NCBI RefSeq assembly: GCF_001519055.1
Contig: NZ_KQ954293.1
Span: 62,001-126,000, forward strand
Length of the DNA: 64,000 nt
Reading direction: 5' to 3'
Origin: Novosphingobium sp. Fuku2-ISO-50
Lineage (GTDB): Bacteria; Pseudomonadota; Alphaproteobacteria; Sphingomonadales; Sphingomonadaceae
Under the pieces are notes generated by a model. The model did not search any database. It saw nothing but the letters and a program-made list of their open reading frames with translations, and was not told the origin of the DNA. Shown in pieces: positions 1 to 64,000 of the stretch. Both the position numbers and the translations under genes were made by a program. Each line of letters opens with the position of its first letter. The stretch's first letter is position 1.

Positions 1-1
1 C

Positions 2-376
2 GTGGCGTTTCTGCACGGCGCGCACGGCAGCGATCACCACTTGCTCGCGCTGGTGGCATCGTCGCATCGCGGGCTGCACCATTGCAGTTGGGATGTTGGA
101 TCGGTGCAGGAAATCGGCCTCGGCTCGGCGCAGATGCTGCGCGCCGGGTACAAGAAAGGCTGGGGTGTCGGCCGCCACGTGCTGGGCGCCAACTACTTCT
201 ACTATGCCACCGATCCATGGGGCAGCCATGCGGAATATTCGGCGGATATCGACTATATCCCGGCGACTTGCGAATGGCCGGCCAACGCCAATCACGACCC
301 GGCGGACAGCTTCTATCTTTGGGGCCCCGACTTGCCCGAAGGCTTCATTGATAATTTTGAACTGGCGGAGGCCTGA
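2..376 (+). CDS. Extradiol dioxygenase-like protein, C-terminal part (5' truncated)
   Basis: This is the C-terminal 124 residues of a protein that begins before the window. The fold looks like the catalytic half of a type I extradiol (VOC-fold) dioxygenase: GLHHCSWDVG near residue 25-35 resembles the segment with the second metal-binding His, and SHAEYSADID near residue 74-83 carries the Glu expected as the third ligand. These enzymes cut a catechol ring next to the hydroxyls (meta-cleavage). The first metal His would lie upstream and cannot be checked. The stop is 3 bases before the next gene, an alpha/beta hydrolase, which is the usual partner after meta-cleavage, so both probably share one transcript. 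A non-cleaving VOC relative is possible. Confidence 0.7.
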   Translation: MAFLHGAHGSDHHLLALVASSHRGLHHCSWDVGSVQEIGLGSAQMLRAGYKKGWGVGRHVLGANYFYYATDPWGSHAEYSADIDYIPATCEWPANANHDPADSFYLWGPDLPEGFIDNFELAEA

Positions 377-379
377 GCC

Positions 380-1105
380 ATGACGACATTTGTTCTGATG
401 CACGGCGGCGGCATGGGCGGCTGGACCTGGAAATTCGTGCGCGAAGTGCTCGAAGCCAAAGGCCATCGCGTTTATACCCCGACCTTCACCGGATTTGGCG
501 AGCGCGCGCATCTGATCGGTCGCGACATTGGCAATCCCACGCATGTGCTCGATATTGTCAACGTGCTCAAATACGAAGACCTGAACGATGTCGTGCTGGT
601 CGCCCACAGCTATGCCGGGACGGTGGCGCCGGGCGTTGTGGCGCAAGCGGGTGAGCGTGTGTCGCGAGTGATCTATCTCGATGCGATCATCGCCAAAGCC
701 GGGGAACGGATCGCAGCGCTGATGGGTTTTGCAACCGAGGCAGAGGCCGCGGGGCTCGATGCCATGCTGGAGGCCGGGCAAGGCCCGATCGGCTCGGGCG
801 TGGACGAAATGCAGCGCGCTGCCGCCAGGGAGCATCCGCACATGATGGACCCGGCGCGCGAACAATGGTTGCTCGACCACTTGTCCGATCAGCCGATGCG
901 CGCGACCACATGCGCGATCGCTGTGGGTGCCGAATCGATCCGCCACCCGGTCGATTATGTCGCCGCGCAGCACACGATCATGACCGCGATGCACGATCGC
1001 GCGCGCGCGCTGGGCTGGCCGGTGCATAACCACCCGGGCGACCACGCCTTTATCGTCGGCGACCCTGAAGGGGTCAGCGACATCATTTTGAAGATTGTCG
1101 GCTGA
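380..1105 (+). CDS. Alpha/beta hydrolase (EstC/salicylate-esterase-like)
   Basis: The protein has 241 residues, normal for compact alpha/beta hydrolases. LMHGGGMGGWTW at the N-terminus is the oxyanion-hole strand-loop. VAHSYAG near residue 72-78 holds the nucleophilic Ser, and NHPGDHAF near residue 217-224 holds the catalytic His. It is cytoplasmic with no signal peptide. Placed directly after an extradiol dioxygenase, it could hydrolyse a ring-cleavage product or an ester intermediate. The family also includes hydroxynitrile lyases and methyl esterases, so the substrate is open. Its TGA overlaps the ATG of the next SDR gene by one base, indicating translational coupling. Confidence 0.8.
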   Translation: MTTFVLMHGGGMGGWTWKFVREVLEAKGHRVYTPTFTGFGERAHLIGRDIGNPTHVLDIVNVLKYEDLNDVVLVAHSYAGTVAPGVVAQAGERVSRVIYLDAIIAKAGERIAALMGFATEAEAAGLDAMLEAGQGPIGSGVDEMQRAAAREHPHMMDPAREQWLLDHLSDQPMRATTCAIAVGAESIRHPVDYVAAQHTIMTAMHDRARALGWPVHNHPGDHAFIVGDPEGVSDIILKIVG

Positions 1106-1869
1106 TGGACACGCAGACACTGTTTTCGGTCAAGGGCCGCGTCGCCCTGGTTACGGGTGGCAGCGCCGGGATTGGCCGGATGATCGCCGAGGGATTGGCC
1201 GACGCGGGCGCACGGGTCTACATCTGCGCGCGCAATGCAGACAAAGTAGCAGCGGCGGCGGCGGCGCTGCCCGGCGATGTGATCGGCTTGCCCGCCGACG
1301 TCTCGACGCTGGCGGGGATCGAAGCGCTGGTTGCTGACCTGACCGCGCGCGAAAGTGCGCTGCATATCCTGGTCAACAACGCCGGAACCTTGAGCGATGC
1401 GCCAATCGACACGTTCAGCGAGGAGCAGTGGGACAGCGTGCTCGACCTCAATCTCAAGACACCGTTCTTCCTTTTGCAAAAGCTGCTGCCGCTGCTGCGC
1501 GCCGGGGCTTTGCCCGATCGCCCCGCGTCGGTGATCAACATCGGCTCGGTCGGCGCGCTCAAGATCGGCCCGCGCGAAGTCTACAGCTATCAGGCATCAA
1601 AAGGCGCGATCCACTGGCTGACCAAGTCGCTGGCCAAGAAACTCGCCGCCGACGCCATCACCGTCAACGCGATCGCGCCGGGCTTTTTCGAGAGCGACAT
1701 GACGGTGATCACGTCCGACGCGATGCGCAAAATGGTCGAAAGCATGGTTCCGCGCGGGCGCACCGGGCTGGCCGAAGACGTTGCGGGCGCGGCGATCTAT
1801 CTCGCCTCGCGCGCCGGGTCCTACGTCACCGGCTCGGTCATCCCGGTCGAAGGCGGACTGTCGATCTGA
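1105..1869 (+). CDS. SDR family NAD(P)-dependent oxidoreductase
   Basis: A classical short-chain dehydrogenase of 254 residues. TGGSAGIG near residue 17-24 is the dinucleotide-binding loop, NNAG near residue 90-93 stabilises the central sheet, and YQASK near residue 160 carries the catalytic Tyr and Lys with the Ser of NIGSVGA before them. The C-terminus VTGSVIPVEGG is typical of the RhlG/FabG-like group. It probably oxidises or reduces a secondary alcohol or ketone in the surrounding pathway. The substrate is not predictable. It is coupled to the upstream hydrolase and followed after 70 bases by the acyl-CoA dehydrogenase gene. Confidence 0.88.
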   Translation: MDTQTLFSVKGRVALVTGGSAGIGRMIAEGLADAGARVYICARNADKVAAAAAALPGDVIGLPADVSTLAGIEALVADLTARESALHILVNNAGTLSDAPIDTFSEEQWDSVLDLNLKTPFFLLQKLLPLLRAGALPDRPASVINIGSVGALKIGPREVYSYQASKGAIHWLTKSLAKKLAADAITVNAIAPGFFESDMTVITSDAMRKMVESMVPRGRTGLAEDVAGAAIYLASRAGSYVTGSVIPVEGGLSI

Positions 1870-1939
1870 CCCTGCCGTTCGACAGGTGATGAAGCGCCTG
1901 CCACGACCGATTGGCGAAGGCAGGAGAGGTTCAAAACCG

Positions 1940-3103
1940 ATGGATTTCCAGCTCAGCGAAGAACAGGCAGCATTCCGCGACATCGTGCGTCGCTGGGTCA
2001 ATGCCGAATTGCCCAAGGACCTTATGCGCAAGCTTGAGGCCGACGAGGAAAACTATCCCTATCTGATCTGGGACAAGCTCAAGGAACAGGGCTTTTTCGG
2101 CATCGGCATCCCCGAGGAATACGGCGGGTTGGGCGGCGATGTGGTCATGCAGATGATCTTTGCCCGCGAGATGGCGCGCACCGCCGGGGGCTTGCTGTGG
2201 GTGTGGGGCCTGACTTCGTTTGGCGGCGCCAAGACGCTGACCGTGGCGGGAACCGAGGAACAGCGCCGCAAATGGCTGCCCGAAATGGCGGCAGGCAATT
2301 TGCGCGTATCGCTGTCGATGACCGAACCCGACGGCGGCACCGACGTGCTGGGCGCGATGAAGACCTTTGCCGACAAAGTCGATGGCGGCTGGGTGATCAA
2401 CGGCGCCAAGATGTGGACCACCGCTGCACGGGCAGCCGACCGCCTGCTGGTGCTGGCCCGGTCGGATCGCCACGCGGCCAAGAAACACCACGGGCTGACC
2501 GCGTTTTTCGTCGATGCCAAAACGCCGGGCATCACCGCCACGCTACTGCCGAAACTGGGCATGCGCGCGATGGGCAGTTGTTCGGTCAGCTATGACAACG
2601 TGTTCGTGCCCGACAGCGACGTACTCGGCGCGCCGCATCAGGCGTGGAGCGCGATGCTGCCCAGCCTCAACAACGAACGCATCATGGTCGGCGCGCAATG
2701 CCTCGGCGCGATCGACGGCGTGCTGGAAGATGCGCTCGCCTACATGATGCAGCGGCATGCTTTCGGCAAGCCGATCGGCCAGTTCCAGATCCTGCAACAT
2801 TACGTCGCCGACATCGCTACCTCGCAGAAACTGACCGAACTACTGCTGTACAATGTCGCGTGGATGCAGGCGAATGGCATGCCCTGCGGCAATGAGGCCA
2901 ACATGCTCAAGATGGTTGCCACCGAAAACGCGGTAAAAGCGGCGGACCTTGGCATCCAGATCCTGGGCGGCATGGGCTATTCGGCGGAAACCGACATGCA
3001 GCGTTATTGGCGCGACCACCGCATCCTGCGCATGACGCCGATCTCGAACGAGATGGTGCGCAACACCATTGCCGAAAACCTCGGCCTGCCCCGATCCTTT
3101 TGA
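1940..3103 (+). CDS. Acyl-CoA dehydrogenase
   Basis: A 387-residue FAD enzyme of the acyl-CoA dehydrogenase family, expected to introduce an alpha-beta double bond into a CoA thioester and pass electrons to ETF. The ATG at 1940 gives the normal N-terminus MDFQLSEEQAAFRDIVRRW and follows AGGAGAGG. A longer open frame upstream runs through the SDR coding region and has no family similarity. SMTEPDGGTD is the FAD/substrate loop, and QILGGMGY with RYWRDHRI near the C-terminus are family signatures. Two MaoC-type hydratase genes follow, so dehydrogenation and hydration of the same CoA ester are likely consecutive steps. Confidence 0.9.
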   Translation: MDFQLSEEQAAFRDIVRRWVNAELPKDLMRKLEADEENYPYLIWDKLKEQGFFGIGIPEEYGGLGGDVVMQMIFAREMARTAGGLLWVWGLTSFGGAKTLTVAGTEEQRRKWLPEMAAGNLRVSLSMTEPDGGTDVLGAMKTFADKVDGGWVINGAKMWTTAARAADRLLVLARSDRHAAKKHHGLTAFFVDAKTPGITATLLPKLGMRAMGSCSVSYDNVFVPDSDVLGAPHQAWSAMLPSLNNERIMVGAQCLGAIDGVLEDALAYMMQRHAFGKPIGQFQILQHYVADIATSQKLTELLLYNVAWMQANGMPCGNEANMLKMVATENAVKAADLGIQILGGMGYSAETDMQRYWRDHRILRMTPISNEMVRNTIAENLGLPRSF

Positions 3104-3130
3104 AGACGTCGTTCTGAAAAGGCACCCGCG

Positions 3131-3583
3131 ATGAGCGATTTCCCCCCTGCCCCCGATGTCGCCGGCACCGCGCTCGACGGCATCAAAGTGTTCACGATCA
3201 GCGCCGGGGAAAACGCCGCGCTGTGCCGATCGATCGGGGTCGAACCCGCCGCCGACGGCAGCGCACACCCGATCTATTATTACATCGCCACGCAAGTTGC
3301 GATGGGCAAGACCGTCGCCGGCTTGTGCGAAACCTGCGAATTCGATGTCGATGACGGACCGATGATGGGTTCATCAGGCGTGCGGTTCACCGCGCCGCTC
3401 AGGGTCGGCGAAAGCTACAAGGTAACCGGCGAAATCCTCAGCCTGGTGCGCAAACAGAGTCGCAAGCTGGGCGTGATGGACGTGCTGACCTATCGCCTGC
3501 GCCTGCATCCGGCCACCGGCGGCCCGGCCCTGCTCGAAACCGACAATGTCTGGGTGCTTCCGCGCAAGGAACTGGCGGCATGA
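3131..3583 (+). CDS. MaoC-like hotdog protein, non-catalytic partner type
   Basis: A 150-residue hotdog-fold protein resembling the MaoC N-terminal (FAS1 dehydratase-like) domain. HPIYYYIATQVAMG and GVRFTAPLRVGESYKVTGEI are typical of the central helix region and following strands. The Asp/His hydratase motif seen in the next gene is absent here. Its last codon overlaps the following MaoC gene in ATGA (3580-3583). Known heteromeric hydratases such as ChsH1/ChsH2 of steroid degradation pair one catalytic and one non-catalytic hotdog chain. By analogy this pair may form one enoyl-CoA hydratase acting after the acyl-CoA dehydrogenase. Confidence 0.75.
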   Translation: MSDFPPAPDVAGTALDGIKVFTISAGENAALCRSIGVEPAADGSAHPIYYYIATQVAMGKTVAGLCETCEFDVDDGPMMGSSGVRFTAPLRVGESYKVTGEILSLVRKQSRKLGVMDVLTYRLRLHPATGGPALLETDNVWVLPRKELAA

Positions 3584-3969
3584 GCGTGACCGTGGGCGAT
3601 AGCCTGCCCCCCTTCACGATCGAGCGCATCAGCCCCGAGGGAATGCGCGACTGGTCGGTGTTCCTGGCCGATCCCAATCCGATCCACCTCGATGTCGAGG
3701 CGGTCAGGGCCAAGGGGCTGGGCGACAAACGCATCAACCAGGGGCCGATCAACGTCGCCTATGTCATCAACATGCTGTTGGCGGCGTTCCCCGGCGGCCG
3801 GATCGAGGCGATGGATTCGCGCTTTCTCGACAATGTTTATGAAGGCGACCGGGTCACGGCAACGGGCACGGTAACCGCCGTCGAAGGAAACCGCGTTTCC
3901 TGCACTTTCACGCTCGATGTCGATGGTCGCGGCACAGTCAACAGCGGCACCGCGACAATCGCAATTTAA
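3580..3969 (+). CDS. MaoC family enoyl-CoA hydratase, catalytic subunit
   Basis: A 129-residue single hotdog domain. LADPNPIHLD near residue 29-38 matches the hydratase-2 motif, with Asp and His as the water-activating pair. NQGPINVAYVINML is the central hotdog helix. Hydration of a 2-enoyl-CoA is the expected reaction. Translation is coupled to the preceding MaoC-like gene by an ATGA overlap, which supports a two-chain enzyme. A single-domain homodimeric R-hydratase is the alternative. The next gene, a VOC protein, starts 11 bases downstream behind AAGGAGA. Confidence 0.82.
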   Translation: MSVTVGDSLPPFTIERISPEGMRDWSVFLADPNPIHLDVEAVRAKGLGDKRINQGPINVAYVINMLLAAFPGGRIEAMDSRFLDNVYEGDRVTATGTVTAVEGNRVSCTFTLDVDGRGTVNSGTATIAI

Positions 3970-3980
3970 GGAGAACCGAA

Positions 3981-4529
3981 ATGCCCAGCAGCCCGTTTGC
4001 CCATGTTTGCATGGTGGTGCGCGATCTCGACAAGGCGATTGTCGACTGGACCAAGATCCTGCGCGTGCTCGAACCCGGCCAGCTTGAACAGCGGCTGGTC
4101 AAATACGACGAATTTTCCAGCGGCGACGATGCCGGGATGAAATGGGCGACGTTCGTCAACGATCACGGCACCGAAATCCAGTTCATTCAGCCCGCCCCCG
4201 GCACCCCGATGGGCCGCCGGCTCGACAAAGTGGGCGAACACGTGCACCACTTGTGCTTCACCACCGACGACGTTCCGGCCGCGATGGCCAAGCTGAAAGC
4301 CGAGGGCATCAGCCTGCCGGGCGACGGCGAAACCTTTAACGATCAGGATATGACCTGGCAGAAATGGAGCTGGGTCGGTGCGCAAAGCACCCACGGCTGC
4401 CTGATCGAAGTCGCCAGTCCCTATCAGAGCAAGAACGACGGCAGATGGTATCACGCACCGGGCAAATTCGCCTACAAGGGGCCGGGTGAACACCCCAGCC
4501 ACGCCGAAACAGTGCCGCTGTCGGCCTGA
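3981..4529 (+). CDS. VOC (glyoxalase-fold) family protein
   Basis: A 182-residue protein with one vicinal-oxygen-chelate unit pair. FAHVCMVVRDLDKAIVDW is the first beta-alpha-beta motif with a candidate metal His, GTEIQFIQP supplies a Glu, and EHVHHLCFTTDD with CLIEVASP supply further His and Glu residues. These positions fit a divalent-metal site such as in glyoxalase I, methylmalonyl-CoA epimerase or small extradiol enzymes. The epimerase idea suits the CoA-ester context, but the 40-residue C-terminal extension is not usual. The substrate is unassigned. AAGGAGA upstream is a clear ribosome-binding site. Confidence 0.7.
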   Translation: MPSSPFAHVCMVVRDLDKAIVDWTKILRVLEPGQLEQRLVKYDEFSSGDDAGMKWATFVNDHGTEIQFIQPAPGTPMGRRLDKVGEHVHHLCFTTDDVPAAMAKLKAEGISLPGDGETFNDQDMTWQKWSWVGAQSTHGCLIEVASPYQSKNDGRWYHAPGKFAYKGPGEHPSHAETVPLSA

Positions 4530-4531
4530 AC

Positions 4532-5368
4532 TTGCGCCGTTTTCAAGGCGATGGGCTGACGCTTGCCGGTGAAGCCTATGGCGATCCGGCAGCGGCACCC
4601 GTGCTGTTTTTCCATGGCGGCGGGCAAAGCCGCAGCGCGTGGCGCGGATCGGCGCGCACCGTGGCGCAGGCCGGGTATTACGGCGTGACGTTCGACTTGC
4701 GCGGGCACGGCGACAGCGACTGGGCGTCCGACGAAGATTATCTGCTCGATGCCTTTGGCCGCGATGTCGAATCCCTGCTGGCCCGGTTCGACCGCCCGGT
4801 CACTTTGGTCGGCGCCTCACGCGGCGGACAGGCCGCGCTGGTCGGCGGATCGCGCCACCCCGATCGCGTGCGCCTGATCATGCTGGCCGATGTCGCGCCG
4901 CTGATGCGCGATGACGGCGTTGACGGCATCCGCGCGTTCTTCGCCCAAAGCGCGGCAGGCTTTGCCACGCTCGACGCTGCTGCCGAGGCACTGGCGCGCA
5001 ATCTGGACCAGTCGCGCTTAGGCGATGCGTCGCGCCTGGCGCGATCGATGCGGCAGGACGCTGCGGGGCGCTGGCACTGGCGCTGGGATCCCGCCACCGG
5101 TCGCACCGAATTCCTCCACCCGCCCAGCGAGGGCGAGGCGGTGCTGGCCGCCGCCGCGCGCGTCACATCGCCCATTGTGCTGGTGCGCGCCGAATTGAGC
5201 CATCTGCTCACCGATACGGGCGTTGCCGAATTCCAGCGCCTGACCCCGCAATTGCGTGTGGTGACAGCCAAAGGCGTCGGTCATATGTTCACTGCCGACC
5301 GCAACGACGCGTTTGCCGCCGAACTGCTGGGCTGGCTGGCCAAAACACCCGAAGGAGCGTTGCCATGA
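4532..5368 (+). CDS. Alpha/beta hydrolase
   Basis: A 278-residue cytoplasmic hydrolase. VLFFHGGGQSRSAW is the oxyanion region, GASRGG near residue 90-95 holds the nucleophile Ser, and GVGHMF near residue 250 holds the catalytic His. DLRGHGDSDW near residue 53-62 is the typical DxRGHGxS motif. The best start is TTG at 4532, two bases after the previous stop. No earlier ATG exists in frame and the next residues form the normal first strand. It may open a lactone or cleave a C-C bond in a ring-fission product. Its stop overlaps the next gene in ATGA. Confidence 0.78.
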   Translation: MRRFQGDGLTLAGEAYGDPAAAPVLFFHGGGQSRSAWRGSARTVAQAGYYGVTFDLRGHGDSDWASDEDYLLDAFGRDVESLLARFDRPVTLVGASRGGQAALVGGSRHPDRVRLIMLADVAPLMRDDGVDGIRAFFAQSAAGFATLDAAAEALARNLDQSRLGDASRLARSMRQDAAGRWHWRWDPATGRTEFLHPPSEGEAVLAAAARVTSPIVLVRAELSHLLTDTGVAEFQRLTPQLRVVTAKGVGHMFTADRNDAFAAELLGWLAKTPEGALP

Positions 5369-6111
5369 CTGCGGCTTTCGTGATCGGCGCCACCGGCGGT
5401 CTCGGCCGCGCCTCGGCACTGGCGCTGGCGCGCGAATGGCCGGGAATTGCGCTGACCTACCGGACCAGCCGCGATGCGGCACAGGCCCTGGCCGAGGAAC
5501 TGCCCACGGGCTGCACCGGCCTGCCGGTTCCTTGCGACCTGACCGACGCCGATTCGATCCCGCGCGCGCTGGCCAGCGCAGTCGATCATTTCGGCAGCAT
5601 CGGCACCGTGGTCTTCGCCTCTGGCGTCGCCATCGCCCAACCCTTCGTCAGCCAGATCAGCGAAGCCCAATGGCGCGAAGTGATCGAAACCGAACTGATC
5701 GGCCTGACCCGCGTCATATCGGCCACCCTCCCCCTGTTCCGCGCCCAACGCAGCGGCAATTTCGTGATCGTGGTCTCGGTCGCCAACTATGCCTTTCCCC
5801 CCGGCGACGCACTGTCCTCGGTCCCCAAGGCCGCGATGGAATCGCTCGGCCGCGCCGTCGCCAAGGAAGAAGGCCGCTACGGTATCCGCGCCAACATGGT
5901 CGCCCCCGGCATCATTGACTCCGGCCTCGGCGCCACTTTCCTGCAAGGCCTCTACACTTCGGAAATCTGGGAGAGCCAACGCAAACGCGTGGCCCTGCAA
6001 CGCTTCGGCCAGGGCAACGACATCGCCGAAGCCGTCGCCTTCCTTGCCTCGCCCCGGGCAAGCTATATCACCGGGCAAACGCTGATCGTCGATGGCGGGT
6101 TCAGCCTGTAA
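5365..6111 (+). CDS. Atypical SDR family protein lacking the catalytic tyrosine
   Basis: This 248-residue protein has the SDR fold: IGATGGLG near residue 7-14 binds the dinucleotide, and the C-terminus YITGQTLIVDGG is standard. Two signature positions differ. The NNAG motif is replaced by FASG, and at the active site the Tyr of YxxxK is Ser (SSVPKAA), although the Lys is kept. It may therefore act as a non-redox isomerase-like or regulatory SDR, or use another acid. It is the last gene of the first rightward operon and is coupled to the preceding hydrolase by ATGA. A hairpin lies at its stop codon. Confidence 0.75.
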   Translation: MTAAFVIGATGGLGRASALALAREWPGIALTYRTSRDAAQALAEELPTGCTGLPVPCDLTDADSIPRALASAVDHFGSIGTVVFASGVAIAQPFVSQISEAQWREVIETELIGLTRVISATLPLFRAQRSGNFVIVVSVANYAFPPGDALSSVPKAAMESLGRAVAKEEGRYGIRANMVAPGIIDSGLGATFLQGLYTSEIWESQRKRVALQRFGQGNDIAEAVAFLASPRASYITGQTLIVDGGFSL

Positions 6112-6140
6112 AAAAGGGGGCGGCCCTGCGGTCGCCCCCC
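6110..6140 (-). terminator. Rho-independent terminator for the leftward SnoaL gene
   Basis: Arms GGGGGCG (6116-6122) and CGCCCCC (6133-6139) extend to a 10-bp stem with one mismatch. Read on the minus strand the stem is followed by six T residues (complement of A 6110-6115). That is the textbook order for the gene ending at 6165. On the plus strand there is no T tract, so termination of the SDR transcript is less certain. Confidence 0.75.
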
Positions 6141-6164
6141 TCCCCCTGAACATCGGCAAAAAAC

Positions 6165-6695
6165 TTATTTGTAGGGATCGACCGGTTGCGGGGCGGCGAT
6201 CACTTCGAGGTCGATCAGCATCGAGAGCACGTCGGAGATCGAATAGATGTGGACGATCTTGTCGCCTTCGAACTTGATCCAGCTGAACCACAGCACGTCG
6301 AGCTGGTTGCCGGTCGGCTTGACGCCCATGTACGGGCCGCCGGTGTGCTTGCCATGGTGGTGGCACAGCACGCAGATTTCGTCGTCGCCCCTGCCCCAGG
6401 CCTTCAGCGTGCGATAGACGCTGGGCGGAAACGTGTCGAACAGCGCCTTGGGCGACGTGACCCATTCCTGAAACGAGCCCAGATCGGGGCGGTTAGGGTT
6501 GTCATATGTCATCTTCGACGTGTCGAGGAATTCGTCGAACCCGGTCCAGTCGCCGACATTGAGCTTGTCGTGCAGGTTCATCCACTGGTTGACCATGAAC
6601 GCCTGGCGTGCGGTCAGGCCGTCGGTGATTTCGGCGCGCTTGGCGGGCGAAAGTTTGAAATCGTCAAGCGTAAAGGGCGGGATACGTCCGGCCAT
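6165..6695 (-). CDS. SnoaL-like / ester cyclase family protein
   Basis: A 176-residue NTF2-fold protein. The region MVNQWMNLHDKLNVGDWTGFDEFLDTSKMTY (residues about 32-62) is the cone-shaped helix pair and first strand of SnoaL-like proteins, and WFSWIKFEGDKIVHIYSISD near residue 140-160 is the C-terminal sheet. The start at 6695 puts MAGRIPPFTLDDF first and follows GGAGATGG. Longer frames upstream lack similarity. NTF2-fold proteins can be polyketide cyclases, isomerases or dehydratases, and no catalytic residue can be assigned here. It is transcribed alone, divergently from another NTF2-fold gene at 6853, and has its own terminator. Confidence 0.7.
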   Translation of the reverse strand: MAGRIPPFTLDDFKLSPAKRAEITDGLTARQAFMVNQWMNLHDKLNVGDWTGFDEFLDTSKMTYDNPNRPDLGSFQEWVTSPKALFDTFPPSVYRTLKAWGRGDDEICVLCHHHGKHTGGPYMGVKPTGNQLDVLWFSWIKFEGDKIVHIYSISDVLSMLIDLEVIAAPQPVDPYK

Positions 6696-6852
6696 GTTCC
6701 ATCTCCAATATGTTCCGCCCTGTTGCGGTATGTTGAATGTCCGACCCGCTTTTCCCGGTTGGATGCGTTGGTGCAACCTACCTTCGGACAGGCCCTTGCC
6801 ACGATGCGATCGTTAGCCATTGCTCCAGGCAAAAACAGGACGGGACGGGACG
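6696..6852. promoter_or_regulatory. Divergent promoter region
   Basis: This 157-base gap must hold promoters for the leftward SnoaL gene and the rightward SnoaL-AveC-PQQ operon. No confident -35/-10 pair or operator palindrome stands out. Three direct GGGAC-type repeats end directly at the ATG at 6853. Confidence 0.45.
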
Positions 6853-7308
6853 ATGACGCTCTCGATGCAGGAAATGTCGGATCGGTTCGAGATCCAGGAT
6901 TTGCTGGTCGGCTATTGCTATGCGGTGGATGACAAGGACTTCGACGCGCTCGACGCCTGCTTCACCGACGATGCGGTGATCGATTACAGCGAAATGGTCG
7001 GGTTCAAGGGCAATCTCGCGCAGACCAAGGAATTCCTGCGCGCCAGCCTCGGCCCGATCCCGATGGCGCAGCACGCGGTGCATACCACGCAGTACAAGAT
7101 CGCCGGCGATACCGCCGAGACGCGCACGGTGTGTTTCAATCCCATGGTGGTGCCAGGCGACGATGGCGCGCCGCAGACGATCTTTTTCGGGCTGTGGTAT
7201 ATCCACACGTTCCGCCGCACGCAGGCCGGGTGGCGGATTGCCAGTCTGTACGAACGCAAGGCCTTTAACCACAACCTGCCCGAGCACATCAAGGCGATGG
7301 TGGCATGA
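6853..7308 (+). CDS. SnoaL-like nuclear transport factor 2 family protein
   Basis: A 151-residue NTF2-fold protein. The N-terminal MSDRFEIQDLLVGYCYAVDD is the typical SnoaL_4 start in which a Tyr-rich helix is followed by an Asp (DFDALDACFTDDAVIDY). The C-terminal strands are FGLWYIHTFRRTQAGWRI. The family includes scytalone-dehydratase-like and steroid-isomerase-like enzymes. The conserved Tyr/Asp pocket fits that, but the reaction is unknown. The ATG at 6853 directly follows GGACGGGACG. Its stop overlaps the AveC-like gene in ATGA, so the two products are made together. Confidence 0.75.
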   Translation: MTLSMQEMSDRFEIQDLLVGYCYAVDDKDFDALDACFTDDAVIDYSEMVGFKGNLAQTKEFLRASLGPIPMAQHAVHTTQYKIAGDTAETRTVCFNPMVVPGDDGAPQTIFFGLWYIHTFRRTQAGWRIASLYERKAFNHNLPEHIKAMVA

Positions 7309-8096
7309 GCCTGGCGTTGCTCACCCTTGCCACCGCTGGCGAGGCGCCGATGGGCCCACCGGTCAATCCGTGGGTGATGGAAACCGGCAGCATCATCTTC
7401 TGGTCGGTGCTGCTGGCGGCGACCGTGCTGGTCACGCTGTTCAAACGGCGGCTACCGCTGTTCGGGCTGGTGCTGATCGCGGCGACGAGCAGTTTCTGGC
7501 AGGAATTCTATGGCGACTGGGGCGCCTATGACCATTGGAACCCCGCCTTTGCGCGCCTGCCGCTATGGGGGATCAGCGCCTATACGACGCCGGTCAAACC
7601 GCTGTTCATTCCCTTCAGCTGGGGCTGGTGGTTTGCGCTGTCGATCCCGTTGCTGGTCTCGCTGACGATGTGGCTGGGGCGGCGCTTTCCCGTCCTGTCG
7701 ACCACGGGCTGGGCGTTCGTGATCGCGTTTCCGCTGTTCACCGCCTATCAGATCCAGACCGAGGGCAGCGCGGTGGCGCAAGGCTGGTGGAGCTATGACG
7801 TGGTGCTTGGCCCCGCGATCGAAAGCGCGCGCGGGCGGTTGCCGCTGATCTTCGATTTCACGCTCGGGCTATGGGCGGCGACGTTTATCGCGTTCCTCGC
7901 GCGGCCCGATGCCGACGGCTTGCGGTGGTACGAACGCAAGCTGGGCGTGAGCGCGGCGATGGCCGGCTGGCACCGCGAGATGCGGCGGCTGGTGGCGATG
8001 ATCGTGCTGTTTCAGCTGACCTTTCTGGCGTTCAACACGTTGCCGCCGATGATCGGGCGCCTGCTGTTTGGCGGGCCGAGTGCGCTGGTTCCCTGA
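7305..8096 (+). CDS. AveC-like (spirocyclase family) integral membrane protein
   Basis: A 263-residue protein with about six or seven hydrophobic segments (near residues 25-45, 50-65, 105-125, 140-155, 190-205, 225-250). Short motifs SFWQEFYGDWGAYD and PVKPLFIPFSWGWWF resemble the family named after AveC, the spiroketal-forming protein of avermectin biosynthesis. In proteobacteria these homologues have no proven role. Residues Glu, Asp and Tyr in the loop near 67-75 could be catalytic. Coupling to a SnoaL-like gene upstream and a membrane PQQ dehydrogenase downstream suggests it acts on a lipophilic intermediate at the inner membrane. That is an inference. Confidence 0.65.
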   Translation: MSLALLTLATAGEAPMGPPVNPWVMETGSIIFWSVLLAATVLVTLFKRRLPLFGLVLIAATSSFWQEFYGDWGAYDHWNPAFARLPLWGISAYTTPVKPLFIPFSWGWWFALSIPLLVSLTMWLGRRFPVLSTTGWAFVIAFPLFTAYQIQTEGSAVAQGWWSYDVVLGPAIESARGRLPLIFDFTLGLWAATFIAFLARPDADGLRWYERKLGVSAAMAGWHREMRRLVAMIVLFQLTFLAFNTLPPMIGRLLFGGPSALVP

Positions 8097-8126
8097 TTTT
8101 TCCCAAAATTGCCGAGACCCTTGCCA

Positions 8127-10460
8127 ATGACATTTCTCAATCGCCTGCTCGCGTTGTTGCTGGTGCTGCTTGCCGCCGGATTGGTCTGGATCGGCGGACA
8201 ATTGCTGCTGGCTGGTGGATCGGCGTATTATGTCGTGGCGGCAGTCATGCTCGCGGGCACGGCGCGGGCGCTGTGGCGGCAATCGTCAGGGGCGGTGCTG
8301 CTGTTCGGCCTGTTGTGGCTGGGCACGCTGGTCTGGGCGCTGTGGGAATCGGGGCTCGACGGGTGGGCGCTGGCTGCGCGGTTGGGATTGCTGACCGGGA
8401 TCGGGCTGTGGCTGCTGAGCCCCTGGGTGCGGCATTCGTTGGGGTTGCCGCGTTCGAGCGCGATGAGCAAGGCACTGCTGGCCCTTGCGCTGGTCGCGCT
8501 GGTGGGTGGCACGGCGTGGATTTTCTGGAACGACCGGATTACCGGCGGGACCGACCTTTCGCATCTGGCGGGCGGCCCGACCGACCCGGCGGCGGGCGAA
8601 TGGGCCAATTATGGCAACGGCCCGGGCGGCAATCGCTATTCGCCGCTGGCCCAGATCACCCCGGCCAATATCGGCGCGCTGACCCCGGCGTGGAGCTATA
8701 CACTGGGCAAGGAGCCCAATGGCGAGCACGCGCCGTTTGAGGCAACGCCGCTGAAAGTGGGCGACACGCTGTATTTCTGCACCGGCTATAATGACATCGT
8801 GGCGATCGATGCCGAAACCGGGCGACAAGTCTGGCGCTATCAGGCGCATGCCGATACTTATGGCATTTTCGGCCAGACGTGCCGGGGGGTCAGCTATTAC
8901 CGGCAGCCCGCGGCCAATGGCGTGTGCGCAGCGCGAGTCTATACCGCGACCATCGACAGCCGCCTGATCGCGGTCGATGCCGCCACCGGCAAACCGTGCG
9001 AGGGTTTTGGCGAGCATGGTTCGGTCAACCTGCTCAAGGGCATGTCTGCCGCGCCCAAGGGCTATTACCATGTCACGTCGCCGCCTGCCGTTGTCGCGGG
9101 CAAGCTGGTGATCGGCGGCTGGGTGACCGATGGCCAGATGATCGGCGAACCGTCGGGCGTGATCCGCGCGTTCGATGCGGTGACCGGCAAGCTGGCCTGG
9201 GCATGGGACATGGAGCGCCCCGATCGCAGTGGCGAACCGGCCCCGGGCGAAACCTATACCCCCGGCACGCCCAACAGCTGGAGCGTAATGAGCGCCGACG
9301 AAGCGCTGGGGCTGGTCTATGTCCCGACCGGCAGCCCGACGCCCGATTATTACGGCGGGCAGCGTACGCCCGTGATGGAAAAGTACGCCAATTCGGTGGT
9401 CGCGCTCGATGTCGCGACCGGACGCCCGCGCTGGAGCTTTCAGACCACGCACCACGATCTGTGGGATTATGATGTCCCCGCCCAGCCGGTGCTGGTCAAC
9501 CTCGCCGACGGGCGGCCCGCGCTGGTGCAGCCGACCAAGCGCGGCGAACTGTTCCTGCTCGACCGCCGCACCGGCCAGCCGATCGCGCAAGTCACCGAAC
9601 AGCGCGTTCCGGTCAGCACCGTGCCCGGCGAGCGCTCTTCGCCCACGCAGCCGTTTTCGACCGGCCTGCCCGGTTTTGCCGGGCCCCGGCCAAGCGAGCA
9701 CACCATGTGGGGCCTGGCGATGGTCGATCAGGCATGGTGCCGGTTACGCTTCAAACAGGCGCGCTTTGACGGGGCGATGACCCCGGTCGGCACCGACCGC
9801 GCCACGATTGCCTGGCCGGGCGCGCTGGGCGGCATGAACTGGGGCAGCGTGGCGGTGGACCCGGTGCATGGCATCGCGATTGTCAATTCGTCGCATGTGC
9901 TCAATTACGACCGGCTGATCCCGCGCGCGCAGGCCGATGCGATGGGGCTGAAGCCGGTGGCCAAGCCGAGCTTCGAGAATGTCGCCGGGCCGGTGGCGCA
10001 GGCGGGCACGCCTTATGCCGTATCGGTTTCGCCGTTTCTGTCGCCGCTGGTCGCGCCGTGCACACAGCCGCCTTATGGCCTGATCAGCGCGGTCGATCTC
10101 AACACGCACCGGCTGTTGTGGCAAGAACCGTTCGGCACGGCGCGCGACAGCGGCCCGTTGATGATGGGCACCGGGCTGCCGATCCCGATGGGGGTGCCCA
10201 ATATCGGCGGAGCGGTGATCACCGCATCGGGCATCGCCTTTATCGGCGCCACGCAGGAACACCGCCTCCACGCCTTCGATATCCGCACCGGACAGGAATT
10301 GTGGAAGGGCGTGCTGCCGGCAGGGGGCAATGCCACGCCGATTTCGTACTGGTCGAGCAAATCGGGGCGCCAGTTCATCGTCATCGCCGCCGGGGGGCAT
10401 GCCGGTATCCTGTCGGGATACAGCGATCGGCTGATCGCCTTTGCCCTGCCCAGACAATAG
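8127..10460 (+). CDS. Membrane-bound PQQ-dependent dehydrogenase (glucose/quinate/shikimate type)
   Basis: The protein has about 777 residues, close to the usual 780-810 of the Gcd/QuiA family. The first 140 residues hold about five transmembrane segments that should bind ubiquinone. The rest is the periplasmic beta-propeller with PQQ-type blades (IVAIDAETGRQVWRYQ, VVALDVATGRPRWSFQ, LLDRRTGQPI). HHDLWDYDVPAQP near residue 445-460 contains the Asp expected near PQQ and calcium. The ATG at 8127 gives MTFLNRLLALLLV. A TTG at 8109 is an alternative. It oxidises an alcohol or polyol in the periplasm and feeds the quinone pool. The substrate is not set by the sequence. No pqq biosynthesis genes are in the window. 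Confidence 0.85.
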   Translation: MTFLNRLLALLLVLLAAGLVWIGGQLLLAGGSAYYVVAAVMLAGTARALWRQSSGAVLLFGLLWLGTLVWALWESGLDGWALAARLGLLTGIGLWLLSPWVRHSLGLPRSSAMSKALLALALVALVGGTAWIFWNDRITGGTDLSHLAGGPTDPAAGEWANYGNGPGGNRYSPLAQITPANIGALTPAWSYTLGKEPNGEHAPFEATPLKVGDTLYFCTGYNDIVAIDAETGRQVWRYQAHADTYGIFGQTCRGVSYYRQPAANGVCAARVYTATIDSRLIAVDAATGKPCEGFGEHGSVNLLKGMSAAPKGYYHVTSPPAVVAGKLVIGGWVTDGQMIGEPSGVIRAFDAVTGKLAWAWDMERPDRSGEPAPGETYTPGTPNSWSVMSADEALGLVYVPTGSPTPDYYGGQRTPVMEKYANSVVALDVATGRPRWSFQTTHHDLWDYDVPAQPVLVNLADGRPALVQPTKRGELFLLDRRTGQPIAQVTEQRVPVSTVPGERSSPTQPFSTGLPGFAGPRPSEHTMWGLAMVDQAWCRLRFKQARFDGAMTPVGTDRATIAWPGALGGMNWGSVAVDPVHGIAIVNSSHVLNYDRLIPRAQADAMGLKPVAKPSFENVAGPVAQAGTPYAVSVSPFLSPLVAPCTQPPYGLISAVDLNTHRLLWQEPFGTARDSGPLMMGTGLPIPMGVPNIGGAVITASGIAFIGATQEHRLHAFDIRTGQELWKGVLPAGGNATPISYWSSKSGRQFIVIAAGGHAGILSGYSDRLIAFALPRQ

Positions 10461-10471
10461 GGAGAAATTGC

Positions 10472-11311
10472 ATGAGCACTGTCGCTGTCGTGACTGGCGC
10501 AACGCGCGGGCTTGGCCGGGGCATCGCGCGCGGGCTGGCGAGCAAGGGGGCCACGGTCGTGGTGACCGGGCGCAACGAGGATGACCTTGCCGCCGTGTCA
10601 CGGGAAATCGCAGCGGCGGGCGGAACGGCGCGGGCGATTGCCTGCGACCATGGCGACGACGCGCAAGTTGCCGATGCCTTTGCCCGGATCAGGCATGACC
10701 TCGGGCGGATCGACATTCTCGTCAACAATGCCGCGGCGGTCCATGCGCAGGATCTGATCGCGCCCGGCGGGTTCTGGGAAAAGCCGCTCAAGCTGGTCGA
10801 AATGATCGATGTCGGGCTGCGCTCGAACTATGTTGCGGCGTGGCATGCGGCGCCGATGATGGTCGCGGCGGGCAAAGGCCTGATCGTCAGCATCTCGTTC
10901 TATGGCGCAGTGTCCTATTTCCACGGCCCGGCCTATGGCGCGGCCAAGGCAGGCACAGACAAGATGATGGCCGACATGGCGGTCGATCTGGCTCCGCACG
11001 GGGTATCGGCGGTGGCGCTGTGGCCGGGCTTCATCCTGACCGATGCGGTGCGCGCGATGCCGCCCGAATATATCCCCGAAGATTTGCGCGCCCAATTGCC
11101 CAATTGGGAAACCCCCGAATTCACCGGGCTGGTGATCGAGGCGCTGGCGCGCGATCCCTCGCTGATGGCGTTGAGCGGGCAAGCCTTGATCGGCGCCGAA
11201 CTGGGCACCCGCTATGGCATCCGCGACACCGACGGCAAGCAGCCGATTTCGTATCGCGCCACCATGGGCGCGCCCGCCATGCCCTTCTCTTCAACAGGAG
11301 CTTCCGCATGA
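10472..11311 (+). CDS. SDR family NAD(P)-dependent oxidoreductase (DHRS1-like)
   Basis: A 279-residue SDR. TGATRGLG near residue 9-16 is the cofactor loop, NNAA near residue 87-90 replaces NNAG, and YGAAK near residue 154-158 is the active site with the Ser of SISFYGA before it. The extended C-terminus (residues 235-279) resembles the DHRS1-like subgroup. The ATG at 10472 follows GGGAGAAATTGC. A much longer open frame upstream is only the shadow of the PQQ dehydrogenase. The stop overlaps the next gene in ATGA. It probably acts on a ketone or alcohol of the same pathway. Confidence 0.85.
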   Translation: MSTVAVVTGATRGLGRGIARGLASKGATVVVTGRNEDDLAAVSREIAAAGGTARAIACDHGDDAQVADAFARIRHDLGRIDILVNNAAAVHAQDLIAPGGFWEKPLKLVEMIDVGLRSNYVAAWHAAPMMVAAGKGLIVSISFYGAVSYFHGPAYGAAKAGTDKMMADMAVDLAPHGVSAVALWPGFILTDAVRAMPPEYIPEDLRAQLPNWETPEFTGLVIEALARDPSLMALSGQALIGAELGTRYGIRDTDGKQPISYRATMGAPAMPFSSTGASA

Positions 11312-12078
11312 TCGAGGCCGTTCTCGTCGTTCTGACCAAGGCGCGGCCCGGCCGCGAGGCCGATCTCGACGACTGGTACACCAACATCCACATCCGCGAT
11401 GCCTTGCGCTTTCGCGGGTCGATCACCGCACAACGCTTCGCGCGCAGCGCCGATCAGCCCACCACATTGCCGCCCGCGTTCGACTGGCAATATCTGGCGC
11501 TGTACGATGTGTTCGATGCGGCGCGTTTTTCGCGCGAACATTGGGATAACGCGCTGACCACGCGGATGATGGTAACCGACGCGATCGATGACAGCGTACT
11601 GGAGGATTACCACTATTACCCCCTCGCCTTTCGCGACAACGATCCGGACGTGCCGCATACCGGCGGCGTGATCCTCGAACAATTGAACGCCGCGCCGGGG
11701 CAGGATGCCCGGTTCCGCGATTGGTATATCGATGAATACCTGCCGCAGGCCATGCGCCGTCCGGGCGTCCATTCGGCCAGCCTTGGCGTGTTTCGCAGCC
11801 ATGGCCAGATGATCCCGACCACGCCGGGGCACAACTATGTGGGAATATACAAGGTCAATGACAAGGCAGCCTGGCAGGCATGGCAAGACGGGGTGCAATC
11901 GCCGTTCATCGACGAGCCCGGCATGCGCGTGACACATTGGGACTGGCTGACCGCCCGGCTGACCAAGGATGCGGTGCAGAACCCGACGTCAGAGGGGCTG
12001 GCCGCTGAAGAGCAGGCCCGTTTGCGCATGGGCGACCGTGTGCTGACTGCGGGCGCCGACAAACTCGGCGCGGCCTGA
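11308..12078 (+). CDS. Dimeric alpha-beta barrel (EthD-like) protein
   Basis: A 256-residue protein that looks like two ferredoxin-like alpha-beta halves in tandem: AVLVVLTKARPGREADLDDWYTNIH-type segment at residues 4-28 and a second copy near residues 121-150 (VILEQLNAAPGQDARFRDWY). Both halves carry an arginine-rich or WY-containing loop and an R(R)PGV/RFRGS turn, as in EthD-like and stress-responsive barrel proteins. The role is unknown. Members are found beside degradative oxidoreductases. It is translationally coupled to the upstream SDR and ends the rightward operon, facing the stop of the DUF1214 gene 4 bases away. Confidence 0.6.
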   Translation: MIEAVLVVLTKARPGREADLDDWYTNIHIRDALRFRGSITAQRFARSADQPTTLPPAFDWQYLALYDVFDAARFSREHWDNALTTRMMVTDAIDDSVLEDYHYYPLAFRDNDPDVPHTGGVILEQLNAAPGQDARFRDWYIDEYLPQAMRRPGVHSASLGVFRSHGQMIPTTPGHNYVGIYKVNDKAAWQAWQDGVQSPFIDEPGMRVTHWDWLTARLTKDAVQNPTSEGLAAEEQARLRMGDRVLTAGADKLGAA

Positions 12079-12081
12079 ACA

Positions 12082-13242
12082 TTACCAACGGCGGCGCATT
12101 TGCACCGCACGACGGCGGTGTGTCAGCGCTTCACGACGCGCATCGGGGGTGACCATCGGCGTATCGGCGGGCAGATGCACACGCAATTCATCCTGCCGCA
12201 CGGCACGTAACGTCGGCGCGGGGCCGCTGCTCGCCTCGGTCCAGCGCAGCATGATCGCGCCTTCGCGGTTGCCACCGGGATCGAGCCAGTTGGGCACCCC
12301 CGGATCGTCAAGCGCGATGACCGCGCGGAACTTGCCATCGCCATCGAGCCGCGCCTGCCCGCCGTTGAGGCTGGACTGGTGGTTCATCCAGTCCACGCTG
12401 TTCCACAGCATGTCGGACAGCTGCACGTTCCAGTAGCGCACGGTGTCGGGCAGCGCGGTTTCCACAAGCAGGACCATGCCCGGTTCCAGGCGGAACAGGC
12501 CCTGATAGTAATGCTGCCCCTGCAAACCGCCGCGCCCGGCCCAGTCATCGTGTTCGAACCGGTTCCACAGGTCCTTTTTGCGCTGGGCGGCGATAAAGCC
12601 CAGCGCCATACCGGCCAGCCGTTCGGGATAGCCCGCCAGCGCCGACAGCCGCGCGACGATTTCGGCGGCGTCGGGCTTGCGCGCGCGGAGCGGCGCATCG
12701 GTGCGCTCGATCGCGATCCGCGCCTCGCGTCCCGCCCCCCACTCGTAACTCGCCTGCCGCAGCGACAGCGAGCGCGCGCTCGGGTCGAGCCGGTGCCAGT
12801 CACCGGTCCAGTCGGGCGGGCGCTCGGCGCTGAGCAGCAAGGCGAACCGCCCGGCCTTCAGCGTCAGCCGGTCGAAATCGATCGTGCCCAACGAGGGGCC
12901 CGGACGGTCCATCACCCCCAGCCCGCCTGCGGCGATGTCCATCAGCAGGAACAAGGCATCGCCACGTTCGCCGGTCAGCAGATAATGCCCCGCCCCGTCG
13001 ATCGACGCCGTGCCATAGATGAAATCGGGATTGGTGCCGACGCAGTTGAGATGCGTGTTCACTGCGGGCACGAAATCGGGCCGATCGGGATCGGCAAAGG
13101 CGGTGAACCAGCCCGAAGCCAGCGTCAGAAAGAACAGCCGTTCGGCCTCGGCCACTTGCGCCGGATCGGCGGGATCGGCGAGCAGCGGCAGGAGCTTGGC
13201 CGCTTCGCCCAGCGTGGCGAGGTAATCTTGCCAATCGCTCAC
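12082..13242 (-). CDS. DUF1214 domain-containing protein
   Basis: A 386-residue protein. The C-terminal half has the DUF1214 signatures YWNVQLSDMLWNSVDWMNHQ (residues about 267-286), SSLNGGQARLDGDGKFR and DPGVPNWLDPGG. The N-terminal half is alpha-helical then beta-rich and is not recognised. No signal peptide is seen. Function is unknown for the family. Its GTG start at 13242 overlaps the sulfotransferase stop (GTGA), so the two are co-translated, and the pair is probably functionally linked. It converges on the EthD-like gene with only 3 bases between stops. Confidence 0.7.
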   Translation of the reverse strand: MSDWQDYLATLGEAAKLLPLLADPADPAQVAEAERLFFLTLASGWFTAFADPDRPDFVPAVNTHLNCVGTNPDFIYGTASIDGAGHYLLTGERGDALFLLMDIAAGGLGVMDRPGPSLGTIDFDRLTLKAGRFALLLSAERPPDWTGDWHRLDPSARSLSLRQASYEWGAGREARIAIERTDAPLRARKPDAAEIVARLSALAGYPERLAGMALGFIAAQRKKDLWNRFEHDDWAGRGGLQGQHYYQGLFRLEPGMVLLVETALPDTVRYWNVQLSDMLWNSVDWMNHQSSLNGGQARLDGDGKFRAVIALDDPGVPNWLDPGGNREGAIMLRWTEASSGPAPTLRAVRQDELRVHLPADTPMVTPDARREALTHRRRAVQMRRRW

Positions 13243-14372
13243 AGGAAGTCCGCGTATTCGGCGATGTAGTCGGCATAGACGCTTTCGACCTGATCGCGGG
13301 TGAGGCCATAGTCGGACAGCTCGTAGCGGTGTGCACCATGTTTGTCGGCGGGATTGTCATGCCACCACTGGCGCACTGCGGCTTGCGACTGCTCGGTAAA
13401 GTCCATGCCCGCATGATCATACACTTGCCGCACGACCGCCACCGGATCGGCAACCAGATCGCGGAACCGCAGATCCAGCACGCGCACTTGTGGATTCGCC
13501 TTGCGAAAGGCCATCGCGGCAACTTGGCCATCGTGCCACAAGTGCAGCAGTTCCTGCCCCAGCGCGGCGCGATCGATCTTGCCGAAACTGACACAACGGA
13601 TAACTTCGATCAGCCGCGAAATGGACGCCATCACGGTCACCGGGTCGCGGTGCGGCTGCACCAGCACGGCATCGGGATAGACGCTGAACAGTTCCGGCAA
13701 GTGAAAGGCGTGTTCCTGCACTTTGAGCACCCACCGATCGCGCGGGTTTTTCCATGCCAGATGTTGCAGCCACATTTTATGCACGCGATAGCCGAAGCGC
13801 GTGTCGGCGTCGCGATACCAGCGGTAATAGCCCGGCAGGCTGAACAGCATCGTCGGGTTGATCCCCTGAAATGCGGTTTCGAGAATCATCCCGCATTCCT
13901 GCGGCACACGCGCGCCGATCGGGTGGGCTTTCAGCACGTCGGCCCAGGCTCCGGTAAAATTGGCGGCGACATAGGCGTCGAACCCGTCCGCGCGCGGATC
14001 GCTGGCAAATGTCGCGGCATCGGGCGGTGGCGACGGCGCTGCTACTTCCCATTGCAGCGGCGTGCGCACCGCAGGATCGGCACCGATCAGCGCGTGCAGG
14101 ATCGATGTTCCACAACGCGGCAGGCCCAGGATGAACACCGGGCGATCGATCGCGACATCGGCGATGGCGGGATGCGCCGCGCGGTCGGCCACGATCGCCG
14201 CCAACCGCGCCAGATTGTCGCGGAACTGCGCCAGCGCGCGGGCTCGCCCCTCGGCGGACAGGCCCGATTCCCCGGCCAGCGCGGCGAGCGCAGCGGTGAG
14301 CCCGGGCCGCGTACCATCGGCCATTTCTCCGACCAGTCCAGCGTCGGCAAGCATATCTTCAGCTGTCATCAT
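13239..14372 (-). CDS. Sulfotransferase family protein
   Basis: A 377-residue protein of the Sulfotransfer_3 type. RPVFILGLPRCGTSILHAL near residue 74-92 is the 5'-phosphosulfate loop, and RDPVTVMASISRL near residue 242-254 is the 3'-phosphate-binding segment, so PAPS is the expected sulfate donor. Such enzymes sulfate hydroxyl groups on lipids, steroids or carbohydrates. Its presence in a catabolic cluster is odd, since sulfation usually masks rather than degrades. Two adjacent ATG codons at 14372 and 14369 are possible starts. It is coupled to DUF1214 and diverges from the SDR at 14472. Confidence 0.82.
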   Translation of the reverse strand: MMTAEDMLADAGLVGEMADGTRPGLTAALAALAGESGLSAEGRARALAQFRDNLARLAAIVADRAAHPAIADVAIDRPVFILGLPRCGTSILHALIGADPAVRTPLQWEVAAPSPPPDAATFASDPRADGFDAYVAANFTGAWADVLKAHPIGARVPQECGMILETAFQGINPTMLFSLPGYYRWYRDADTRFGYRVHKMWLQHLAWKNPRDRWVLKVQEHAFHLPELFSVYPDAVLVQPHRDPVTVMASISRLIEVIRCVSFGKIDRAALGQELLHLWHDGQVAAMAFRKANPQVRVLDLRFRDLVADPVAVVRQVYDHAGMDFTEQSQAAVRQWWHDNPADKHGAHRYELSDYGLTRDQVESVYADYIAEYADFL

Positions 14373-14471
14373 CGCCGCAGGGTAGGATGCCGAAATGCGG
14401 CCTCACCCGTCTTGGGATAGGGGGCAGACAACGGTCGGCCCGGCAATTCACCGCAGAAGGGAGATGCCGCG

Positions 14472-15239
14472 ATGACGCTTGATCTGAACCAGCTGTACAA
14501 TCTCGCCGGCAAATCGGTGATCGTGACCGGCGCGGCACAAGGCATGGGCGAGGCGTTCGCCCGGCACTTTGCCGCGATCGGCGCGCACGTCACGCTGGCC
14601 GATGTCAGCCGGGATCGCCTGCACGCGGTGGCCAACGACATCGGGGGCCATGCCGTCGCCGCCGACATGGCAAGCGAAGCCGACGTGGTGGCGTTGGTCA
14701 AAGCGGCGCGGGCGAAATTCGGACGCATCGACATTCTGGTCAACAACGCCGGGGTGCAGGATCGCCGCATGCTCGAAGACACCGATCTGGCCTATTGGGA
14801 TCGTGTGCTGGATATCAATTTGCGCGGGGTGATGCTGGCAATCCGCGAAGTGGTGGCAGTGATGCGCGCCGATGGAACGCGCGGCACGATCGTCAACATC
14901 GCCTCGAACAGCGCGTTTCACCCGATGGCCCCCAGCCTGATGGCCTATGCCGCATCGAAGGCGGGGGTCGTCTCGCTGACCCGGTCGGCGGCGATGGAAC
15001 TCGCCCGCGAGGGCATCCGCGTCAATGCGGTGTGCCCGGGCAACACCACCACCCCGGGGCAAGGAAGCGCAGGCGGCCCCGGTTTCCCGCCCGAAGTGAT
15101 TGCCAAATTCATGCCGCCGCTGGGCCGACCGGGACGCCCCGACGACATCGCCGCCGCGGTGTTGTTTCTGGCCTCCGACGCGGCGAGCTATATCACCGGC
15201 CAGACGCTCGTCGCCGACGGCGGACATCTGATCGGATAA
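14472..15239 (+). CDS. SDR family NAD(P)-dependent oxidoreductase
   Basis: A 255-residue classical SDR with all signatures: TGAAQGMG near residue 18-25, NNAG near residue 89-92, NIASNSAF with the catalytic Ser, and YAASK near residue 158-162. The end YITGQTLVADGG is typical of FabG-like dehydrogenases. The ATG at 14472 follows GAAGGGAGATG. It starts a rightward operon with a GMC oxidoreductase and an aldehyde dehydrogenase, a set suited to stepwise oxidation of a primary or secondary alcohol. Confidence 0.88.
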   Translation: MTLDLNQLYNLAGKSVIVTGAAQGMGEAFARHFAAIGAHVTLADVSRDRLHAVANDIGGHAVAADMASEADVVALVKAARAKFGRIDILVNNAGVQDRRMLEDTDLAYWDRVLDINLRGVMLAIREVVAVMRADGTRGTIVNIASNSAFHPMAPSLMAYAASKAGVVSLTRSAAMELAREGIRVNAVCPGNTTTPGQGSAGGPGFPPEVIAKFMPPLGRPGRPDDIAAAVLFLASDAASYITGQTLVADGGHLIG

Positions 15240-15247
15240 GCAGAACC

Positions 15248-16849
15248 GTGACCGATATCTTTGATTTCATCGTGGTTGGTGCGGGCTCTGCCGGATGCGT
15301 GCTGGCCAACCGGCTGTCCGCCGATCCGGGGACGCGCGTGCTGCTGATCGAATGCGGGCCCGATGACAAGAGCCCGCTGATCCGTATGCCGCGCGGGCTG
15401 GGAAAGCTGCTCGATCCGGCCAATCCGCATGTGTTTGCCTATCCGGTCAGCCCCGCGGGCAACCAGCCGCAGGAACTGTGGCTGAAAGGGCGAACGGTCG
15501 GCGGGTCGAGTTCGATCAACGGCATGGTCTATATGCGGGGGAGCCCGCAGGACTATGACGACTGGGCGCGCGCGGGATGCACGGGGTGGGGTTGGGACCG
15601 GATCGGCGCGCACTATGTCGCGCTGGAGGACCACGTGCTGGGCGCCGATCGGTGGCGCGGAGTCGGCGGGCCGTTGAAGATTTCGCGCTATCCGAAGGGC
15701 AATCCGCTGGCGCAGGCGATCCTCGATGCGGCGGGCGAAGCGGGCGTGCCGCAAGTCGAGGATGTCAACCACACCGATGTCGTCGCCGATCAGGGCATGG
15801 GCTATCAAACCGCGACGATCTGGTGCGGCGAGCGGTTTTCCGCGGCGCGCGCGTTTCTCGATCCGGTGCGCAGCCGACCCAACCTGACGATCCGCACGGG
15901 CGCCCGCGTCGAACGCGTATTGTTCGAAGGACGACGCGCCTGCGGCGTGGTGCTCGACGGCCATGCCATCGCCTGCCGGGGCGAAGTGATCCTGAGCGCG
16001 GGCGCGGTCGAATCACCAAAGCTGCTCGAATTGTCGGGCATCGGCGATGCAGCGCGATTGCGTGCCTTGGGCATCGAGCCATTGGTGCACAGCCCGCTGG
16101 TGGGCGAAAACTTGCGCGAACATCGCTATGTCGCGGTTGACTGGCAAGTCACCGGGCACAGCTCGAACCAGCAGTTGCAGGGGGTGAACCTGCTGCTTTC
16201 GGTCTTGCGCTATCTGTTTGGCCGCAAGGGCCCGATGACCGATGCCGCGCACGAAGTCGGCGGGTTCATCAAGACCCGTCCCGGGCTCGACCGGCCCGAC
16301 GCGCAAGTGGGATCGATGTTGGTGACGATGGGCATCGATGCGGCAGGCAAGGTGAAGCTCGACAGCTTTCCGGGCTTGCGCATGCTCGGCTATTTCACCC
16401 GGCCCGAAAGCCGTGGATCGACGCACATCACGTCTGCCAATGCGGCGCTCCCGCCGCGGATCGACGCCAACCACTTTGCCGAAGAGATCGACCGTCAGAC
16501 CGCGCTCGGTCTGTTCAAATGGCTGCGGCGGCTGGGCGAACAACCCGCGCTGGCGCGGTGGATCGTGCGCGAATGCGGCAAAGGCGCGGATATCCGCAGC
16601 GATGCCGATATCCTCGCCAACCTGTTGCAACTGGGCGGCACCAGTTTTCACATCGCGGGCACCGCCGCGATGGGCAGCGCCCAAACCAGCGTGCTCGATC
16701 CGCAATTGCGCGTGCGCGGGGTCGACGGCCTTCGTGTCTGCGACACCTCGATCATGCCGACGCTCGTGTCCGGCAACACCAATGCCCCGGCGATGGCACT
16801 GGCCATGAACGCCGCCGACATCATCCTTGCGAAAGATCCAGCCCGATGA
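15248..16849 (+). CDS. GMC family oxidoreductase (choline dehydrogenase-like)
   Basis: A 533-residue FAD enzyme. IVVGAGSAGCVLANRL at residues 8-23 is the ADP-binding fold, GRTVGGSSSINGMVYMRG near residue 82-99 is GMC signature 1, and the C-terminal STSF-type region GTAAMGS with LRVCDTSIMPTLVSGN holds the active-site Asn and preceding His candidate. The GTG at 15248 gives the normal N-terminus (MTDIFDFIVV). Longer frames upstream are shadows. It should oxidise an alcohol to an aldehyde or ketone. The aldehyde dehydrogenase that overlaps its stop by ATGA is the natural next step. Confidence 0.87.
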   Translation: MTDIFDFIVVGAGSAGCVLANRLSADPGTRVLLIECGPDDKSPLIRMPRGLGKLLDPANPHVFAYPVSPAGNQPQELWLKGRTVGGSSSINGMVYMRGSPQDYDDWARAGCTGWGWDRIGAHYVALEDHVLGADRWRGVGGPLKISRYPKGNPLAQAILDAAGEAGVPQVEDVNHTDVVADQGMGYQTATIWCGERFSAARAFLDPVRSRPNLTIRTGARVERVLFEGRRACGVVLDGHAIACRGEVILSAGAVESPKLLELSGIGDAARLRALGIEPLVHSPLVGENLREHRYVAVDWQVTGHSSNQQLQGVNLLLSVLRYLFGRKGPMTDAAHEVGGFIKTRPGLDRPDAQVGSMLVTMGIDAAGKVKLDSFPGLRMLGYFTRPESRGSTHITSANAALPPRIDANHFAEEIDRQTALGLFKWLRRLGEQPALARWIVRECGKGADIRSDADILANLLQLGGTSFHIAGTAAMGSAQTSVLDPQLRVRGVDGLRVCDTSIMPTLVSGNTNAPAMALAMNAADIILAKDPAR

Positions 16850-18336
16850 CGATCCCCTTCACCCACATCGACCACGTCTACATCAACGGCGCATGGGCGG
16901 CGCCCGAAGCGGGCCACGAAGCGGTGATCAACCCGGCGACCGGCGCCGTGATCGGCCAGGCGCCGCAAGCCGGCCTGCGCCAGGTCGATGCCGCGATTGC
17001 CGCCGCGCGCGACGCGTTCGACAAGGGGCCCTGGCCCGCGCTGTCGATGGACCAGCGCGCCGACGTGATGCAGCGCATGGTCGAAGAGCTGCGCGCGCGG
17101 CAGAGCGAGATCGCCGCGCTGATCGTTGCCGAAGTCGGCTGTGCCCAGCACATTACCCACGCGATGCAGGTCGCCAATCCGATCAGCCATCTGGAGGCGG
17201 CGATCAAATACGCCCGCCGTGACGAGCCCGAGCGCCTGCCGATCGACGTGACCCCCAACATGTTCGTCCCCGGCGGGCCGCAATCCATCGGCGGCACGAC
17301 TGTCGTGCGCGAACCGATCGGCGTGGTCAGTGCGATCACCGGCTACAATTTTCCGTTTCTGCTCAACCTTGCCAAGATTGCGCCCGCCTTGCTCGCGGGC
17401 TGTACCCTGGTGCTCAAGCCATCGCAGTTCACGCCCTATTCGGCGCTGCTGTTCGGCGAAATTGCCGACGCGATCGGTTTACCGGCGGGCGTGCTCAACG
17501 TCGTCACGGGCGGGATCGCCGAAGGGCAATTGCTGTGCACCGATGAGCGCGTGGACATGGTAACGTTTACCGGGTCAGAGGGCGTTGGCGCCGCGATCAT
17601 GGCGCAGGCCGCACCCACCTTGAAGAAAGTCCATCTCGAACTGGGGGGCAAATCGGCGATGATCGTGCGCCATGACGCCGACGTCGCGCGCGCGGCGGCC
17701 ATGGCGGTGGGGTTCCTGTCAGTCAACGCCGGACAAGGCTGCGCCATTCCCACCCGCCTGCTGGTGCACAACAGCATTCGGCCCCAGTTCGCGCAGATTG
17801 CCAGGGCCGTGGCCGCGCAGATCAAGGTGGGCGATGCCTCCGACCCCGGCGTGACAATGGGCCCGCTGATCCGCGAGAGCCAGCGCGCCAAAGTCGAACA
17901 TTATATCGCGCTGGGCAAGCAGGCGGGCGCCACCCTGCTGTGCGGTGGCGGACGACCGGCGGGGCTGGAAAGTGGCTTCTTCATCGAGATGTCGCTGTTC
18001 GACGATGTCACCAATGACATGGCGATCGCGCAAGACGAAATCTTTGGCCCCGTCGGCTGCATCATCGGGTTTGACAGCGATAACGAGGCAATCGCCATTG
18101 CCAACGCATCGCGTTATGGCCTCAATGGCGCGATCGAGACAGCCGACGCTGCCACCGGCTATGCCATGGCGCTGCGTATCCGCGCGGGCAGCGTGGCACT
18201 GAACGGTGGAACCGGCACGATGAGCTATGCCCCGATCGGCGGGTACAAACGATCGGGGATCGGTCGCGAATACGGCCCCAACTGGATGCGCGAATACCAG
18301 CACGAAAAGTCGGTGTTCTACCCGATCGGGCGCTAG
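16846..18336 (+). CDS. Aldehyde dehydrogenase family protein
   Basis: A 496-residue NAD(P)-dependent aldehyde dehydrogenase. Asn169 (GYNFPF), Glu265 (LELGGK) and the catalytic Cys299 (NAGQGC) are all present, with the cofactor loop FTGSEGVG near residue 241-248 and the C-terminal GGYKRSGIGREYG. It would convert the aldehyde from the preceding GMC enzyme to an acid. The TAG stop (18334-18336) lies inside the first CTAG of a palindromic repeat, so the repeat supplies or borders the stop codon. Gene order SDR-GMC-ALDH with overlaps indicates one operon. Confidence 0.9.
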   Translation: MTIPFTHIDHVYINGAWAAPEAGHEAVINPATGAVIGQAPQAGLRQVDAAIAAARDAFDKGPWPALSMDQRADVMQRMVEELRARQSEIAALIVAEVGCAQHITHAMQVANPISHLEAAIKYARRDEPERLPIDVTPNMFVPGGPQSIGGTTVVREPIGVVSAITGYNFPFLLNLAKIAPALLAGCTLVLKPSQFTPYSALLFGEIADAIGLPAGVLNVVTGGIAEGQLLCTDERVDMVTFTGSEGVGAAIMAQAAPTLKKVHLELGGKSAMIVRHDADVARAAAMAVGFLSVNAGQGCAIPTRLLVHNSIRPQFAQIARAVAAQIKVGDASDPGVTMGPLIRESQRAKVEHYIALGKQAGATLLCGGGRPAGLESGFFIEMSLFDDVTNDMAIAQDEIFGPVGCIIGFDSDNEAIAIANASRYGLNGAIETADAATGYAMALRIRAGSVALNGGTGTMSYAPIGGYKRSGIGREYGPNWMREYQHEKSVFYPIGR

Positions 18337-18497
18337 TGACCCAAATCTGAAGTTCGCCTGACCAAGAGGCTGGGTGGGTGCGAACTTCAGATTCAAAAGG
18401 GTCACTAGAAACATTTGATTCTAGTGTGGTTTAAGGATTTGAAATTCGCTCCGTACCTGGCCGCTTAATGAGGCGAATTTCAAATCCACCACACTAG
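18333..18497. repeat. Paired CTAG-bounded palindromes A and B with linker
   Basis: Hairpin A spans 18333-18408 and hairpin B 18421-18497. Each starts and ends with CTAG. The short arm of each is 25 bases. The inner 14-15 bases are AATCTGAAGTTCGC in A and GGATTTGAAATTCGC in B, each matched by its own complementary arm. In both, the arm next to the linker carries 4 extra bases. The linker between the two CTAG sites is AAACATTTGATT. The same architecture recurs at 48549-48717 with different stems and the identical linker in reverse. The arrangement recalls BIME pairs of REP elements, but no RAYT-type transposase is in the window. Confidence 0.85.
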
Positions 18498-19525
18498 AAT
18501 GTTTGTACTACCGGCAGGATCGAGGCGGCGAAGCAGTCCATCGCCGCTTCGCGCTGGGCCGGGTCGCCGATGCCCCAGGCCAGATCGACCACGCCTACGC
18601 CGCAATCGCGCAATGTCTCGAACCGGCCTTTGAGCGTTTCTGGTCCGCCGACAAAATAGGGTTCGGTCACCAACGGCACGATTGGCGGACCCCCCATGGT
18701 CTTTTGCTCAATCCGGGCCTGTTCGGCCGCTTTCTTGCCAAAGAACGCTCCCATGTCGGCCTGCGCTTGCGCATCGCCTGGCGCGGCATAGGCGATACCG
18801 CGATAGATCACCTGATCGGGGCGAGGCTGCCAGCCGGCCCTGGCGGCTTCGGCATGGTAGAGCTTTACCCAACCCGCCACGACATCCACCGGCGCAAACG
18901 AAAAGGCGATACCCATGCCCCGCGCGGCAGCGAAGCGCACCGATTCCTCGCTGTTTCCCGACCCATAGATCGGCGGATACGGTTCCTGCAGCGGACGCGG
19001 CCAGACCGCGACCGTGCCAAAGTCATAGTGCGCGCCCGACCAGGCGAACGCTTCGTCGCTCGTCCACGCCTTGATGATCAGATCAATGCCCTCTTGGGTC
19101 ATCGCGCGGGTGGTCTGCGGATCGTTGCCATACGTGCGATGTTCGTTGGGTGTGCCCCGCAGAAACAGCACCACCATGCGCCCGCCCGACAGCTGATCGA
19201 CCATCGCCAGTTCTTCGGCCAGGCGCACCGGGTTGCACAGCGGCACCAGCGGCCCGAGCAGCGCGATTTTGGCACGGCTGGTCACCTGGCTGAGCGCGGC
19301 GGCCATGACGCAAGGATTGGGGGTCAGGATATAGGGGGCATAGTGATGCTCCGACACGCTGACCCAGTCGAACCCCAGCGTATCGGCGCGGCGCGCCATC
19401 GCCAGGCTATGCGAAAATGCGGCGGCGGCAAGGTCGCGCCGGCAATAGTGTGGTTCCGCAGGCCAGATTTCCAGGCCCGGCGCCGGTCCGTCGTATCCCG
19501 TCATGCACAGGCTTGAAACCAGCAT
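18494..19525 (-). CDS. LLM class flavin-dependent oxidoreductase
   Basis: A 343-residue luciferase-like TIM-barrel protein. FSHSLAMARRADTLGFDWVS near residue 37-56 and VSEHHYAPYILTPNP near residue 56-70 form the F420/FMN-binding front. DQLSGGRMVVLFLRGTP near residue 109-125 and YPPIYGSGNSEESVRFAA near residue 183-200 are further signatures. FMNH2-dependent monooxygenation is the likely activity. No dedicated flavin reductase is adjacent. Its TAG stop is formed by the outer CTAG of palindrome B, mirroring the ALDH stop at the other end of the repeat. An inverted repeat covers the ribosome-binding site. Confidence 0.85.
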   Translation of the reverse strand: MLVSSLCMTGYDGPAPGLEIWPAEPHYCRRDLAAAAFSHSLAMARRADTLGFDWVSVSEHHYAPYILTPNPCVMAAALSQVTSRAKIALLGPLVPLCNPVRLAEELAMVDQLSGGRMVVLFLRGTPNEHRTYGNDPQTTRAMTQEGIDLIIKAWTSDEAFAWSGAHYDFGTVAVWPRPLQEPYPPIYGSGNSEESVRFAAARGMGIAFSFAPVDVVAGWVKLYHAEAARAGWQPRPDQVIYRGIAYAAPGDAQAQADMGAFFGKKAAEQARIEQKTMGGPPIVPLVTEPYFVGGPETLKGRFETLRDCGVGVVDLAWGIGDPAQREAAMDCFAASILPVVQTF

Positions 19526-19527
19526 GC

Positions 19528-19562
19528 CCTTATCCTTACCTGCCTTTTTTGGCGGGATAAGG
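19528..19562 (-). promoter_or_regulatory. Inverted repeat over the ribosome-binding site of the LLM gene
   Basis: CCTTATCC (19528-19535) and GGATAAGG (19555-19562) are perfect 8-base complements separated by 19 bases. On the minus strand the arm nearest the gene is AAGGATAAGGG, the apparent Shine-Dalgarno, two bases before ATG 19525. Folding of the leader would hide it. It could equally be a protein operator. Confidence 0.5.
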
Positions 19563-19651
19563 CCGATGCACCTGCCATCCCCCTACCCAAAGGAGGGCGA
19601 AGCGTCGCCGGCCTGGGCTAGTCTTTTCCCGACAAGACGGGGGAGGCAGAC

Positions 19652-20098
19652 ATGAACCAGCTCGGCAATGCGGGCACCGGCCTCAGCGCGCAGGACGAAC
19701 GCGCGATTGCAGCGGTGCTCGTCGCCTATGCCAGCGGCATCGATCAGCGCGACTGGCGCTTGTTCCATTCGTGCTTCACGCCTGATTGCGAGGCGGATTA
19801 CGGCCAGTTCGGCCACTGGCACGGCGCCCATGCGATCACCGCGTTCATGAAAGAGGCGCATGCCATCTGCGGCGCCACACTGCACCGCATCACCAATATC
19901 GACATCCGCAGCCACAATGGCAGCGTCCACGTGCGCAGCTATGTCGACGCGCTGCTGATGCCGCAAATCGAAGGGGGGCCGATCCATCGCGGCATCGGCA
20001 CCTATGACGACCAGTTCGCGCGCACCGCCAATGGCTGGCAGATCGCCCGCCGGCAGTTCAACGTCGTGCTGATCGATCAGGTTGGAGCCCTGGCATGA
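19652..20098 (+). CDS. SnoaL-like nuclear transport factor 2 family protein
   Basis: A 148-residue NTF2-fold protein, the third SnoaL-like protein of the island. DERAIAAVLVAYASGIDQRDW near residue 12-32 is the first helix and turn, DCEADYGQFG holds acidic pocket residues, and NGWQIARRQFNVVLI is the final strand. It may be a cyclase, dehydratase or isomerase. No unique catalytic set is visible. GGGGGAGG precedes the ATG. Its stop overlaps the SDR start in ATGA, a pairing that suggests consecutive action on one intermediate. Confidence 0.75.
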   Translation: MNQLGNAGTGLSAQDERAIAAVLVAYASGIDQRDWRLFHSCFTPDCEADYGQFGHWHGAHAITAFMKEAHAICGATLHRITNIDIRSHNGSVHVRSYVDALLMPQIEGGPIHRGIGTYDDQFARTANGWQIARRQFNVVLIDQVGALA

Positions 20099-20817
20099 CA
20101 CTGACCGGCAAGACTGCCGTGATCACCGGCGCATCGGCGGGGATCGGCGCCGCCACCGCGCAACGGCTGGCGCAGTCCGGGGCGCAAGTCCTGCTGGTCG
20201 CGCGACGCCAGGACCGGCTCGACGCGCTGGCCCGCGATATCGGCGCGAAAGCCACCACCCTGGCGCTCGACCTTTCCGCGCCCGAGGCGGCGCAGGCGAT
20301 GCTCGATGCGGCGGTCGAACGGTTGGGCCGCATCGACATTCTGGTCAACAACGCCGGAATCTTGCGCACCAGCCATGTCGACGCATTTGACCTTGCCGAA
20401 CTCGAACCGCTGATCGCGATCAATTACACGGCGGTGGTGCGCGCCAGCATGCTGTTTGCGCGGGTGATGAAGGCACAAGGCAGCGGCCAGATCGTCAACA
20501 TTTCGAGCATCGGCGCCAGCCTGACTGCCGCCGGGACAGGCGTTTATGGCGGGCTCAAGGCAGCGCTCGAACGCTTTACCGATGTGCTGCGGATCGAACT
20601 GGCGGGCAGCGGCGTGCGCGTCGGACTGGTCGCCCCGGGAACCACCACCACCGAAATCTTTGGCGACATGAAAGCCAAAGGTCAGCCCGGGTGGGACGAA
20701 TTCATCCCGCCGCTGGCGCCCGATGACATCGCCAGGGCAGTGGCCTTCATGTGCGAACAGTCGGGCAACGCCAACGCCGCGCGAATCCACATTTATGCCA
20801 CGGCAGAGAGCTTCTGA
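20095..20817 (+). CDS. SDR family NAD(P)-dependent oxidoreductase
   Basis: A 240-residue classical SDR with TGASAGIG near residue 12-19, NNAG near residue 85-88, NISSIGA with the catalytic Ser and YGGLK near residue 152-156. The C-terminal region is shorter than in FabG and resembles the YdfG/serine-dehydrogenase-like group. It is coupled to the upstream SnoaL-like gene by ATGA. Its TGA (20815-20817) abuts the stop of the OYE-family gene at 20818 with no base between, so the two convergent transcripts overlap. Confidence 0.86.
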   Translation: MTLTGKTAVITGASAGIGAATAQRLAQSGAQVLLVARRQDRLDALARDIGAKATTLALDLSAPEAAQAMLDAAVERLGRIDILVNNAGILRTSHVDAFDLAELEPLIAINYTAVVRASMLFARVMKAQGSGQIVNISSIGASLTAAGTGVYGGLKAALERFTDVLRIELAGSGVRVGLVAPGTTTTEIFGDMKAKGQPGWDEFIPPLAPDDIARAVAFMCEQSGNANAARIHIYATAESF

Positions 20818-21963
20818 TCAGTCCAGCCGGGCATAAGCGGACAGATCGAACGGCTTGAACGCCTCGCCCCGGCGCAATTTGCCGATCCAGTCGGCATCCA
20901 TCAGCGCCGCGCGCCCGATCGCGACCAGATCGAATTCGCCCGCAGCAAACCGCCGGGCCACTTCGTCCAGATTGTCGAGCGTGTGCGTGGACTCGACAAA
21001 CGAGCTTTGCAGATCCTTGTCAAAGCCGATGCCGCCAACCGTCATCACCGTTTTTCCGGTGAGCTGCCGCACCCAACCGGACAGGCCCATGTCCGATCCG
21101 TCGAACGCGGCTTCGTTGAACCGGCGGGTCGAGACATCGAAAATATCAACGCCCGCATCGACCAGCGCCCCGGTGATAACGCCCAGTTCCTGCGGGGTCT
21201 GCGCCAGTCGGGCGCCGTAATCCTGCAATTTCCATTGCGACAGGCGGAATATGATCGGCTTGTCGGCCGGGATCACGCGCCGCACCGCGCGCACCACATC
21301 GCAGGCCAGACGCGTGCGCCGCAGCGGATCGCCGCCCCAGGCATCGGTGCGATGGTTGGTCTGCGCCCACAAAAAGCTGTCGAGCAGATAGCCGTGCCCG
21401 CCGTGCAGCGCGATCGCGTCAAAGCCCAGCGCATGCGCATTGGCGGCGCTGCGCGCAAAGCCGGCGATCACGTCGGCAATATCGGATTCGCTGGCCGGTC
21501 CGGTGGGCGCACGAACCGCTTCAAGATAGGCAGGCGGCAGCGCAGCCCGATCGAAAGGCCCCCAAATGCCCGAAGGACTGACCGACACGGCCTCTGGATG
21601 CGGCCCTGTCCCGGCCAGCCGGATCGGACCCATGTGCCACAATTGCGGCGCAATCTTCCCGCCTGCCGCATGCACCGCATCGACCACCCTTTGCCATCCG
21701 GCCAGCGCCGCCTCGCCGTGCATCAGCGGCAGCGCCGGACCGCCGGTGGTGCCATCGCCCAGCGCTGCCGGATGATCGGGCCCGACGCCTTCGGTAATCA
21801 CCAGCCCCATGGGTGCGCGGCGCGCATAATAACGCGCAACATCGGGCCCCGGCACGCCGTGCGGGCTGAAATTGCGAGTCATCGGCGACATGACGAAGCG
21901 GTTCGCCATGGTCAGCGAGCCGCAGGCAAAGGGCGTAAACAAGGGCTCTAACTGATCACGCAT
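20818..21963 (-). CDS. NADH:flavin oxidoreductase (Old Yellow Enzyme family)
   Basis: A 381-residue FMN TIM barrel. LFTPFACGSLTMANRFVMSPMTR at residues 8-30 is the N-terminal strand region, QLWHMG near residue 106-111 is the FMN-proximal loop, and LHGGHGYLLDSFLW near residue 185-198 holds the usual substrate-binding pair as His-Gly-Gly-His. Near the C-terminus VAIGRAALMDADW is the phosphate-binding end. Members reduce activated C=C bonds or open-ring enones. A single gene on the minus strand, it follows no obvious partner. The role in this cluster could be reduction of an enone made by the dehydrogenases. Confidence 0.86.
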   Translation of the reverse strand: MRDQLEPLFTPFACGSLTMANRFVMSPMTRNFSPHGVPGPDVARYYARRAPMGLVITEGVGPDHPAALGDGTTGGPALPLMHGEAALAGWQRVVDAVHAAGGKIAPQLWHMGPIRLAGTGPHPEAVSVSPSGIWGPFDRAALPPAYLEAVRAPTGPASESDIADVIAGFARSAANAHALGFDAIALHGGHGYLLDSFLWAQTNHRTDAWGGDPLRRTRLACDVVRAVRRVIPADKPIIFRLSQWKLQDYGARLAQTPQELGVITGALVDAGVDIFDVSTRRFNEAAFDGSDMGLSGWVRQLTGKTVMTVGGIGFDKDLQSSFVESTHTLDNLDEVARRFAAGEFDLVAIGRAALMDADWIGKLRRGEAFKPFDLSAYARLD

Positions 21964-22028
21964 GGATATCCTCGCACCGTTACCGCGCAGGATTTCCTCG
22001 CATCAGCGGGGGATACCACCTGTCGCGC

Positions 22029-22092
22029 GGCAGGGTGTCTGGCCGGCAGGGTGTCTGGGCGGCAGGGTGTCTGGGCGGCAGGGCGTCAGGCC
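22029..22092. repeat. Four tandem copies of a 16-bp unit
   Basis: Units at 22029, 22045, 22061 and 22077 share the pattern GGCAGGGTGTCTGGGC. Units 2 and 3 are identical, unit 1 differs at one base, unit 4 at three. The last unit contains the ferredoxin stop codon (22086-22088). Copy number is probably variable by slippage. Confidence 0.85.
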
Positions 22093-22313
22093 GGGACCAG
22101 CTTGAGCGCCGCCTGCGGGCAGGCATCGGCACCTTCGCGCGCCAGATCTTCCAGACCTTCGGGCACCAGTTCATCATCGACATAGACGATGCCGTTTCCG
22201 TCCAGCTTGTACACTTCGGGGCAGATTTCGGCGCAGACGCCATAGCCGCAGCATGCCGGCTTGTTGATCACCACTTTCAGTTTGCCCTGTACCGGTTTGC
22301 CCTGTTCGGACAT
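22086..22313 (-). CDS. Single-cluster ferredoxin, probable [3Fe-4S] type
   Basis: A 75-residue ferredoxin. The cysteine pattern is C-x2-Y-x2-C-x3-CP (ACCGYGVCAEICP) with a distant ACP near residue 56-58. The second ligand position of a [4Fe-4S] site is Tyr, which in P450-linked and some ring-hydroxylating ferredoxins goes with a [3Fe-4S] cluster. The start at 22313 gives MSEQGKPVQGK. A longer frame upstream would cross the promoter. It diverges from the Rieske alpha gene and is the only ferredoxin gene in the window. It is the likely electron carrier from the reductase at 24470 to the Rieske oxygenases and possibly the P450s. Confidence 0.85.
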   Translation of the reverse strand: MSEQGKPVQGKLKVVINKPACCGYGVCAEICPEVYKLDGNGIVYVDDELVPEGLEDLAREGADACPQAALKLVPA

Positions 22314-22350
22314 CGAAAAACTCCTGTCATCCTCTTCCTGACGCGAACTT

Positions 22351-22379
22351 ACATGTTGAACACATTTCATTCAATATGT
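22351..22379. promoter_or_regulatory. Operator-like inverted repeat between ferredoxin and Rieske genes
   Basis: ACATGTTGAA (22351-22360) and TTCAATATGT (22370-22379) are 10-base arms with one mismatch and a 9-base spacer, in the AT-rich centre of the divergent region. The length fits a TetR-type dimer of dimers. The TetR gene at 26457 is the obvious candidate. GAGGAGAA at 22407-22414 is the ribosome-binding site for the rightward gene. Confidence 0.55.
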
Positions 22380-22421
22380 ATGATGCGAATCAACGATAAA
22401 AACCCCGAGGAGAAATGTGCC

Positions 22422-23810
22422 ATGCTGCAACATGCAGGCCTGGTCCTGAACGACGGCACCACGCTCGACGATTTGGTCATGCGCAACAGCAACGAAGTGT
22501 CGTTGCGCGTAATGACCGATAAAGAGCTGTATTCCCATGAAATGGAGCGGATTTTCGCCAAGACCTGGCTCTTGCTGGGGCACGAGAGCGAAATCCCCAA
22601 GGCGGGCGATTTCATCGTTCGCGACATGGCCGAAGACAATGTCATCGTTGCGCGCGGTCGCGACGGCGACGTGCATGTCTCGCTCAATGTCTGCCCGCAT
22701 CGCGGCATGCGCGTGTGCCTGGGTGAAGCGGGCAACAAGACCATCCACCAGTGCATCTATCACGGCTGGGCATTCCGCCCGAACGGCGACTTCATCGGCG
22801 CGCCGATCGAAAAGGAAAAGATGCACGGCAACGATATCGACAAGGCCACGCTCGGCCTGAAAAAGGCGCGCACACATCTCTATGGCGGGCTGATTTTCGC
22901 CACCTGGAATGTCGATGGCCCGTCGTTCGACGAATATCTCGGCGACATCAAATATTACATGGATCAGCTGTTCTGCCGCACCGACAACGGGCTGGAACTG
23001 CTCGGCCCGCCACAGCGCTTCATCGTGCCGTGCAACTGGAAAGTGGCGGGCGAGCAATCGGGCTCCGACGGCTTTCACACGCTGACGCTGCACCGGTCAC
23101 TGATGGAAGGCGGCGTGATGGGCGGCACTGCCGAGACGATCTATGATCAGGCGCCGGGGATGTATGGCGTCGATGTGTCGTGCGCACAGGGCCATTCGCT
23201 GCGCTGTCTGGAGGCCGAAAAGACCTTCAAGATGTTTGCCGACGTGCCGTTCGAGGGCAAATCGGTGGTCGAACGGCTCAACCTGCTGACCCCGCCGGGC
23301 ATCACCAAGGAGATGATCCCGCAACTGTTCAACAACCTGTCGGCCGATCAGGTCGAACAGCTGGCGACGATCCCGCCGCAAGTGGGCGGCATGTTCCCCA
23401 ACGTGCTGATCGCGTTCATCTTTGCCCCGCGCACCGATGGCGGATCGTCGGGCGCGCTGGCGCTGCACACTTATGTGCCCAAGGGACCCGATCACGTCGA
23501 ATTCGTCAATTTCATCTTTGCCGAAAAAGACGCGCCCGAACAGATGAAGCGCGACATGCTGCAAAACTCGATCCAGGCGACCGGCACCTCGGGCACGATC
23601 GAACAGGATGACGCCGATGTCTGGCCGGTGATCATGCGCAACGCGCGCGGCGCGGTATCCAAGCACATCACGCTGAAATACCAGGCGCTGCACGGCCACG
23701 AACGCCCCGAAGGGTGGAAGGGCGGCGGGTTGCTCTACCCCGGCTTTACCAAGGATGACACCCAGTGGAACTGGTGGCTCGCCTATTATGACCTGATGAG
23801 CGCAGCCTGA
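22422..23810 (+). CDS. Rieske ring-hydroxylating oxygenase, alpha subunit 1
   Basis: A 462-residue catalytic subunit. The Rieske [2Fe-2S] ligands are Cys91-x-His93 and Cys111-x2-His114 (CPHRG, CIYHGW). The mononuclear iron site is His219 and His224 (GFHTLTLH) with Asp396 or Asp397 (EQDD), and Asp216 is the bridging Asp. GAGGAGAA seven bases upstream supports the ATG at 22422. The enzyme should insert O2 into an aromatic ring to give a cis-dihydrodiol or hydroxylate an aliphatic carbon. The beta subunit and a reductase follow, the ferredoxin is divergent. A close paralogue lies at 32788. Confidence 0.92.
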   Translation: MLQHAGLVLNDGTTLDDLVMRNSNEVSLRVMTDKELYSHEMERIFAKTWLLLGHESEIPKAGDFIVRDMAEDNVIVARGRDGDVHVSLNVCPHRGMRVCLGEAGNKTIHQCIYHGWAFRPNGDFIGAPIEKEKMHGNDIDKATLGLKKARTHLYGGLIFATWNVDGPSFDEYLGDIKYYMDQLFCRTDNGLELLGPPQRFIVPCNWKVAGEQSGSDGFHTLTLHRSLMEGGVMGGTAETIYDQAPGMYGVDVSCAQGHSLRCLEAEKTFKMFADVPFEGKSVVERLNLLTPPGITKEMIPQLFNNLSADQVEQLATIPPQVGGMFPNVLIAFIFAPRTDGGSSGALALHTYVPKGPDHVEFVNFIFAEKDAPEQMKRDMLQNSIQATGTSGTIEQDDADVWPVIMRNARGAVSKHITLKYQALHGHERPEGWKGGGLLYPGFTKDDTQWNWWLAYYDLMSAA

Positions 23811-23855
23811 GCATCGTGCGAAAATGCGGGAACCGGCTTTTTGCAAAAACGATGC
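23811..23855. repeat. Intergenic hairpin between alpha and beta subunit genes
   Basis: GCATCGT (23811-23817) starts directly after the alpha stop and pairs with ACGATGC (23849-23855). The interior GCGGGAACCGGC can fold further. A few T residues lie inside, not after, the stem, so it is more likely an mRNA-processing or stability element than a terminator. Confidence 0.55.
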
Positions 23856-23882
23856 GACCACAAAGCCTTTGAGGATAACGAC

Positions 23883-24464
23883 ATGACCTGGGTGACCAAA
23901 TCGACCGCCGCGCCCGATTCCACCACGATCCTGCGCGGGCTGACCTCGCGCAATCGCGTGCCGCTGGGCTCGGAGCTTTACAACCGCCTGCTCGAAACCT
24001 TGTACGACGAAGCCGCCGCGCTCGATGAACGGCGATTTGACGATTGGGTTGCGCTGCTGGCCAAAGACCTGATCTATCAGGCGCCGATCCGCATCACGCG
24101 CACCGGCCCGAACCGTGATCGCGACGTGATGCGCACGATGTTCCATTTCGACGAAGACTACAATTCGATCCTGATGCGCACCGGTCGCCTGCAAAAGAGC
24201 GCCTGGGCCGAAGATCCGCCGTCGCGTTGCCGCCGGTTTGTCACCAATGTGCGCGTCGCGGCAAGCGAGATCGCCAACGAATACGAAGCGGTCAGCTATC
24301 TGTTCCTCGAACGCAGCCGTGGCGACAACCCGCACAATGAAACGCTGACCGCCGAACGCCGCGACGTGTGGCGCGAAGGCGAAGGCGGCTTTACCCTCGC
24401 CCGGCGCGAGATCATTGTCGATCAATCGGTGCTCGGCATGTCCAACCTCGCGGTTTTCCTCTGA
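23883..24464 (+). CDS. Ring-hydroxylating oxygenase, beta subunit 1
   Basis: A 193-residue NTF2-fold beta subunit. LYDEAAALDERRFDDWVALLAKDLIYQAPIRITR-type sequence at residues about 40-74 is the conserved helix and first strand, HFDEDYNSILMRTGRLQKS near residue 92-110 is the family signature, and ARREIIVDQSVLGMSNLAVFL is the C-terminal strand that contacts alpha. It has no cofactor and stabilises the alpha3beta3 hexamer. The ATG at 23883 follows GAGGATAACG. The reductase gene starts 5 bases after its stop. Confidence 0.9.
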   Translation: MTWVTKSTAAPDSTTILRGLTSRNRVPLGSELYNRLLETLYDEAAALDERRFDDWVALLAKDLIYQAPIRITRTGPNRDRDVMRTMFHFDEDYNSILMRTGRLQKSAWAEDPPSRCRRFVTNVRVAASEIANEYEAVSYLFLERSRGDNPHNETLTAERRDVWREGEGGFTLARREIIVDQSVLGMSNLAVFL

Positions 24465-24469
24465 CCGCG

Positions 24470-25648
24470 ATGGGCACTTCGGCTCCCCCCTCGATTGTCG
24501 TGGTCGGCAGCGGGCTGGCCGGGTTCGGCGTGCTGCGCGAATTGCGCAAGGTATCGCCAGAAGCCCGGCTGACGCTCGTCACGCTCGAAGACGGGCATTT
24601 TTACTCAAAGCCCGCGCTGTCGACTGCGCTTGCCAAAGGCAAGACCGCGCAAACGCTGATCACTTCGACGGCGGAAAAAATGGCCAGCCAGCTTCGGCTC
24701 GACGCGCGCATCGGCCGCGCGGCAGAGGCGATCGACCGCGCAGGCAAGGCCTTGCTGACTACCGGGGGGCCCGTGGCCTATGATGCGCTGGTGCTGGCAA
24801 CCGGCGCCATGCCGGTGCGGCCGCAGATCGAAGGCGATGCGGCGCATCGTGCGATCGCGGTCAACCAGCTCGATCATTATGCACGCTTTCGCGACGAGTT
24901 GCCGGTGGGCGCGCGCGTGCTGATCATGGGATCGGGGCTGGTCGGCACCGAATTTGCCAACGACCTGATCCAGACCGGCTATCGCCCGGTGGTGGTCGAC
25001 ATGCTGCCGCTGCCGCTGGCCCAACTGGTGCCGCCCGCAGTGGGCGAAAAAGTCCGCGATGCGCTGGCCGCCGAAGGGGTCGAATGGCACCTTGGCCGCA
25101 AGGTCGTGGCGATCGATTACAAGGCCCCTGCCCCCGGCTATGTCGCCACGCTCGACAACGGCACCATTGTGGAGGCCGATCTGGTGCTGTCGGCGGTGGG
25201 CTTGCGCCCCAATGTCGCGCTCGCCGCAGAGGCCGGGCTCGATGTCGGGCTCGGGATCAAGGTCGATGCCCATGGCCGAACCAGCGATCCGCATATCTAT
25301 GCCATCGGCGATTGCGCCGAATATCCGCACGGGCTGTCGGCCTATGTGACCCCGATCATGGCGGCCGCGCGCGCGATTGCCCCGTCGGCGCTCGGCACCC
25401 CGACCGAAATCCGCTTTCCGCCGCTGTCGGTGCAGGTCAAGACCACGCTGTTGCCGATCAACCTGCTGCCGCCGCCGCGCGATGCGGTGGGCGAATGGCG
25501 CTGCATCGAAGACGATGCGCAAGGCTCGAAGCACGTTTTCACCGACGCCGAGGGCCGGTTGCGCGGCTATGTGCTGACCCACGACAAGTGCGAACAACGC
25601 ACGACTATGGACGCCCAAATGGGCGCAAAATCGGGAGAGACTGTGTGA
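24470..25648 (+). CDS. FAD-dependent ferredoxin/rubredoxin reductase
   Basis: A 392-residue pyridine-nucleotide disulfide-family reductase. VVVGSGLAGFGVLREL at residues 9-24 binds FAD, VLIMGSGLVGTEFANDL near residue 145-161 binds NAD(P)H, and IYAIGDCAEYP near residue 275-285 is the second FAD motif. It lacks a CxxC redox pair, as in AlkT/RubB and P450 ferredoxin reductases. It should transfer electrons to the divergently encoded ferredoxin and from there to the Rieske oxygenase. Its TGA overlaps the GTG of the next SDR. Confidence 0.87.
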   Translation: MGTSAPPSIVVVGSGLAGFGVLRELRKVSPEARLTLVTLEDGHFYSKPALSTALAKGKTAQTLITSTAEKMASQLRLDARIGRAAEAIDRAGKALLTTGGPVAYDALVLATGAMPVRPQIEGDAAHRAIAVNQLDHYARFRDELPVGARVLIMGSGLVGTEFANDLIQTGYRPVVVDMLPLPLAQLVPPAVGEKVRDALAAEGVEWHLGRKVVAIDYKAPAPGYVATLDNGTIVEADLVLSAVGLRPNVALAAEAGLDVGLGIKVDAHGRTSDPHIYAIGDCAEYPHGLSAYVTPIMAAARAIAPSALGTPTEIRFPPLSVQVKTTLLPINLLPPPRDAVGEWRCIEDDAQGSKHVFTDAEGRLRGYVLTHDKCEQRTTMDAQMGAKSGETV

Positions 25649-26460
25649 GCCGACTGCTCGACGGAAAAGTTGCCATTGTCACCGGCGGGGCCAAAGGGCT
25701 CGGCCACGGGATTTCACGCGCGATGGCCAAAGAGGGCGCATCGGTGCTGATCACCGGGCGCGACGGCGCAGCGACCGAAGCCGTCGCGGCCGAAATCCGC
25801 CGCGAATTTGGCACCGGCGCGGTCGGCATCGCCGCCGACATGCGTGACAAGGCGCAAGTGGAGGCGATGGTCGAACGCGCGGTTGCGGAATTCGGCGGGC
25901 TGGACAGTCTGGTCACCAATGCCTCGCAACTGTCGCCCAATGTCCTGCTCGAACACAAGACCGACGAAATGCTCGCCGACACGCTGGCCGTGGGCATCTG
26001 GGGCACATGGTGGGCGATGCGCGCCGCGTTTCCGCATATGCAAAAGCGCGGCGGCGGCACGGTGATCAATTTCTATTCGATCGATGCCGATACCGGCGCG
26101 TGGCTCCATTCGGATTACAATATCAACAAGATGGGCATTCTGGGCCTGACGCGCAGCGCGGCGGTCGAATGGGGCCGGTTCAACATCCGCGTCAACGCCA
26201 TTGCGCCCACCGGCATGGGCCAGGTGTTTGCCCAACTGGTCAAGGACGTGCCCGGATTTCTCGACATGGCGACATCGACCAATCCGCTCAAGCGCGCGGG
26301 CGATCCGGAGAAGGATATCGGCCCGGTGGTAGTGTTCCTCGCATCGGAAATGTCGCGTTTCATCACTGGCGAGATGATCAATGTCGATGGCGGGCAGAAT
26401 CTGCCCGGCTACGTCAGCATCCCGCACAATCTCAAAGAGATGGAAGAAGGCTCTGCATGA
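25645..26460 (+). CDS. SDR family NAD(P)-dependent oxidoreductase
   Basis: A 271-residue SDR starting with GTG at 25645 inside the reductase stop region. TGGAKGLG near residue 13-20 is the cofactor loop, NNAG is replaced by TNAS, NFYSID carries the Ser, and YNINK near residue 159-163 is the active site. Located in the Rieske operon, it is a good candidate for the cis-dihydrodiol dehydrogenase step that regenerates NADH and gives a catechol, though that class is usually closer to BphB. The stop overlaps the TetR gene in ATGA. Confidence 0.83.
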   Translation: MSRLLDGKVAIVTGGAKGLGHGISRAMAKEGASVLITGRDGAATEAVAAEIRREFGTGAVGIAADMRDKAQVEAMVERAVAEFGGLDSLVTNASQLSPNVLLEHKTDEMLADTLAVGIWGTWWAMRAAFPHMQKRGGGTVINFYSIDADTGAWLHSDYNINKMGILGLTRSAAVEWGRFNIRVNAIAPTGMGQVFAQLVKDVPGFLDMATSTNPLKRAGDPEKDIGPVVVFLASEMSRFITGEMINVDGGQNLPGYVSIPHNLKEMEEGSA

Positions 26461-27077
26461 AGCTGACCGACGCCCGGATTGACGAAGCCGCCCTGCCCGA
26501 GGCGGAGCTTTCGCCCAGCGTGATCCGCATCCTGAGCGGTGCGCTGGATGCAATCGCGGCGCGCGGCACCAAGCGCCTGTCGATGAGCGATATCATCGAT
26601 GCCAGCGGCGTTTCGCGCGGGACCTTGTACCGGTATTTCTCCAACAAGGACCAGGTTCTGGCCGCAGTCGCGGAATTTGTCTGCACCGGGTTCGAGAGCG
26701 GCATTCGCGAAGCCGGCAAGGGTATCGACGACCCGATCGAACGGCTGCGCGCGGTGATGCAGTTCTATGACCGCTATACCGACGAGAATTCACCGGGCCG
26801 CATTTTCGAAGTGGAACCCGCATTTCATCTCGCCTTTTTCCGCAGCCGCTTTGGCCGCTACAAACAGGCTGTGCTCGACGCGCTTGATCCGACGTTCGAT
26901 TATCTCGACCGACTGCTGGGCGAACCGCTCCAACGCGACGCCTTTGCCGAATTGCTGGTGCGAACCCAGCTCAGCACGCTGCTGATCCCCGCCGACAACG
27001 AATGGAAACAGCTGTGGAACGGCTCGGCAGACCGTGTCCGCAAATGGGCGCTGACGATCGCTGCCGCACGCAATTAG
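26457..27077 (+). CDS. TetR/AcrR family transcriptional regulator
   Basis: A 206-residue repressor-type protein. Residues about 22-70 are the HTH domain: ALDAIAARGTKRLSMSDIID leads into ASGVSRGTLYRYFSNKDQVL, the recognition helix and its cap. The C-terminal ligand domain is helical and unassigned. Being translationally coupled inside the Rieske operon, it probably autoregulates this operon. The 10-base inverted repeat at 22351-22379 is the best visible operator candidate. Ligand unknown, perhaps the aromatic substrate or a metabolite. Confidence 0.88.
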   Translation: MKLTDARIDEAALPEAELSPSVIRILSGALDAIAARGTKRLSMSDIIDASGVSRGTLYRYFSNKDQVLAAVAEFVCTGFESGIREAGKGIDDPIERLRAVMQFYDRYTDENSPGRIFEVEPAFHLAFFRSRFGRYKQAVLDALDPTFDYLDRLLGEPLQRDAFAELLVRTQLSTLLIPADNEWKQLWNGSADRVRKWALTIAAARN

Positions 27078-27100
27078 AATCAGCAAAAAGGAACATCAGG

Positions 27101-28330
27101 ATGGCAACCGCACTCCAGGTCGAGATCCCCGACCACGCAACTTTCGCCGACAAGGCAACAGCCGACGCGATGGTCGCCAAGGCGATCGCATTGCGCCCCC
27201 TGCTTCAGGCCGAGGCCGCTGCCGGCGAAAAGCAGCGCTCGCCCACCAAGGCGGTCGAACAGGCGCTGTTCGAAAACCGCATCCTTTGCGCCATGCTGCC
27301 CAAACGGCTGGGCGGGGTCGGCCTCTCGTTCACCGATTTCTGCCGCATGCAGATCGAAATTGCCAAAGGCGATCCCTCGATCAGTTGGGTGGTACAGATC
27401 ATCAACGGCACCAGCTGGGTGACCAGCCTCGCGCCTGACTCCGTGCAGGACGCGGTGTTCGGGGATGGGCCGACCACGGTGTGCGGCGCCTACAATCCTC
27501 CGGGCAAGGCGCGCAAAGTCGATGGCGGCTGGATCATCAACGGCGCCTGGCCCTATACTTCGGGATCGCGTCAGTCGAAGTGGGCGCAGCAGGGCGTCGT
27601 GCTCGAAGGCTATGACGGCCCCGTCGTTCCCGGCATTTCAATGTGCTATATTCCGTTCAGCGACCTGACCATCACCGACAGCTGGTTCGTCACCGGCATG
27701 CAGGGCACGGGTTCCGACACCAGCGTGGCCAAGGACGTGTTCATCCCCGAAGGCCAGATGGTGCTGATGGACGAACGCGCCGGGCAGATCGACCGCACCA
27801 AGCGGCATTTCGGCGCGCCGTCCGACGTGCTGCCGGTGGTGCCGGTGGTGCGCACCACGGGCATTGCGCAATTGATCGGCGCGGTCGAAGCGATGCTCGA
27901 AATCGTGCGCGCCGAGGCCGCGACCAAGCCCGTGTTGACCACCATTATCGGCCCGCGCGTCAAATCGGGCGCGTACATGCGCGATCTGGGTGAAGCGGCG
28001 GCGGCGATCGATACCGCCAAGCTGATCCTGTTCCATCTGGTCGGCGATTTTGACCGCGTCGGGCTGACCGATGGCGCACTGACGCTCGAAGAAAAGGCGC
28101 GCCATCGCGCACAATGCGCGCAGATGATCAAGCTGATCCACTCGGCGTCGGAATCGCTGATGTTTCTGGCGGGATCGTCGGCCTTTTCGCTCGACAAGCC
28201 GATCAGCCGGTATTGGAAGGACGTCTCGATGGGGCTGCGCCACATCCAGAACATCCCGACGATCGGCTATGAAATCTATGGCCGCAATATCGCCGGTGGC
28301 GACATGATCTCGCCGCCCGGCGCCTATTGA
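27101..28330 (+). CDS. HsaA-like flavin-dependent monooxygenase (group D, acyl-CoA dehydrogenase fold), copy 1
   Basis: A 409-residue protein with the acyl-CoA dehydrogenase fold but the features of two-component hydroxylases such as HsaA: SWVVQIINGTSWVTSL near residue 94-109, the NGAWPYTSGSRQSKWAQQG segment near residue 147-165, and GTGSDTSVAKDVFIPE near residue 204-219. Such enzymes use reduced flavin from a separate reductase to ortho-hydroxylate phenols. No HsaB/HpaC-type reductase is encoded nearby. The ATG at 27101 follows AAAAGGAAC. It follows TetR by 23 bases, then a GC-rich hairpin. A diverged copy lies at 31514. Confidence 0.83.
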   Translation: MATALQVEIPDHATFADKATADAMVAKAIALRPLLQAEAAAGEKQRSPTKAVEQALFENRILCAMLPKRLGGVGLSFTDFCRMQIEIAKGDPSISWVVQIINGTSWVTSLAPDSVQDAVFGDGPTTVCGAYNPPGKARKVDGGWIINGAWPYTSGSRQSKWAQQGVVLEGYDGPVVPGISMCYIPFSDLTITDSWFVTGMQGTGSDTSVAKDVFIPEGQMVLMDERAGQIDRTKRHFGAPSDVLPVVPVVRTTGIAQLIGAVEAMLEIVRAEAATKPVLTTIIGPRVKSGAYMRDLGEAAAAIDTAKLILFHLVGDFDRVGLTDGALTLEEKARHRAQCAQMIKLIHSASESLMFLAGSSAFSLDKPISRYWKDVSMGLRHIQNIPTIGYEIYGRNIAGGDMISPPGAY

Positions 28331-28338
28331 TCGGGGAT

Positions 28339-28380
28339 CAGGCGCGCGCGCAATCATGCCGGTATTTCGTCGCGCGCCTG
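28339..28380 (+). terminator. GC-rich hairpin after the first Rieske operon
   Basis: CAGGCGCGCG (28339-28348) and CGCGCGCCTG (28371-28380) are perfect 10-base complements starting 8 bases after the monooxygenase stop. There is no T tract, so termination strength is uncertain, but the position at the operon end is right. Confidence 0.55.
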
Positions 28381-28436
28381 AACCGTCGGCTGCCCGATCT
28401 CATCGATCACGTGCAGCGTGATTGGTGGCAAAGCGA

Positions 28437-28493
28437 TTAGGGCGTAAACTCATAAACCACACCGATGGTGTGGTTTATGAGTTTACGCCCTAA
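28437..28493. repeat. Perfect 27-bp palindrome beside the IS701 element
   Basis: The arms 28437-28463 and 28467-28493 are exact complements over 27 bases around a 3-base centre (GAT). The outer ends read TTAG and CTAA. The arm begins TTAGGGCGTAAACTCATAAA. The IS element starts at the next base, 28494, and its target duplication CTAA is the last four bases of the palindrome. It resembles a solo MITE or a pair of terminal inverted repeats fused head to head. The source family is unknown. Confidence 0.88.
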
Positions 28494-29924
28494 CACTACT
28501 TTGGCAGAAGCCTGATTTTTAGGATTCCCTAGACGCCAAAAGCGTGATTCATGGGGAGCCAGCTTTGATGGAGGCTGGCGGTGGATGCAGATTGGCAAAG
28601 CGATTTGGAGCGCTGGCTTGCTCCCTACCTTGATGCGCTTGGCAACAAGACGCGGCGGCGGATGTGCCCTGCCTATATCGCAGGTTTGATTGGCCCTGGT
28701 GATCGCAAGAGTATCCAGCCGATGGCGGCGCGTGTCGACGCAATCAGCTACGACCGATTGCACCATTTCATAGGCGCGGGCTTGTGGGACAGTGCACCGC
28801 TGGAATCGACGTTGTGGCAGCAGGCCGACGCTCTCGTGGGCGGGGAGAAGGCATGGCTGATCATCGACGACACGGCTTTGCCGAAGAAGGGCAACGCGTC
28901 TGTCGGGGTTGCCCCTCAATACGCGTCTGCCTTGGGGAAAAACGCGAACTGCCAAACGCTTGTATCGGTAACGCTGGCATCGGGCGAAGTACCGCTCATG
29001 CTGAGCCTGCGGCTGTTTCTGCCGGAAAGCTGGACGAGCAACGAAGCCCGCATGATCAAGGCGGGCGTACCTGAGCCGTTCCGGCAAGCCAGAACCAAGC
29101 TCGAATTGGCTATCGAGGAGATTGACCGGATCGCCGCCGCCGGGGTCCGTTTCGGCTGCGTCCTTGCCGATGCGGGCTATGGTCTGTCGGCCCCGTTTCG
29201 TCAGGCCTTGAGCGCTCGCGGGCTTTCCTGGGCGGTCGGCATTCCAAGGCACCAGAAGGTCTATCCGTCTGACGTGCAACTGATCTTTCCTGTCGCCGAG
29301 CGCGGACGGCCACGTCTGCGGCATGTGCCCGACGTTAAATCGGTGGCGGCCCATGTCATGCTGGACAGCGCCAAATGGCGTCAGGTCAGTTGGCGCCGGG
29401 GAACCAAGGGGCGCTTGGTTGCGCGTTTCGCCGTCATGCGCGTACGGATCGCCGATGGCGCGCCCCAACGCATAGGAAACGCAGGCGCGCAACACATGCC
29501 CGGCGAGGAAGTCTGGCTGGTCGGCGAGCATCGCTCGAACGGCGAGCGGAAATACTATCTGTCCAATTTACCCGCCGAAACATCGATCAAGGACGTGGCA
29601 AGCGCCATCAAAGCCCGATGGATCTGCGAGCAGGCCCATCAGCAACTCAAGGAAGAACTGGGCCTTGACCACTTCGAAGGCCGATCATGGACAGGCCTTC
29701 ATCGCCACGCGCTGATGACGATGATCGCTTATGCATTCCTGCAAACTCGCCGCCTCGCTCAAGCGGGGCGGAAAAAAAAGAATCGCAGGACCACCACCTC
29801 AACCCAGCCTTCCGGCGATACGCCGGGCCATCATTGACCGCCTGTCGCAACCGCCCCCGGCCTGCTGCCCACACTGTGGGGCAACGCTCCTAACCGCCGA
29901 AATTATATTTCTGCCAAAGTAGTG
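28494..29924 (+). mobile_element. IS701-family insertion sequence, complete
   Basis: The element is 1431 bp. Terminal inverted repeats are CACTACTTTGGCAGAA at the left and its complement ending at 29924 at the right, 16 bases perfect. Flanking CTAA occurs at 28490-28493 and 29925-29928, a 4-bp target duplication of the YTAR kind expected for the IS701 family. One transposase gene fills the interior. A truncated relative occupies 39438-39925 in the same orientation. Confidence 0.9.
28581..29837 (+). CDS. IS701-family DDE transposase (C-terminus frameshifted)
   Basis: A 418-residue transposase starting at GTG 28581 after GGAGG. Candidate DDE residues are Asp in LIIDDTALPKKG (near residue 96-97), Asp in CVLADAGYG (near residue 195) and Glu in [14 protein letters not shown] (near residue 357). 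The frame runs through an 8-A tract at 29772-29779 and ends in an unrelated tail. The truncated copy at 39438 has 7 A residues at the same place and continues into a Pro-rich, CPHC-containing tail. Here that tail exists only in the +1 frame up to about 29922. So either one A was gained, or slippage on the tract makes a longer product. Confidence 0.88.
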   Translation: MDADWQSDLERWLAPYLDALGNKTRRRMCPAYIAGLIGPGDRKSIQPMAARVDAISYDRLHHFIGAGLWDSAPLESTLWQQADALVGGEKAWLIIDDTALPKKGNASVGVAPQYASALGKNANCQTLVSVTLASGEVPLMLSLRLFLPESWTSNEARMIKAGVPEPFRQARTKLELAIEEIDRIAAAGVRFGCVLADAGYGLSAPFRQALSARGLSWAVGIPRHQKVYPSDVQLIFPVAERGRPRLRHVPDVKSVAAHVMLDSAKWRQVSWRRGTKGRLVARFAVMRVRIADGAPQRIGNAGAQHMPGEEVWLVGEHRSNGERKYYLSNLPAETSIKDVASAIKARWICEQAHQQLKEELGLDHFEGRSWTGLHRHALMTMIAYAFLQTRRLAQAGRKKKNRRTTTSTQPSGDTPGHH

Positions 29925-29927
29925 CTA

Positions 29928-30011
29928 ATACCAAGGTGCGGTGATGGCGACTCTTCCCCCCTCTCCTTCAGGGGAGGGGTTTGATAAGTTCTGGTCAATG
30001 CACCTTGGTAT
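29928..30011. repeat. Inverted repeat right of the IS701 element
   Basis: ATACCAAGGTGC (29928-29939) pairs with GCACCTTGGTAT (30000-30011), 12 bases perfect, enclosing a second hairpin of C-rich and GGGGAGGGG tracts. The left end shares its first bases with the CTAA target duplication. This repeat and the 27-bp palindrome probably abutted before the IS inserted. Confidence 0.75.
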
Positions 30012-30074
30012 AAGCCGGCACGGTCAGGTCTTCCGCTTCCATCCGCGCCTTGAGATCGAAACCGGCCGAAGCGA

Positions 30075-31292
30075 TTACCAGACGAGCGGCAGCTTGTCAG
30101 GTTGCAGGATACCGCCGGTATGCGTCTTGACGACATAGCCATCCTGAATGCGGAACGGCGGCATGGTCTTGAGGAATTCTTCGAGCGCAATGCGCATCTC
30201 GCGCCGCGCCAGATGCATGCCGACGCACAGATGCGGGCCGAACCCAAAGCTGAGATAGCGCGATTTGCGCCCCAGCCTGACGTGATCGGGATCGTCATAC
30301 GCTTCGGGATCGCGCCCGGCGAGGCAGGTCGGCATGGCGACCTTGTCGCCCGGCTGGAACGTCACCCCGGCAATTGTCACTTCCTTTGAACATGTGCGAA
30401 ACGTGGTGACGGCAGGATAGGCGCGCATCAGTTCCTCGATCGCATCAAGAATCTGCTCGGGATGTGCGCGCAATTGCGCCTGGTCTTGGGGATGCGTGGC
30501 CAGATGGCGGAACTGCCACGCCATGTTGGTCGAAACGGTGTCCATCCCGCCGATGAACAAGTTGAAGGTAAAGCCCACCAGTTCGTCATCGGTCAGCGGG
30601 CGGCCATCGACTTGTGCCATCACGCCATAACTGATCAGATCCTCGCGCGGATTGGCTTTCCGGTCGGCGATCTGTTCGCGCAGATAGGTCACTACATTGC
30701 GTGTGGCCGCCGCAATCGTGGGCAGGTCGTTGGTGTGGAGCAGGTCCATTTCCCAGGCGAGGAACAGTGCGACCATGTCTTGCGGCAGGCCCATCAGTTC
30801 GAGGAATACCTTGATCGGGAATTCGAACGCGAAATCGTGGACGAATTCGCATGACCCTTTGGCCAGGATCGCCTGACAATATTCCTGCGCGTACTGGCGG
30901 ATCTTGCCGTCCAGCTTGTTGATTTCCTTGGGTGTAAACAATGGGTTGATGAATTTGCGATAAAGGCCGTGCATCGGCGGATCGGTTTCGACCGGAAGCG
31001 AACTCCAGCTTTCCCCCACCAGCAGCGCAAACGGCGCAAAATCCTTGTTCGAGAAATGCTCGGTGTCGGAATAGATTTTTTCCAGATCCGCCACACGGCG
31101 AACGATCCAGGCCGGCGTACCGCCCGGATAGGCATCGAGCGAATAGAACACCGGCGGCATTGTCCGGTGCACATGCGGGATCACCGTATCGAACGGGTTT
31201 TCATCGACCAGCCCGCCCATCTTGATCGGATAATCGAGCACCAGTTCCTTGGGAACGTGCGCCGGGGCCTCGGTGACTTGCATGCCCAGCAT
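30075..31292 (-). CDS. Cytochrome P450 (first copy)
   Basis: A 405-residue bacterial class I P450 without membrane anchor. The haem Cys is about residue 356 in FGFGPHLCVG. The K-helix ExxR is ELMR near residue 287-290, and the I-helix is GGMDTVST near residue 248-255, where the acid-alcohol pair is Asp-Thr. Start 31292 follows GGAGAG. A GTG five codons upstream is less likely. It should hydroxylate an aliphatic or alicyclic carbon with electrons from a ferredoxin, for which only the gene at 22086 is available. It is divergent from the monooxygenase at 31514 and very similar to the P450 at 34797. Confidence 0.92.
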   Translation of the reverse strand: MLGMQVTEAPAHVPKELVLDYPIKMGGLVDENPFDTVIPHVHRTMPPVFYSLDAYPGGTPAWIVRRVADLEKIYSDTEHFSNKDFAPFALLVGESWSSLPVETDPPMHGLYRKFINPLFTPKEINKLDGKIRQYAQEYCQAILAKGSCEFVHDFAFEFPIKVFLELMGLPQDMVALFLAWEMDLLHTNDLPTIAAATRNVVTYLREQIADRKANPREDLISYGVMAQVDGRPLTDDELVGFTFNLFIGGMDTVSTNMAWQFRHLATHPQDQAQLRAHPEQILDAIEELMRAYPAVTTFRTCSKEVTIAGVTFQPGDKVAMPTCLAGRDPEAYDDPDHVRLGRKSRYLSFGFGPHLCVGMHLARREMRIALEEFLKTMPPFRIQDGYVVKTHTGGILQPDKLPLVW

Positions 31293-31386
31293 TGAAACTC
31301 TCCGCACATGATTGTTGTTCTGCGCAAGGCGCTAACACCGGACGCAAGGCCCGCACCCTGCTGAACGATAGGGTGGGCAATTTAAT

Positions 31387-31401
31387 TCGACAAATTGTCG
31401 A
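31387..31401. promoter_or_regulatory. 15-bp perfect palindrome in the P450/monooxygenase divergent region
   Basis: TCGACAA, a central A, then TTGTCGA form a perfect odd palindrome in the 221-base gap between divergent genes. It ends one base before a second palindrome. It is a good operator candidate. The regulator is not identified. Confidence 0.55.
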
Positions 31402-31402
31402 G

Positions 31403-31418
31403 TTTGATCTGGATCAAA
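31403..31418. promoter_or_regulatory. FNR/FixK-type box
   Basis: The 16-base palindrome is TTTGATC-TG-GATCAAA. Its core TTGAT-CTGG-ATCAA (31404-31417) equals the FNR/Anr/FixK consensus TTGAT-N4-ATCAA at every fixed position. It lies 96 bases before the ATG at 31514. If functional it would tie the second oxygenase set to oxygen status. No FNR-type regulator gene is in the window. Confidence 0.6.
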
Positions 31419-31442
31419 TCCCCTGCCCGCAAAATCTGCTTA

Positions 31443-31472
31443 TTTATACACATAAGACATAATTTGTATAAA
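31443..31472. promoter_or_regulatory. AT-rich inverted repeat upstream of the second monooxygenase
   Basis: TTTATACA (31443-31450) and TGTATAAA (31465-31472) are perfect 8-base arms with a 14-base spacer, about 40 bases before ATG 31514. The arm is close to a -10 box, so it may be promoter, operator or both. Confidence 0.45.
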
Positions 31473-31513
31473 CGGTTGATTCGAAAAACGCTGCCCGGGA
31501 AGGATCACACATC

Positions 31514-32749
31514 ATGGCTACGCTGCTCAAATCGGCCGCTACGACCGATTTTACCGGTTACAATCTCGAAGCGGAGCGACAGATGGTCGGTCGCGCGCAG
31601 GAATTGCAACCGCTGCTGCGCCAACATGCCGCCTATGGCGATGAGCATGGCACGCTCCATCCCGATGTGTTTGCCGCGCTGACCGATGCCGGTTTCTGGG
31701 CAATGGCCGCGCCGCGCCGCTGGGGCGGGCTTGGCACCAGCGCGCGGGCGATGTCGCTGGTCGGCTATGAACTGGCCAAGGCCGACCCATCGGTCGGCTG
31801 GGTCTATACCGTGCTGCACGGCACCACATGGGTTGCCAGCCTCGGCCCCGATGCATTGCAGGAAGCCATCTTTGGCGATGGCGCCGACCATCCGGTGATC
31901 TGCGGGATCGCCAACCCGCCCGGGTCGCTGGTCGAGGTCGATGGCGGCTATGTGCTCAATGGCCGCTGGCCTTATGCCTCGGGCTCGGCCCATGCCAGCT
32001 GGGCGCAGCTCGGCGTGGTCACCACTGCCAAGGACGGCAGTCACGGCGGCGGCTTTGCTTATGTGCGCCGCGACCAATATACCATCGACAGAACCTGGCA
32101 CATGATGGGGATGAAGGGCACCGGGTCCGACACGATTGTCGTCAAGGACGCGTTCATTCCCGCCGCACAGTTCTACAATGTGGCAAAGCTGGGCATCGGC
32201 GGGCACGAACCCGGCAAGCGCCATGTCGGCGAACCCTCGGATTTCTGGCCGTTCATGCCGTTTCTGCGCGCCACGGCTCATGCCGTGGTGGCAGGCGCCG
32301 CAGCCGCGATCAAGGAACGCGTGATGGAGGCCTCGCACAAGCGGCCGATCCTCTACACCTCGTACACCCGCCAGGCGGACGCAGTCATGATGCAGGGCGA
32401 ACTGGGCAAGGCCGCCGCGCGGATCTCTGCCGCCGAGGCTCTGACGTTCAAGAATTGCGATCTGATCGATGCGGCGGGCCTTGCGCATCAACGCCTGACC
32501 CCCGAACAGCGCGCGCTGAGCAAAGGCGAAGGCTCGCTGGCGGTGGAACTGCTCAACGAAGCGATCGAGCAGCTGATGTTTCTGGCCGGATCGAGCGCCT
32601 ATGCCGACGCCAACCCGATCCAGCGGTTCTATCGCGATGCCTCGTTCGCCATGCGCCACGTCGCGAACCTGCCATACGTCGGATACGAAATTCTCGGCAA
32701 ATCCCTGCTCGGGGTCGAGCCCAACATCGCCCTGCCCGATTTCATCTGA
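31514..32749 (+). CDS. HsaA-like flavin-dependent monooxygenase, copy 2
   Basis: A 411-residue paralogue of the protein at 27101. Matching segments include GWVYTVLHGTTWVASLGPDA near residue 96-115, NGRWPYASGSAHASWAQLG near residue 152-170 and GTGSDTIVVKDAFIP near residue 203-217. The C-terminal region FLAGSSAYADANPIQRFYRD matches FLAGSSAF in copy 1. The same two-component hydroxylase chemistry is expected, again without a reductase gene nearby. It heads the second oxygenase operon (monooxygenase, Rieske alpha and beta, two P450s). GGAAGGATCAC precedes the ATG. Confidence 0.83.
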   Translation: MATLLKSAATTDFTGYNLEAERQMVGRAQELQPLLRQHAAYGDEHGTLHPDVFAALTDAGFWAMAAPRRWGGLGTSARAMSLVGYELAKADPSVGWVYTVLHGTTWVASLGPDALQEAIFGDGADHPVICGIANPPGSLVEVDGGYVLNGRWPYASGSAHASWAQLGVVTTAKDGSHGGGFAYVRRDQYTIDRTWHMMGMKGTGSDTIVVKDAFIPAAQFYNVAKLGIGGHEPGKRHVGEPSDFWPFMPFLRATAHAVVAGAAAAIKERVMEASHKRPILYTSYTRQADAVMMQGELGKAAARISAAEALTFKNCDLIDAAGLAHQRLTPEQRALSKGEGSLAVELLNEAIEQLMFLAGSSAYADANPIQRFYRDASFAMRHVANLPYVGYEILGKSLLGVEPNIALPDFI

Positions 32750-32787
32750 TCCCCGCAATCAGAACCATCGCTGAGAGGAGCAAGACC

Positions 32788-34167
32788 ATGCGTCTGCAAG
32801 CACGCCAGGACTATCTGAAAGAAGCCATGTCGCAGTTCATCGACCTTGAAAACCGGGAGGTTTCGGTCGCCGCGCTGCACGATCAGGAGCTTTATGAGCT
32901 GGAGCTGGAGCGGATTTTCGCCAAAGCCTGGCTGATGATCGGCCACGAGACCGAAATCCCCGATGTCGGCGATTATGTCGTGCGTCTGATGGGCGAGGAT
33001 CAGGTGATCGTCGCGCGCGCGGCCGACGGGCAAGTGCATGTCTCGCTCAATGTCTGCCCACACCGCGCGATGCATGTCTGTCTGGCCGACAGCGGCAATG
33101 CGCGCGTGCACAAATGCATCTATCACGGCTGGGCGTTCCGTCCCGACGGCAGCTTTATCGGCGCGCCGATCGAAAAGGAGCAGATGCACGGCAACATCAG
33201 GACCAAGGCACAGCTGGGGCTGAAAAAGGCCCGCGTGCAGCTTTACGGCGGGCTCGTATTCGCCACCTGGAACCATGACGGCCCCAGCCTCGACGAATGG
33301 TTCGGCGACATGAAGTTCTATTACGACATGCTGTTCTGCCGCACCGACAAGGGGCTGGAAGTGCTCGGCCCGCCGCAGCGGCTGACAATCGACGCCAACT
33401 GGAAAACGGCGGGCGAACAATCCGCCTGCGACGGATTTCACACGCTGACGCTGCATGGATCGGTGATCGACATCGGCGCAATGGGCGGCGAAGCCAACAC
33501 CGAGCACGAAAGCGCCCCGGCGATGTACGGCATCAACTTGTCCGGCAACGGCCATTCATTGCGCTGCATCGCTGCCGACACCAGCTGGGCGCTGGCCCAT
33601 GGCAAGGGCGATCTGACCCCCGACCAGCGGCTGGAGGCGTTTCCACCGCCGGGCATCACGCCCGAACTGCTGCCCGAAGTGCGCCGCAACATGAGCGCGG
33701 AACAGCTTCACGTGCTGGCCAAGGCGCCGCCGGTGGTGGGCGGGATGTTCCCCAACATGAATATCCTGTTCATCTACAGCCCGCTGCGCGACGGCACACT
33801 CGGGGCCGCGCTGGTGCTCCATTCGATCATGCCCAAGGGGCCGAACCATTTCGAATGGACGACGTATTATTTCGCCGAAAAAGGCACCCCCGAACACATC
33901 AAGGTGATGATGCGCGCAGCCGCTACCCACGGCACCGGCACTTCGGGCATCATCGAACAGGATGACAGCGACACCTGGCCGCATATGACCGAATCCGCCA
34001 AGGGCGTGATCGGCCGCACCGAGACATTGAAATATCAAGCAATCCTGGGCGAGAATCGTCCCGCCGACTGGCCCGACAAAGCCAAGGTCTATGAAGGGTT
34101 CGGCAAGGACGATGCCCAGTGGGAATGGTGGCTGGCCTATCACAAGCTGATGACCGCCAACGCCTGA
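32788..34167 (+). CDS. Rieske ring-hydroxylating oxygenase, alpha subunit 2
   Basis: A 459-residue paralogue of the alpha subunit at 22422. Rieske ligands are Cys90, His92, Cys110 and His113 (CPHRA, CIYHGW). The iron site is His218 and His223 (GFHTLTLH), with Asp215 and the downstream EQDDSDTW motif. GAGAGGAG eleven bases before the ATG is the ribosome-binding site. The N-terminal domain is more conserved with copy 1 than the C-terminal substrate domain, suggesting different substrates. No ferredoxin or reductase is in this operon, so it probably shares those of set 1. Confidence 0.91.
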   Translation: MRLQARQDYLKEAMSQFIDLENREVSVAALHDQELYELELERIFAKAWLMIGHETEIPDVGDYVVRLMGEDQVIVARAADGQVHVSLNVCPHRAMHVCLADSGNARVHKCIYHGWAFRPDGSFIGAPIEKEQMHGNIRTKAQLGLKKARVQLYGGLVFATWNHDGPSLDEWFGDMKFYYDMLFCRTDKGLEVLGPPQRLTIDANWKTAGEQSACDGFHTLTLHGSVIDIGAMGGEANTEHESAPAMYGINLSGNGHSLRCIAADTSWALAHGKGDLTPDQRLEAFPPPGITPELLPEVRRNMSAEQLHVLAKAPPVVGGMFPNMNILFIYSPLRDGTLGAALVLHSIMPKGPNHFEWTTYYFAEKGTPEHIKVMMRAAATHGTGTSGIIEQDDSDTWPHMTESAKGVIGRTETLKYQAILGENRPADWPDKAKVYEGFGKDDAQWEWWLAYHKLMTANA

Positions 34168-34201
34168 TTGGTTTCAACCGCATCTATGAAAGGGGCGCGA
34201 C

Positions 34202-34768
34202 ATGTCTGTCACCATCGCCACCGTCAATTACACCCGTGAAGATCAGCGCCGCGACCAAGTGCCCTATGGCTCGCCGGTCTACAATTCGATCATGGGCTTT
34301 CTGATCCACGAAGCACGCCTGCTCGATCACCGCGATATCAAGGCCTGGGGCGAATTGCTGGCCGAAGACCTGGAATACAAGGCGCCGGTGCGCATCACCC
34401 GCCGCGTGCAGCAGTTCGATCAGGAATTTGGCACGATGGGCCATTTCGACGACGACTACAACTCGATGCAGGTCCGCATCACCCGGCTGATCACCACCAC
34501 CAATGCCTGGTCCGAAGACCCCGCCAGCCGGGTGCGCCGGTTTGTTTCCAACGCGACGGTGTGGGAAACCGACGTGCCCGACGAATACGAAGTATCAAGC
34601 TATCTCCTGCTCACGCGCAACCGGGCCGAGGCCGACAATTACAAGCAATTGAGCGCAGAGCGGAATGACCGTCTGCGCATGACCAAGAGCGGTTTCAAGC
34701 TGGCGCGCCGGTCGATCCTGCTCGATCAGGTCGTGCTCGGCATGCCGAACTTCGCCATTTTTCTCTGA
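34202..34768 (+). CDS. Ring-hydroxylating oxygenase, beta subunit 2
   Basis: A 188-residue NTF2-fold beta subunit matching the protein at 23883: LIHEARLLDHRDIKAWGELL near residue 36-55, HFDDDYNSMQVRITRLIT near residue 81-98, and the C-terminus RRSILLDQVVLGMPNFAIFL. It should form a hexamer with the alpha subunit 34 bases upstream. GAAAGGGGCGAC precedes the ATG. The P450 at 34797 starts 28 bases after its stop. Confidence 0.9.
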   Translation: MSVTIATVNYTREDQRRDQVPYGSPVYNSIMGFLIHEARLLDHRDIKAWGELLAEDLEYKAPVRITRRVQQFDQEFGTMGHFDDDYNSMQVRITRLITTTNAWSEDPASRVRRFVSNATVWETDVPDEYEVSSYLLLTRNRAEADNYKQLSAERNDRLRMTKSGFKLARRSILLDQVVLGMPNFAIFL

Positions 34769-34796
34769 AAACAAAAATTTGCGAGAGGATGTTCCG

Positions 34797-36017
34797 ATGT
34801 CTTTGGAACTCGTGATCGACCGATCAATTCCCGCCCATGTTCCCGAGGATCTGATCAGGGACTGGCCGTTCCAGTTCGGCACCACGTACAAGGGCAATCC
34901 CTATACCGACCTGGTCGACCCGGTGCATGCCGACTATCCGGATGTGTTCTTTACGCGCGACGCCTATCCGGGCGGACAGCCGGCCTGGGTGGTGCGCCGT
35001 TTCGACGACATATCGGCGATCTACAAGGACAACGTGAACTTCCTCAACATGGGCTTTGCGCCGTTTGCCATGCTGAGCGGCGAAACGTGGCACCTCGTGC
35101 CGGCGGAAATGGACCCGCCGAGCCACGGCCGCTATCGCGCGATGATTTTTCCGCTGTTCACGCCAAAGGCGGTGCGCTCGCTCGAAGACAAAGTGGCGGC
35201 TTATGCCAATCACTACATCAACCAGTTCAGGAACCGCGGCCATTGCGAGTTCATGCGCGAATTCGCGTTCGAGTTTCCGATCAAGGTGATCCTCGACCTG
35301 ATCGGCCTGCCGCAGGACATGACGGCGCAATTCATGGCTTGGGAAACCGACCTGCTTCACGGCCACGATCTCGAAACCATTGCGGCCGCGACAAAAAGCG
35401 TGGTTGCCTACTTGCGCGCAGAGATCGAAGACCGCAAGCGCGCGCCGCGCGAAGACCTGCTGACATTCGGCGTCAACGCCGAAGTCGATGGCGTGAAGAT
35501 GAGCGATGACGAAGTGCTCGGCTTTGCCTTCAACTTGTTCATCGGCGGTCTGGACACAGTTTCCACCAATCTCGGCCTGCAATTCTGGCACCTTGCCACG
35601 CATCCGGAAGATCAGGCCCGGCTGCGCGCCAATCCCGACCTGGTGCCCGATGCAATCGAGGAAATGCTGCGCGCCTATGCTGCGGTATCGACCTTTCGCA
35701 CCGTGGCCCATCCGGTGGAGATCAAGGGCGCAACGATGATGCCCGGCGACAAGGTGATCATGTCCACCACTCTGGCCGGGCGCGATCCGGCAGCGTGGGA
35801 CCACCCGACGCAAGTCCGCCTCGATCGCAAGCCGCACCATATCAGCTTTGCCATCGGGCCGCACTTGTGCCTTGGCCTGCATCTGGCGCGTCGCGAACTG
35901 ACATTTGCGATCAATGCATTCTTGCGGGAAATCCCGCAGTTCCGCCTGGCCCCGGGTACCGAGGTGGAATTCCACCTTGGCATGATCCAGCCGCTGGCAT
36001 TGCCGCTCGTCTGGTGA
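34797..36017 (+). CDS. Cytochrome P450 (second copy)
   Basis: A 406-residue soluble P450. Haem Cys358 sits in FAIGPHLCLG, ExxR is EMLR at residues 289-292, and the I-helix is GGLDTVST at residues 250-257. The start at 34797 follows GAGAGGATG. It is collinear with the P450 at 30075 along the whole length (shared FEFPIKV, GLPQDM, DLLH, IAAAT), so both belong to one P450 family and arose by duplication. FAIG instead of FGFG before the haem Cys is a small deviation. It probably hydroxylates a related substrate using the shared ferredoxin. Confidence 0.92.
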   Translation: MSLELVIDRSIPAHVPEDLIRDWPFQFGTTYKGNPYTDLVDPVHADYPDVFFTRDAYPGGQPAWVVRRFDDISAIYKDNVNFLNMGFAPFAMLSGETWHLVPAEMDPPSHGRYRAMIFPLFTPKAVRSLEDKVAAYANHYINQFRNRGHCEFMREFAFEFPIKVILDLIGLPQDMTAQFMAWETDLLHGHDLETIAAATKSVVAYLRAEIEDRKRAPREDLLTFGVNAEVDGVKMSDDEVLGFAFNLFIGGLDTVSTNLGLQFWHLATHPEDQARLRANPDLVPDAIEEMLRAYAAVSTFRTVAHPVEIKGATMMPGDKVIMSTTLAGRDPAAWDHPTQVRLDRKPHHISFAIGPHLCLGLHLARRELTFAINAFLREIPQFRLAPGTEVEFHLGMIQPLALPLVW

Positions 36018-36124
36018 ACGGGCGGCTTTACGCCCGTAAAACGATCATACCTTCAGACAGGTGCGCAAGTCGCATAGGCTGTCACCAACAACAAGATTGA
36101 CGTCCACATGCCGGGAGCCGATGC

Positions 36125-37411
36125 ATGAGCACAAAGACCCTTGACCCGCTTGACCAGATGGTTGCCGACTATTCGCTGGTCACCAACGGCTATTCGGGCA
36201 ATGCTCCCGCCAATCCCTATCCGCTGCTGGCCGAAATGCGCAGCAAGTGCCCGGTGATGCAGGGCGATCTGCTGAAACAGCATCAGATCCCCAGCATGGC
36301 CGACTACATGATGACCGGGCGTCCGACGCTCACCTTGTACCGCTATGACGATATCCATGCGGTTCTGATGAACCCGAAGGACTGGCTCAGCTATATCGTC
36401 GGCGACGGGTTTGGCGCGGCAGTGGACAACATGCTGCTGACCGCGATGGACGGGGAAGCGCACGACAAGTTCCGCAAGACGCTGCAAAAGCCGTTCATGC
36501 GCAGCGAAGTGCGCAAACTGGTCGACACGCTGATCCGCCCGGTGGTGGTCAAGGAATTCGTCGAGAAATTGCGCCCCAACGGCAAGGCCGACCTGGTGCG
36601 CGAACTGGCGCTGCCTTTCCCTATCCGCGCGATCTATGCCTATTTCGGCTTTCCGCATGACAAGGACCTGCTATCCAATCTGGCCAGTTGGGCGATCCAG
36701 GTCGTCGCCGCGCCGCAAAGCGATCCGGCGCTGGCCGCGATCACCGTGCCGCAGTCGATGGTTGCCGGACAGTCGATGTACGACACCGTATTGCCGATTG
36801 TGCAGGCCTATCGCCGGCGCGGCGAATTTCGCGCGGATATTCTGGGCCACATGATGCAAGTGGAACACGACGGCCAGCGCTTTACCGACGAGGAAATCAC
36901 GCTGTTCCTGCGCATGCTGCTGCTGGCAGCGGGCGAAACCACCACCCGCAGTTTTGCCAACATGATGGTGCAATTGCTTGAAAATCCCGATGTTCTCGAC
37001 GAAGTTCGCGCCGACCGCAGCTTGATCCCCAAGGCCGTCACCGAAACCATGCGCCGCGATCCCACCGCTGGCGCAGTCGCGCGCGTAGCGGCGCGCGACC
37101 TCGAAATCGGCGGCGTGGCAGTACCCAAAGGAACAGCCGTGCTGCTGTCGATCGCCTCCGCCAACCGCGACCCTGCAGCTTATGAAGACCCTGATCGCCT
37201 GTGGCTGAAACGCCCGATGCGCCCCCTGCTCAGCTTTGGCTTTGGGCCGCACATGTGCATGGGCATGCACATGGCGCTGGCCGAAATGGAAGTCGCGCTT
37301 GATGCGGTGCTCGACCTGCCGAACTTGCGCTTTGACCCCGCCTACCCGCACCCTGAAATTCGCGGGCTGAACATGCGCGGCCCCGATGCGCTGCACGTAG
37401 TGTGGGGCTGA
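36125..37411 (+). CDS. Cytochrome P450 (third, distinct family)
   Basis: A 428-residue P450 of a different family from the other two. Haem Cys378 is in FGFGPHMCMG, ExxR is ETMR at residues 307-310, and the I-helix has the classical AAGETT at residues 268-273. A 107-base gap separates it from the preceding P450, so it may have its own promoter or end the same transcript. It is the last gene of the catabolic island before the plasmid-type region. Substrate unknown. Confidence 0.9.
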   Translation: MSTKTLDPLDQMVADYSLVTNGYSGNAPANPYPLLAEMRSKCPVMQGDLLKQHQIPSMADYMMTGRPTLTLYRYDDIHAVLMNPKDWLSYIVGDGFGAAVDNMLLTAMDGEAHDKFRKTLQKPFMRSEVRKLVDTLIRPVVVKEFVEKLRPNGKADLVRELALPFPIRAIYAYFGFPHDKDLLSNLASWAIQVVAAPQSDPALAAITVPQSMVAGQSMYDTVLPIVQAYRRRGEFRADILGHMMQVEHDGQRFTDEEITLFLRMLLLAAGETTTRSFANMMVQLLENPDVLDEVRADRSLIPKAVTETMRRDPTAGAVARVAARDLEIGGVAVPKGTAVLLSIASANRDPAAYEDPDRLWLKRPMRPLLSFGFGPHMCMGMHMALAEMEVALDAVLDLPNLRFDPAYPHPEIRGLNMRGPDALHVVWG

Positions 37412-37702
37412 AACCGGCAAAGACCGGCGATCTGCCATTCGCTGGCTGAAACAGGCTGGTGGCGGAGTATCGCGCAAGCCCACAACTTCGCTGCCGCACG
37501 ATGCCGGCAGCGCCTGGATCGTCACGCCATCGGGGCGCCACGTGCCCTTCGGCCATGGCCGCGCCATACCGCCGCGATTGGTTAGTGCCTCGTTCTCGCC
37601 AAAGCCAAAGATGCGATGCACACGTGCGATGCTTGCGATCCCGCGCGAGGGCCTCAGGCTTCGCTCGCGCGCTATGGCCCCGCACAATGTCAGATCCGAG
37701 CG
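37412..37702. other. Gene-free stretch beside the parA remnant
   Basis: About 290 bases between the last P450 and the recognisable parA remnant. The minus strand has an open frame reading on from the remnant (GFGENEALTNRGG, WPKGTWRPDGVTIQAL), but I recognise no family. It may be decayed or rearranged coding sequence. Confidence 0.5.
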
Positions 37703-37947
37703 GGAAAGTGGGATCAGGCTGACGGTCGTCCGGATTGCCGCAAGGTCAAACGCACTCGGGCAGCATGGGATCAGGACCAGGTCGGCGATCTCGACCGCAC
37801 GGATCGCAGCGCTGTCGCTATCGGTGGTGTATCGACGATCACGGCTATCTGGCCCGCCACCTCGTCAGCAGCCGCCAGGTTCACTGTGAGCATGGTTTTA
37901 CGCGAACTACCCTTCTGGCTCACAATCGCGATGGTTGGCGTGTTCAA
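37703..37947 (-). pseudogene. parA: parA partition ATPase remnant
   Basis: Reading leftward from a TTG at 37947, which overlaps the rep stop as TTGA, the sequence gives NTPTIAIVSQKGSSRKTMLT and then VNLAAADEVAGQIAVIVDTPP. This is the start of a small plasmid ParA, whose Walker A should be QKGGSGKTT. Here it is KGSSRKT, damaged at two glycines. The part between the first beta-strand and the DTPP motif is missing, and after a frame change the text continues DSDSAAIRAVEIADLVLIP and SAFDLAAIRTTVSLI, the usual ParA middle. So there is a deletion, a frameshift and P-loop loss. The protein cannot be functional. Confidence 0.75.
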
Positions 37948-39089
37948 TCCTTCACATGTTCACGTGTGTGGTCATCAGCACTTGCAGGAATATGTGCGTT
38001 GACGTTATGCGCGGGCACGGCCACCCTGCGGGTTTGTGCCGGCTGCAAGACACCACAATTCCGCTTTTGCGGCCACGACGCTTCGGCTTCGACACAGACC
38101 CAACTGACGGCCGGGTCGAGCCGCTGTGCAGCAGCCAGGATGACCTTGCCGAAGTTGGTTTCGACCCAGTTGCGCATGAATTCCGAACGAACGGCCACCT
38201 TCAGCCGCGCCCCGTCGAACTGATAGGCCGCCGGGGAGAGGTAGTTTGTCCAGTGCCCATCGGAGACTGCGGCCCGCAATACTTTGCGCAGCTGCGCTGA
38301 CTGGTCCGTCTCCAGCGACAGAGCCTTGACCGGGGAGTGATCCTGCAAGGCGCGGCATCCCTGCCCGGAAGATGGCAGGCTGGCACAGAACCGCATGCCG
38401 GCCTTCCCTGCGCGCATCACCGAGGGATGCAGCAACGGGATGCGCGCTGACCACTGCGCATCCCAGTTCGCCCGACGATCCCCCCTGCCCAGCCAATGCT
38501 GGTGGAACGCCTCGGCTTCGGCTTCATAGGCGCCATGGGGCCACTGCTCGGCAAGCTCCCAAGCCGTTGACGGTAATTGATCGATGGCGGGCGCTGACCA
38601 GTCTTCCGCAATCGGCTTGCGCTGCACATCAAGCCGCGGGGGGCTTTGGGGGGAATCTATAAGGTTTAATTCTAGTTCTCTATAAGGGGTGACTGGGTGG
38701 TCACCCCCGCCCCCGCCCATTGGACACCCCGGGGGTGACTGTGTGTCGCCGATTGACTCGACAATTCGGGAGGGGGGTGACTGTTGGTCACCCGGGTAGA
38801 TGAAGCCGACCAATTCGAAGCAATTGGCCTGCTGGCCGCCATCACGCCGCAATCGGGCAACGCGCCGGATCAGCCCGCGCCCGCCTTCGGCCTTTGGCGC
38901 TTCCAGCAGTCGCAGCGCGCGCTGCACGGAGCGCTCCGATATTTCGACGACACGGGCGATGTCAGTGACCCGCCGGAATTCGCAGATCCCGTCGGCACGG
39001 GCCCAGTTGGCGAGTTCGATCAGCACCGCCTTGGCGTAGGGGCAACCGCAGACTTGCTGCTTGGCCCATCCCATGGTTTCGACGCTCAT
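37944..39089 (-). CDS. Plasmid replication initiator-like protein (HTH plus DnaA-N-like domain)
   Basis: A 381-residue protein. Residues about 10-75 form a winged-helix/HTH region (ELANWARADGICEFRRVTDI, VVEISERSVQRALRLLEA). The middle is low-complexity and Pro/Ser rich. Residues about 260-320 (LRKVLRAAVSDGHWTNYLSP, FDGARLKVAVRSEFMRNWVE) resemble the DnaA N-terminal-like domain found in some plasmid and phage initiators. GGAG seven bases upstream favours the ATG at 39089. It overlaps the parA remnant downstream and has an origin-like region upstream, the standard rep-par layout. A HTH protein of phage origin is the alternative. Confidence 0.68.
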   Translation of the reverse strand: MSVETMGWAKQQVCGCPYAKAVLIELANWARADGICEFRRVTDIARVVEISERSVQRALRLLEAPKAEGGRGLIRRVARLRRDGGQQANCFELVGFIYPGDQQSPPSRIVESIGDTQSPPGCPMGGGGGDHPVTPYRELELNLIDSPQSPPRLDVQRKPIAEDWSAPAIDQLPSTAWELAEQWPHGAYEAEAEAFHQHWLGRGDRRANWDAQWSARIPLLHPSVMRAGKAGMRFCASLPSSGQGCRALQDHSPVKALSLETDQSAQLRKVLRAAVSDGHWTNYLSPAAYQFDGARLKVAVRSEFMRNWVETNFGKVILAAAQRLDPAVSWVCVEAEASWPQKRNCGVLQPAQTRRVAVPAHNVNAHIPASADDHTREHVKD

Positions 39090-39228
39090 CAGATTGCTCC
39101 GGCGCAAGGTCCATGGCCATTGCGCGAACGGGTCGAGTTCGTACTGTGGAACCCAGTTTCAGCGCAGTAAAATTGGGCTTGGGGCCACCGAATTTTTCGG
39201 TCAGATAAGGGGCGTACTTGCCCCGACT

Positions 39229-39439
39229 GCATTCCGCAGTTTTCCTCTAACCCATTGATATCCGCCTGTGGGAAAACACCGCATTCCGCACTGAAACCCG
39301 CAGACATCCGCAATTCGCAACTGTTTTTGGTACCGGCATCCGCAGGTTCGAATCCTGCCGCCCCAGCCAATTGCTTTAAAAGCATAAAATGCCCTTTGAA
39401 AATAGTTATCCACAGCGTTCCGCAGTTCATTCTGCACTT
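39229..39439. other. Origin-of-replication-like region with short repeats and a DnaA box
   Basis: Repeats of the type RTTCCGCANTT occur at 39229-39240, 39281-39292, 39305-39315 (degenerate), 39415-39427 and 39428-39439. TTATCCACA at 39406-39414 is a perfect DnaA box, and an AT-rich stretch (39370-39405) lies beside it. The region is just upstream of the rep-like gene. Spacing of the repeats is irregular, unlike classic iterons. Together this is best read as an oriV. Confidence 0.6.
39323..39369 (+). other. 3' half of a tRNA-Gln(TTG) gene (candidate attachment site)
   Basis: The anticodon loop TTTTGGT (39325-39331), the 3' anticodon strand ACCGG, the T-arm GCAGG-TTCGAAT-CCTGC (39342-39358), the 3' acceptor strand CGCCCCA (39359-39365), discriminator G and CCA (39367-39369) are all present. 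The 5' half is absent: upstream bases do not give a D-arm or a TGGGGCG acceptor strand. A block from anticodon loop to CCA is the usual identity segment used by tRNA-targeting integrases. It sits between the origin-like repeats. No integrase gene is in the window. Confidence 0.8.
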
Positions 39440-39929
39440 CAGGGTGCGGTTCGTTCCGAATGGGCCTGTCGCGACTCCGGTTTGGCGACCGCAGAATTGC
39501 TCTGAACAGCAGTTCAGCGCCTGGTATCGATCTACAACAACCGGGGAACAGAAATACTATCTGTCAAACCTGCCCGTCGACGCCACTCTCAAGATGCTTG
39601 CCGCGGCCATCAAGGCAAGGTGGATCTGCGAACAGGCACATCAGCAACTCAAGGAAGAGCTTGGGCTTGATCACTTCGAAGGCAGGTCATGGACCGGACT
39701 GCACCGACATTGTCTGATGGCGATGATCGCCTTCGCTTTTCTCCAATCCCGCCGCCTCAAAGCAGCGGGACGGAAAAAAAGAGTCGGGGGACCACCGCCT
39801 CAGCCGACGATGCCAGCCCTCCGACAAGCCATTCTCGACCTCTTCATCCGACCACCACCCCGCCGATGCCCCCACTGCGATAAACTCTTCGCCAAGCCCG
39901 CATCAAATAATCTGCCAAAGTGGTGCTAG
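39438..39929 (+). pseudogene. IS701-family transposase, 5'-truncated copy
   Basis: Only the last 150 or so codons remain ([40 protein letters not shown]), in frame to TAG 39927-39929, with the Pro-rich CPHC tail that the complete copy at 28581 has lost by frameshift. The right inverted repeat CTGCCAAAGTGGTG (39912-39925) is kept with one change, followed by CTAG. The left part, including the first two DDE residues, is gone, and the break is next to the origin-like repeat at 39428. Confidence 0.85.
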
Positions 39930-39981
39930 GTGGATTGTTTTTGACATTTGCATCCCGCCATCCGGATAGCACGGTCGCAAA
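39926..39981. repeat. Truncated CTAG palindrome E
   Basis: From CTAG at 39926 the sequence matches palindrome C (48549) through TGGATTGTTTTTGACATTTG and its loop, with one inserted G and one T/C change, up to CGCAAAT. Then it diverges, so the right arm is lost. The IS701 remnant ends exactly at its CTAG. Confidence 0.85.
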
Positions 39982-39990
39982 TGGCCCCGG

Positions 39991-40971
39991 CTATGGCGCC
40001 GCCGAGATGGCCGCCGCGACGGGCTTGAAGCCATAGCGCGCGAAAATGGCCATGGCTTGCGGCGAACGGATGAAGGTCAGCCATGCCTGCGCCGCCTCGG
40101 GATGCGGCGCCCCGGCAATCATCGCACCGCCGTAAGTCTCGGTCACATTTCCGGCCGAGGGGATATCGACATGGGCGATCGGATTGCCGACCTGTTCCTG
40201 GAACAGCGCTTCCGATTGCCAGGTGACCCCGGCATCGGCCACCCCCTGCATCAGGAACAGCGGCGTCTGCCGGTGATGGATGTGTGTCAGCATGGCGCTG
40301 CCATCGGCGACCTTGGCGTCATAAACCGTCTTGGCCAGCGCTTCTCCGCCAGCCTTGACCAGCGCTTCCCGGATCTGGCGGGCAATGCCTTCAAACGCCG
40401 GGTTCGGCATGGCGAGCCGCACATCGCTGCGCGCCAGATCGGCCAGCGACGCGATGCCCTTGGGATTGCCCTTGCGCACCATGATGGTCAGCGTGTTGGT
40501 GACATAAGGGATCGCGGGGCCGGTGAGCAGATGCTCGTCGATCAGTCGGTTCACCGCGCCGAGCCCGGCAAAATAGACATCGCCCCGCGCCGTCCAGGTC
40601 ATGTTGCCGCTGGTGATCCGGCCGCCGGCCTTGATCTGTTCGACCAGCAGGCCGGGCGGGATCGTTTCCCAATAAAGCCTGCCCTTGTAGGCGGGGTTGG
40701 CCTCTTCGAATGCCTTGACCAGTGGCGCCATCACAAAGAAGTAATTGCCGCCGACATAGAGCACGAGCCGGGGATCGGTCAGATCCCCGTGAAAATCGGC
40801 CAGCACGTCGATCTGCGGGACGGTGAATTCGACTCCTCTGTTCACCGCGTCATTGTTGGTGCCGTGCTGCCACGGCGGGGCAAACTGGTCCCCCTGGGCC
40901 TGGGCCATGGCTGGACCATGGCCCACCATCAGGCACGCAGCGCCAAGGAGCGAGAGCATCTTAGCGTGCAT
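39991..40971 (-). CDS. Periplasmic substrate-binding protein (ModA/sulfate-binding-like)
   Basis: A 326-residue protein with signal peptide (MHAKMLSLLGAACLMVGHG, cleavage after AMAQA) when started at 40971. The type II binding-protein fold is indicated by VLYVGGNYFFVMAPLVKAFE near residue 67-86, GNMTWTARGDVYFAG in the hinge region, and AGAPHPEAAQAWLTFIRSPQ near the C-terminus. Molybdate, tungstate and sulfate-type oxyanion binders share these. No ABC permease or ATPase gene is adjacent. It overlaps the DsrE-like gene by 11 bases and ends the tsdA operon, which suggests a sulfur-oxyanion ligand. That is an inference. Confidence 0.72.
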   Translation of the reverse strand: MHAKMLSLLGAACLMVGHGPAMAQAQGDQFAPPWQHGTNNDAVNRGVEFTVPQIDVLADFHGDLTDPRLVLYVGGNYFFVMAPLVKAFEEANPAYKGRLYWETIPPGLLVEQIKAGGRITSGNMTWTARGDVYFAGLGAVNRLIDEHLLTGPAIPYVTNTLTIMVRKGNPKGIASLADLARSDVRLAMPNPAFEGIARQIREALVKAGGEALAKTVYDAKVADGSAMLTHIHHRQTPLFLMQGVADAGVTWQSEALFQEQVGNPIAHVDIPSAGNVTETYGGAMIAGAPHPEAAQAWLTFIRSPQAMAIFARYGFKPVAAAISAAP

Positions 40972-41749
40972 AAGCGAACCCCGCGCGTTGCAGTTCGGGC
41001 AGAGTGGCGACCGCACCGGGCATCAGCACGACATCGGGCACGAGATGATTGGTCAGATCCGCCGCCAGCGCATCGACCGACAGCTTGTCGGGATTAGTGC
41101 CCGCCGCCGCCAGCTTTGCCGCCAGTTCCCACAGCGAATTGTGGCACGACAGGAACACCGCGCCGCGTTGCTGCAGTGCCGGGATCGACGTATTCTCGCC
41201 CGAGTAGACGCCATGCGGATTCTGGATGTCGCGTGGATCGGCGCTGGCGGCCAGACGCGGCAGAATCAGGTTGTTGCGGTCGAATCCCTTGGGCGCGATC
41301 TGGGCCAGCGCGTATTTGTCCCAGACCGACTGGTCGAGCAGTGCCAGATTGGCGCTGCCATGGGTCGCGGAAACCACCAAAAAATCGTGATGACCAAAGG
41401 CATAGACCTGGGCGTTGAGCGCATTGCGCATGGCGTTGAGCCATGGCCCGGCCAGATCGCTGACATCCCACGCCTGTTTGACCGCGCCGGCATAAGCCAG
41501 GACATCGTCCAGCGCTTCGTGATCCCACAGGTCGGGATGATCGAGGATCATCGGCACCGTCTTGAAATCGCGGCGACGGGGCGCATGGGCAAGGCGGCGA
41601 GAAAGATCATCGAGCGAGGCGGCCCCCGGCCCCGGTTTGGCAGGGGATGGATGGGCTGCGCGGGCCGGGGTTGCCCCCAATGCCGCAGCGGATGCCCCGG
41701 CGGCCATCGCCATGGTCTGGATTACACGTCTGCGATCAGTGGCACTCAT
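40961..41749 (-). CDS. Tat-exported DsrE-like protein
   Basis: A 262-residue protein. TDRRRVIQTMAMAAGASAAALGA at residues 4-26 is a twin-arginine-type signal (RRR followed by a hydrophobic stretch and ARAA). The C-terminal domain, residues about 90-260, resembles DsrE-like folds: FLVVSATHGSANLALL, a single Cys in VFLSCHNSLWELAAKL near residue 199-214, and PDVVLMPGAVATLPELQRAGF at the end. DsrE proteins handle persulfide on such a Cys. AGGAGG lies before the ATG. Fifteen bases after tsdA, it may accept or deliver sulfur in the periplasm. Assignment is moderate. Confidence 0.6.
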   Translation of the reverse strand: MSATDRRRVIQTMAMAAGASAAALGATPARAAHPSPAKPGPGAASLDDLSRRLAHAPRRRDFKTVPMILDHPDLWDHEALDDVLAYAGAVKQAWDVSDLAGPWLNAMRNALNAQVYAFGHHDFLVVSATHGSANLALLDQSVWDKYALAQIAPKGFDRNNLILPRLAASADPRDIQNPHGVYSGENTSIPALQQRGAVFLSCHNSLWELAAKLAAAGTNPDKLSVDALAADLTNHLVPDVVLMPGAVATLPELQRAGFAYAR

Positions 41750-41764
41750 GACGTCCTCCTTGAA

Positions 41765-42772
41765 TTAGTGTCGGGCGACCAGCGCATCGATGGCAGCGCG
41801 TATCGGCGCATAAGGCCCGAATTTGTGCTGGCTGGCGGGAAAACCGTCGGCATAAGGACCATAGGCCGCATCCACCGGCTTTTCCCGGCGGTTGGGGAAA
41901 TCACGATCCAGGTCGGCCTTGTGCGGGCGTGGCTGCGCTTCGATATAGGCCGCCACATCCCAGGCGTCGGTCACCGACAGCGCCGGATCGGTCCATGTCG
42001 TGCCGTTGGGCATGTTGTTGTGGATGAAATTCGCCGCGTTGGTCAGGCGCGCCATTCCCGCGCCGTCGTTGAAGCTGTTTGGCCCCCACAGCGGCGGGAT
42101 GACATAGCCCGGTTCGCCTGCGCCCGCACTTTGCCCTTCACCATGTTCGCCATGGCAGGCCGCGCATTGACCGGCAAAGACCTGCTGCCCGCGTATGGGA
42201 TCGGCCGCGCGCGCCAGTTCGGGCATATGCCCCGGGCCGCGTCCTTCGGTCATCACGCCGACCGGCCGTCCTGTGGACAGGAATTTGAGATAGGCGACGA
42301 TCGCGGTCATTTCCGCGCCACCTTCGGGCAGAGGCTTGCCGTTGAGGCTGCGCGTCATGCAGCCGTTGACCCGCTCCTCGATCGTGCCCACTTTGCCCGA
42401 ACGGGGCCGGTAACTGGGATAGGCGGCAAAGGCGCCAACCAGCGGCAAGCCGAATTTCTTCCTTCCCCCGTCAACATGGCAGCTTTGGCAGTCAAGCCCG
42501 CTGCCGGCGTAGCGTCGGGCCGGATCGGGCGCGCCCGGGCCAATCAACGCGGCGGTCTTCATGACAAGATCCTGCCCCTTGCGCACCGTGCGGCCCCATT
42601 CATCATCCGGCAGGCTGGCGATATCGGGCACAGCCCATGGCGCAGGTTCGACCACTGTCGATGAAGGCGTCGCGGCGGCGGCCTTGCCGTCCTGTACCAT
42701 GTGCATGGCACCCCCTCCGGCCACGAGCGCAACAAGCCCGAGCCCCAGATGAAAAGCCTTCAAGGCGGACAT
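41765..42772 (-). CDS. tsdA: Dihaem cytochrome c, thiosulfate dehydrogenase TsdA-like
   Basis: A 335-residue exported cytochrome with a hydrophobic N-terminus and two haem sites, Cys95-x2-Cys98-His99 (CQSCH) and Cys203-x2-Cys206-His207 (CAACH). ERVNGCMTRSLNGK at residues 133-146 matches the TsdA segment whose Cys ligates haem 1, and TNAANFIHNNMPNGT near residue 246-260 is another TsdA hallmark. TsdA oxidises two thiosulfates to tetrathionate, or runs in reverse. GGGAGA precedes the ATG. It heads the operon tsdA, DsrE-like, binding protein. A generic dihaem cytochrome is the alternative. Confidence 0.82.
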   Translation of the reverse strand: MSALKAFHLGLGLVALVAGGGAMHMVQDGKAAAATPSSTVVEPAPWAVPDIASLPDDEWGRTVRKGQDLVMKTAALIGPGAPDPARRYAGSGLDCQSCHVDGGRKKFGLPLVGAFAAYPSYRPRSGKVGTIEERVNGCMTRSLNGKPLPEGGAEMTAIVAYLKFLSTGRPVGVMTEGRGPGHMPELARAADPIRGQQVFAGQCAACHGEHGEGQSAGAGEPGYVIPPLWGPNSFNDGAGMARLTNAANFIHNNMPNGTTWTDPALSVTDAWDVAAYIEAQPRPHKADLDRDFPNRREKPVDAAYGPYADGFPASQHKFGPYAPIRAAIDALVARH

Positions 42773-42956
42773 TCGGCATTCTCCCGCGTGGTCCTGTCAG
42801 CGAGGCCATCCCCCTTTGGATGGCCCGGATCGATGGCACAGCGACTAAGGCACCCAAGATCATCATTCCAACGGATTATTCATATCATATTTATCGCAAC
42901 ATCAGATCGATTGTGCGCATCGGTGGCAAGATCGTCCATAAAATCACCCCCAGCGG

Positions 42957-43391
42957 CTACGTCGCCGCGCCGGCAGACAACGGCGCCAAGGACGAGGCAA
43001 TGCGCGATCCGCGTTGCAGCGTCTGGCTCACCGGGCAACGATCCGCGACGTCCAAAAGCCGCTGGCGATCCGCATCGCTCAGATCGCCCTCAAGAGTGAT
43101 AATCCGTTCGAACGCATCATTGGATGCATTGCCCTCGGCAGCACGGGCGACATGACGCAAATGAACGCTGACTTTGGTGAGGGCCATGTGCTTGCGCTCG
43201 GCATACATGCGCAAAGTCATCGCCGTGCAGGCGCCAAGACCCGACAGCAGCAGTTCATAAGGATCAGGGCCAGTATCGCACCCGCCCAATGGCTCCGGCT
43301 CGTCCGCGCCCAAAACATGATGGCCGGCGGTTATGAACTGGCCAAACCGCCCCGCACCGCTTTCGACAACCGTGACTTCCCGTTTACCCAT
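42957..43391 (-). CDS. OsmC family protein
   Basis: A 144-residue OsmC/Ohr-fold protein. DPYELLLSGLGACTAMTLRMYAERK at residues about 43-67 contains the first redox Cys (GACTAMT), and VADRCPVSQTL near residue 116-126 contains the second. The pair matches the peroxidatic and resolving cysteines of organic-hydroperoxide-detoxifying OsmC proteins. Some family members also act near sulfur-carrier chemistry. It lies 51 bases after the P-type ATPase stop and could be co-transcribed with it. The N-terminal part is the swapped beta domain (REVTVVESGAGRFGQFI). Confidence 0.85.
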   Translation of the reverse strand: MGKREVTVVESGAGRFGQFITAGHHVLGADEPEPLGGCDTGPDPYELLLSGLGACTAMTLRMYAERKHMALTKVSVHLRHVARAAEGNASNDAFERIITLEGDLSDADRQRLLDVADRCPVSQTLQRGSRIASSLAPLSAGAAT

Positions 43392-43442
43392 CGCACAACT
43401 CCCTTGCCCGAAATTCCGCGCCGGCGGCCGATCGCGCCGCGC

Positions 43443-45821
43443 TCAGGCGACCAGATCCATGCCGCGAAAGATGAGAACCTTGATCTGGTCCAGCAGGAAT
43501 AGCCAGACCCCGACCAGAGCAAGCAGCGCGATCAGCAGTACCGGCGTGATGGCCGCCATAAACATGCCCTGCGTGGCCATGAATGCCACCAGCAACAGAT
43601 CCAGCACCGAGGCGGCGATCAACCAACGGCTGGGTCGCGAGCGCCAGAAATGCCCGCGTTCGCGCACCAGATAGACATTACCCTGCCCCGTGGCGACGAG
43701 CATCACGAACACCAGCGTCTGCAACTGGGGAAGCGGCAGACCAAGAATGGTGCGGCCATAAAAGAATACCGCGAACGACAGTATCAACACCAGCCCCGCG
43801 AGCATGCCCCCCGTCAGCATCAGCATCCGCACATCCCAACGATCAGGCCGGGCCGAATAGCCGACATTGTCGGTGGCGATCGCCATCGTGGCAAAATCGT
43901 TGGTGAACAGCAGCAGCACGATCAACAGCGGCGTGATGACGAACTGGTGCGTAAGGATCACCCCCAAGGACAGAAAAACCGCGATCTCCAGCGTCTTCAT
44001 GATCTTGTTGATCGTGTATGTCAGCATCCGTTGATAGATCTGCCGACTGGTGCGCACTGCGGTCAGCGCATCGACCAGGCCCGGCTGGGTCAGTACAACG
44101 CCGGCCGCCGCGCGGGCGACGTCGGTCGCGCTGGCCACTGCAATACCAACATCTGCCTGACGCAAGGCCGGCGCATCGTTCACGCCATCGCCAGTCATGC
44201 CCACCACATGGCCGGCCTGTTGCAGCAGCCGAACCAGGCGGATCTTGTGTTCGGGAAAGACACGCGCATAGACACCGAAATCGAGCGCCTGCGCGCCGTC
44301 CATCTGCTCCAGCATGGCCGCGCCAGCATCCGGCCCGGCTATGCCCACACGCGCGGCGACCGAGCGCGCGGTGGCGGCATTGTCACCAGTGACCATGATG
44401 ACCCGCACGCCCAGCGCCTGAAGCCCGGCGACAAGCTGCGCGGAATCACTGCGCGGTGGATCTTCCAGCGCAATCAGCCCTGCTAGGGTAAGGCTGCCGC
44501 GATCGGGCCCCGAGGCCACGGCCAGCACCCGGTTGCCGCCAGCGGCCATTTCCTCGCTCAGCGCCGAGATGTCAGGAGCCTGTGCAATCAGGCCGCAAAT
44601 GGCGGTTGGCGCACCCTTGGCCACCCACAGTTCGTTCGCCCCGGCTCGGTAATGCCCCATGGAATAGCGTGTGGCTGGGTCAAACGGTTCAAAACCAAGC
44701 TTATCGATGACCTTGTGCGTAGCCATTTCGGCACGCGTGCCATCCAGAATGGCGATGTCAATGGGATCTTGCGTGGCAGGATCGCTGGCCAGCGCCGCCA
44801 GCCACAGCAATTCGCTGCCGGTGATCGCCGCGATTGGGCGAGCTTTGGCCAGAGTCAGCCGATTCTGCGTCAACGTACCGGTCTTGTCGGTGCACAGCAC
44901 GTCCATGCCGGCCGCCTCTTCAATCGCAGTCAGCCGCGAAAGCAAAACGCCAGATCGCGCCAGTTCTGCCGCGCCAAGTGCAGTGGCCAGCGTAAACGTC
45001 GCCGGCAAGGCGACCGGCACCGAGGCCACCAGCAGAATCAGCGCAAAGGGCAACACTTCGGTCAATGGCAGGTGGGTCCAGAGCGACCAACCGAGCAGCA
45101 CTGCGATCAGCGCCGCGTCGATCGCCATCAGCACCCGCACAATCCGCAGGACCGTTGTCTGGAGGTGGCTGGTTGGATGCGCATCGCGGACCAGTTCTGC
45201 GGTCTTGCCAAAATAGGATCGCGCGCCGGTGGCCGTGACTTCGCCGGTGGCTTCGCCCCGGCGCACGATCGCTGCGGCATAGGCGTTGGCGCCCGGCCCA
45301 ACCTCAATGCCGGCAGCTTCACCTGTAAGCGCCGACTGATCGAGCAGCACAGAGCCCTCGGCAATTCGGATATCCGCCGGCGCCAGATCGCCCATACGCA
45401 GATGCACCACATCGCCCGGCACCAGTTGATCGGCATCGATGACCCGCCATGCACCATCGCGCAGCACGCGCGCCCTGGCCGAAAGACGCTGGCGCAAGAG
45501 ATCCAGCGCGCGGCTGGCCCGCCCCTCCTCGATGAAGGAAATCCCGGCGTTGACCACCAACAGGCCGGCAATCACGCCCGCTTCCAGATGCTTGCCCAGC
45601 GCCAATTGCAGGGCAATCGTCGCTTCCAGCATCCATGGTATCGGCCCCCAAACCTTGCGCAAAAGCTGGAAAACCGCATGCTCACCGGGTTCAGGGATAG
45701 TATTGGGGCCAAACTGCGCCAGCCTCCGGCGCGCTTCGGTTGCGGTCAGTCCCGCGATTCCCAAGCCCTTCGGGTCAGCAGTATGCATTGAATATTCCAA
45801 TTGCTGTGCCTGCCATGCCAT
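43443..45821 (-). CDS. Plasma-membrane proton-efflux type P-type ATPase
   Basis: A 792-residue P3A-type ATPase. The phosphorylated Asp is in CTDKTGTLTQNR near residue 293-304, DQSALTGEA is the actuator-domain TGE loop, and MTGDGVNDAPALRQADVGIA near residue 519-538 is the hinge. M4 contains VASVPVALPATFTLA, as in fungal and archaeal H+-ATPases. About ten transmembrane helices are visible. It lacks N-terminal metal-binding CxxC sites, which argues against a heavy-metal pump. It probably exports protons for pH homeostasis. The ATG at 45821 follows CAGGGA. An ATG 11 codons downstream is possible. Confidence 0.85.
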   Translation of the reverse strand: MAWQAQQLEYSMHTADPKGLGIAGLTATEARRRLAQFGPNTIPEPGEHAVFQLLRKVWGPIPWMLEATIALQLALGKHLEAGVIAGLLVVNAGISFIEEGRASRALDLLRQRLSARARVLRDGAWRVIDADQLVPGDVVHLRMGDLAPADIRIAEGSVLLDQSALTGEAAGIEVGPGANAYAAAIVRRGEATGEVTATGARSYFGKTAELVRDAHPTSHLQTTVLRIVRVLMAIDAALIAVLLGWSLWTHLPLTEVLPFALILLVASVPVALPATFTLATALGAAELARSGVLLSRLTAIEEAAGMDVLCTDKTGTLTQNRLTLAKARPIAAITGSELLWLAALASDPATQDPIDIAILDGTRAEMATHKVIDKLGFEPFDPATRYSMGHYRAGANELWVAKGAPTAICGLIAQAPDISALSEEMAAGGNRVLAVASGPDRGSLTLAGLIALEDPPRSDSAQLVAGLQALGVRVIMVTGDNAATARSVAARVGIAGPDAGAAMLEQMDGAQALDFGVYARVFPEHKIRLVRLLQQAGHVVGMTGDGVNDAPALRQADVGIAVASATDVARAAAGVVLTQPGLVDALTAVRTSRQIYQRMLTYTINKIMKTLEIAVFLSLGVILTHQFVITPLLIVLLLFTNDFATMAIATDNVGYSARPDRWDVRMLMLTGGMLAGLVLILSFAVFFYGRTILGLPLPQLQTLVFVMLVATGQGNVYLVRERGHFWRSRPSRWLIAASVLDLLLVAFMATQGMFMAAITPVLLIALLALVGVWLFLLDQIKVLIFRGMDLVA

Positions 45822-46005
45822 GTCCCTGCGTCGCAGCTCGACAGAACAGGGTGTACCTCAGTCATCCATGCCAGACGCCACCTGCGACCATAGTAAAAAA
45901 TATTTAAGCTGCCTGCCTCCCGGCACACGCTGACACAGCGCAAAATATCGGCCATTGCGTCTCGGACGCTTTTGCATTCCGCCATTCATGAGAAAGGCCC
46001 GAACA
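45822..46005. promoter_or_regulatory. Divergent promoter region, ATPase / methyltransferase
   Basis: This 184-base gap holds an AT-rich core (AGTAAAAAATATTTAAG near 45893) suited to promoter elements on either strand. No clear palindromic operator is seen. Confidence 0.4.
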
Positions 46006-46734
46006 ATGATATCCGTGAAGGGAGAAGCAGGTTTGGCATTGGAGCGGAAAAGCCTGGGCGAGCTGCCCGATTTTGCTGCGGTATGCCGAATGGTGGACGT
46101 CGCAGGACTAAGCCTGGTGGATGTCGGTTGCGGACCGGCCATCGCGTCGCGCGAACTGGTCGCTCGCGGTGCCACCGTGCTCGGCGTCGAGCCCGATCCG
46201 GTGCAGGCCGGCAAGAACCGGGCGGCCAATCCGGTGACCGGCCTGACACTGATCGAAGCTCGGGCAGAAAGCCTGCCCGTGGAAAGTGCCTCGGTCGATG
46301 GCGTGCTGTTTTTCCGCTCGCTCCATCATGTACCCATCGATGCCATGGACACCGCACTTGCCGAAGCCGCGCGCATTCTCAAACCGGATGGATTCCTCTG
46401 CGTGGTCGAGCCCGGCATGGCCGGCAGCCATTTTGCGGTCATGCGCCCCTTCAACGATGAGACCCGGGTACGAACCGAAGCGCAAGCCGCGCTCACCCGC
46501 ACTGCTCGAAGCCTGTTCCGAGACGCGACCGGCTTTTGCTTCGACCAGTATCCGCGCTATGCCTCCTTCGAGGCGATGGTCGCCCGCGTGACGGGACTGA
46601 CTTTCAACGCCACCACCCGCGATCAGGTCGAGACAGATGAAGTGCGAGCCTTGTTCGAGACTGGCCGCACGCCTGAAGGCGATTATGTTTTTGAGCAGCC
46701 GATGCTGATGGATCTTTATCGTGGGCTTGCCTGA
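46006..46734 (+). CDS. Class I SAM-dependent methyltransferase
   Basis: A 242-residue methyltransferase with the Rossmann motif I LSLVDVGCGPAIASREL near residue 35-51, motif II acidic end VLGVEPD near residue 58-64, and VDGVLFFRSLHHVP near residue 94-107. The C-terminal helices differ from UbiE/COQ5. Substrate unknown. The ATG at 46006 follows GAAAGGCC. In-frame codons upstream give no extra homology. A second methyltransferase gene follows after 67 bases. Confidence 0.78.
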   Translation: MISVKGEAGLALERKSLGELPDFAAVCRMVDVAGLSLVDVGCGPAIASRELVARGATVLGVEPDPVQAGKNRAANPVTGLTLIEARAESLPVESASVDGVLFFRSLHHVPIDAMDTALAEAARILKPDGFLCVVEPGMAGSHFAVMRPFNDETRVRTEAQAALTRTARSLFRDATGFCFDQYPRYASFEAMVARVTGLTFNATTRDQVETDEVRALFETGRTPEGDYVFEQPMLMDLYRGLA

Positions 46735-46801
46735 ACTGCCACCTTCCATATTAGTACCTTCGCATATACGCAGAGACTCTTCCGCCAGAAAGGACCTCTC
46801 G

Positions 46802-47668
46802 ATGCCCGACACTTCCCCCCATTCTCCCGAAGCCATAACCATGGAAGACTGGGCGGGCGAAATGGGCGAACGCTGGCTGGCCAATCTCAAGGGGTTTGAA
46901 AGCACGATCGCTCCTGTGGGCGAAGCCCTGCTGACCCACGCCGGCTATCGCCCCGGCGAACGGGTGCTCGACATCGGCTTTGGCGGGGGCGCGACCAGTC
47001 TGGCTATCGCCCGCGCCGTGGCCCCCGGCGGCGAGGTGCTGGGGATCGACATTTCACCCGATCTGGTCGCCGCGACCACCCGCCGGGCCGCGACCGAAGG
47101 TGTAACCAATGCACGCTTCGTGTGTGCCGACGCCGCCCATGTGATTGTGCCGGATGCGCCTTATGATCGTTTGTGTTCGCGCTTTGGCAGCATGTTCTTT
47201 GCCGATCCGTTTGGTGCATTCGCCAATCTGCGCAAGGCGCTGAAGCCGGGTGGACGGATCGATCTGGCCGTCTGGGCGCCGCCGCGGGACAATCCCTGGA
47301 TGAGCGCTGCCGTGGCGCTGGCGCGGCGCCATATCGATCTGCCTGCATCGATACCTGGCGCACCTGGCCCATTTGCCTTTGACGATCCCGCCTATCTGAA
47401 CGCCATCCTGACAAAAGCCGGCTTTCACGCGGTGAATTGTGTGCCGATCACCGGCCTGCTTCCGGTTGGCGGGCCGGGCAGCACGCCCGAAACCGCGCTG
47501 ACCTTTGCCCGCAACGCCTTGTCGACCGGCCGGGTGCTGCTTGAATATCCCGACAGCGTTCAGCAAGCGGTGGCGAGCGAACTGCGCGAACTCTACGCCC
47601 ATCATGACCGCCCCGGCGAGGGGGTCATGATGGGCTACGCCGCATGGCTGGTATCAGCACGGGCCTGA
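46802..47668 (+). CDS. Class I SAM-dependent methyltransferase
   Basis: A 288-residue methyltransferase. ERVLDIGFGGGATSLAIARA near residue 53-72 is motif I, GGEVLGIDISPDLV near residue 76-89 is motif II, and FGAFANLRKALKPGGRIDLAVWAPP near residue 138-162 spans motif III and the following strand. It matches the group often annotated near UbiE. The substrate is unknown. AGAAAGGACC precedes the ATG. The upstream gap shares CATATTAGT and TATATGCG words with the SQR promoter at 53809. Its 3' end overlaps the haemoglobin gene by 15 bases on the other strand. Confidence 0.8.
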   Translation: MPDTSPHSPEAITMEDWAGEMGERWLANLKGFESTIAPVGEALLTHAGYRPGERVLDIGFGGGATSLAIARAVAPGGEVLGIDISPDLVAATTRRAATEGVTNARFVCADAAHVIVPDAPYDRLCSRFGSMFFADPFGAFANLRKALKPGGRIDLAVWAPPRDNPWMSAAVALARRHIDLPASIPGAPGPFAFDDPAYLNAILTKAGFHAVNCVPITGLLPVGGPGSTPETALTFARNALSTGRVLLEYPDSVQQAVASELRELYAHHDRPGEGVMMGYAAWLVSARA

Positions 47669-48082
47669 GCGGGCGGCGGGCTGGTTGGCCATGTGCCAAC
47701 CCAGCCCGTCGATCTTTTCCAGAATGCCGTCCGCGACCGGCGATGGCGGCACGATCTCATGCCACGCCTGGTGAAAGCACAACAGCCAACCCTCGACTTC
47801 GATCGATCCGATCGGGGCCATGAAATGGCGGCTCCTGAGCCGTGGGTGGCCGTATTTCTCGGTGTAGAGCGGCGGGCCGCCCAGCCAGCCGGTCAGGTAT
47901 TCGAACAGTTTCTCCTCCGCGCGCACCAGTGACGGCGGATGCACCGCCCGACAGGCAGCCGCCTCAGGCAGGATGTCCATCAACGCATAGAAGCGAGCGA
48001 CCAGCGCGCGGACCATCGTCTCGCCACCAAGCACGTCATAGGGTGATTTCTGCGGTGTGTGCGGTGTGTTGGTCACGGTCAT
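47654..48082 (-). CDS. Group II truncated haemoglobin
   Basis: A 142-residue globin of the trHb2 class. PYDVLGGETMVRALVARFYA near residue 14-33 is the A/B helix region, RHFMAPI carries the proximal His, and VEGWLLCFHQAW places the conserved Trp of the distal pocket. Group II globins bind O2, NO or sulfide, and in bacteria often protect against nitrosative stress or work with thiol enzymes. The ATG at 48082 overlaps the thioredoxin stop in ATGA. A longer start at 48094 is less likely. Co-translation with thioredoxin suggests a redox partner. Confidence 0.82.
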   Translation of the reverse strand: MTVTNTPHTPQKSPYDVLGGETMVRALVARFYALMDILPEAAACRAVHPPSLVRAEEKLFEYLTGWLGGPPLYTEKYGHPRLRSRHFMAPIGSIEVEGWLLCFHQAWHEIVPPSPVADGILEKIDGLGWHMANQPAARSGPC

Positions 48083-48501
48083 GCCCACGTCCATTCAACG
48101 ATGCGGCGGGCGTCCATCGCCCCCGACACGCGCTTCACTTCGCGTCCACCGGCAAACAGCGCCAGCGTGGGGATCGAACGAATGCCATGCGCGCCGGCCA
48201 GCGCCTGCTCTTGTTCGGTATCCACCTTGAGCAGACGCGCCTGTGGCTCCAGCATGCGGGCGGCCTGGTCGAACGCAGGCGCCATCGCCTTGCACGGGCC
48301 GCACCACGGCGCCCAGAAATCGACCAGTACCGGCAAAGTGCCTTTGCCGATATGCGCTGCAAAAGCAGTGCCGCCCGCCGTCAGCGGATGGCCGGTGAAC
48401 AGTGGTTGGTGGCATTTGCCGCAGTTGGGCGCCTCTGCCAGCCGTTCCGGTGGCACCCGGTTGCCCGCCAGGCAGTGCGGGCAAACGACGATTTCGCTCA
48501 T
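48079..48501 (-). CDS. trxC: Thioredoxin 2 (zinc-ribbon thioredoxin)
   Basis: A 140-residue thioredoxin with an N-terminal zinc ribbon: VVCPHCLAGNRVP at residues 5-17 and NCGKCHQPL near residue 26-34 give the four Cys ligands. The active site is WAPWCGPCKAM near residue 63-73, and the cis-Pro is in SIPTLALF. This architecture is specific to TrxC, an oxidative-stress thioredoxin. A GAGGAAATC site precedes ATG 48501. Palindromes C and D lie 48 bases upstream, between the gene and any promoter further right. Confidence 0.88.
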   Translation of the reverse strand: MSEIVVCPHCLAGNRVPPERLAEAPNCGKCHQPLFTGHPLTAGGTAFAAHIGKGTLPVLVDFWAPWCGPCKAMAPAFDQAARMLEPQARLLKVDTEQEQALAGAHGIRSIPTLALFAGGREVKRVSGAMDARRIVEWTWA

Positions 48502-48548
48502 GATTTCCTCCGACGGCCAGCGCCGCTCAATGACGACCACAGCCGCCG

Positions 48549-48717
48549 CTAGTGGATTGTTTTTGACATTTGCATCCCGCCATCCGGATAGCACGGCCGC
48601 AAATATCAAAAACGGAAAATCAACTAGAATCAAATGTTTCTAGTGGTCCAAAAAGATTCTGACATTTGCGCACCACCTAGCCGAGAGCGGTAGCAAATGT
48701 CAGAATCGGACCACTAG
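48549..48717. repeat. Paired CTAG-bounded palindromes C and D with linker
   Basis: Hairpin C is 48549-48627 and hairpin D 48640-48717. The short arms are again 25 bases from CTAG, with inner parts GTTTTTGACATTTGC (C) and GATTCTGACATTTGC (D). The linker-proximal arms carry 4 and 5 extra bases. The linker AATCAAATGTTT (48628-48639) is the exact reverse complement of the linker at 18409-18420. Stem C has two mispairs, stem D none outside the bulge. Confidence 0.87.
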
Positions 48718-48826
48718 GCGGCACTATCAAGTATTCGGAAGCAGACCTTGCTCGTCATAAGAGTTCCCGGAACTCGAGCGTCCATGATGTGGCCGGCCAC
48801 AACCACGCATAATCCACAAGATTGCG
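48718..48826. promoter_or_regulatory. Gap with 15-bp palindrome upstream of trxC
   Basis: With the palindromes this completes a 325-base gene-free stretch. GAGTTCC-C-GGAACTC at 48761-48775 is a perfect odd palindrome and may be an operator for the leftward trxC-haemoglobin transcript. Nothing else is recognised. Confidence 0.45.
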
Positions 48827-49171
48827 CTAGGCCGATAACTGCGACGGACACGATCTCGTGGCCATATCGCCGCCATAACAAAGACCACACAGGGCATGGA
48901 TGATGCCCGATACCACGCGATCCTTCAGGCTGTACCAGCGGATGTTTGCCTCGATCCGCACCGAAACCGCATCTTCGGCGCGCAGCAGGGCCAAGTGCTG
49001 CGACACGCCCGATTGCGACAACCCGGTCAGCGCGACCAGTTCGTTGACGCTGACTTCGCTCTCATCCATCCGACACAGCATCAACAGGCGCTCGGGATGG
49101 CTCATCACTTTCAGGCGTTGCGCCATATATCCGGCATTGGCCTTCAACTCGGTCAGGTCGGCGGGTTTCAT
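48827..49171 (-). CDS. ArsR-family persulfide sensor (SqrR/BigR-like)
   Basis: A 114-residue winged-helix repressor. ELVALTGLSQSGVSQHLALLR near residue 44-64 contains the recognition helix. Cys33 (MLCRM) and Cys95 or Cys98 (HALCGLC) match the two cysteines that form a tetrasulfide bridge in SqrR and a disulfide in BigR. Metal-sensor CxC motifs are absent. With SQR, rhodanese, persulfide-dioxygenase-like and TSUP genes nearby, it is very likely the sulfide-responsive repressor of both divergent operons. It is the last gene of the leftward one and is coupled to the RND gene by ATGA. Confidence 0.87.
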   Translation of the reverse strand: MKPADLTELKANAGYMAQRLKVMSHPERLLMLCRMDESEVSVNELVALTGLSQSGVSQHLALLRAEDAVSVRIEANIRWYSLKDRVVSGIIHALCGLCYGGDMATRSCPSQLSA

Positions 49172-52100
49172 GATGCCTCCACAGATAGTGGCACGCCATC
49201 GTCGCGCAAGACAACATAGATCGCGGGGATCACCAGCAGCGTCAGCAAAGTGGACGAGGCCAGGCCAAACAGCAGCGAGATCGCCAGTCCCTGAAAGATC
49301 GGATCGGTCAGGATCACGCTGGCGCCGATCATGGCCGCCGCTGCGGTCAGCGCGATGGGCTTGACGCGGATGCGCCCGGCCTCGAGCAGCACCGCACGCA
49401 ACGGTTTGCCCGGGGTGCTGGCATGGCGGATGAAATCGACCAGCAGGATCGAATTGCGCACGATGATGCCCGCCAGCGCGATAAAGCCGATCATGCTGGT
49501 GGCGGTAAACGGCGCGCCGAACAGCATGTGGCCGATAACGATGCCGATCAGCGTCAGCGGCACCGGCGTCAGGATCACCAGCGGCAGTTTGAACGAGCCG
49601 AACTGCCCGACCACCAGCACATAGATCGCGAGCAAGGCAACCATGAAGGCCCCGCCCATGTCGCGGAAGGTAACCCACGTGATTTCCCATTCGCCATCCC
49701 ACAACAGGCTGGCATGGCTTTCATCGTCAGGCTGGCCGTGGAGCAGGATCACGGGCTTGGCCAGGCCTTTGCCCGCCCAATCATAGGCATCGATCGCCTG
49801 ATCGACCGCCAGCATGCCATAGATCGGCGCTTCATAGCGCCCGGCAAGATCAGCCATGACCATTGTCGCACCGCGCCCATCGCGCCGGAACATGGCCTGC
49901 CCGCCCAGTTCGCTGTGCGCATCGACCAGCGCACCCAGGCTCAGCAATTGCCCGGAGGGCGCCATCGCGACAGGCGTTGCCGCCAGGTCGCCACTCCACT
50001 GCCGCTGGCTCTGGTCAAGCCCGAACACGATCGGCAAAGGATCGCGATCGGCGCCGCGCGGCGCATAGCCGAGCGTCTGCGTCCCCATCAAAGCGCCGAT
50101 ACTGTCCAGCACTTGCCGTTCGCTGACGCCATATTGGTCGAGCTTGCTGCGGTCAGGCACCAACCGCAACGTGGGCACGGCATGGCCAAACGAATTGTCG
50201 GTATCGACGATGAACGGCACCGATTTGAAGATCTGTTCCACCGCCAGCGCGGTCTTTTGGCGCGTCGCCTCGTCCGGGCCATAGATTTCAGCCAGCAGCG
50301 TTGCCAGCACCGGCGGTCCGGGCGGGGTTTCCACGACTTTGATTACGCCGCCTTCCGGCAGGGCGATCCCCTTCAGCCGCTCGCGCAAGTCGACCGCAAT
50401 GGCGTGGCTCGACCGGCTGCGGTCACCCATGGGCTTGAGGCTGACCATGACATCGCCGAGATTGGGCGCGGCGCGCAGGAAATAATGGCGCACCAGACCG
50501 TTGAAGTTGAACGGCGCGGCGGTGCCGGCGTAGCTTTCCATCGCGGTGACTTCGGGCATCTGCCGCGCGACGGCCGACGCCGCCTCCAACACGCGCGAGG
50601 TGCCTTCAAGGCTGGTGCCGACGGGCATGTCGACCACCAGTTGCACTTCGCTCTTGTTGTCAAACGGTAGCAGCTTCACCACCACCGCCTTGAAATAGAA
50701 CATGCTGCACGCAACCAGCGTGGCAACCCCGACACCGATCAGAAAACCGCGCGCGCTGGCACGGGTGGCGATCACGCGTGAGGCATACCGGGCATAGATT
50801 GCGCCCAGCCGACCGCCACCGGCCATTTCGTGGTCGTGCCCGGTCAGCGCCTTGCGCGCAAAGCGGATCATCAGCCAGGGCGCAATGATCACCGCGACAA
50901 AGAAGCTGAACACCATCGCCGCCGAGGCATTGATCGGAATGGGCGCCATATAGGGGCCCATCAGTCCCGACACGAACAGCATCGGCAGAAGCGCCGCAAC
51001 CACCGTCAGCGTGGCGATGATCGTGGGATTGCCGACTTCGGCGACCGCCTCGATCGCGGCCTGCTGCCGGCTGCGGCCATCGCGCATCGCCCAATGGCGA
51101 GCGATGTTCTCGATCATCACGATCGCGTCATCGACCAGGATGCCGATCGAGAAGATCAGCGCGAACAGGCTGACCCGGTTGATCGAAAAACCCATGATGC
51201 GCGAGGCGAACATCGTCAGCATGATCGTGGTGGGGATGACGATCGCGGTCACCCCGGCTTCGCGCCAGCCAATCGCAAAACCGATCAGGATGACGATAGA
51301 CACCGTGGCGAGCGCCAGGTGGAAGATCAGCTCGTTCGCCTTGTCGTCCGCCGACTGGCCGTAATTGCGCGTGACGTTGACGGCCACGCCCGCCGGGACC
51401 AGTGAGCCCTTCAACGCTTCGACCCGGGCGATCACCGCCTGCGAGACATTGACCGCGTTGGCGCCGTTGCGCTTGGCCACGGCGATGGACACCGCAGGGG
51501 CAGAGGTCCAGCCATGCTGCGCGTCCCTTGCCCAGCGCCAACTGCGCGCCTGATCCTGAGTCGCGCCGGTCACGACTTGCGCGACATCACCCAGCTGCAC
51601 CGGTGCGCCGCCAGCTGAACGCACGGTCAGCGCGCGCACTTCGTCGGCGCTGGTCAACGACCGGCCAGCGGTCACCGCCATGGCGGCGCCGTTTTCGCGC
51701 ACCGTGCCGCCGGGAAAGCTGCGCCCGGCCTGACCGATCGCATCCATGACAGCAGACAGCGGCACGCGGGCAGCTGCCAGGCGCGCGGGATCGGGGATCA
51801 CGCGGATGGCGTCCTGCTGGCCGCCGGTGATGAAGGTAATGCCGACATCATCCACTTTTGCGACTTCGCTGCGCAGCTTGGTCGCCAGTTCGAAAAGCGT
51901 GCGGTCATCCCATTGCCCGACCGCGCCCGGTTTGGGGGTCAGCGTCAAGACCACGATCGGCACATCGGATATGCCGCGCGTGGTGATCTGCGGCGGAGCA
52001 ATCCCGACCGGAATCCTGTCGACGTTGGCCTTGATCTTTTCGTCGATGCGGGTTGCTGCGGCTTCCGGATTGGACCCGACGACAAACCGCGCGGTCACGA

Positions 52101-52383
52101 GCACGCCATTGTCCTGCGCCTGGGTATAGACATGCTCGACGCCATCGACCGATTTGACGATCGTTTCGAGCGGCTTGGCGGCCAGCTCGATCGCATCGGG
52201 CGCCGAAAGGCCGGGGGTGGCCACGCGGATATCGACCATCGGCACGCTGATCTGCGGTTCTTCCTCGCGCGGGATGGTGATCGTGGCGATCAGCCCGACC
52301 ATGATCGCCGCCAGCAAAAACAGCGGCGTCAGCGGAGAAGCGATGGTGGCGCGCGTGATGCGGCCCGAAATGCCCAGATTCAT
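49168..52383 (-). CDS. RND efflux transporter, inner-membrane pump (AcrB family)
   Basis: A 1071-residue pump, the usual size. TM1 is TPLFLLAAIMVGLIATITIP, two large periplasmic domains follow TM1 and TM7, and the TM4 region has FSIGILVDDAIVMIENI with the proton-relay Asp pair near residue 407-408. The second half repeats the pattern (IALAGIIVRNSILLVDFIRH). The sequence resembles the heterogeneous HAE group lacking a known drug. It overlaps the membrane-fusion gene upstream and the ArsR gene downstream, both in ATGA, so it is made under persulfide control. The outer-membrane channel is probably the TolC-like gene at 55416. Confidence 0.9.
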   Translation of the reverse strand: MNLGISGRITRATIASPLTPLFLLAAIMVGLIATITIPREEEPQISVPMVDIRVATPGLSAPDAIELAAKPLETIVKSVDGVEHVYTQAQDNGVLVTARFVVGSNPEAAATRIDEKIKANVDRIPVGIAPPQITTRGISDVPIVVLTLTPKPGAVGQWDDRTLFELATKLRSEVAKVDDVGITFITGGQQDAIRVIPDPARLAAARVPLSAVMDAIGQAGRSFPGGTVRENGAAMAVTAGRSLTSADEVRALTVRSAGGAPVQLGDVAQVVTGATQDQARSWRWARDAQHGWTSAPAVSIAVAKRNGANAVNVSQAVIARVEALKGSLVPAGVAVNVTRNYGQSADDKANELIFHLALATVSIVILIGFAIGWREAGVTAIVIPTTIMLTMFASRIMGFSINRVSLFALIFSIGILVDDAIVMIENIARHWAMRDGRSRQQAAIEAVAEVGNPTIIATLTVVAALLPMLFVSGLMGPYMAPIPINASAAMVFSFFVAVIIAPWLMIRFARKALTGHDHEMAGGGRLGAIYARYASRVIATRASARGFLIGVGVATLVACSMFYFKAVVVKLLPFDNKSEVQLVVDMPVGTSLEGTSRVLEAASAVARQMPEVTAMESYAGTAAPFNFNGLVRHYFLRAAPNLGDVMVSLKPMGDRSRSSHAIAVDLRERLKGIALPEGGVIKVVETPPGPPVLATLLAEIYGPDEATRQKTALAVEQIFKSVPFIVDTDNSFGHAVPTLRLVPDRSKLDQYGVSERQVLDSIGALMGTQTLGYAPRGADRDPLPIVFGLDQSQRQWSGDLAATPVAMAPSGQLLSLGALVDAHSELGGQAMFRRDGRGATMVMADLAGRYEAPIYGMLAVDQAIDAYDWAGKGLAKPVILLHGQPDDESHASLLWDGEWEITWVTFRDMGGAFMVALLAIYVLVVGQFGSFKLPLVILTPVPLTLIGIVIGHMLFGAPFTATSMIGFIALAGIIVRNSILLVDFIRHASTPGKPLRAVLLEAGRIRVKPIALTAAAAMIGASVILTDPIFQGLAISLLFGLASSTLLTLLVIPAIYVVLRDDGVPLSVEAS

Positions 52384-53384
52384 TGCCCGCCACCTGCAAG
52401 GGTATCGCCGACATTCACGCCGGAAAGAATCTCGATATTGCCGCCCTGCGCCGGCGCTGTCTGCACCGGCACGCGCATCGCGGTGCCGTCATGCGCCACC
52501 ACAGTCACGGTATCGAGCCCAAAGCGTGTGGTCACAAACTGCTTGGGCACCAACATCGCATGGTGCGTCCCTGCGGCCACACGAGCGGACATGCGCCGAT
52601 CGATCAACCGGGCATCCAGTCCCGGGACAGCCACATCGGCAGAAACCTGCCCAGCCTGCACAGCGGGATAGACGCGGGTCACCGTGCCCTCATTGGCAAG
52701 GCCGTCGACCTGTACCTTTGCACCCGGCAGCACTTTGGCAGCCAGGCCTTCAGGCAAATCAAGCCGCAGCAGCACCGGGCCGGAAGTCACCACCGCAATC
52801 ACCATGCCCGGCGTGACCGGCGCACCGGCGGGCACATCGGCGCGCAGCACGCGACCGTCGGACGGCGCCACCACCGCGCCCTGCCCGGCCATCGCATTGA
52901 CCGAAGACTGTTGCGCCCGCGCCGCCTGTACTTGCGCCCCGGCCGCATTGGCCGCGGCTTCGACTTGTTCGAGCCGTGCCTTGGCATAGACGCCGTTCTG
53001 GTAAAGGAAACGCACACGGTCCAGCTCCGCCTTCGCCTGACTGGCCTGAGCCCCGGCCGCAGCCGCCTGAGCACCGTAAGCGCTCGCCTGAAAGCCCAGT
53101 TGCGTGTCGGTGATCCGTCCGATGGCCTGTCCCCGGCGGACGCTATCGCCAGCCCGTACCGACAGGCTGGAAAGTATGCCCGGAATCCGCGCAAGCACCT
53201 GGGCCTGATCGCGCGTCGTCACTTGGGCGGAAACGCTTTGCCAATCGGGCGCATCGCTCATTGCCACGGTCATGCGCGGGCCGGAAGGCGCCTTTGCCGG
53301 CACCTCCGGTTGCTTGTCGCTGCCGCATCCGGCCAGTGCCACCACCCCGGTCAGCAATGCTGCCAGAACCACGCCCTTGCGCAT
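52380..53384 (-). CDS. RND periplasmic adaptor (membrane fusion) lipoprotein
   Basis: A 334-residue HlyD/AcrA-type adaptor. The signal ends in LTGVVALAGCGSD, a lipobox that would anchor the mature protein at Cys. LARIPGILSSLSVRAGDSVRRG near residue 71-92 is the first half of the lipoyl domain, QAAAAGAQASQAKAELDRV-type sequence is the alpha hairpin, and VAPSDGRVLRADVPAGAPV is the second lipoyl half. AGGAGAGGC precedes the ATG at 53384. A GTG one codon earlier is possible. It links the RND pump to an outer-membrane channel. Confidence 0.88.
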   Translation of the reverse strand: MRKGVVLAALLTGVVALAGCGSDKQPEVPAKAPSGPRMTVAMSDAPDWQSVSAQVTTRDQAQVLARIPGILSSLSVRAGDSVRRGQAIGRITDTQLGFQASAYGAQAAAAGAQASQAKAELDRVRFLYQNGVYAKARLEQVEAAANAAGAQVQAARAQQSSVNAMAGQGAVVAPSDGRVLRADVPAGAPVTPGMVIAVVTSGPVLLRLDLPEGLAAKVLPGAKVQVDGLANEGTVTRVYPAVQAGQVSADVAVPGLDARLIDRRMSARVAAGTHHAMLVPKQFVTTRFGLDTVTVVAHDGTAMRVPVQTAPAQGGNIEILSGVNVGDTLAGGGQ

Positions 53385-53415
53385 CACGCCTCTCCTGCCG
53401 TCTTGATGTTATGGT

Positions 53416-53754
53416 TCAGCGCTCGATCGGCAGGCCGGCCGACTTCCATGCGCCGAACCCGCCCGCCAGATGGGTGTCAACAGCGGCCTGCGCCGTGACA
53501 CATTTGTCGAGCGCCGTAGCGGACCGTTTGCCGCCAAGGCAATTGAGCACCAGGGTCTTGCCCTTGGGATCGGGCAGTTTGCTGGCCTGAAAGGTCGACA
53601 ACGGCATGTTGATCGCGCCCGGAATATGCCCGGCGGCAAATTCATCCACTTCGCGCACATCGACCACCAGCGCTTGTTGCGCCTTGATCATTGCGTTGAG
53701 CGCATCAGCACCAATCTCGCGGTGTTTCACCGATTTTCCAAAACCAAAGACCAT
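53416..53754 (-). CDS. Rhodanese-like sulfurtransferase
   Basis: A single-domain rhodanese of 112 residues. The active-site loop is NCLGGKRS with Cys72, and VVDVREVDEFAAGHIPGAINMP near residue 30-51 is the CH2-A signature. It carries sulfane sulfur from persulfides to sulfite or other acceptors in the cytoplasm. It is the first gene of the leftward operon, directly facing the SQR promoter. In sulfide oxidation it would make thiosulfate from the sulfite and persulfide produced by the rightward genes. Confidence 0.88.
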   Translation of the reverse strand: MVFGFGKSVKHREIGADALNAMIKAQQALVVDVREVDEFAAGHIPGAINMPLSTFQASKLPDPKGKTLVLNCLGGKRSATALDKCVTAQAAVDTHLAGGFGAWKSAGLPIER

Positions 53755-53808
53755 CGCTGCAGATCCCTTTCAATGCGGACGGCGCCACCCTCTAAAATCA
53801 TCACTTGC

Positions 53809-53832
53809 TTATATGCGGCGTAAGTCATATTA
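53809..53832. promoter_or_regulatory. Operator-like inverted repeat between rhodanese and SQR operons
   Basis: TTATATG (53809-53815) and CATATTA (53826-53832) match at 6 of 7 positions around a 10-base spacer, in the AT-rich part of the 152-base divergent region. The SqrR/BigR-like repressor at 48827 is the expected ligand. The words TATATGCG and CATATTAGT recur at 46747-46768. Confidence 0.55.
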
Positions 53833-53906
53833 GTCAAGCGCGATTCAGGAACGCTGCGCGAATCTATCGTGACCGTGCCTAATGAAAACCTGAGGGAGAG
53901 TAGTCC

Positions 53907-55202
53907 ATGTCATTGCCCCGGATCATTGTCCTTGGCGCCGGCCTTGGCGGAACGATTGCAGCCTATGAACTCCGCGAGGCGACCAAAGGGCGCGCGGATG
54001 TCATGGTGGTGTCCGATACCGACGATTACTGGTTTGTCCCGTCGAACCCGTGGGTCGCGGTGCGTTGGCGCGAGCCGGATGCCATTCGTGTTCACTTGCC
54101 CCCGGTCATGAAAAAGCGCGGTATCGGCTTTACCAATGTGGGCTGCACCCGCGTTCATCCGACGGAAAATCGCCTCGATCTGGGCGATGGCAGCAGCATG
54201 ACCTATGATTATCTGGTCATCGCCACCGGGCCCGAACTGGCCTTTGACGAGATCAAGGGCCTGGGCCCCGACGGACACACCGTTTCGGTCTGTCGCACCG
54301 ATCACGCCAGCCACGCCGCCGATGAATTCGATGCCTTTTGCGCCAATCCGCGCCCGATCGTGGTCGGCGCAGCGCAGGGCGCATCGTGCTTTGGCCCGGC
54401 CTACGAATTTGCGCTGATCCTCGACACCGAGCTGCGCCGCCGCAAAATCCGCGACCAGGTGCCGATGACGTTTGTCACCTCGGAACCCTATGTCGGCCAC
54501 CTGGGGCTCGACGGCGTTGGTGACACCAAGGGTTTGCTCGAAAGCGAAATGCGCAACCGCCACATCAAATGGGTGACCAACGCGCGTATCACCAGCGTCG
54601 ATGACGGCATGATGCATGTCGAGGAAGTGGCCGAGGATGGCGCGGTAAAAAAGACCCACGACCTGCCGTTCGGCTATTCGATGATCCTGCCGGCGTTCCG
54701 CGGAATCAAGGCGGTGTTCGGGGTCGAAGGCCTGACCAACCCGCGCGGGTTCATTCTGGCCGACAAGTACCAGCGCAATCCCAATTTCAAGAACATCTAT
54801 TCGCTGGGCGTGTGCGTCGCCATTCCGCCGATCGGGCCGACCCCGGTGCCGGTGGGCGTGCCCAAGACCGGGTTCATGATCGAATCCATGGTGACGGCCG
54901 TCGCGCACAATCTCGCAGCGGAACTCGATGGCAAGCAACCGACCGACATCCCCAGCTGGAATGCCGTGTGCCTTGCGGATTTCGGCGACGGCGGCGTGGC
55001 ATTTGTCGCCCAGCCGCAGATCCCGCCGCGCAATGTCAACTGGTCGAGCCACGGCAAATGGGTCCACCTCGCCAAAGTCGGCTTCGAAAAGTACTTCCTG
55101 CGCAAAGTCCGGATGGGCACCAGCGAGCCGGCCTATGAAAAGCTCGCGCTGCAAATCTTGGGCATCAGCAAGCTGAAGGCAACCACGAAAGGAGCTTCAT
55201 GA
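53907..55202 (+). CDS. sqr: Sulfide:quinone oxidoreductase
   Basis: A 431-residue FAD enzyme. IIVLGAGLGGTIAAYELRE at residues 6-24 binds FAD. Cys161 (GASCFGPAYEF) and Cys303 (SLGVCVAIPP) are placed like the two sulfur-bridging active-site cysteines, and Cys80 or Cys129 may be the third. The C-terminal amphipathic region after residue 380 would attach to the membrane. It oxidises sulfide to persulfide or polysulfide and reduces quinone. GAGGGAGAG precedes the ATG. It overlaps the next gene in ATGA and leads the persulfide-handling operon. Confidence 0.88.
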   Translation: MSLPRIIVLGAGLGGTIAAYELREATKGRADVMVVSDTDDYWFVPSNPWVAVRWREPDAIRVHLPPVMKKRGIGFTNVGCTRVHPTENRLDLGDGSSMTYDYLVIATGPELAFDEIKGLGPDGHTVSVCRTDHASHAADEFDAFCANPRPIVVGAAQGASCFGPAYEFALILDTELRRRKIRDQVPMTFVTSEPYVGHLGLDGVGDTKGLLESEMRNRHIKWVTNARITSVDDGMMHVEEVAEDGAVKKTHDLPFGYSMILPAFRGIKAVFGVEGLTNPRGFILADKYQRNPNFKNIYSLGVCVAIPPIGPTPVPVGVPKTGFMIESMVTAVAHNLAAELDGKQPTDIPSWNAVCLADFGDGGVAFVAQPQIPPRNVNWSSHGKWVHLAKVGFEKYFLRKVRMGTSEPAYEKLALQILGISKLKATTKGAS

Positions 55203-55405
55203 TGACGCTTGATTCCGCCGTTATGCGTTTTGCCGGTGTTGTTGTTCTGGGCAGCGCTCTTGCTGCACATTTCATCAATCCCGCCTGGATCTGGTTGACC
55301 CTGTTTGCCGGCGCCAACATGTTTCAGGCGAGCTTTACCCGCTTTTGCCCTGCCGCCATCGTGTTCAAGGCGCTGGGTGTCAGGCCCGGCAACACCTTCA
55401 AGTAA
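55199..55405 (+). CDS. DUF2892 (YgaP membrane domain-like) small membrane protein
   Basis: A 68-residue protein with two transmembrane helices (near residues 8-26 and 28-45) and the signature FQASFTRFCPAAIVFKALG near residue 42-60. In YgaP the same domain is fused to a rhodanese, and free versions often accompany SQR and rhodanese genes. The single Cys in FCPA may take part in sulfur relay or thiocyanate/sulfide passage. It is coupled to SQR by ATGA and followed by AAGGA for the TolC-like gene. Confidence 0.82.
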   Translation: MMTLDSAVMRFAGVVVLGSALAAHFINPAWIWLTLFAGANMFQASFTRFCPAAIVFKALGVRPGNTFK

Positions 55406-55415
55406 GGATACCGTG

Positions 55416-56693
55416 ATGCGCTGCTGGTGCCTTGCCCGACTTCGCCCCCTTGCGCCCTTGCCCTTCCTGCTGCTGGCGCATTCGGCCAGCGCACAGGATC
55501 TGACCACCGCCATCAGCGATGCGCTGGGCCACGCGCCTGCGCTGGCCGAGGCGCAATCGGACGAAGCGCTCGCCAGCGCAAAACTCGACGCTGCCCGGGC
55601 TGAAGGGCATCCGCTGGTGTCGGTGCAAGGCCAGGTCGGCGCAGGCCGGATCGACAACGGCGGCTTTTTTGGCTTTACCGCGCAAAATGTCACGCCGCTG
55701 GCGGTGCAGGCAGGGGCCGAAATGCCGCTCTATGCCGGGGGCCGGGTAGCCGCCGCGATCGATCAGGCGCATGGCGGGGTAGACATGGCCAGACTGGGGC
55801 TGGCCGATGCGCGGGCGCGCACTATCGTTTCGGCCGTCGCGGCTTATGCTGAAGTGCTGACCGCGCGCCGGATCGAGGCGCGGTTTCGCCACTTGACGAG
55901 CGAACTGACCGAAGTCGAACGTCAGGCCGGCTTACGCTTCAAGACCGGCGAAATCCCGGCCTCAGAGCTTGCCGCCGCCACGGCTCGCCGTGCCGAAGGC
56001 GATGCCGGTCTGGCCGGCGCCGAAGGCCGAAGGATCAGCGCCGAAGCGCAGTTTCGCCGCCTGACCGGCCATGATGCCGGGGCGCTTGCTCCCCTGCCCG
56101 CCTTGCCGGCAACACCGCCGACACTCGATGAAGCGGTCGATTCTGCGCATCAGGCCAATCCGGCGCTGGCGCAGGCCGAAAAGGGCATCGACATCGCCCG
56201 CGCTGGCGTGCGCGCAGCCAAAGCCGAAAGCCTGCCGACGATCGGCGCCTTTGCCGAAGCGACCCGCACCCGCGACCAGTTCTTCCCCGGATACCAGGCC
56301 GATGCGTTCGCAGTGGGCATTCGCGGCCACTGGACGCTGTGGGCGGGCGGGCGGACCAATGCCAAAATTCACGAGGCCGATGCCACGCTGGACGGCAGCG
56401 AGGCGCGCGCCCGCGATGCCCGCGACAGCGTCGACAGCGCAGTGATCACGGCGTGGACGGGCCTTGCCACGGCCGGGCACATGGTGGCTGCCACCGCTGC
56501 ACGTTCCGCAGCCGCAGCCGAAGCCTTGCGTTCGACCCAGTTGGAAGCGAAAGTCGGCGCCAAGCCCACGCTGGCGGTGCTCGATGCCGAACGCGAGGCC
56601 ATGGCCGCCGAAGCTGCCATGATCGAGGCCGAGGGCCAGCGGCTGATCGCCGCCTGGCAGCTCAACGCGCTGACCGGCGCACTGTCGCCATGA
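55416..56693 (+). CDS. TolC-family outer-membrane channel protein
   Basis: A 425-residue protein with a signal peptide (LPFLLLAHSASAQ) and the two repeated coiled-coil halves of TolC proteins: LTTAISDALGHAPALAEAQ near residue 30-48, LTARRIEARFRHLTSEL, then LDEAVDSAHQANPALAQAEK near residue 235-254 and FAVGIRGHWTLWAGGR near residue 295-310. The ATG at 55416 follows AAGGA. No pump gene lies in this operon, so it most likely completes the RND system encoded in the divergent operon. That would put all three parts under one sulfide-responsive control. Confidence 0.85.
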   Translation: MRCWCLARLRPLAPLPFLLLAHSASAQDLTTAISDALGHAPALAEAQSDEALASAKLDAARAEGHPLVSVQGQVGAGRIDNGGFFGFTAQNVTPLAVQAGAEMPLYAGGRVAAAIDQAHGGVDMARLGLADARARTIVSAVAAYAEVLTARRIEARFRHLTSELTEVERQAGLRFKTGEIPASELAAATARRAEGDAGLAGAEGRRISAEAQFRRLTGHDAGALAPLPALPATPPTLDEAVDSAHQANPALAQAEKGIDIARAGVRAAKAESLPTIGAFAEATRTRDQFFPGYQADAFAVGIRGHWTLWAGGRTNAKIHEADATLDGSEARARDARDSVDSAVITAWTGLATAGHMVAATAARSAAAAEALRSTQLEAKVGAKPTLAVLDAEREAMAAEAAMIEAEGQRLIAAWQLNALTGALSP

Positions 56694-57601
56694 CCGACCA
56701 CGCGCTCGCCCGCGCCCAAACCATCATCGGTTCAGGCGGCACCCCGATCGTGCGGAGCTTCTTCGACGAGGCCACGTTCACCGCCACGCATGTCGTGCAC
56801 GACCCAGTCAGCCGTCAGGCTGCGGTGATCGACCCTGTGCTCGATTTCGACCCGGCCTCGGGCCGCACCGGCACTGTCGCTGCCGAAGCGGTTGCGGCCT
56901 ATGTCGAGGCGCTCGATCTGACCGTGGCCATGCTGATGGAAACCCATGCCCATGCCGATCATCTGTCGGCGGCGACCTGGTTGCAGGCGAGGCTGGGTGG
57001 CCAGGTCGTGATCGGGCGCGATATCGTCACAGTGCAGAAGACCTTCGGCGATCTGTTCAACGAACCCGCCGGCTTTGCGCGCGACGGTTCGCAGTTCGAC
57101 CTCCTGATCGGCGATGGTGACAGCCTTGCCCTGGGCATGATTGCGGGCGTTGCGCTCCATGTGCCGGGGCATACCCCGGCCTGTATGGCCTATGTCATCG
57201 GCGACGCGCTGTTTGTCGGCGATACGTTGTTCATGCCGGACTATGGCACCGCCCGTGCCGATTTTCCCGGCGGAGAAGCGGCGATGCTGTTCCGGTCGAT
57301 CCGCCGGCTGATGCAGCTTCCCGCTGCAACGCGGGTGTTCCTGTGCCACGATTACGGCGCGCCCGGTCGCGATCACTTCGTCTGGGAAACCACCATCGGC
57401 GACGAACGGGCGCACAACATCCATGTTCACGAAGGCATCGGTGAAGTTGATTTTGTCACGATGCGCCAGGCCCGCGACGCGACGCTGTCCATGCCGCGCC
57501 TGATGCTGCCTGCGGTACAGGTGAACATGCGCGCAGGGCACCTGCCCGATGCCGAGGCCAACGGCGTCAGTTATCTCAAGCTTCCGGTCAACCTGCTCTG
57601 A
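56690..57601 (+). CDS. MBL-fold persulfide-dioxygenase-like hydrolase (Blh/ETHE1 type)
   Basis: A 303-residue metallo-beta-lactamase-fold protein. THAHADHL near residue 85-92 gives His86, His88, Asp90 and His91. His161 (VPGHTP), Asp178 (VGDTLF) and His220 (FLCHDYG) complete the iron site pattern of ETHE1-type enzymes. RADFPGG near residue 189-195 is typical of persulfide dioxygenases and of Blh from BigR operons. It should oxidise glutathione persulfide to sulfite. The ATG overlaps the TolC stop. The extra C-terminal 60 residues (RAHNIHVHEGIGE) are characteristic of the Blh branch. Confidence 0.87.
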   Translation: MTDHALARAQTIIGSGGTPIVRSFFDEATFTATHVVHDPVSRQAAVIDPVLDFDPASGRTGTVAAEAVAAYVEALDLTVAMLMETHAHADHLSAATWLQARLGGQVVIGRDIVTVQKTFGDLFNEPAGFARDGSQFDLLIGDGDSLALGMIAGVALHVPGHTPACMAYVIGDALFVGDTLFMPDYGTARADFPGGEAAMLFRSIRRLMQLPAATRVFLCHDYGAPGRDHFVWETTIGDERAHNIHVHEGIGEVDFVTMRQARDATLSMPRLMLPAVQVNMRAGHLPDAEANGVSYLKLPVNLL

Positions 57602-57603
57602 TC

Positions 57604-58386
57604 ATGAACCTGCTGCATGCCGTGCTGTCGCTGCTGAGCGGAGGTCTGGTCGGCTTTACGCTGGGTCTGTTGGGCGGCGGCGGGTCGGTCCTGGCGGTGC
57701 CGTTGATGGTTTACGTCGTCGGCGTGCGAAATCCGCATCTGGCCATCGGCACCAGCGCCTTTGCGGTGGCCGTCAACGCCATGGCGGGGCTGGCGGGACA
57801 TGCGCGCGGGCGTAACGTCAACTGGCCGATCGGCGCAGCGTTTGCCCTGGCCGGTGTGATCGGCGCGCTGGCCGGATCGAGTCTGGGCAAGGCGATCAAT
57901 GGCCAGCGGCTGCTGTTTCTGTTTGCCCTGCTGATGATCGTGGTCGCAGCGGCAATGTTCCGATCGCGCAGCGCTAGCGGAATTGACGGCGTGACCTGCC
58001 ATCGCGGCAACCTGCCACGCGTGCTCGGCTTTGGCTTTGCGACGGGATGTCTTTCCGGATTTTTCGGCATCGGCGGGGGATTTCTGATCGTGCCCGCGCT
58101 GATCGCGGCGACATCCCTGCCAATCTATCAGGCCATTGGCACATCGCTGGTCGCGGTCAGCGCGTTCGGCCTGACCACGGCTGCGAATTACGCCGCTTCG
58201 GGCCTGGTCGACTGGTCTCTGGCCGGCACGTTCATCGCAGGCGGGATGGGCGGCACCGTGCTGGGCACTGCTGCCTCGCGGCGTCTTTCTGCCCGCAAGG
58301 GGCAGCTCAACATGCTGTTCGCGGCCGGCATCGTGCTGGTGGCGATCTATATGCTTTACCGCAGTTGGGCGGCGCTGTCCGCTTAG
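57604..58386 (+). CDS. TSUP (TauE/SafE) family sulfite exporter
   Basis: A 260-residue membrane protein with about seven or eight hydrophobic helices. SGGLVGFTLGLLGGGGSVLA near residue 13-32 and the related GCLSGFFGIGGGFLIVPALI near residue 143-162 are the two internal repeats of the TSUP family. It likely exports sulfite or another sulfur anion made by the persulfide dioxygenase. It begins 2 bases after the previous stop and ends the operon, followed by a strong hairpin. BigR operons of other bacteria contain a comparable TSUP gene. Confidence 0.87.
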   Translation: MNLLHAVLSLLSGGLVGFTLGLLGGGGSVLAVPLMVYVVGVRNPHLAIGTSAFAVAVNAMAGLAGHARGRNVNWPIGAAFALAGVIGALAGSSLGKAINGQRLLFLFALLMIVVAAAMFRSRSASGIDGVTCHRGNLPRVLGFGFATGCLSGFFGIGGGFLIVPALIAATSLPIYQAIGTSLVAVSAFGLTTAANYAASGLVDWSLAGTFIAGGMGGTVLGTAASRRLSARKGQLNMLFAAGIVLVAIYMLYRSWAALSA

Positions 58387-58398
58387 CTTTACCAAAAA

Positions 58399-58439
58399 CG
58401 AAACCCCCACAGATCCCAAGCGGACTTGCGGGGGTTTCG
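58399..58439 (-). terminator. Hairpin terminator between TSUP and cyd genes
   Basis: CGAAACCCCC (58399-58408) pairs perfectly with GGGGGTTTCG (58430-58439). On the minus strand the stem is followed by TTTTTGG, as expected for the end of the leftward cydABX transcript. The plus strand lacks a T tract but may still use it for the TSUP operon. Confidence 0.75.
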
Positions 58440-58502
58440 CTGTGCACCAAGGCCTTGGGGGCGGCACCTCTGGAAGGTCAGTCCCGCCCCTTGTCAGGCC
58501 AC

Positions 58503-58613
58503 TCAAATCGCCGGATCGTCATCGATCGGCGAATTGAACTCGTGCCACAGCCCGTTGATAACGCCGAACGACACGGCCAGGCCCAGCCCCAGAACCCATG
58601 AAAAGTACCACAT
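58503..58613 (-). CDS. cydX: CydX small subunit of cytochrome bd oxidase
   Basis: A 36-residue protein starting MWYFSWVLGLGLAVSFGVIN, then GLWHEFNSP and an acidic tail. The MWYFSW start, one transmembrane helix and the WHE triplet near residue 23-25 are diagnostic of CydX/YbgT, which stabilises the haem groups of CydAB. It starts 15 bases after the cydB stop and completes the operon cydA-cydB-cydX on the minus strand. The short length makes it easy to miss. A hairpin terminator follows. Confidence 0.93.
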   Translation of the reverse strand: MWYFSWVLGLGLAVSFGVINGLWHEFNSPIDDDPAI

Positions 58614-58628
58614 GACTGTTTGTCCTTA

Positions 58629-59777
58629 TCAATAGAAATCGGGGCTGGTGCGGACGTCGGCCAGGGTGATCCTGCCCGCCAGCACTTTCATGACCCACGC
58701 TGTGTAGATCAGCACGATCGGCAGAAACACGACCGTCACCAGCAGCATGATGAACAGCGTCAGATGGCTGGAGGATGCATTCCACACAGTCAGGCTCGAC
58801 CGGGGATCGATCGAACTGGGCAGGATGAAAGGAAACATCGACAAGCCGACCGTGGCGATCGTGCCCACGATTGCCAGTGCAGAGCCGACAAAGTTCACCA
58901 CGCCCTTGCGTGACAAAATCCCGATCAGCGCCAGCATCGGCCCGATCAGCCCCAACGCCGGGGCGATCAGCATCCAGGGATGGGCGGCATAGTTATCGAG
59001 CCACGCGCCCGGCATTGCGACAGAGCCCGACATCAAGGGATTGGATGGCCCTGACGCGTCCACGACGCCGACCAGACGCATGCCCATGCCGCTCTTGGCC
59101 ACCATCAGGCCGCCCGCAGCAAACAACACGATCGCAGCGATCCCGGCGGCAAAACCGATCCGCCGAGCCCGAACCAGAACCGGTCCGTCCTCGATCTTGA
59201 GCGCCAACCAGCCAGCGCCATGCAGCGCCAGCATGGCCACCGACAACACGCCGGTCAGCAGCGTAAAGGGCGTAAACAGGCCCAGCAGCGAACCTTCGTA
59301 AGTCATGCGCAAATCGCTGTCGAAGCGGAACGGCGCGCCGACCAGGACATTGCCGACCGCCACGCCGAAGACCAGCGCAGGGACCAGTCCGCTGACAAAC
59401 AGTGCCCAGTCCCACCGCGCGCGCCACGCCGGATCGGCATGCTTGGAACGGTATTTGAACGCCACCGGCCGCAGGATCAGCGCCGCCAACACCAGGAACA
59501 TGGCGAGGTAAAAGCCCGAAAAGCTGACCGCATAGACAAACGGCCAGGCGGCAAAGATCGCCCCGCCGCCCAGGATGAACCACACTTGGTGGCCCTCCCA
59601 ATGCGGCGCGATAGCGTTGATGGTCAGCCGGCGCTCTTCATCATCGTGCGCCACAAACGGCAGCAGCGAGGCAACGCCCAGGTCATAGCCATCGGTCAGC
59701 GAAAAGCCGATCAGCAGCACGCCCAACAGCACCCACCAAATCAGGCGCAAGGTTTCATAATCGAGAGGGATATGCAT
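58629..59777 (-). CDS. cydB: Cytochrome bd ubiquinol oxidase subunit II
   Basis: A 382-residue membrane protein of usual length with about nine helices. LIWWVLLGVLLIGFSLTDGYDLGV near residue 11-34 and NAIAPHWEGHQVWFILGGGAIFAAWP near residue 53-78 are CydB signatures. It binds no haem but supports the quinol oxidase. Lying 12 bases after cydA, it is co-transcribed. Cytochrome bd is less sensitive to sulfide than haem-copper oxidases, which suits its position beside the sulfide island. Confidence 0.93.
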   Translation of the reverse strand: MHIPLDYETLRLIWWVLLGVLLIGFSLTDGYDLGVASLLPFVAHDDEERRLTINAIAPHWEGHQVWFILGGGAIFAAWPFVYAVSFSGFYLAMFLVLAALILRPVAFKYRSKHADPAWRARWDWALFVSGLVPALVFGVAVGNVLVGAPFRFDSDLRMTYEGSLLGLFTPFTLLTGVLSVAMLALHGAGWLALKIEDGPVLVRARRIGFAAGIAAIVLFAAGGLMVAKSGMGMRLVGVVDASGPSNPLMSGSVAMPGAWLDNYAAHPWMLIAPALGLIGPMLALIGILSRKGVVNFVGSALAIVGTIATVGLSMFPFILPSSIDPRSSLTVWNASSSHLTLFIMLLVTVVFLPIVLIYTAWVMKVLAGRITLADVRTSPDFY

Positions 59778-59789
59778 CTGTCTGCTCCC

Positions 59790-61355
59790 TTATTCGGCGG
59801 GGATTGCGGCAAACGCCGACATGGCTGTGGGAGCCGGCTGGTGATGTTCGATCGGTCCCTTCCGGATCGAGGCGATCATCAATCGGACCTCGATCACCGC
59901 CAGCGTGCCATAGAGCGCGGTAAAGCCCACGATAGTCGTCCAGATCTGTGCGATCGTCAGCGACGAAACGCCCAGGAACGTCGGCAACACCCCGTCGACC
60001 GACCATGGCTGACGCCCGATTTCGGCAAGCACCCAGCCACTCTCGATCGCCAGCCACGGCAGCGGGATCATCAACACCGCCAGCTTGAGGAACCACCGCT
60101 TGGAAAAGTGGCAGGCCGACGCACAATAGAAGGCCATGGCGAAGTAGGCGATGAAACCAAAACCGAGTCCGGCCATGCCGCGGAACAGCCAGAACATCAC
60201 CGGCACATTGGGCACGGTGTCGGATGCCGCCTTCAGGATCTTGGCATCGCTCGCCTGACGCGGATCGGCCACGTAGCGCTTGACCAGCAAGGCAAAGCCG
60301 ATGTCGCGCTTGTGCGCTTCGAACGCTGCGCGCGCGGTCAGGTCGGTGCTGTTCAGTTTCAGCTTCTGGACAGCGTCATAGCCGATAATGCCGCTATGAA
60401 TCCGTTGATCGGCCTGCAGCACAAGATCATTGATCCCGGTCACTTCGCCGGTCAGGCTGCGCGTACCGATCAACCCCAGTACGTAGGGCACCTTGATCTC
60501 GTAAAGCGTCTGCTTGGTCGCAAGATCGGGCAGGCCGAACAAGGTCAGGCCGGCGGGCGCCGGTTCCGTCTTCCACATCGCCTCGATCGCGGCCATTTTC
60601 ATCTTCTGGTTGTCGGAAACGGTATAACCGCTCTCGTCACCGAGCACGACCACCGACAGCGAAGAGGCCAGACCGAACGCGGCAGCCACCATCATCGAAC
60701 GGCGCGCGACATTGGTCCACTTGCCCTGCAGCAGGTAAATGGCCGAAACGCCCATCACGAACGTCGCCGCACAGACATAGCCGGCACTGACGGTATGGAC
60801 GAATTTGGCCTGCGCCACCGGGTTGAACAGCACGGCTGAAAAGTCGGTCACTTCCATGCGCATCGTCAACGGATTGAAGCTGGCGCCGACCGGGTTTTGC
60901 ATCCAGCCGTTGGCGATCAGGATCCATAGCGCCGACAGATTGGAACCAAGCGCAACCATGAAGGTGACGAACAGGTGCTGCACCCGGCCAAGCCGATCCC
61001 AGCCAAAGAACATCAAACCGACAAACGTGGCTTCGAGGAAAAATGCCATCAACCCTTCGATCGCCAATGGCGCACCAAAGATATCACCGACATAATGAGC
61101 GTAATAGGCCCAGTTGGTGCCAAATTCGAATTCCATGGTCAGGCCCGTGGCCACACCGAGGACAAAATTGATACCGAAGAGCTTGCCCCAGAACCTGGTG
61201 GTCACGCGCCAGATCGGGCGCTTGGTGATCACATAGATGCTCTCCATGATCACCAGCATGAAGGACAAGCCAAGCGTCAGAGGCACGAAAAGAAAATGGT
61301 ACATCGCTGTCAGTGCAAACTGCAGCCTTGAAAGTTCGACAATCGCCATATCCAT
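59790..61355 (-). CDS. cydA: Cytochrome bd ubiquinol oxidase subunit I
   Basis: A 521-residue CydA. RLQFALTAMYHFLFVPLTLG near residue 9-28 contains the haem ligand His, ESGWVLAEIGRQPW near residue 432-445 is the CydA signature of the haem/quinol region, and KFVHTVSAGYV near residue 184-194 carries a further haem His. The Q-loop region (residues about 245-330) includes QKMKMAAIEAMW. The ATG at 61355 follows GGAG. Ten residues in the longer frame upstream are not conserved. It oxidises quinol and reduces O2 to water at low oxygen. Confidence 0.94.
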   Translation of the reverse strand: MDMAIVELSRLQFALTAMYHFLFVPLTLGLSFMLVIMESIYVITKRPIWRVTTRFWGKLFGINFVLGVATGLTMEFEFGTNWAYYAHYVGDIFGAPLAIEGLMAFFLEATFVGLMFFGWDRLGRVQHLFVTFMVALGSNLSALWILIANGWMQNPVGASFNPLTMRMEVTDFSAVLFNPVAQAKFVHTVSAGYVCAATFVMGVSAIYLLQGKWTNVARRSMMVAAAFGLASSLSVVVLGDESGYTVSDNQKMKMAAIEAMWKTEPAPAGLTLFGLPDLATKQTLYEIKVPYVLGLIGTRSLTGEVTGINDLVLQADQRIHSGIIGYDAVQKLKLNSTDLTARAAFEAHKRDIGFALLVKRYVADPRQASDAKILKAASDTVPNVPVMFWLFRGMAGLGFGFIAYFAMAFYCASACHFSKRWFLKLAVLMIPLPWLAIESGWVLAEIGRQPWSVDGVLPTFLGVSSLTIAQIWTTIVGFTALYGTLAVIEVRLMIASIRKGPIEHHQPAPTAMSAFAAIPAE

Positions 61356-61471
61356 CGGACATGCTCCTATGGGTGCACACGCCAATCGGGCGTAGACCGG
61401 TCAATCAGCGGCGAAGCCAAAGGGGACTCACTTGCCAATTGCAGATTCATCAAATATGATATTTTCATAAT
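61356..61471. promoter_or_regulatory. Divergent cydA / cydD promoter region
   Basis: The 116-base gap is GC-rich near cydA and AT-rich from 61450 on. AAATATGATATTTTCATAATATGG runs into the cydD start codon and contains paired ATATG/CATA half-sites like those at 53809. No Shine-Dalgarno is visible before ATG 61472. Confidence 0.45.
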
Positions 61472-63076
61472 ATGGTCAACCCGACACTCCAGGCATTCGC
61501 CCGCATCCGCCCCAACCGTACGACAACGGTGTGGTGGTTGGCGGACAGTCTCGGCGCCCTGCCTGTGGCCGCAGGCATTGCGCTCGCGGTGAATGCACGG
61601 ATAGGGGCAGGATCACCCCTGCCCGCCCTGGCGGTTCCCGCCTTGCTGCTCATCGCTGGCGGCTGGTTTCGCGGAGCGGCGGTCTGGCGCGCAACCATCA
61701 CCGGCCATGCTGCCGCGACGATCGTCAAGGCCCGGCTCAGGGCGCTGGTGCATCCGGCCCTGCTGCCCAGCCGGGTGATCCGGAGCAGCCTGATTGGCCA
61801 GGACATGCACCTGGCGGTGGATTCGATCATCGCGACCGAAGGCCAAATCGCGCGATTCCTGCCTTTGCGTGCAGCCAGCAGCTTGTCCCCCTTGTTTATT
61901 GCCCTGGCCGTCGCACCGGCCAGTTGGGTCTCCAGCCTGATCATGCTTGTGACCCTGATGCCTTTTGTCCTGGCTCTGGTGCTGGCCGGCGGCGCAGCCG
62001 CGCGCCGGGCGGAAAGCCAGCATGTCGCGCTTAACCGCCTGACCGGGCTGTTTGTCGACCGCTTGCGCTGTCTGCCGACGATTCTGGGCTTTTCTGCCGA
62101 GGACCGCATTGCCCGCCATCTTGGTACGGCGGCCACCGATGTCGCACGGCGCACGATGGATGTGCTGGCAATCGCCTTTGCATCGAGTGCGATTCTGGAA
62201 TTCTTTGCCGCACTGTCGGTGGCGCTGGTGGCGGTCTATTGCGGCTTTTCCCTGCTGGGCCTGCTCCCGTTTGCCGCGCCCGAGGCGATGACCGGGGTGC
62301 GCGCCTTTTACACGCTCGCACTGGCGCCCGAATTCTATCTGGCCATGCGCCGCCTTGCCGCCGCCTATCACGACAAGCAGCAGGGCGAAGCGGCTTTGGC
62401 CGCGATCACCACCGAACTGGCGAAAATACCGGCGGCGACCGAGCCGATCGCCACACCGTCAACCATCGCCGGTGATCGCGTCGCGCTTGCCCATCGCGGC
62501 GGCGCGACGATCGGCCCGCTCGATTGGCGCTGGTCGAGCCCGGGTCTTCACGTGATCGCTGGCCCGACCGGAGCAGGAAAAAGCACGTTGCTGCTCGCCC
62601 TGGTCGGCCAGGTGCCGATCGTGGCGGGCGAAATAACCACCGATGAATCCATATTTGTGCCGGGCGCACTCAATGCGGCGATTGGCTGGTCCGGGCAGCA
62701 GGTGGCGCTGCTGCCCGGCAGCTTGCGCGACAATCTGGCGATGGGCCAGGCCGACGACCCGGAGATGGCTGCCTGCCTGCACAGTCTGGGCCTTGGCCCG
62801 ATGCTGGCGCAGCGCGGCGGGCTGAGCATGATGATCGATCATCGCGGCTCCGGCTTGTCAGGTGGCGAACGGCGGCGGATTGGCCTTGCACGCGCTATCC
62901 TGTCGGGCCGACCGATCCTCTTGCTGGACGAGCCGACCGCCGACCTCGATGAAGACACCGCCGCCAAGATCCGCGCTGTCCTGGACAATCTGGCGTCACA
63001 TCGCATGGTGATCGCGGCCAGCCATGATTCCGAGCTGGTTGCCATGGCCCATACCGTGCTGGAGATCGCGCCTTGA
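61472..63076 (+). CDS. cydD: ABC exporter subunit CydD (thiol exporter)
   Basis: A 534-residue fused membrane/ATPase half-transporter. Residues 1-320 hold about six helices. The nucleotide-binding domain has Walker A GPTGAGKSTLL near residue 365-375, the signature LSGGERRRIGLARAIL near residue 464-479, Walker B PILLLDEPTADLD and the switch His in AASHDSE. CydDC exports cysteine and glutathione and is needed to mature cytochrome bd. No ribosome-binding site precedes the ATG, so a leaderless start is possible. The cydC gene overlaps its stop. It is divergent from cydAB. Confidence 0.88.
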   Translation: MVNPTLQAFARIRPNRTTTVWWLADSLGALPVAAGIALAVNARIGAGSPLPALAVPALLLIAGGWFRGAAVWRATITGHAAATIVKARLRALVHPALLPSRVIRSSLIGQDMHLAVDSIIATEGQIARFLPLRAASSLSPLFIALAVAPASWVSSLIMLVTLMPFVLALVLAGGAAARRAESQHVALNRLTGLFVDRLRCLPTILGFSAEDRIARHLGTAATDVARRTMDVLAIAFASSAILEFFAALSVALVAVYCGFSLLGLLPFAAPEAMTGVRAFYTLALAPEFYLAMRRLAAAYHDKQQGEAALAAITTELAKIPAATEPIATPSTIAGDRVALAHRGGATIGPLDWRWSSPGLHVIAGPTGAGKSTLLLALVGQVPIVAGEITTDESIFVPGALNAAIGWSGQQVALLPGSLRDNLAMGQADDPEMAACLHSLGLGPMLAQRGGLSMMIDHRGSGLSGGERRRIGLARAILSGRPILLLDEPTADLDEDTAAKIRAVLDNLASHRMVIAASHDSELVAMAHTVLEIAP

Positions 63077-64000
63077 TCGGACTGGTGGCAGCCGCGCTCG
63101 CCGGACAACGGCGGATCATGTTGGCGGGGATTGCCTGTGCGGTGCTCGCGGCGCTGTCGGCGGTCGGATTGCTGGCCGTCTCGGGCCTGTTTCTGGCAGG
63201 AGCGACCATTGCGGGTGCCTCAGGCATCGCGGCAGTGCAGGCGTTCAACTACCTGTTGCCCAGCGCGGCCATCCGCGCCGCAGCGATCATCCGCACCGGG
63301 ACGCGCTATGGCGAGCGCATGTTTGGCCACCGCGCCGCGTTGTTCGCGCTGGCGCAAGTGCGCACCGGCCTGTTCCGCCGCGTGGCTGCCGGCGCGCTGG
63401 CCGGCAACATTCCGGGCCGTCCCGGAGAGCTTGCGACGCGGCTGGGCAAAGATGTCGATGCCTTGGAAGATTCGGTCATCCGTCGCATTTCGCGCCCCGG
63501 CGCATGGGCGTCTGGAACCGCCGGACTGGTCGGCGCGCTGGCGATGGGCTGGCGCGCGTCCGCGGTCTATCTGGTCGCGCTGGCTGCCATGCGGGTGACG
63601 GCGCGAGGCATGGCCATCCACCGTCTGCCGCCGCTGCAAGCCCGGCTTGCCGCCGCTTACGCTGCCCTTCAGGCCGATTATGCCGACATGGCGGGCCCTT
63701 CGGCCGATATTATGGTCTATGGCCTGGCCCCGGCACTGACTCGCGCGCTGGATCGCCCGGCACAGGCCCACGACGAAGCCCGAATGGCGCTGGCCCGGGC
63801 AGAAGCGGCAATACAGGCAGTGCAAACGATCGTCGCCACGACAGCGATTGCCGCCATGACGCTGACGGGGCGCGGACCGGCGCCGGCCTTCGCGTTTGGC
63901 CTGCTGGCGGCGATGGCCGCGTTCGAAGGCTGGGGTGGATTGGCTGCGTCCGATCTGCGGGCGCAAGAGGTGGAACAAGCCGCCCGGCGCCTCGCCGCGC
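63073..64000 (+). CDS. cydC: ABC exporter subunit CydC, N-terminal part (3' truncated by window)
   Basis: Read from TTG 63073, which overlaps the cydD stop as TTGA, the frame is open to the window end (309 codons). It shows a membrane domain: GIACAVLAALSAVGLLAVSG near residue 20-39, RTGTRYGERMFGHRAALFAL near residue 75-94 (the conserved RYxERxxxH loop of CydC), and RPGELATRLGKDVDALED near residue 116-133. The ATPase domain lies beyond the window. It pairs with CydD to form the heterodimeric exporter. Confidence 0.85.
   Translation, partial: MIGLVAAALAGQRRIMLAGIACAVLAALSAVGLLAVSGLFLAGATIAGASGIAAVQAFNYLLPSAAIRAAAIIRTGTRYGERMFGHRAALFALAQVRTGLFRRVAAGALAGNIPGRPGELATRLGKDVDALEDSVIRRISRPGAWASGTAGLVGALAMGWRASAVYLVALAAMRVTARGMAIHRLPPLQARLAAAYAALQADYADMAGPSADIMVYGLAPALTRALDRPAQAHDEARMALARAEAAIQAVQTIVATTAIAAMTLTGRGPAPAFAFGLLAAMAAFEGWGGLAASDLRAQEVEQAARRLAA

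Follow-up and report, generated by a model that had tools for sequence, protein, structure and literature searches.

The window, a 64,000-nucleotide stretch of Novosphingobium sp. Fuku2-ISO-50 DNA (contig NZ_KQ954293.1, positions 62,001 to 126,000), encodes a sulfide:quinone oxidoreductase (SQR) and a tripartite RND pump in two divergent operons. Their layout and an element in the shared promoter are conserved, and pump and SQR co-occur across genomes. We consider it reasonably likely that the locus is a sulfide-stress regulon, in which one sensor, acting at an operator common to the divergent operons, represses a sulfide oxidation set together with the pump. The SQR and pump operons would probably be induced together by sulfide.

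Organization of the locus

The sensor, pump and adaptor genes on one strand and the SQR, TolC-like, persulfide dioxygenase (PDO) and TSUP genes on the other are all present as originally predicted (Table 1). A YgaP-like transmembrane gene between SQR and TolC was overlooked in that prediction and is found in all 16 Novosphingobium loci. The permease and ArsR genes overlap by 4 bp, as do the adaptor and permease genes, which is consistent with one operon.

Table 1 Features of the SQR-pump locus and the neighbouring cyd genes (positions in the window).
Feature	Position	Strand	Basis
ArsR-family regulator, SqrR/BigR/YgaV/HlyU-like	48827..49171	-	sequence and profile matches
RND permease, 1071 aa, divergent HAE1-like subfamily	49168..52383	-	PF00873 461.5 bits; family signatures
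RND periplasmic adaptor	52380..53387	-	TIGR01730 128.4 bits (cut-off 94.9)
Rhodanese, single domain	53416..53754	-	PF00581 57.3 bits
Operator-like element common to divergent operons	53803..53840		matrix score 36.3
SQR, Acidithiobacillus ferrooxidans type	53907..55202	+	3sz0 479 bits
YgaP-like transmembrane protein, 68 aa	55199..55405	+	PF11127 40.6 bits (cut-off 25.3)
TolC-family outer membrane channel	about 55416..56693	+	PF02321 157.1 bits
PDO, metallo-beta-lactamase fold, Blh dioxygenase-domain type	56690..57601	+	9g8t, 4ysk matches
TSUP (TauE/SafE) exporter	57604..58386	+	PF01925 167.4 bits
cydB and cydA, bd-type quinol oxidase	58629..61385	-	PF02322, PF01654
Weaker element copy upstream of cydA	61444..61481		score 18.9 in window

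The SQR aligns with 3sz0 across residues 5-425, including three cysteines that we take to be catalytic. The putative PDO matches the dioxygenase portion of NF040641 with 347.8 bits (short of the 625 required for the full-length model), contains the HxHxDH motif as THAHADH, and resembles the solved dioxygenase-like enzymes 9g8t, 4ysk and ETHE1, as predicted for a persulfide dioxygenase. The structure matches of the rhodanese include YgaP chains, the YgaP rhodanese being one of its relatives.

A tripartite RND set (PF00873, TIGR01730, PF02321) is encoded at one locus, spread over two operons. By eye, the adaptor has a lipobox-like LAGC, and the TolC-like reading frame, open from 55305, has an ATG with a signal-like N-terminus at 55416; its product scores 184.9 bits with TIGR01844, under the cut-off of 225.15. 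The nearest solved structure to the permease scores 216.5 bits. A possible substrate site at Cys559, the sole cysteine of the pump, was rejected because no more than 55% of 118 sequences retain this residue. Neither a SqrR-like ArsR nor an SQR was found in the flanks (1.4-11 kb per side) of 12 other RND pumps of the genome.

Conservation of the split layout

The original prediction called for a survey of the split layout. SQR is divergent from the pump in 16/16 Novosphingobium loci (14 genomes; 13 same-genus relatives have the locus) and in 58 of 77 further named loci. N. hassiacum DSM 14552 is among the strains with the locus (L063). Duplicates (L056, L074, L063, L135 and L136, contigs of L040, L046, L047, L091 and L088) were removed before counting. 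Among 385 Alphaproteobacteria, the pump (E<=1e-250) was detected in 30 genomes and SQR (E<=1e-80) in 15; both occur in 11, with 1.2 expected (Fisher p = 1e-10). When the strain's own genome is left out, the pump is present in 10/14 SQR genomes (p = 1e-9). This co-occurrence indicates that the arrangement is not due to chance.

PDO is missing from 8 of the 16 Novosphingobium loci, all of which retain SQR and pump, and no PDO was found at E<=1e-20, a threshold that a remote ETHE1-type enzyme could escape, in 5 of 14 pump genomes. ArsR is lacking from a single Novosphingobium locus (L044). TolC is kept in seven of the eight Novosphingobium loci without PDO, and was found in only 2 of the 48 named loci that lie further off (L086-L133, mostly from Caulobacterales and Rhizobiales). 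Outside Alphaproteobacteria, 32 loci (30 genomes) were hand-picked from the matches, so that rates among them are not random estimates; at three of these (L215, L222 and L226) TolC, adaptor, permease and SQR adjoin in joined operons. Because such operons exist, the TolC-like channel very likely serves the RND pump of the locus, and a pairing with some other system, the outcome that would have counted against the original prediction, is not borne out.

The pump subfamily is not confined to sulfur loci: 105 of 398 phylum genomes have it (E<=1e-200), and sulfur profiles, which were trained on Alphaproteobacteria, gave no match at 23 of the 32 chosen loci. In the class sample, SQR was found at 8/29 pump loci, and no ArsR match at 11/29. 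Clustering of neighbouring genes of at least 90 aa at 115 loci yielded named clusters for RND, adaptor, SQR, TolC, TSUP, PDO, thioredoxin and cyd; the largest unnamed cluster spans 34/115 loci, and some unnamed clusters are antisense shadows by position. A further partner gene may lie among the unnamed clusters or among shorter genes.

These occurrences without sulfur genes favour a pump that is induced by sulfide and exports metals or metal-sulfide species that sulfide stress sets free, or some other secondary toxicant, rather than sulfur. A pump copy on a Shinella plasmid adjoins TetR and metal genes, a P-type cation ATPase being once found close to the pump on a plasmid. The authors of the Azospira study favour metal-sulfide efflux as the function of RND pumps whose expression increases with H2S oxidation (PMC5358917). 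Against this, the permease scores 402 bits with the HAE multidrug model versus 250 bits with the heavy-metal CusA/CzcA model, both below cut-offs (249.7 bits for TIGR00914, short of its cut-off of 701.45). The argument is weak, since metal genes may be present in the unnamed neighbour clusters. We regard this as a minority explanation, with perhaps a modest chance of being correct.

A conserved element between the divergent operons

A 38-bp conserved element with the core TTGCnnATAT-N12-ATATnnGTCAA lies between the two operons and is probably a shared ArsR operator. With a matrix that was trained on many of the same loci, it scores above 14 bits at the pump, SQR or ArsR promoter of 16/16 Novosphingobium, 71/77 named and 10/27 class-sample loci (12/29 when L088 and L091, which stand in for their own duplicates in the class sample of 29, are both included). 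Three Markov simulations of 2.23 Mb gave 0, 0 and 0 matches above 14 bits. Similarly, 68 of 75 SQR upstream regions score above 12, while the best of 75 shuffled regions reaches 5.1; the 75 omit L049, L079, L088, L102 and L111, where the SQR start motif was not found by script.

A less circular pattern search detected 36 sites in 31 of 99 genus genomes, compared with 2 for the reversed control. Besides the window's own, 29 site loci were fetched, and 26 of them are promoters between SQR and rhodanese-adaptor genes; one lies between rhodanese and thioredoxin, one between ArsR-rhodanese and PDO-TSUP, and one matches nothing. The window has a single copy of the pattern, against an expectation of 0.02 at <=3 mismatches, and its exact match is unique in the 4.42-Mb genome, where three sites are found at <=3 mismatches versus one for the reversed control. 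In pump operons led by ArsR, 19-25 bp typically separate the element centre from the aligned ArsR start downstream of it. The Rhizobiales form of the element reads, by eye, ATAC-N8-GAAT. A strict sigma-70 promoter scan gave no match at the element; by eye only, TTGACT-N18-TATAAG is readable leftward inside it.

The distribution of the element bears on whether this could be an ordinary multidrug pump placed under a sulfide regulator, sulfide signalling a wider chemical threat and the sulfur link being regulatory only. The permease is indeed HAE-like, and 9/29 class-sample pumps have no adjoining cysteine-pair ArsR, SQR or rhodanese by profiles, although some of the nine are at contig ends and one has an SQR about 10 kb away. 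However, the element is common to SQR and rhodanese across Sphingomonadales, Caulobacterales and Rhizobiales loci, and contiguous SQR-pump operons exist in other classes, which makes a general multidrug role unlikely in our view.

The ArsR regulator and its displaced cysteine

The predicted model of the regulator (pLDDT 88.5) has a winged-helix fold closest to SqrR, BigR, YgaV and HlyU; its top PDB matches are YgaV, NolR, HlyU, BigR and SqrR, with YgaV (3cuo) first. The proposal of a SqrR/BigR-like sensor therefore holds in fold and sequence, but the second sensing cysteine is displaced. The sHdrR cysteine pair is 50/116 (PMC12423496). Canonical pairs of other regulators with the same 66-residue spacing are 33/99 in YgaV, 41/107 in SqrR and 42/108 in BigR. 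The window regulator has no cysteine pair 66 residues apart: Cys33 is accompanied by Cys95 (+62) and Cys98 (+65), residue 99 (+66) is tyrosine, and Cys108 is in the tail. The +66 cysteine is also absent from other +62-type regulators (L141 was counted as this type by eye, since a one-residue insertion made the script score 'no pair'; all ArsR counts used a profile built from trimmed seeds).

The missing +66 cysteine, together with a score of 57.6 bits for the NCBIfam BigR equivalog NF040642 (far under the cut-off of 155), could mean that the regulator responds to some other thiol-reactive or metal signal and not to persulfide. We find this improbable. Cys33 is invariant among 39 aligned regulators, and the replacement cysteine is in the same last helix, one helical turn earlier than the missing one. 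By position, moreover, the regulator serves SQR, PDO and rhodanese genes, and Rhizobiales loci with the same element have regulators with the canonical pair. If persulfide is indeed sensed, the cysteine rule known for ArsR-type persulfide sensors would have to be broadened to cover the displaced position. The displacement is also a reason why cysteine-filtered surveys may miss such regulators.

A model for sulfide-dependent induction

In the regulon that we favour, an ArsR dimer bound to the element would block transcription in both directions at rest. On arrival of sulfide, basal SQR would form persulfide, the presumed signal; sulfur would bridge Cys33 to a last-helix cysteine (Cys95 or Cys98), and the repressor would leave the DNA. 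The plus-strand set (SQR, YgaP-like protein, TolC, PDO and TSUP) would rise alongside the minus-strand set (rhodanese, adaptor, RND permease and ArsR itself). Electrons from SQR would pass to quinone, which bd oxidase would probably re-oxidize. The cydAB pair is possibly a further, co-regulated member of the regulon: besides the copy in the window, element matches were found upstream of cydA at L039 (29.8), L040 (16.0), L054 and L067. A plasmid typed as conjugative carries the pump/SQR locus together with cyd genes.

Sulfane sulfur would partly be converted through rhodanese and PDO to sulfite, which TSUP would export. The pump, assembled with its TolC partner, would move another product of sulfur stress out through the outer membrane; the likeliest cargo is sulfane sulfur itself, as polysulfide, S8 or an organic persulfide or polysulfide. 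The substrate is the weakest part of this explanation. We know of no settled account of how Gram-negative bacteria dispose of SQR-made sulfane sulfur without PDO. Tentatively, and with more doubt than confidence, we suggest that the tripartite exporter, under a +62-pair sensor and one shared operator, expels SQR-made sulfane sulfur and replaces PDO where that enzyme is absent. Since the pump is tied to SQR by a common promoter element in many Alphaproteobacteria, the locus would allow the outward transport of sulfur to be tested directly by genetics.

Comparison with known systems

E. coli YgaP is a rhodanese joined to a transmembrane domain. YgaV of the E. coli ygaVP pair is similar to the window ArsR, whereas the rhodanese and transmembrane parts of YgaP are separate genes here, placed in two divergent operons to which SQR and the pump are added.

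BigR operons of Xylella and Agrobacterium (PMC5823870) and of Acinetobacter (PMC7315123) combine an ArsR repressor with a PDO of the Blh kind, as here. The words 'TolC' and 'efflux' are absent from the available text of PMC5823870, whereas the window has both a TolC and an efflux pump; the Acinetobacter operon includes a second PDO and two membrane proteins, with SQR under FisR (PMC7315123). The SqrR regulon of Rhodobacter capsulatus (PMC9995734, PMC9774250) likewise has an ArsR-family repressor and sulfide-controlled SQR and rhodanese. Its operator, ATTC-N8-GAAT, resembles the Rhizobiales element by eye, while the Novosphingobium element has drifted from it, and the window sensor differs in being part of the pump operon and in the position of its second cysteine.

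The original prediction that the pump belongs to a sulfide-response unit is supported in part by the conservation of pump, adaptor, TolC, SQR and sensor and by what is probably one operator. Its novelty is not complete, since an RND pump in such a regulon, thought to be undescribed, is partly in print already (PMC12423496, PMC5358917). RND pumps were listed in 2025 among the neighbours of sulfane-sulfur ArsR regulators of the sHdrR/SqrR type, the same association, drawn from genome context (PMC12423496). In Azospira suillum, the SQR-RND-MFP operon Dsui_3440-3443 was reported in 2017 to be highly expressed during H2S oxidation, and deletion of the whole operon left the H2S oxidation rate unchanged (PMC5358917). 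Compared by operon content, both systems bring RND pump, SQR and adaptor together; the Azospira operon is contiguous and is described in the available text without mention of TolC or ArsR, whereas the window locus is split and includes both.

Gene content and conservation of the divergent operons

The original prediction placed the sensor, RND pump and adaptor in one operon, and a TolC-like channel in the opposite operon between SQR and the persulfide dioxygenase (PDO). Both placements were confirmed in the window, whose source genome is 4.42 Mb: the minus operon runs from rhodanese through adaptor and permease to ArsR, the permease gene overlapping its neighbour by 4 bp at either end, and the plus operon consists of SQR, TolC, PDO and TSUP, in that order. 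A small YgaP-like gene had been overlooked, and it is found in 16/16 Novosphingobium loci. Together with the separate rhodanese, its product resembles a split YgaP, a protein that joins a rhodanese to a TM domain. The thioredoxin gene downstream of ArsR is found with the pump in 6/16 Novosphingobium loci.

Positions of additional features (window numbering unless stated)
Feature	Position	Strand	Context
YgaP-like membrane protein, 68 aa	55199-55405	+	between SQR and TolC
Weaker element copy	61444-61481		flanked by cydA and a divergently oriented ABC transporter gene (cydD-like by position)
Second ArsR	8627-8950 of L169 (own genome, contig C3)		two-mismatch element upstream, thioredoxin-like gene alongside
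Thioredoxin 2 with N-terminal zinc ribbon, plus bacterial globin	47654-48633		downstream of ArsR
Two methyltransferase-domain genes in a row	45955-47668		past the globin gene

Adaptor orthologues (60-70% identity) were found in 13/36 same-genus relatives, two of which carry two copies; these 15 loci and the window make up the Novosphingobium set (16 loci, 14 genomes). Contigs of N. rosa, N. hassiacum and Novosphingobium sp. KCTC 2891 bear the locus. Conservation of the split layout, which had been proposed for survey, was borne out: SQR is present and divergent from the pump in 16/16, accompanied by TolC in 15, rhodanese in 14, PDO in 8 and TSUP in 7. In the named set (the best 80 loci of a scan, 77 once duplicates were dropped), SQR occurs in 58/77, always divergent. 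TolC is seen in 27/77, 25 of them among L054-L085, which are the nearer and mostly sphingomonad loci, and PDO in 21/77.

Across an even sample of 385 Alphaproteobacteria genomes, the pump was found in 30, the SQR type in 15 and both in 11 (Fisher p = 1e-10), on separate contigs in one of the 11. At the 29 class-sample pump loci (window left out), SQR was seen in only 8, 7 of them divergent, whereas a cysteine-pair ArsR was counted at 17 by script (18 with L141, judged by eye), so the pump is tied more constantly to its regulator than to SQR. The pump family is wider outside the class, being present in 105/398 phylum genomes. Among 32 outside-class loci, which were chosen rather than random, three are clearly sulfur operons, in which TolC, adaptor, permease and SQR stand side by side, and a canonical-cysteine-pair ArsR occurs in five, one of which is also among the three; 23 gave no match to any sulfur profile used.

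Pump relatives are found in 51 plasmid records, 6 typed conjugative. Sphingomonas sp. MM-1 plasmid pISP1 (L242) carries SQR-YgaP-like-TolC and rhodanese-adaptor-RND-ArsR, with cydXBA, cydD and an integrase close by. Since pISP1 is typed conjugative, the pump-SQR module may spread as a unit. A Shinella sp. HZN7 plasmid (L243) encodes a 59% identical permease alongside a TetR regulator and metal genes, and no sulfur gene is annotated there, indicating that the pump subfamily is not everywhere linked to sulfur.

A shared promoter element

SQR upstream regions share one conserved stretch, with consensus TTGCnTATATncg...ATATnngTCAA. A matrix of this element scored over 12 in 68/75 SQR upstream regions (best of 75 shuffled regions, 5.1), and a scan of 120 loci (2.23 Mb) gave 123 matches over 14, with none in three runs on simulated sequence. 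The element lies at the pump/SQR/ArsR promoter in 16/16 Novosphingobium, 71/77 named (best 80 minus duplicates) and 10/27 class-sample loci. Because many of the scanned loci had also served to train the matrix, a pattern search is the better test. It gave 36 sites in 31/99 genus genomes, and the reversed pattern 2. Besides the window's own, 29 sites were fetched, of which 26 lie between SQR and rhodanese/adaptor; the other three lie at rhodanese/thioredoxin, at ArsR-rhodanese/PDO-TSUP and near none of these genes. The second of these three settings is seen at L206 (G480, same genus), with neither SQR nor pump within the 3 kb fetched. The observed arrangement holds, and more strongly than the original prediction could know: the module is conserved and its operons share a promoter element.

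In the window's own genome, the pattern is matched exactly at the pump locus alone. Next to the second ArsR, which is 75% identical to the window's, lies a site with two mismatches; the pump profile had no match in the 19 kb fetched around it. One three-mismatch site, equalled by one reversed-control match, may be noise. Weaker copies precede cydA not only in the window but also in L039, L040, L054 and L067, which fits the sulfide induction of cydAB reported for other bacteria in PMC7315123.

Sensor cysteines

The predicted fold of the window ArsR (pLDDT 88.5) is closest to YgaV, NolR, HlyU, BigR and SqrR. Known SqrR/BigR-type members have a cysteine pair 66 residues apart (+66). In the window ArsR, Cys33 is kept, residue 99 is tyrosine, and cysteines are found at 95 and 98, with a further one at 108 in a disordered tail. 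Cys33 is invariant among 39 regulators chosen for alignment. In the predicted structure, position 95 lies on the same last helix as 99, one helical turn earlier, making a Cys33-Sn-Cys95 link (+62) plausible. Counted by script, once per pump locus, the +62 type occurs in 15/16 Novosphingobium loci (L044 has no ArsR match). The named set (77, from the best 80) comprises 38 loci of the +62 type, 27 of the +66 type, 5 with both, 1 without a pair and 6 without an ArsR match; the 29 class-sample loci comprise 15 of the +66 type, 2 of the +62 type, 1 without a pair and 11 without an ArsR match. Four Caulobacterales loci (L080, L082, L089, L103) carry two ArsR sensors, of which the +66 type precedes the adaptor and the +62 type follows the permease.

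Permease branch and possible cargo

Profile scores set the permease apart as a branch of its own: at every locus L039-L162 the main permease (split in two ORFs in L073) scores at least 979 bits and those of the 32 chosen outside-class loci 758 to 992, against at most 222.5 for 12 other own-genome pumps. The nearest solved structure scores 216.5 bits, and the HAE model scores above the heavy-metal model, both below cut-off. In TM4, Asp418 and Asp419 are kept without exception in 15 orthologues, and Arg976 stands where 6/11 paralogues carry Lys; these three residues are presumably equivalent to the AcrB proton relay. No constant cysteine that would mark a sulfur site was seen. PDO is absent from 8/16 Novosphingobium loci and was not found in 5/14 pump genomes at E<=1e-20, while SQR and the pump are kept at all 16 loci. 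This pattern of gene retention speaks for the pump as the outlet more constantly available to the SQR product, its putative cargo.

Comparison with known systems

An RND pump in such a regulon had been thought undescribed. This claim does not hold in full. According to PMC12423496, cysteine-pair ArsR regulators appear, from genome context, to act on RND pumps, and PMC5358917 describes an operon, Dsui_3440-3443 (unknown, RND pump, SQR, RND adaptor), that is highly expressed during H2S oxidation and has fitness effects by Bar-seq. Its deletion left the rate unchanged, and the authors suggest metal-sulfide export. For the shared element, the TolC link and the +62 pair, no account was found in the open literature by queries not aimed at element or cysteine spacing, a silence that argues only weakly for absence. 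The version of the element in Bradyrhizobium loci includes ATAC-N8-GAAT, close to the ATTC-N8-GAAT given as the R. capsulatus SqrR operator in PMC9774250.
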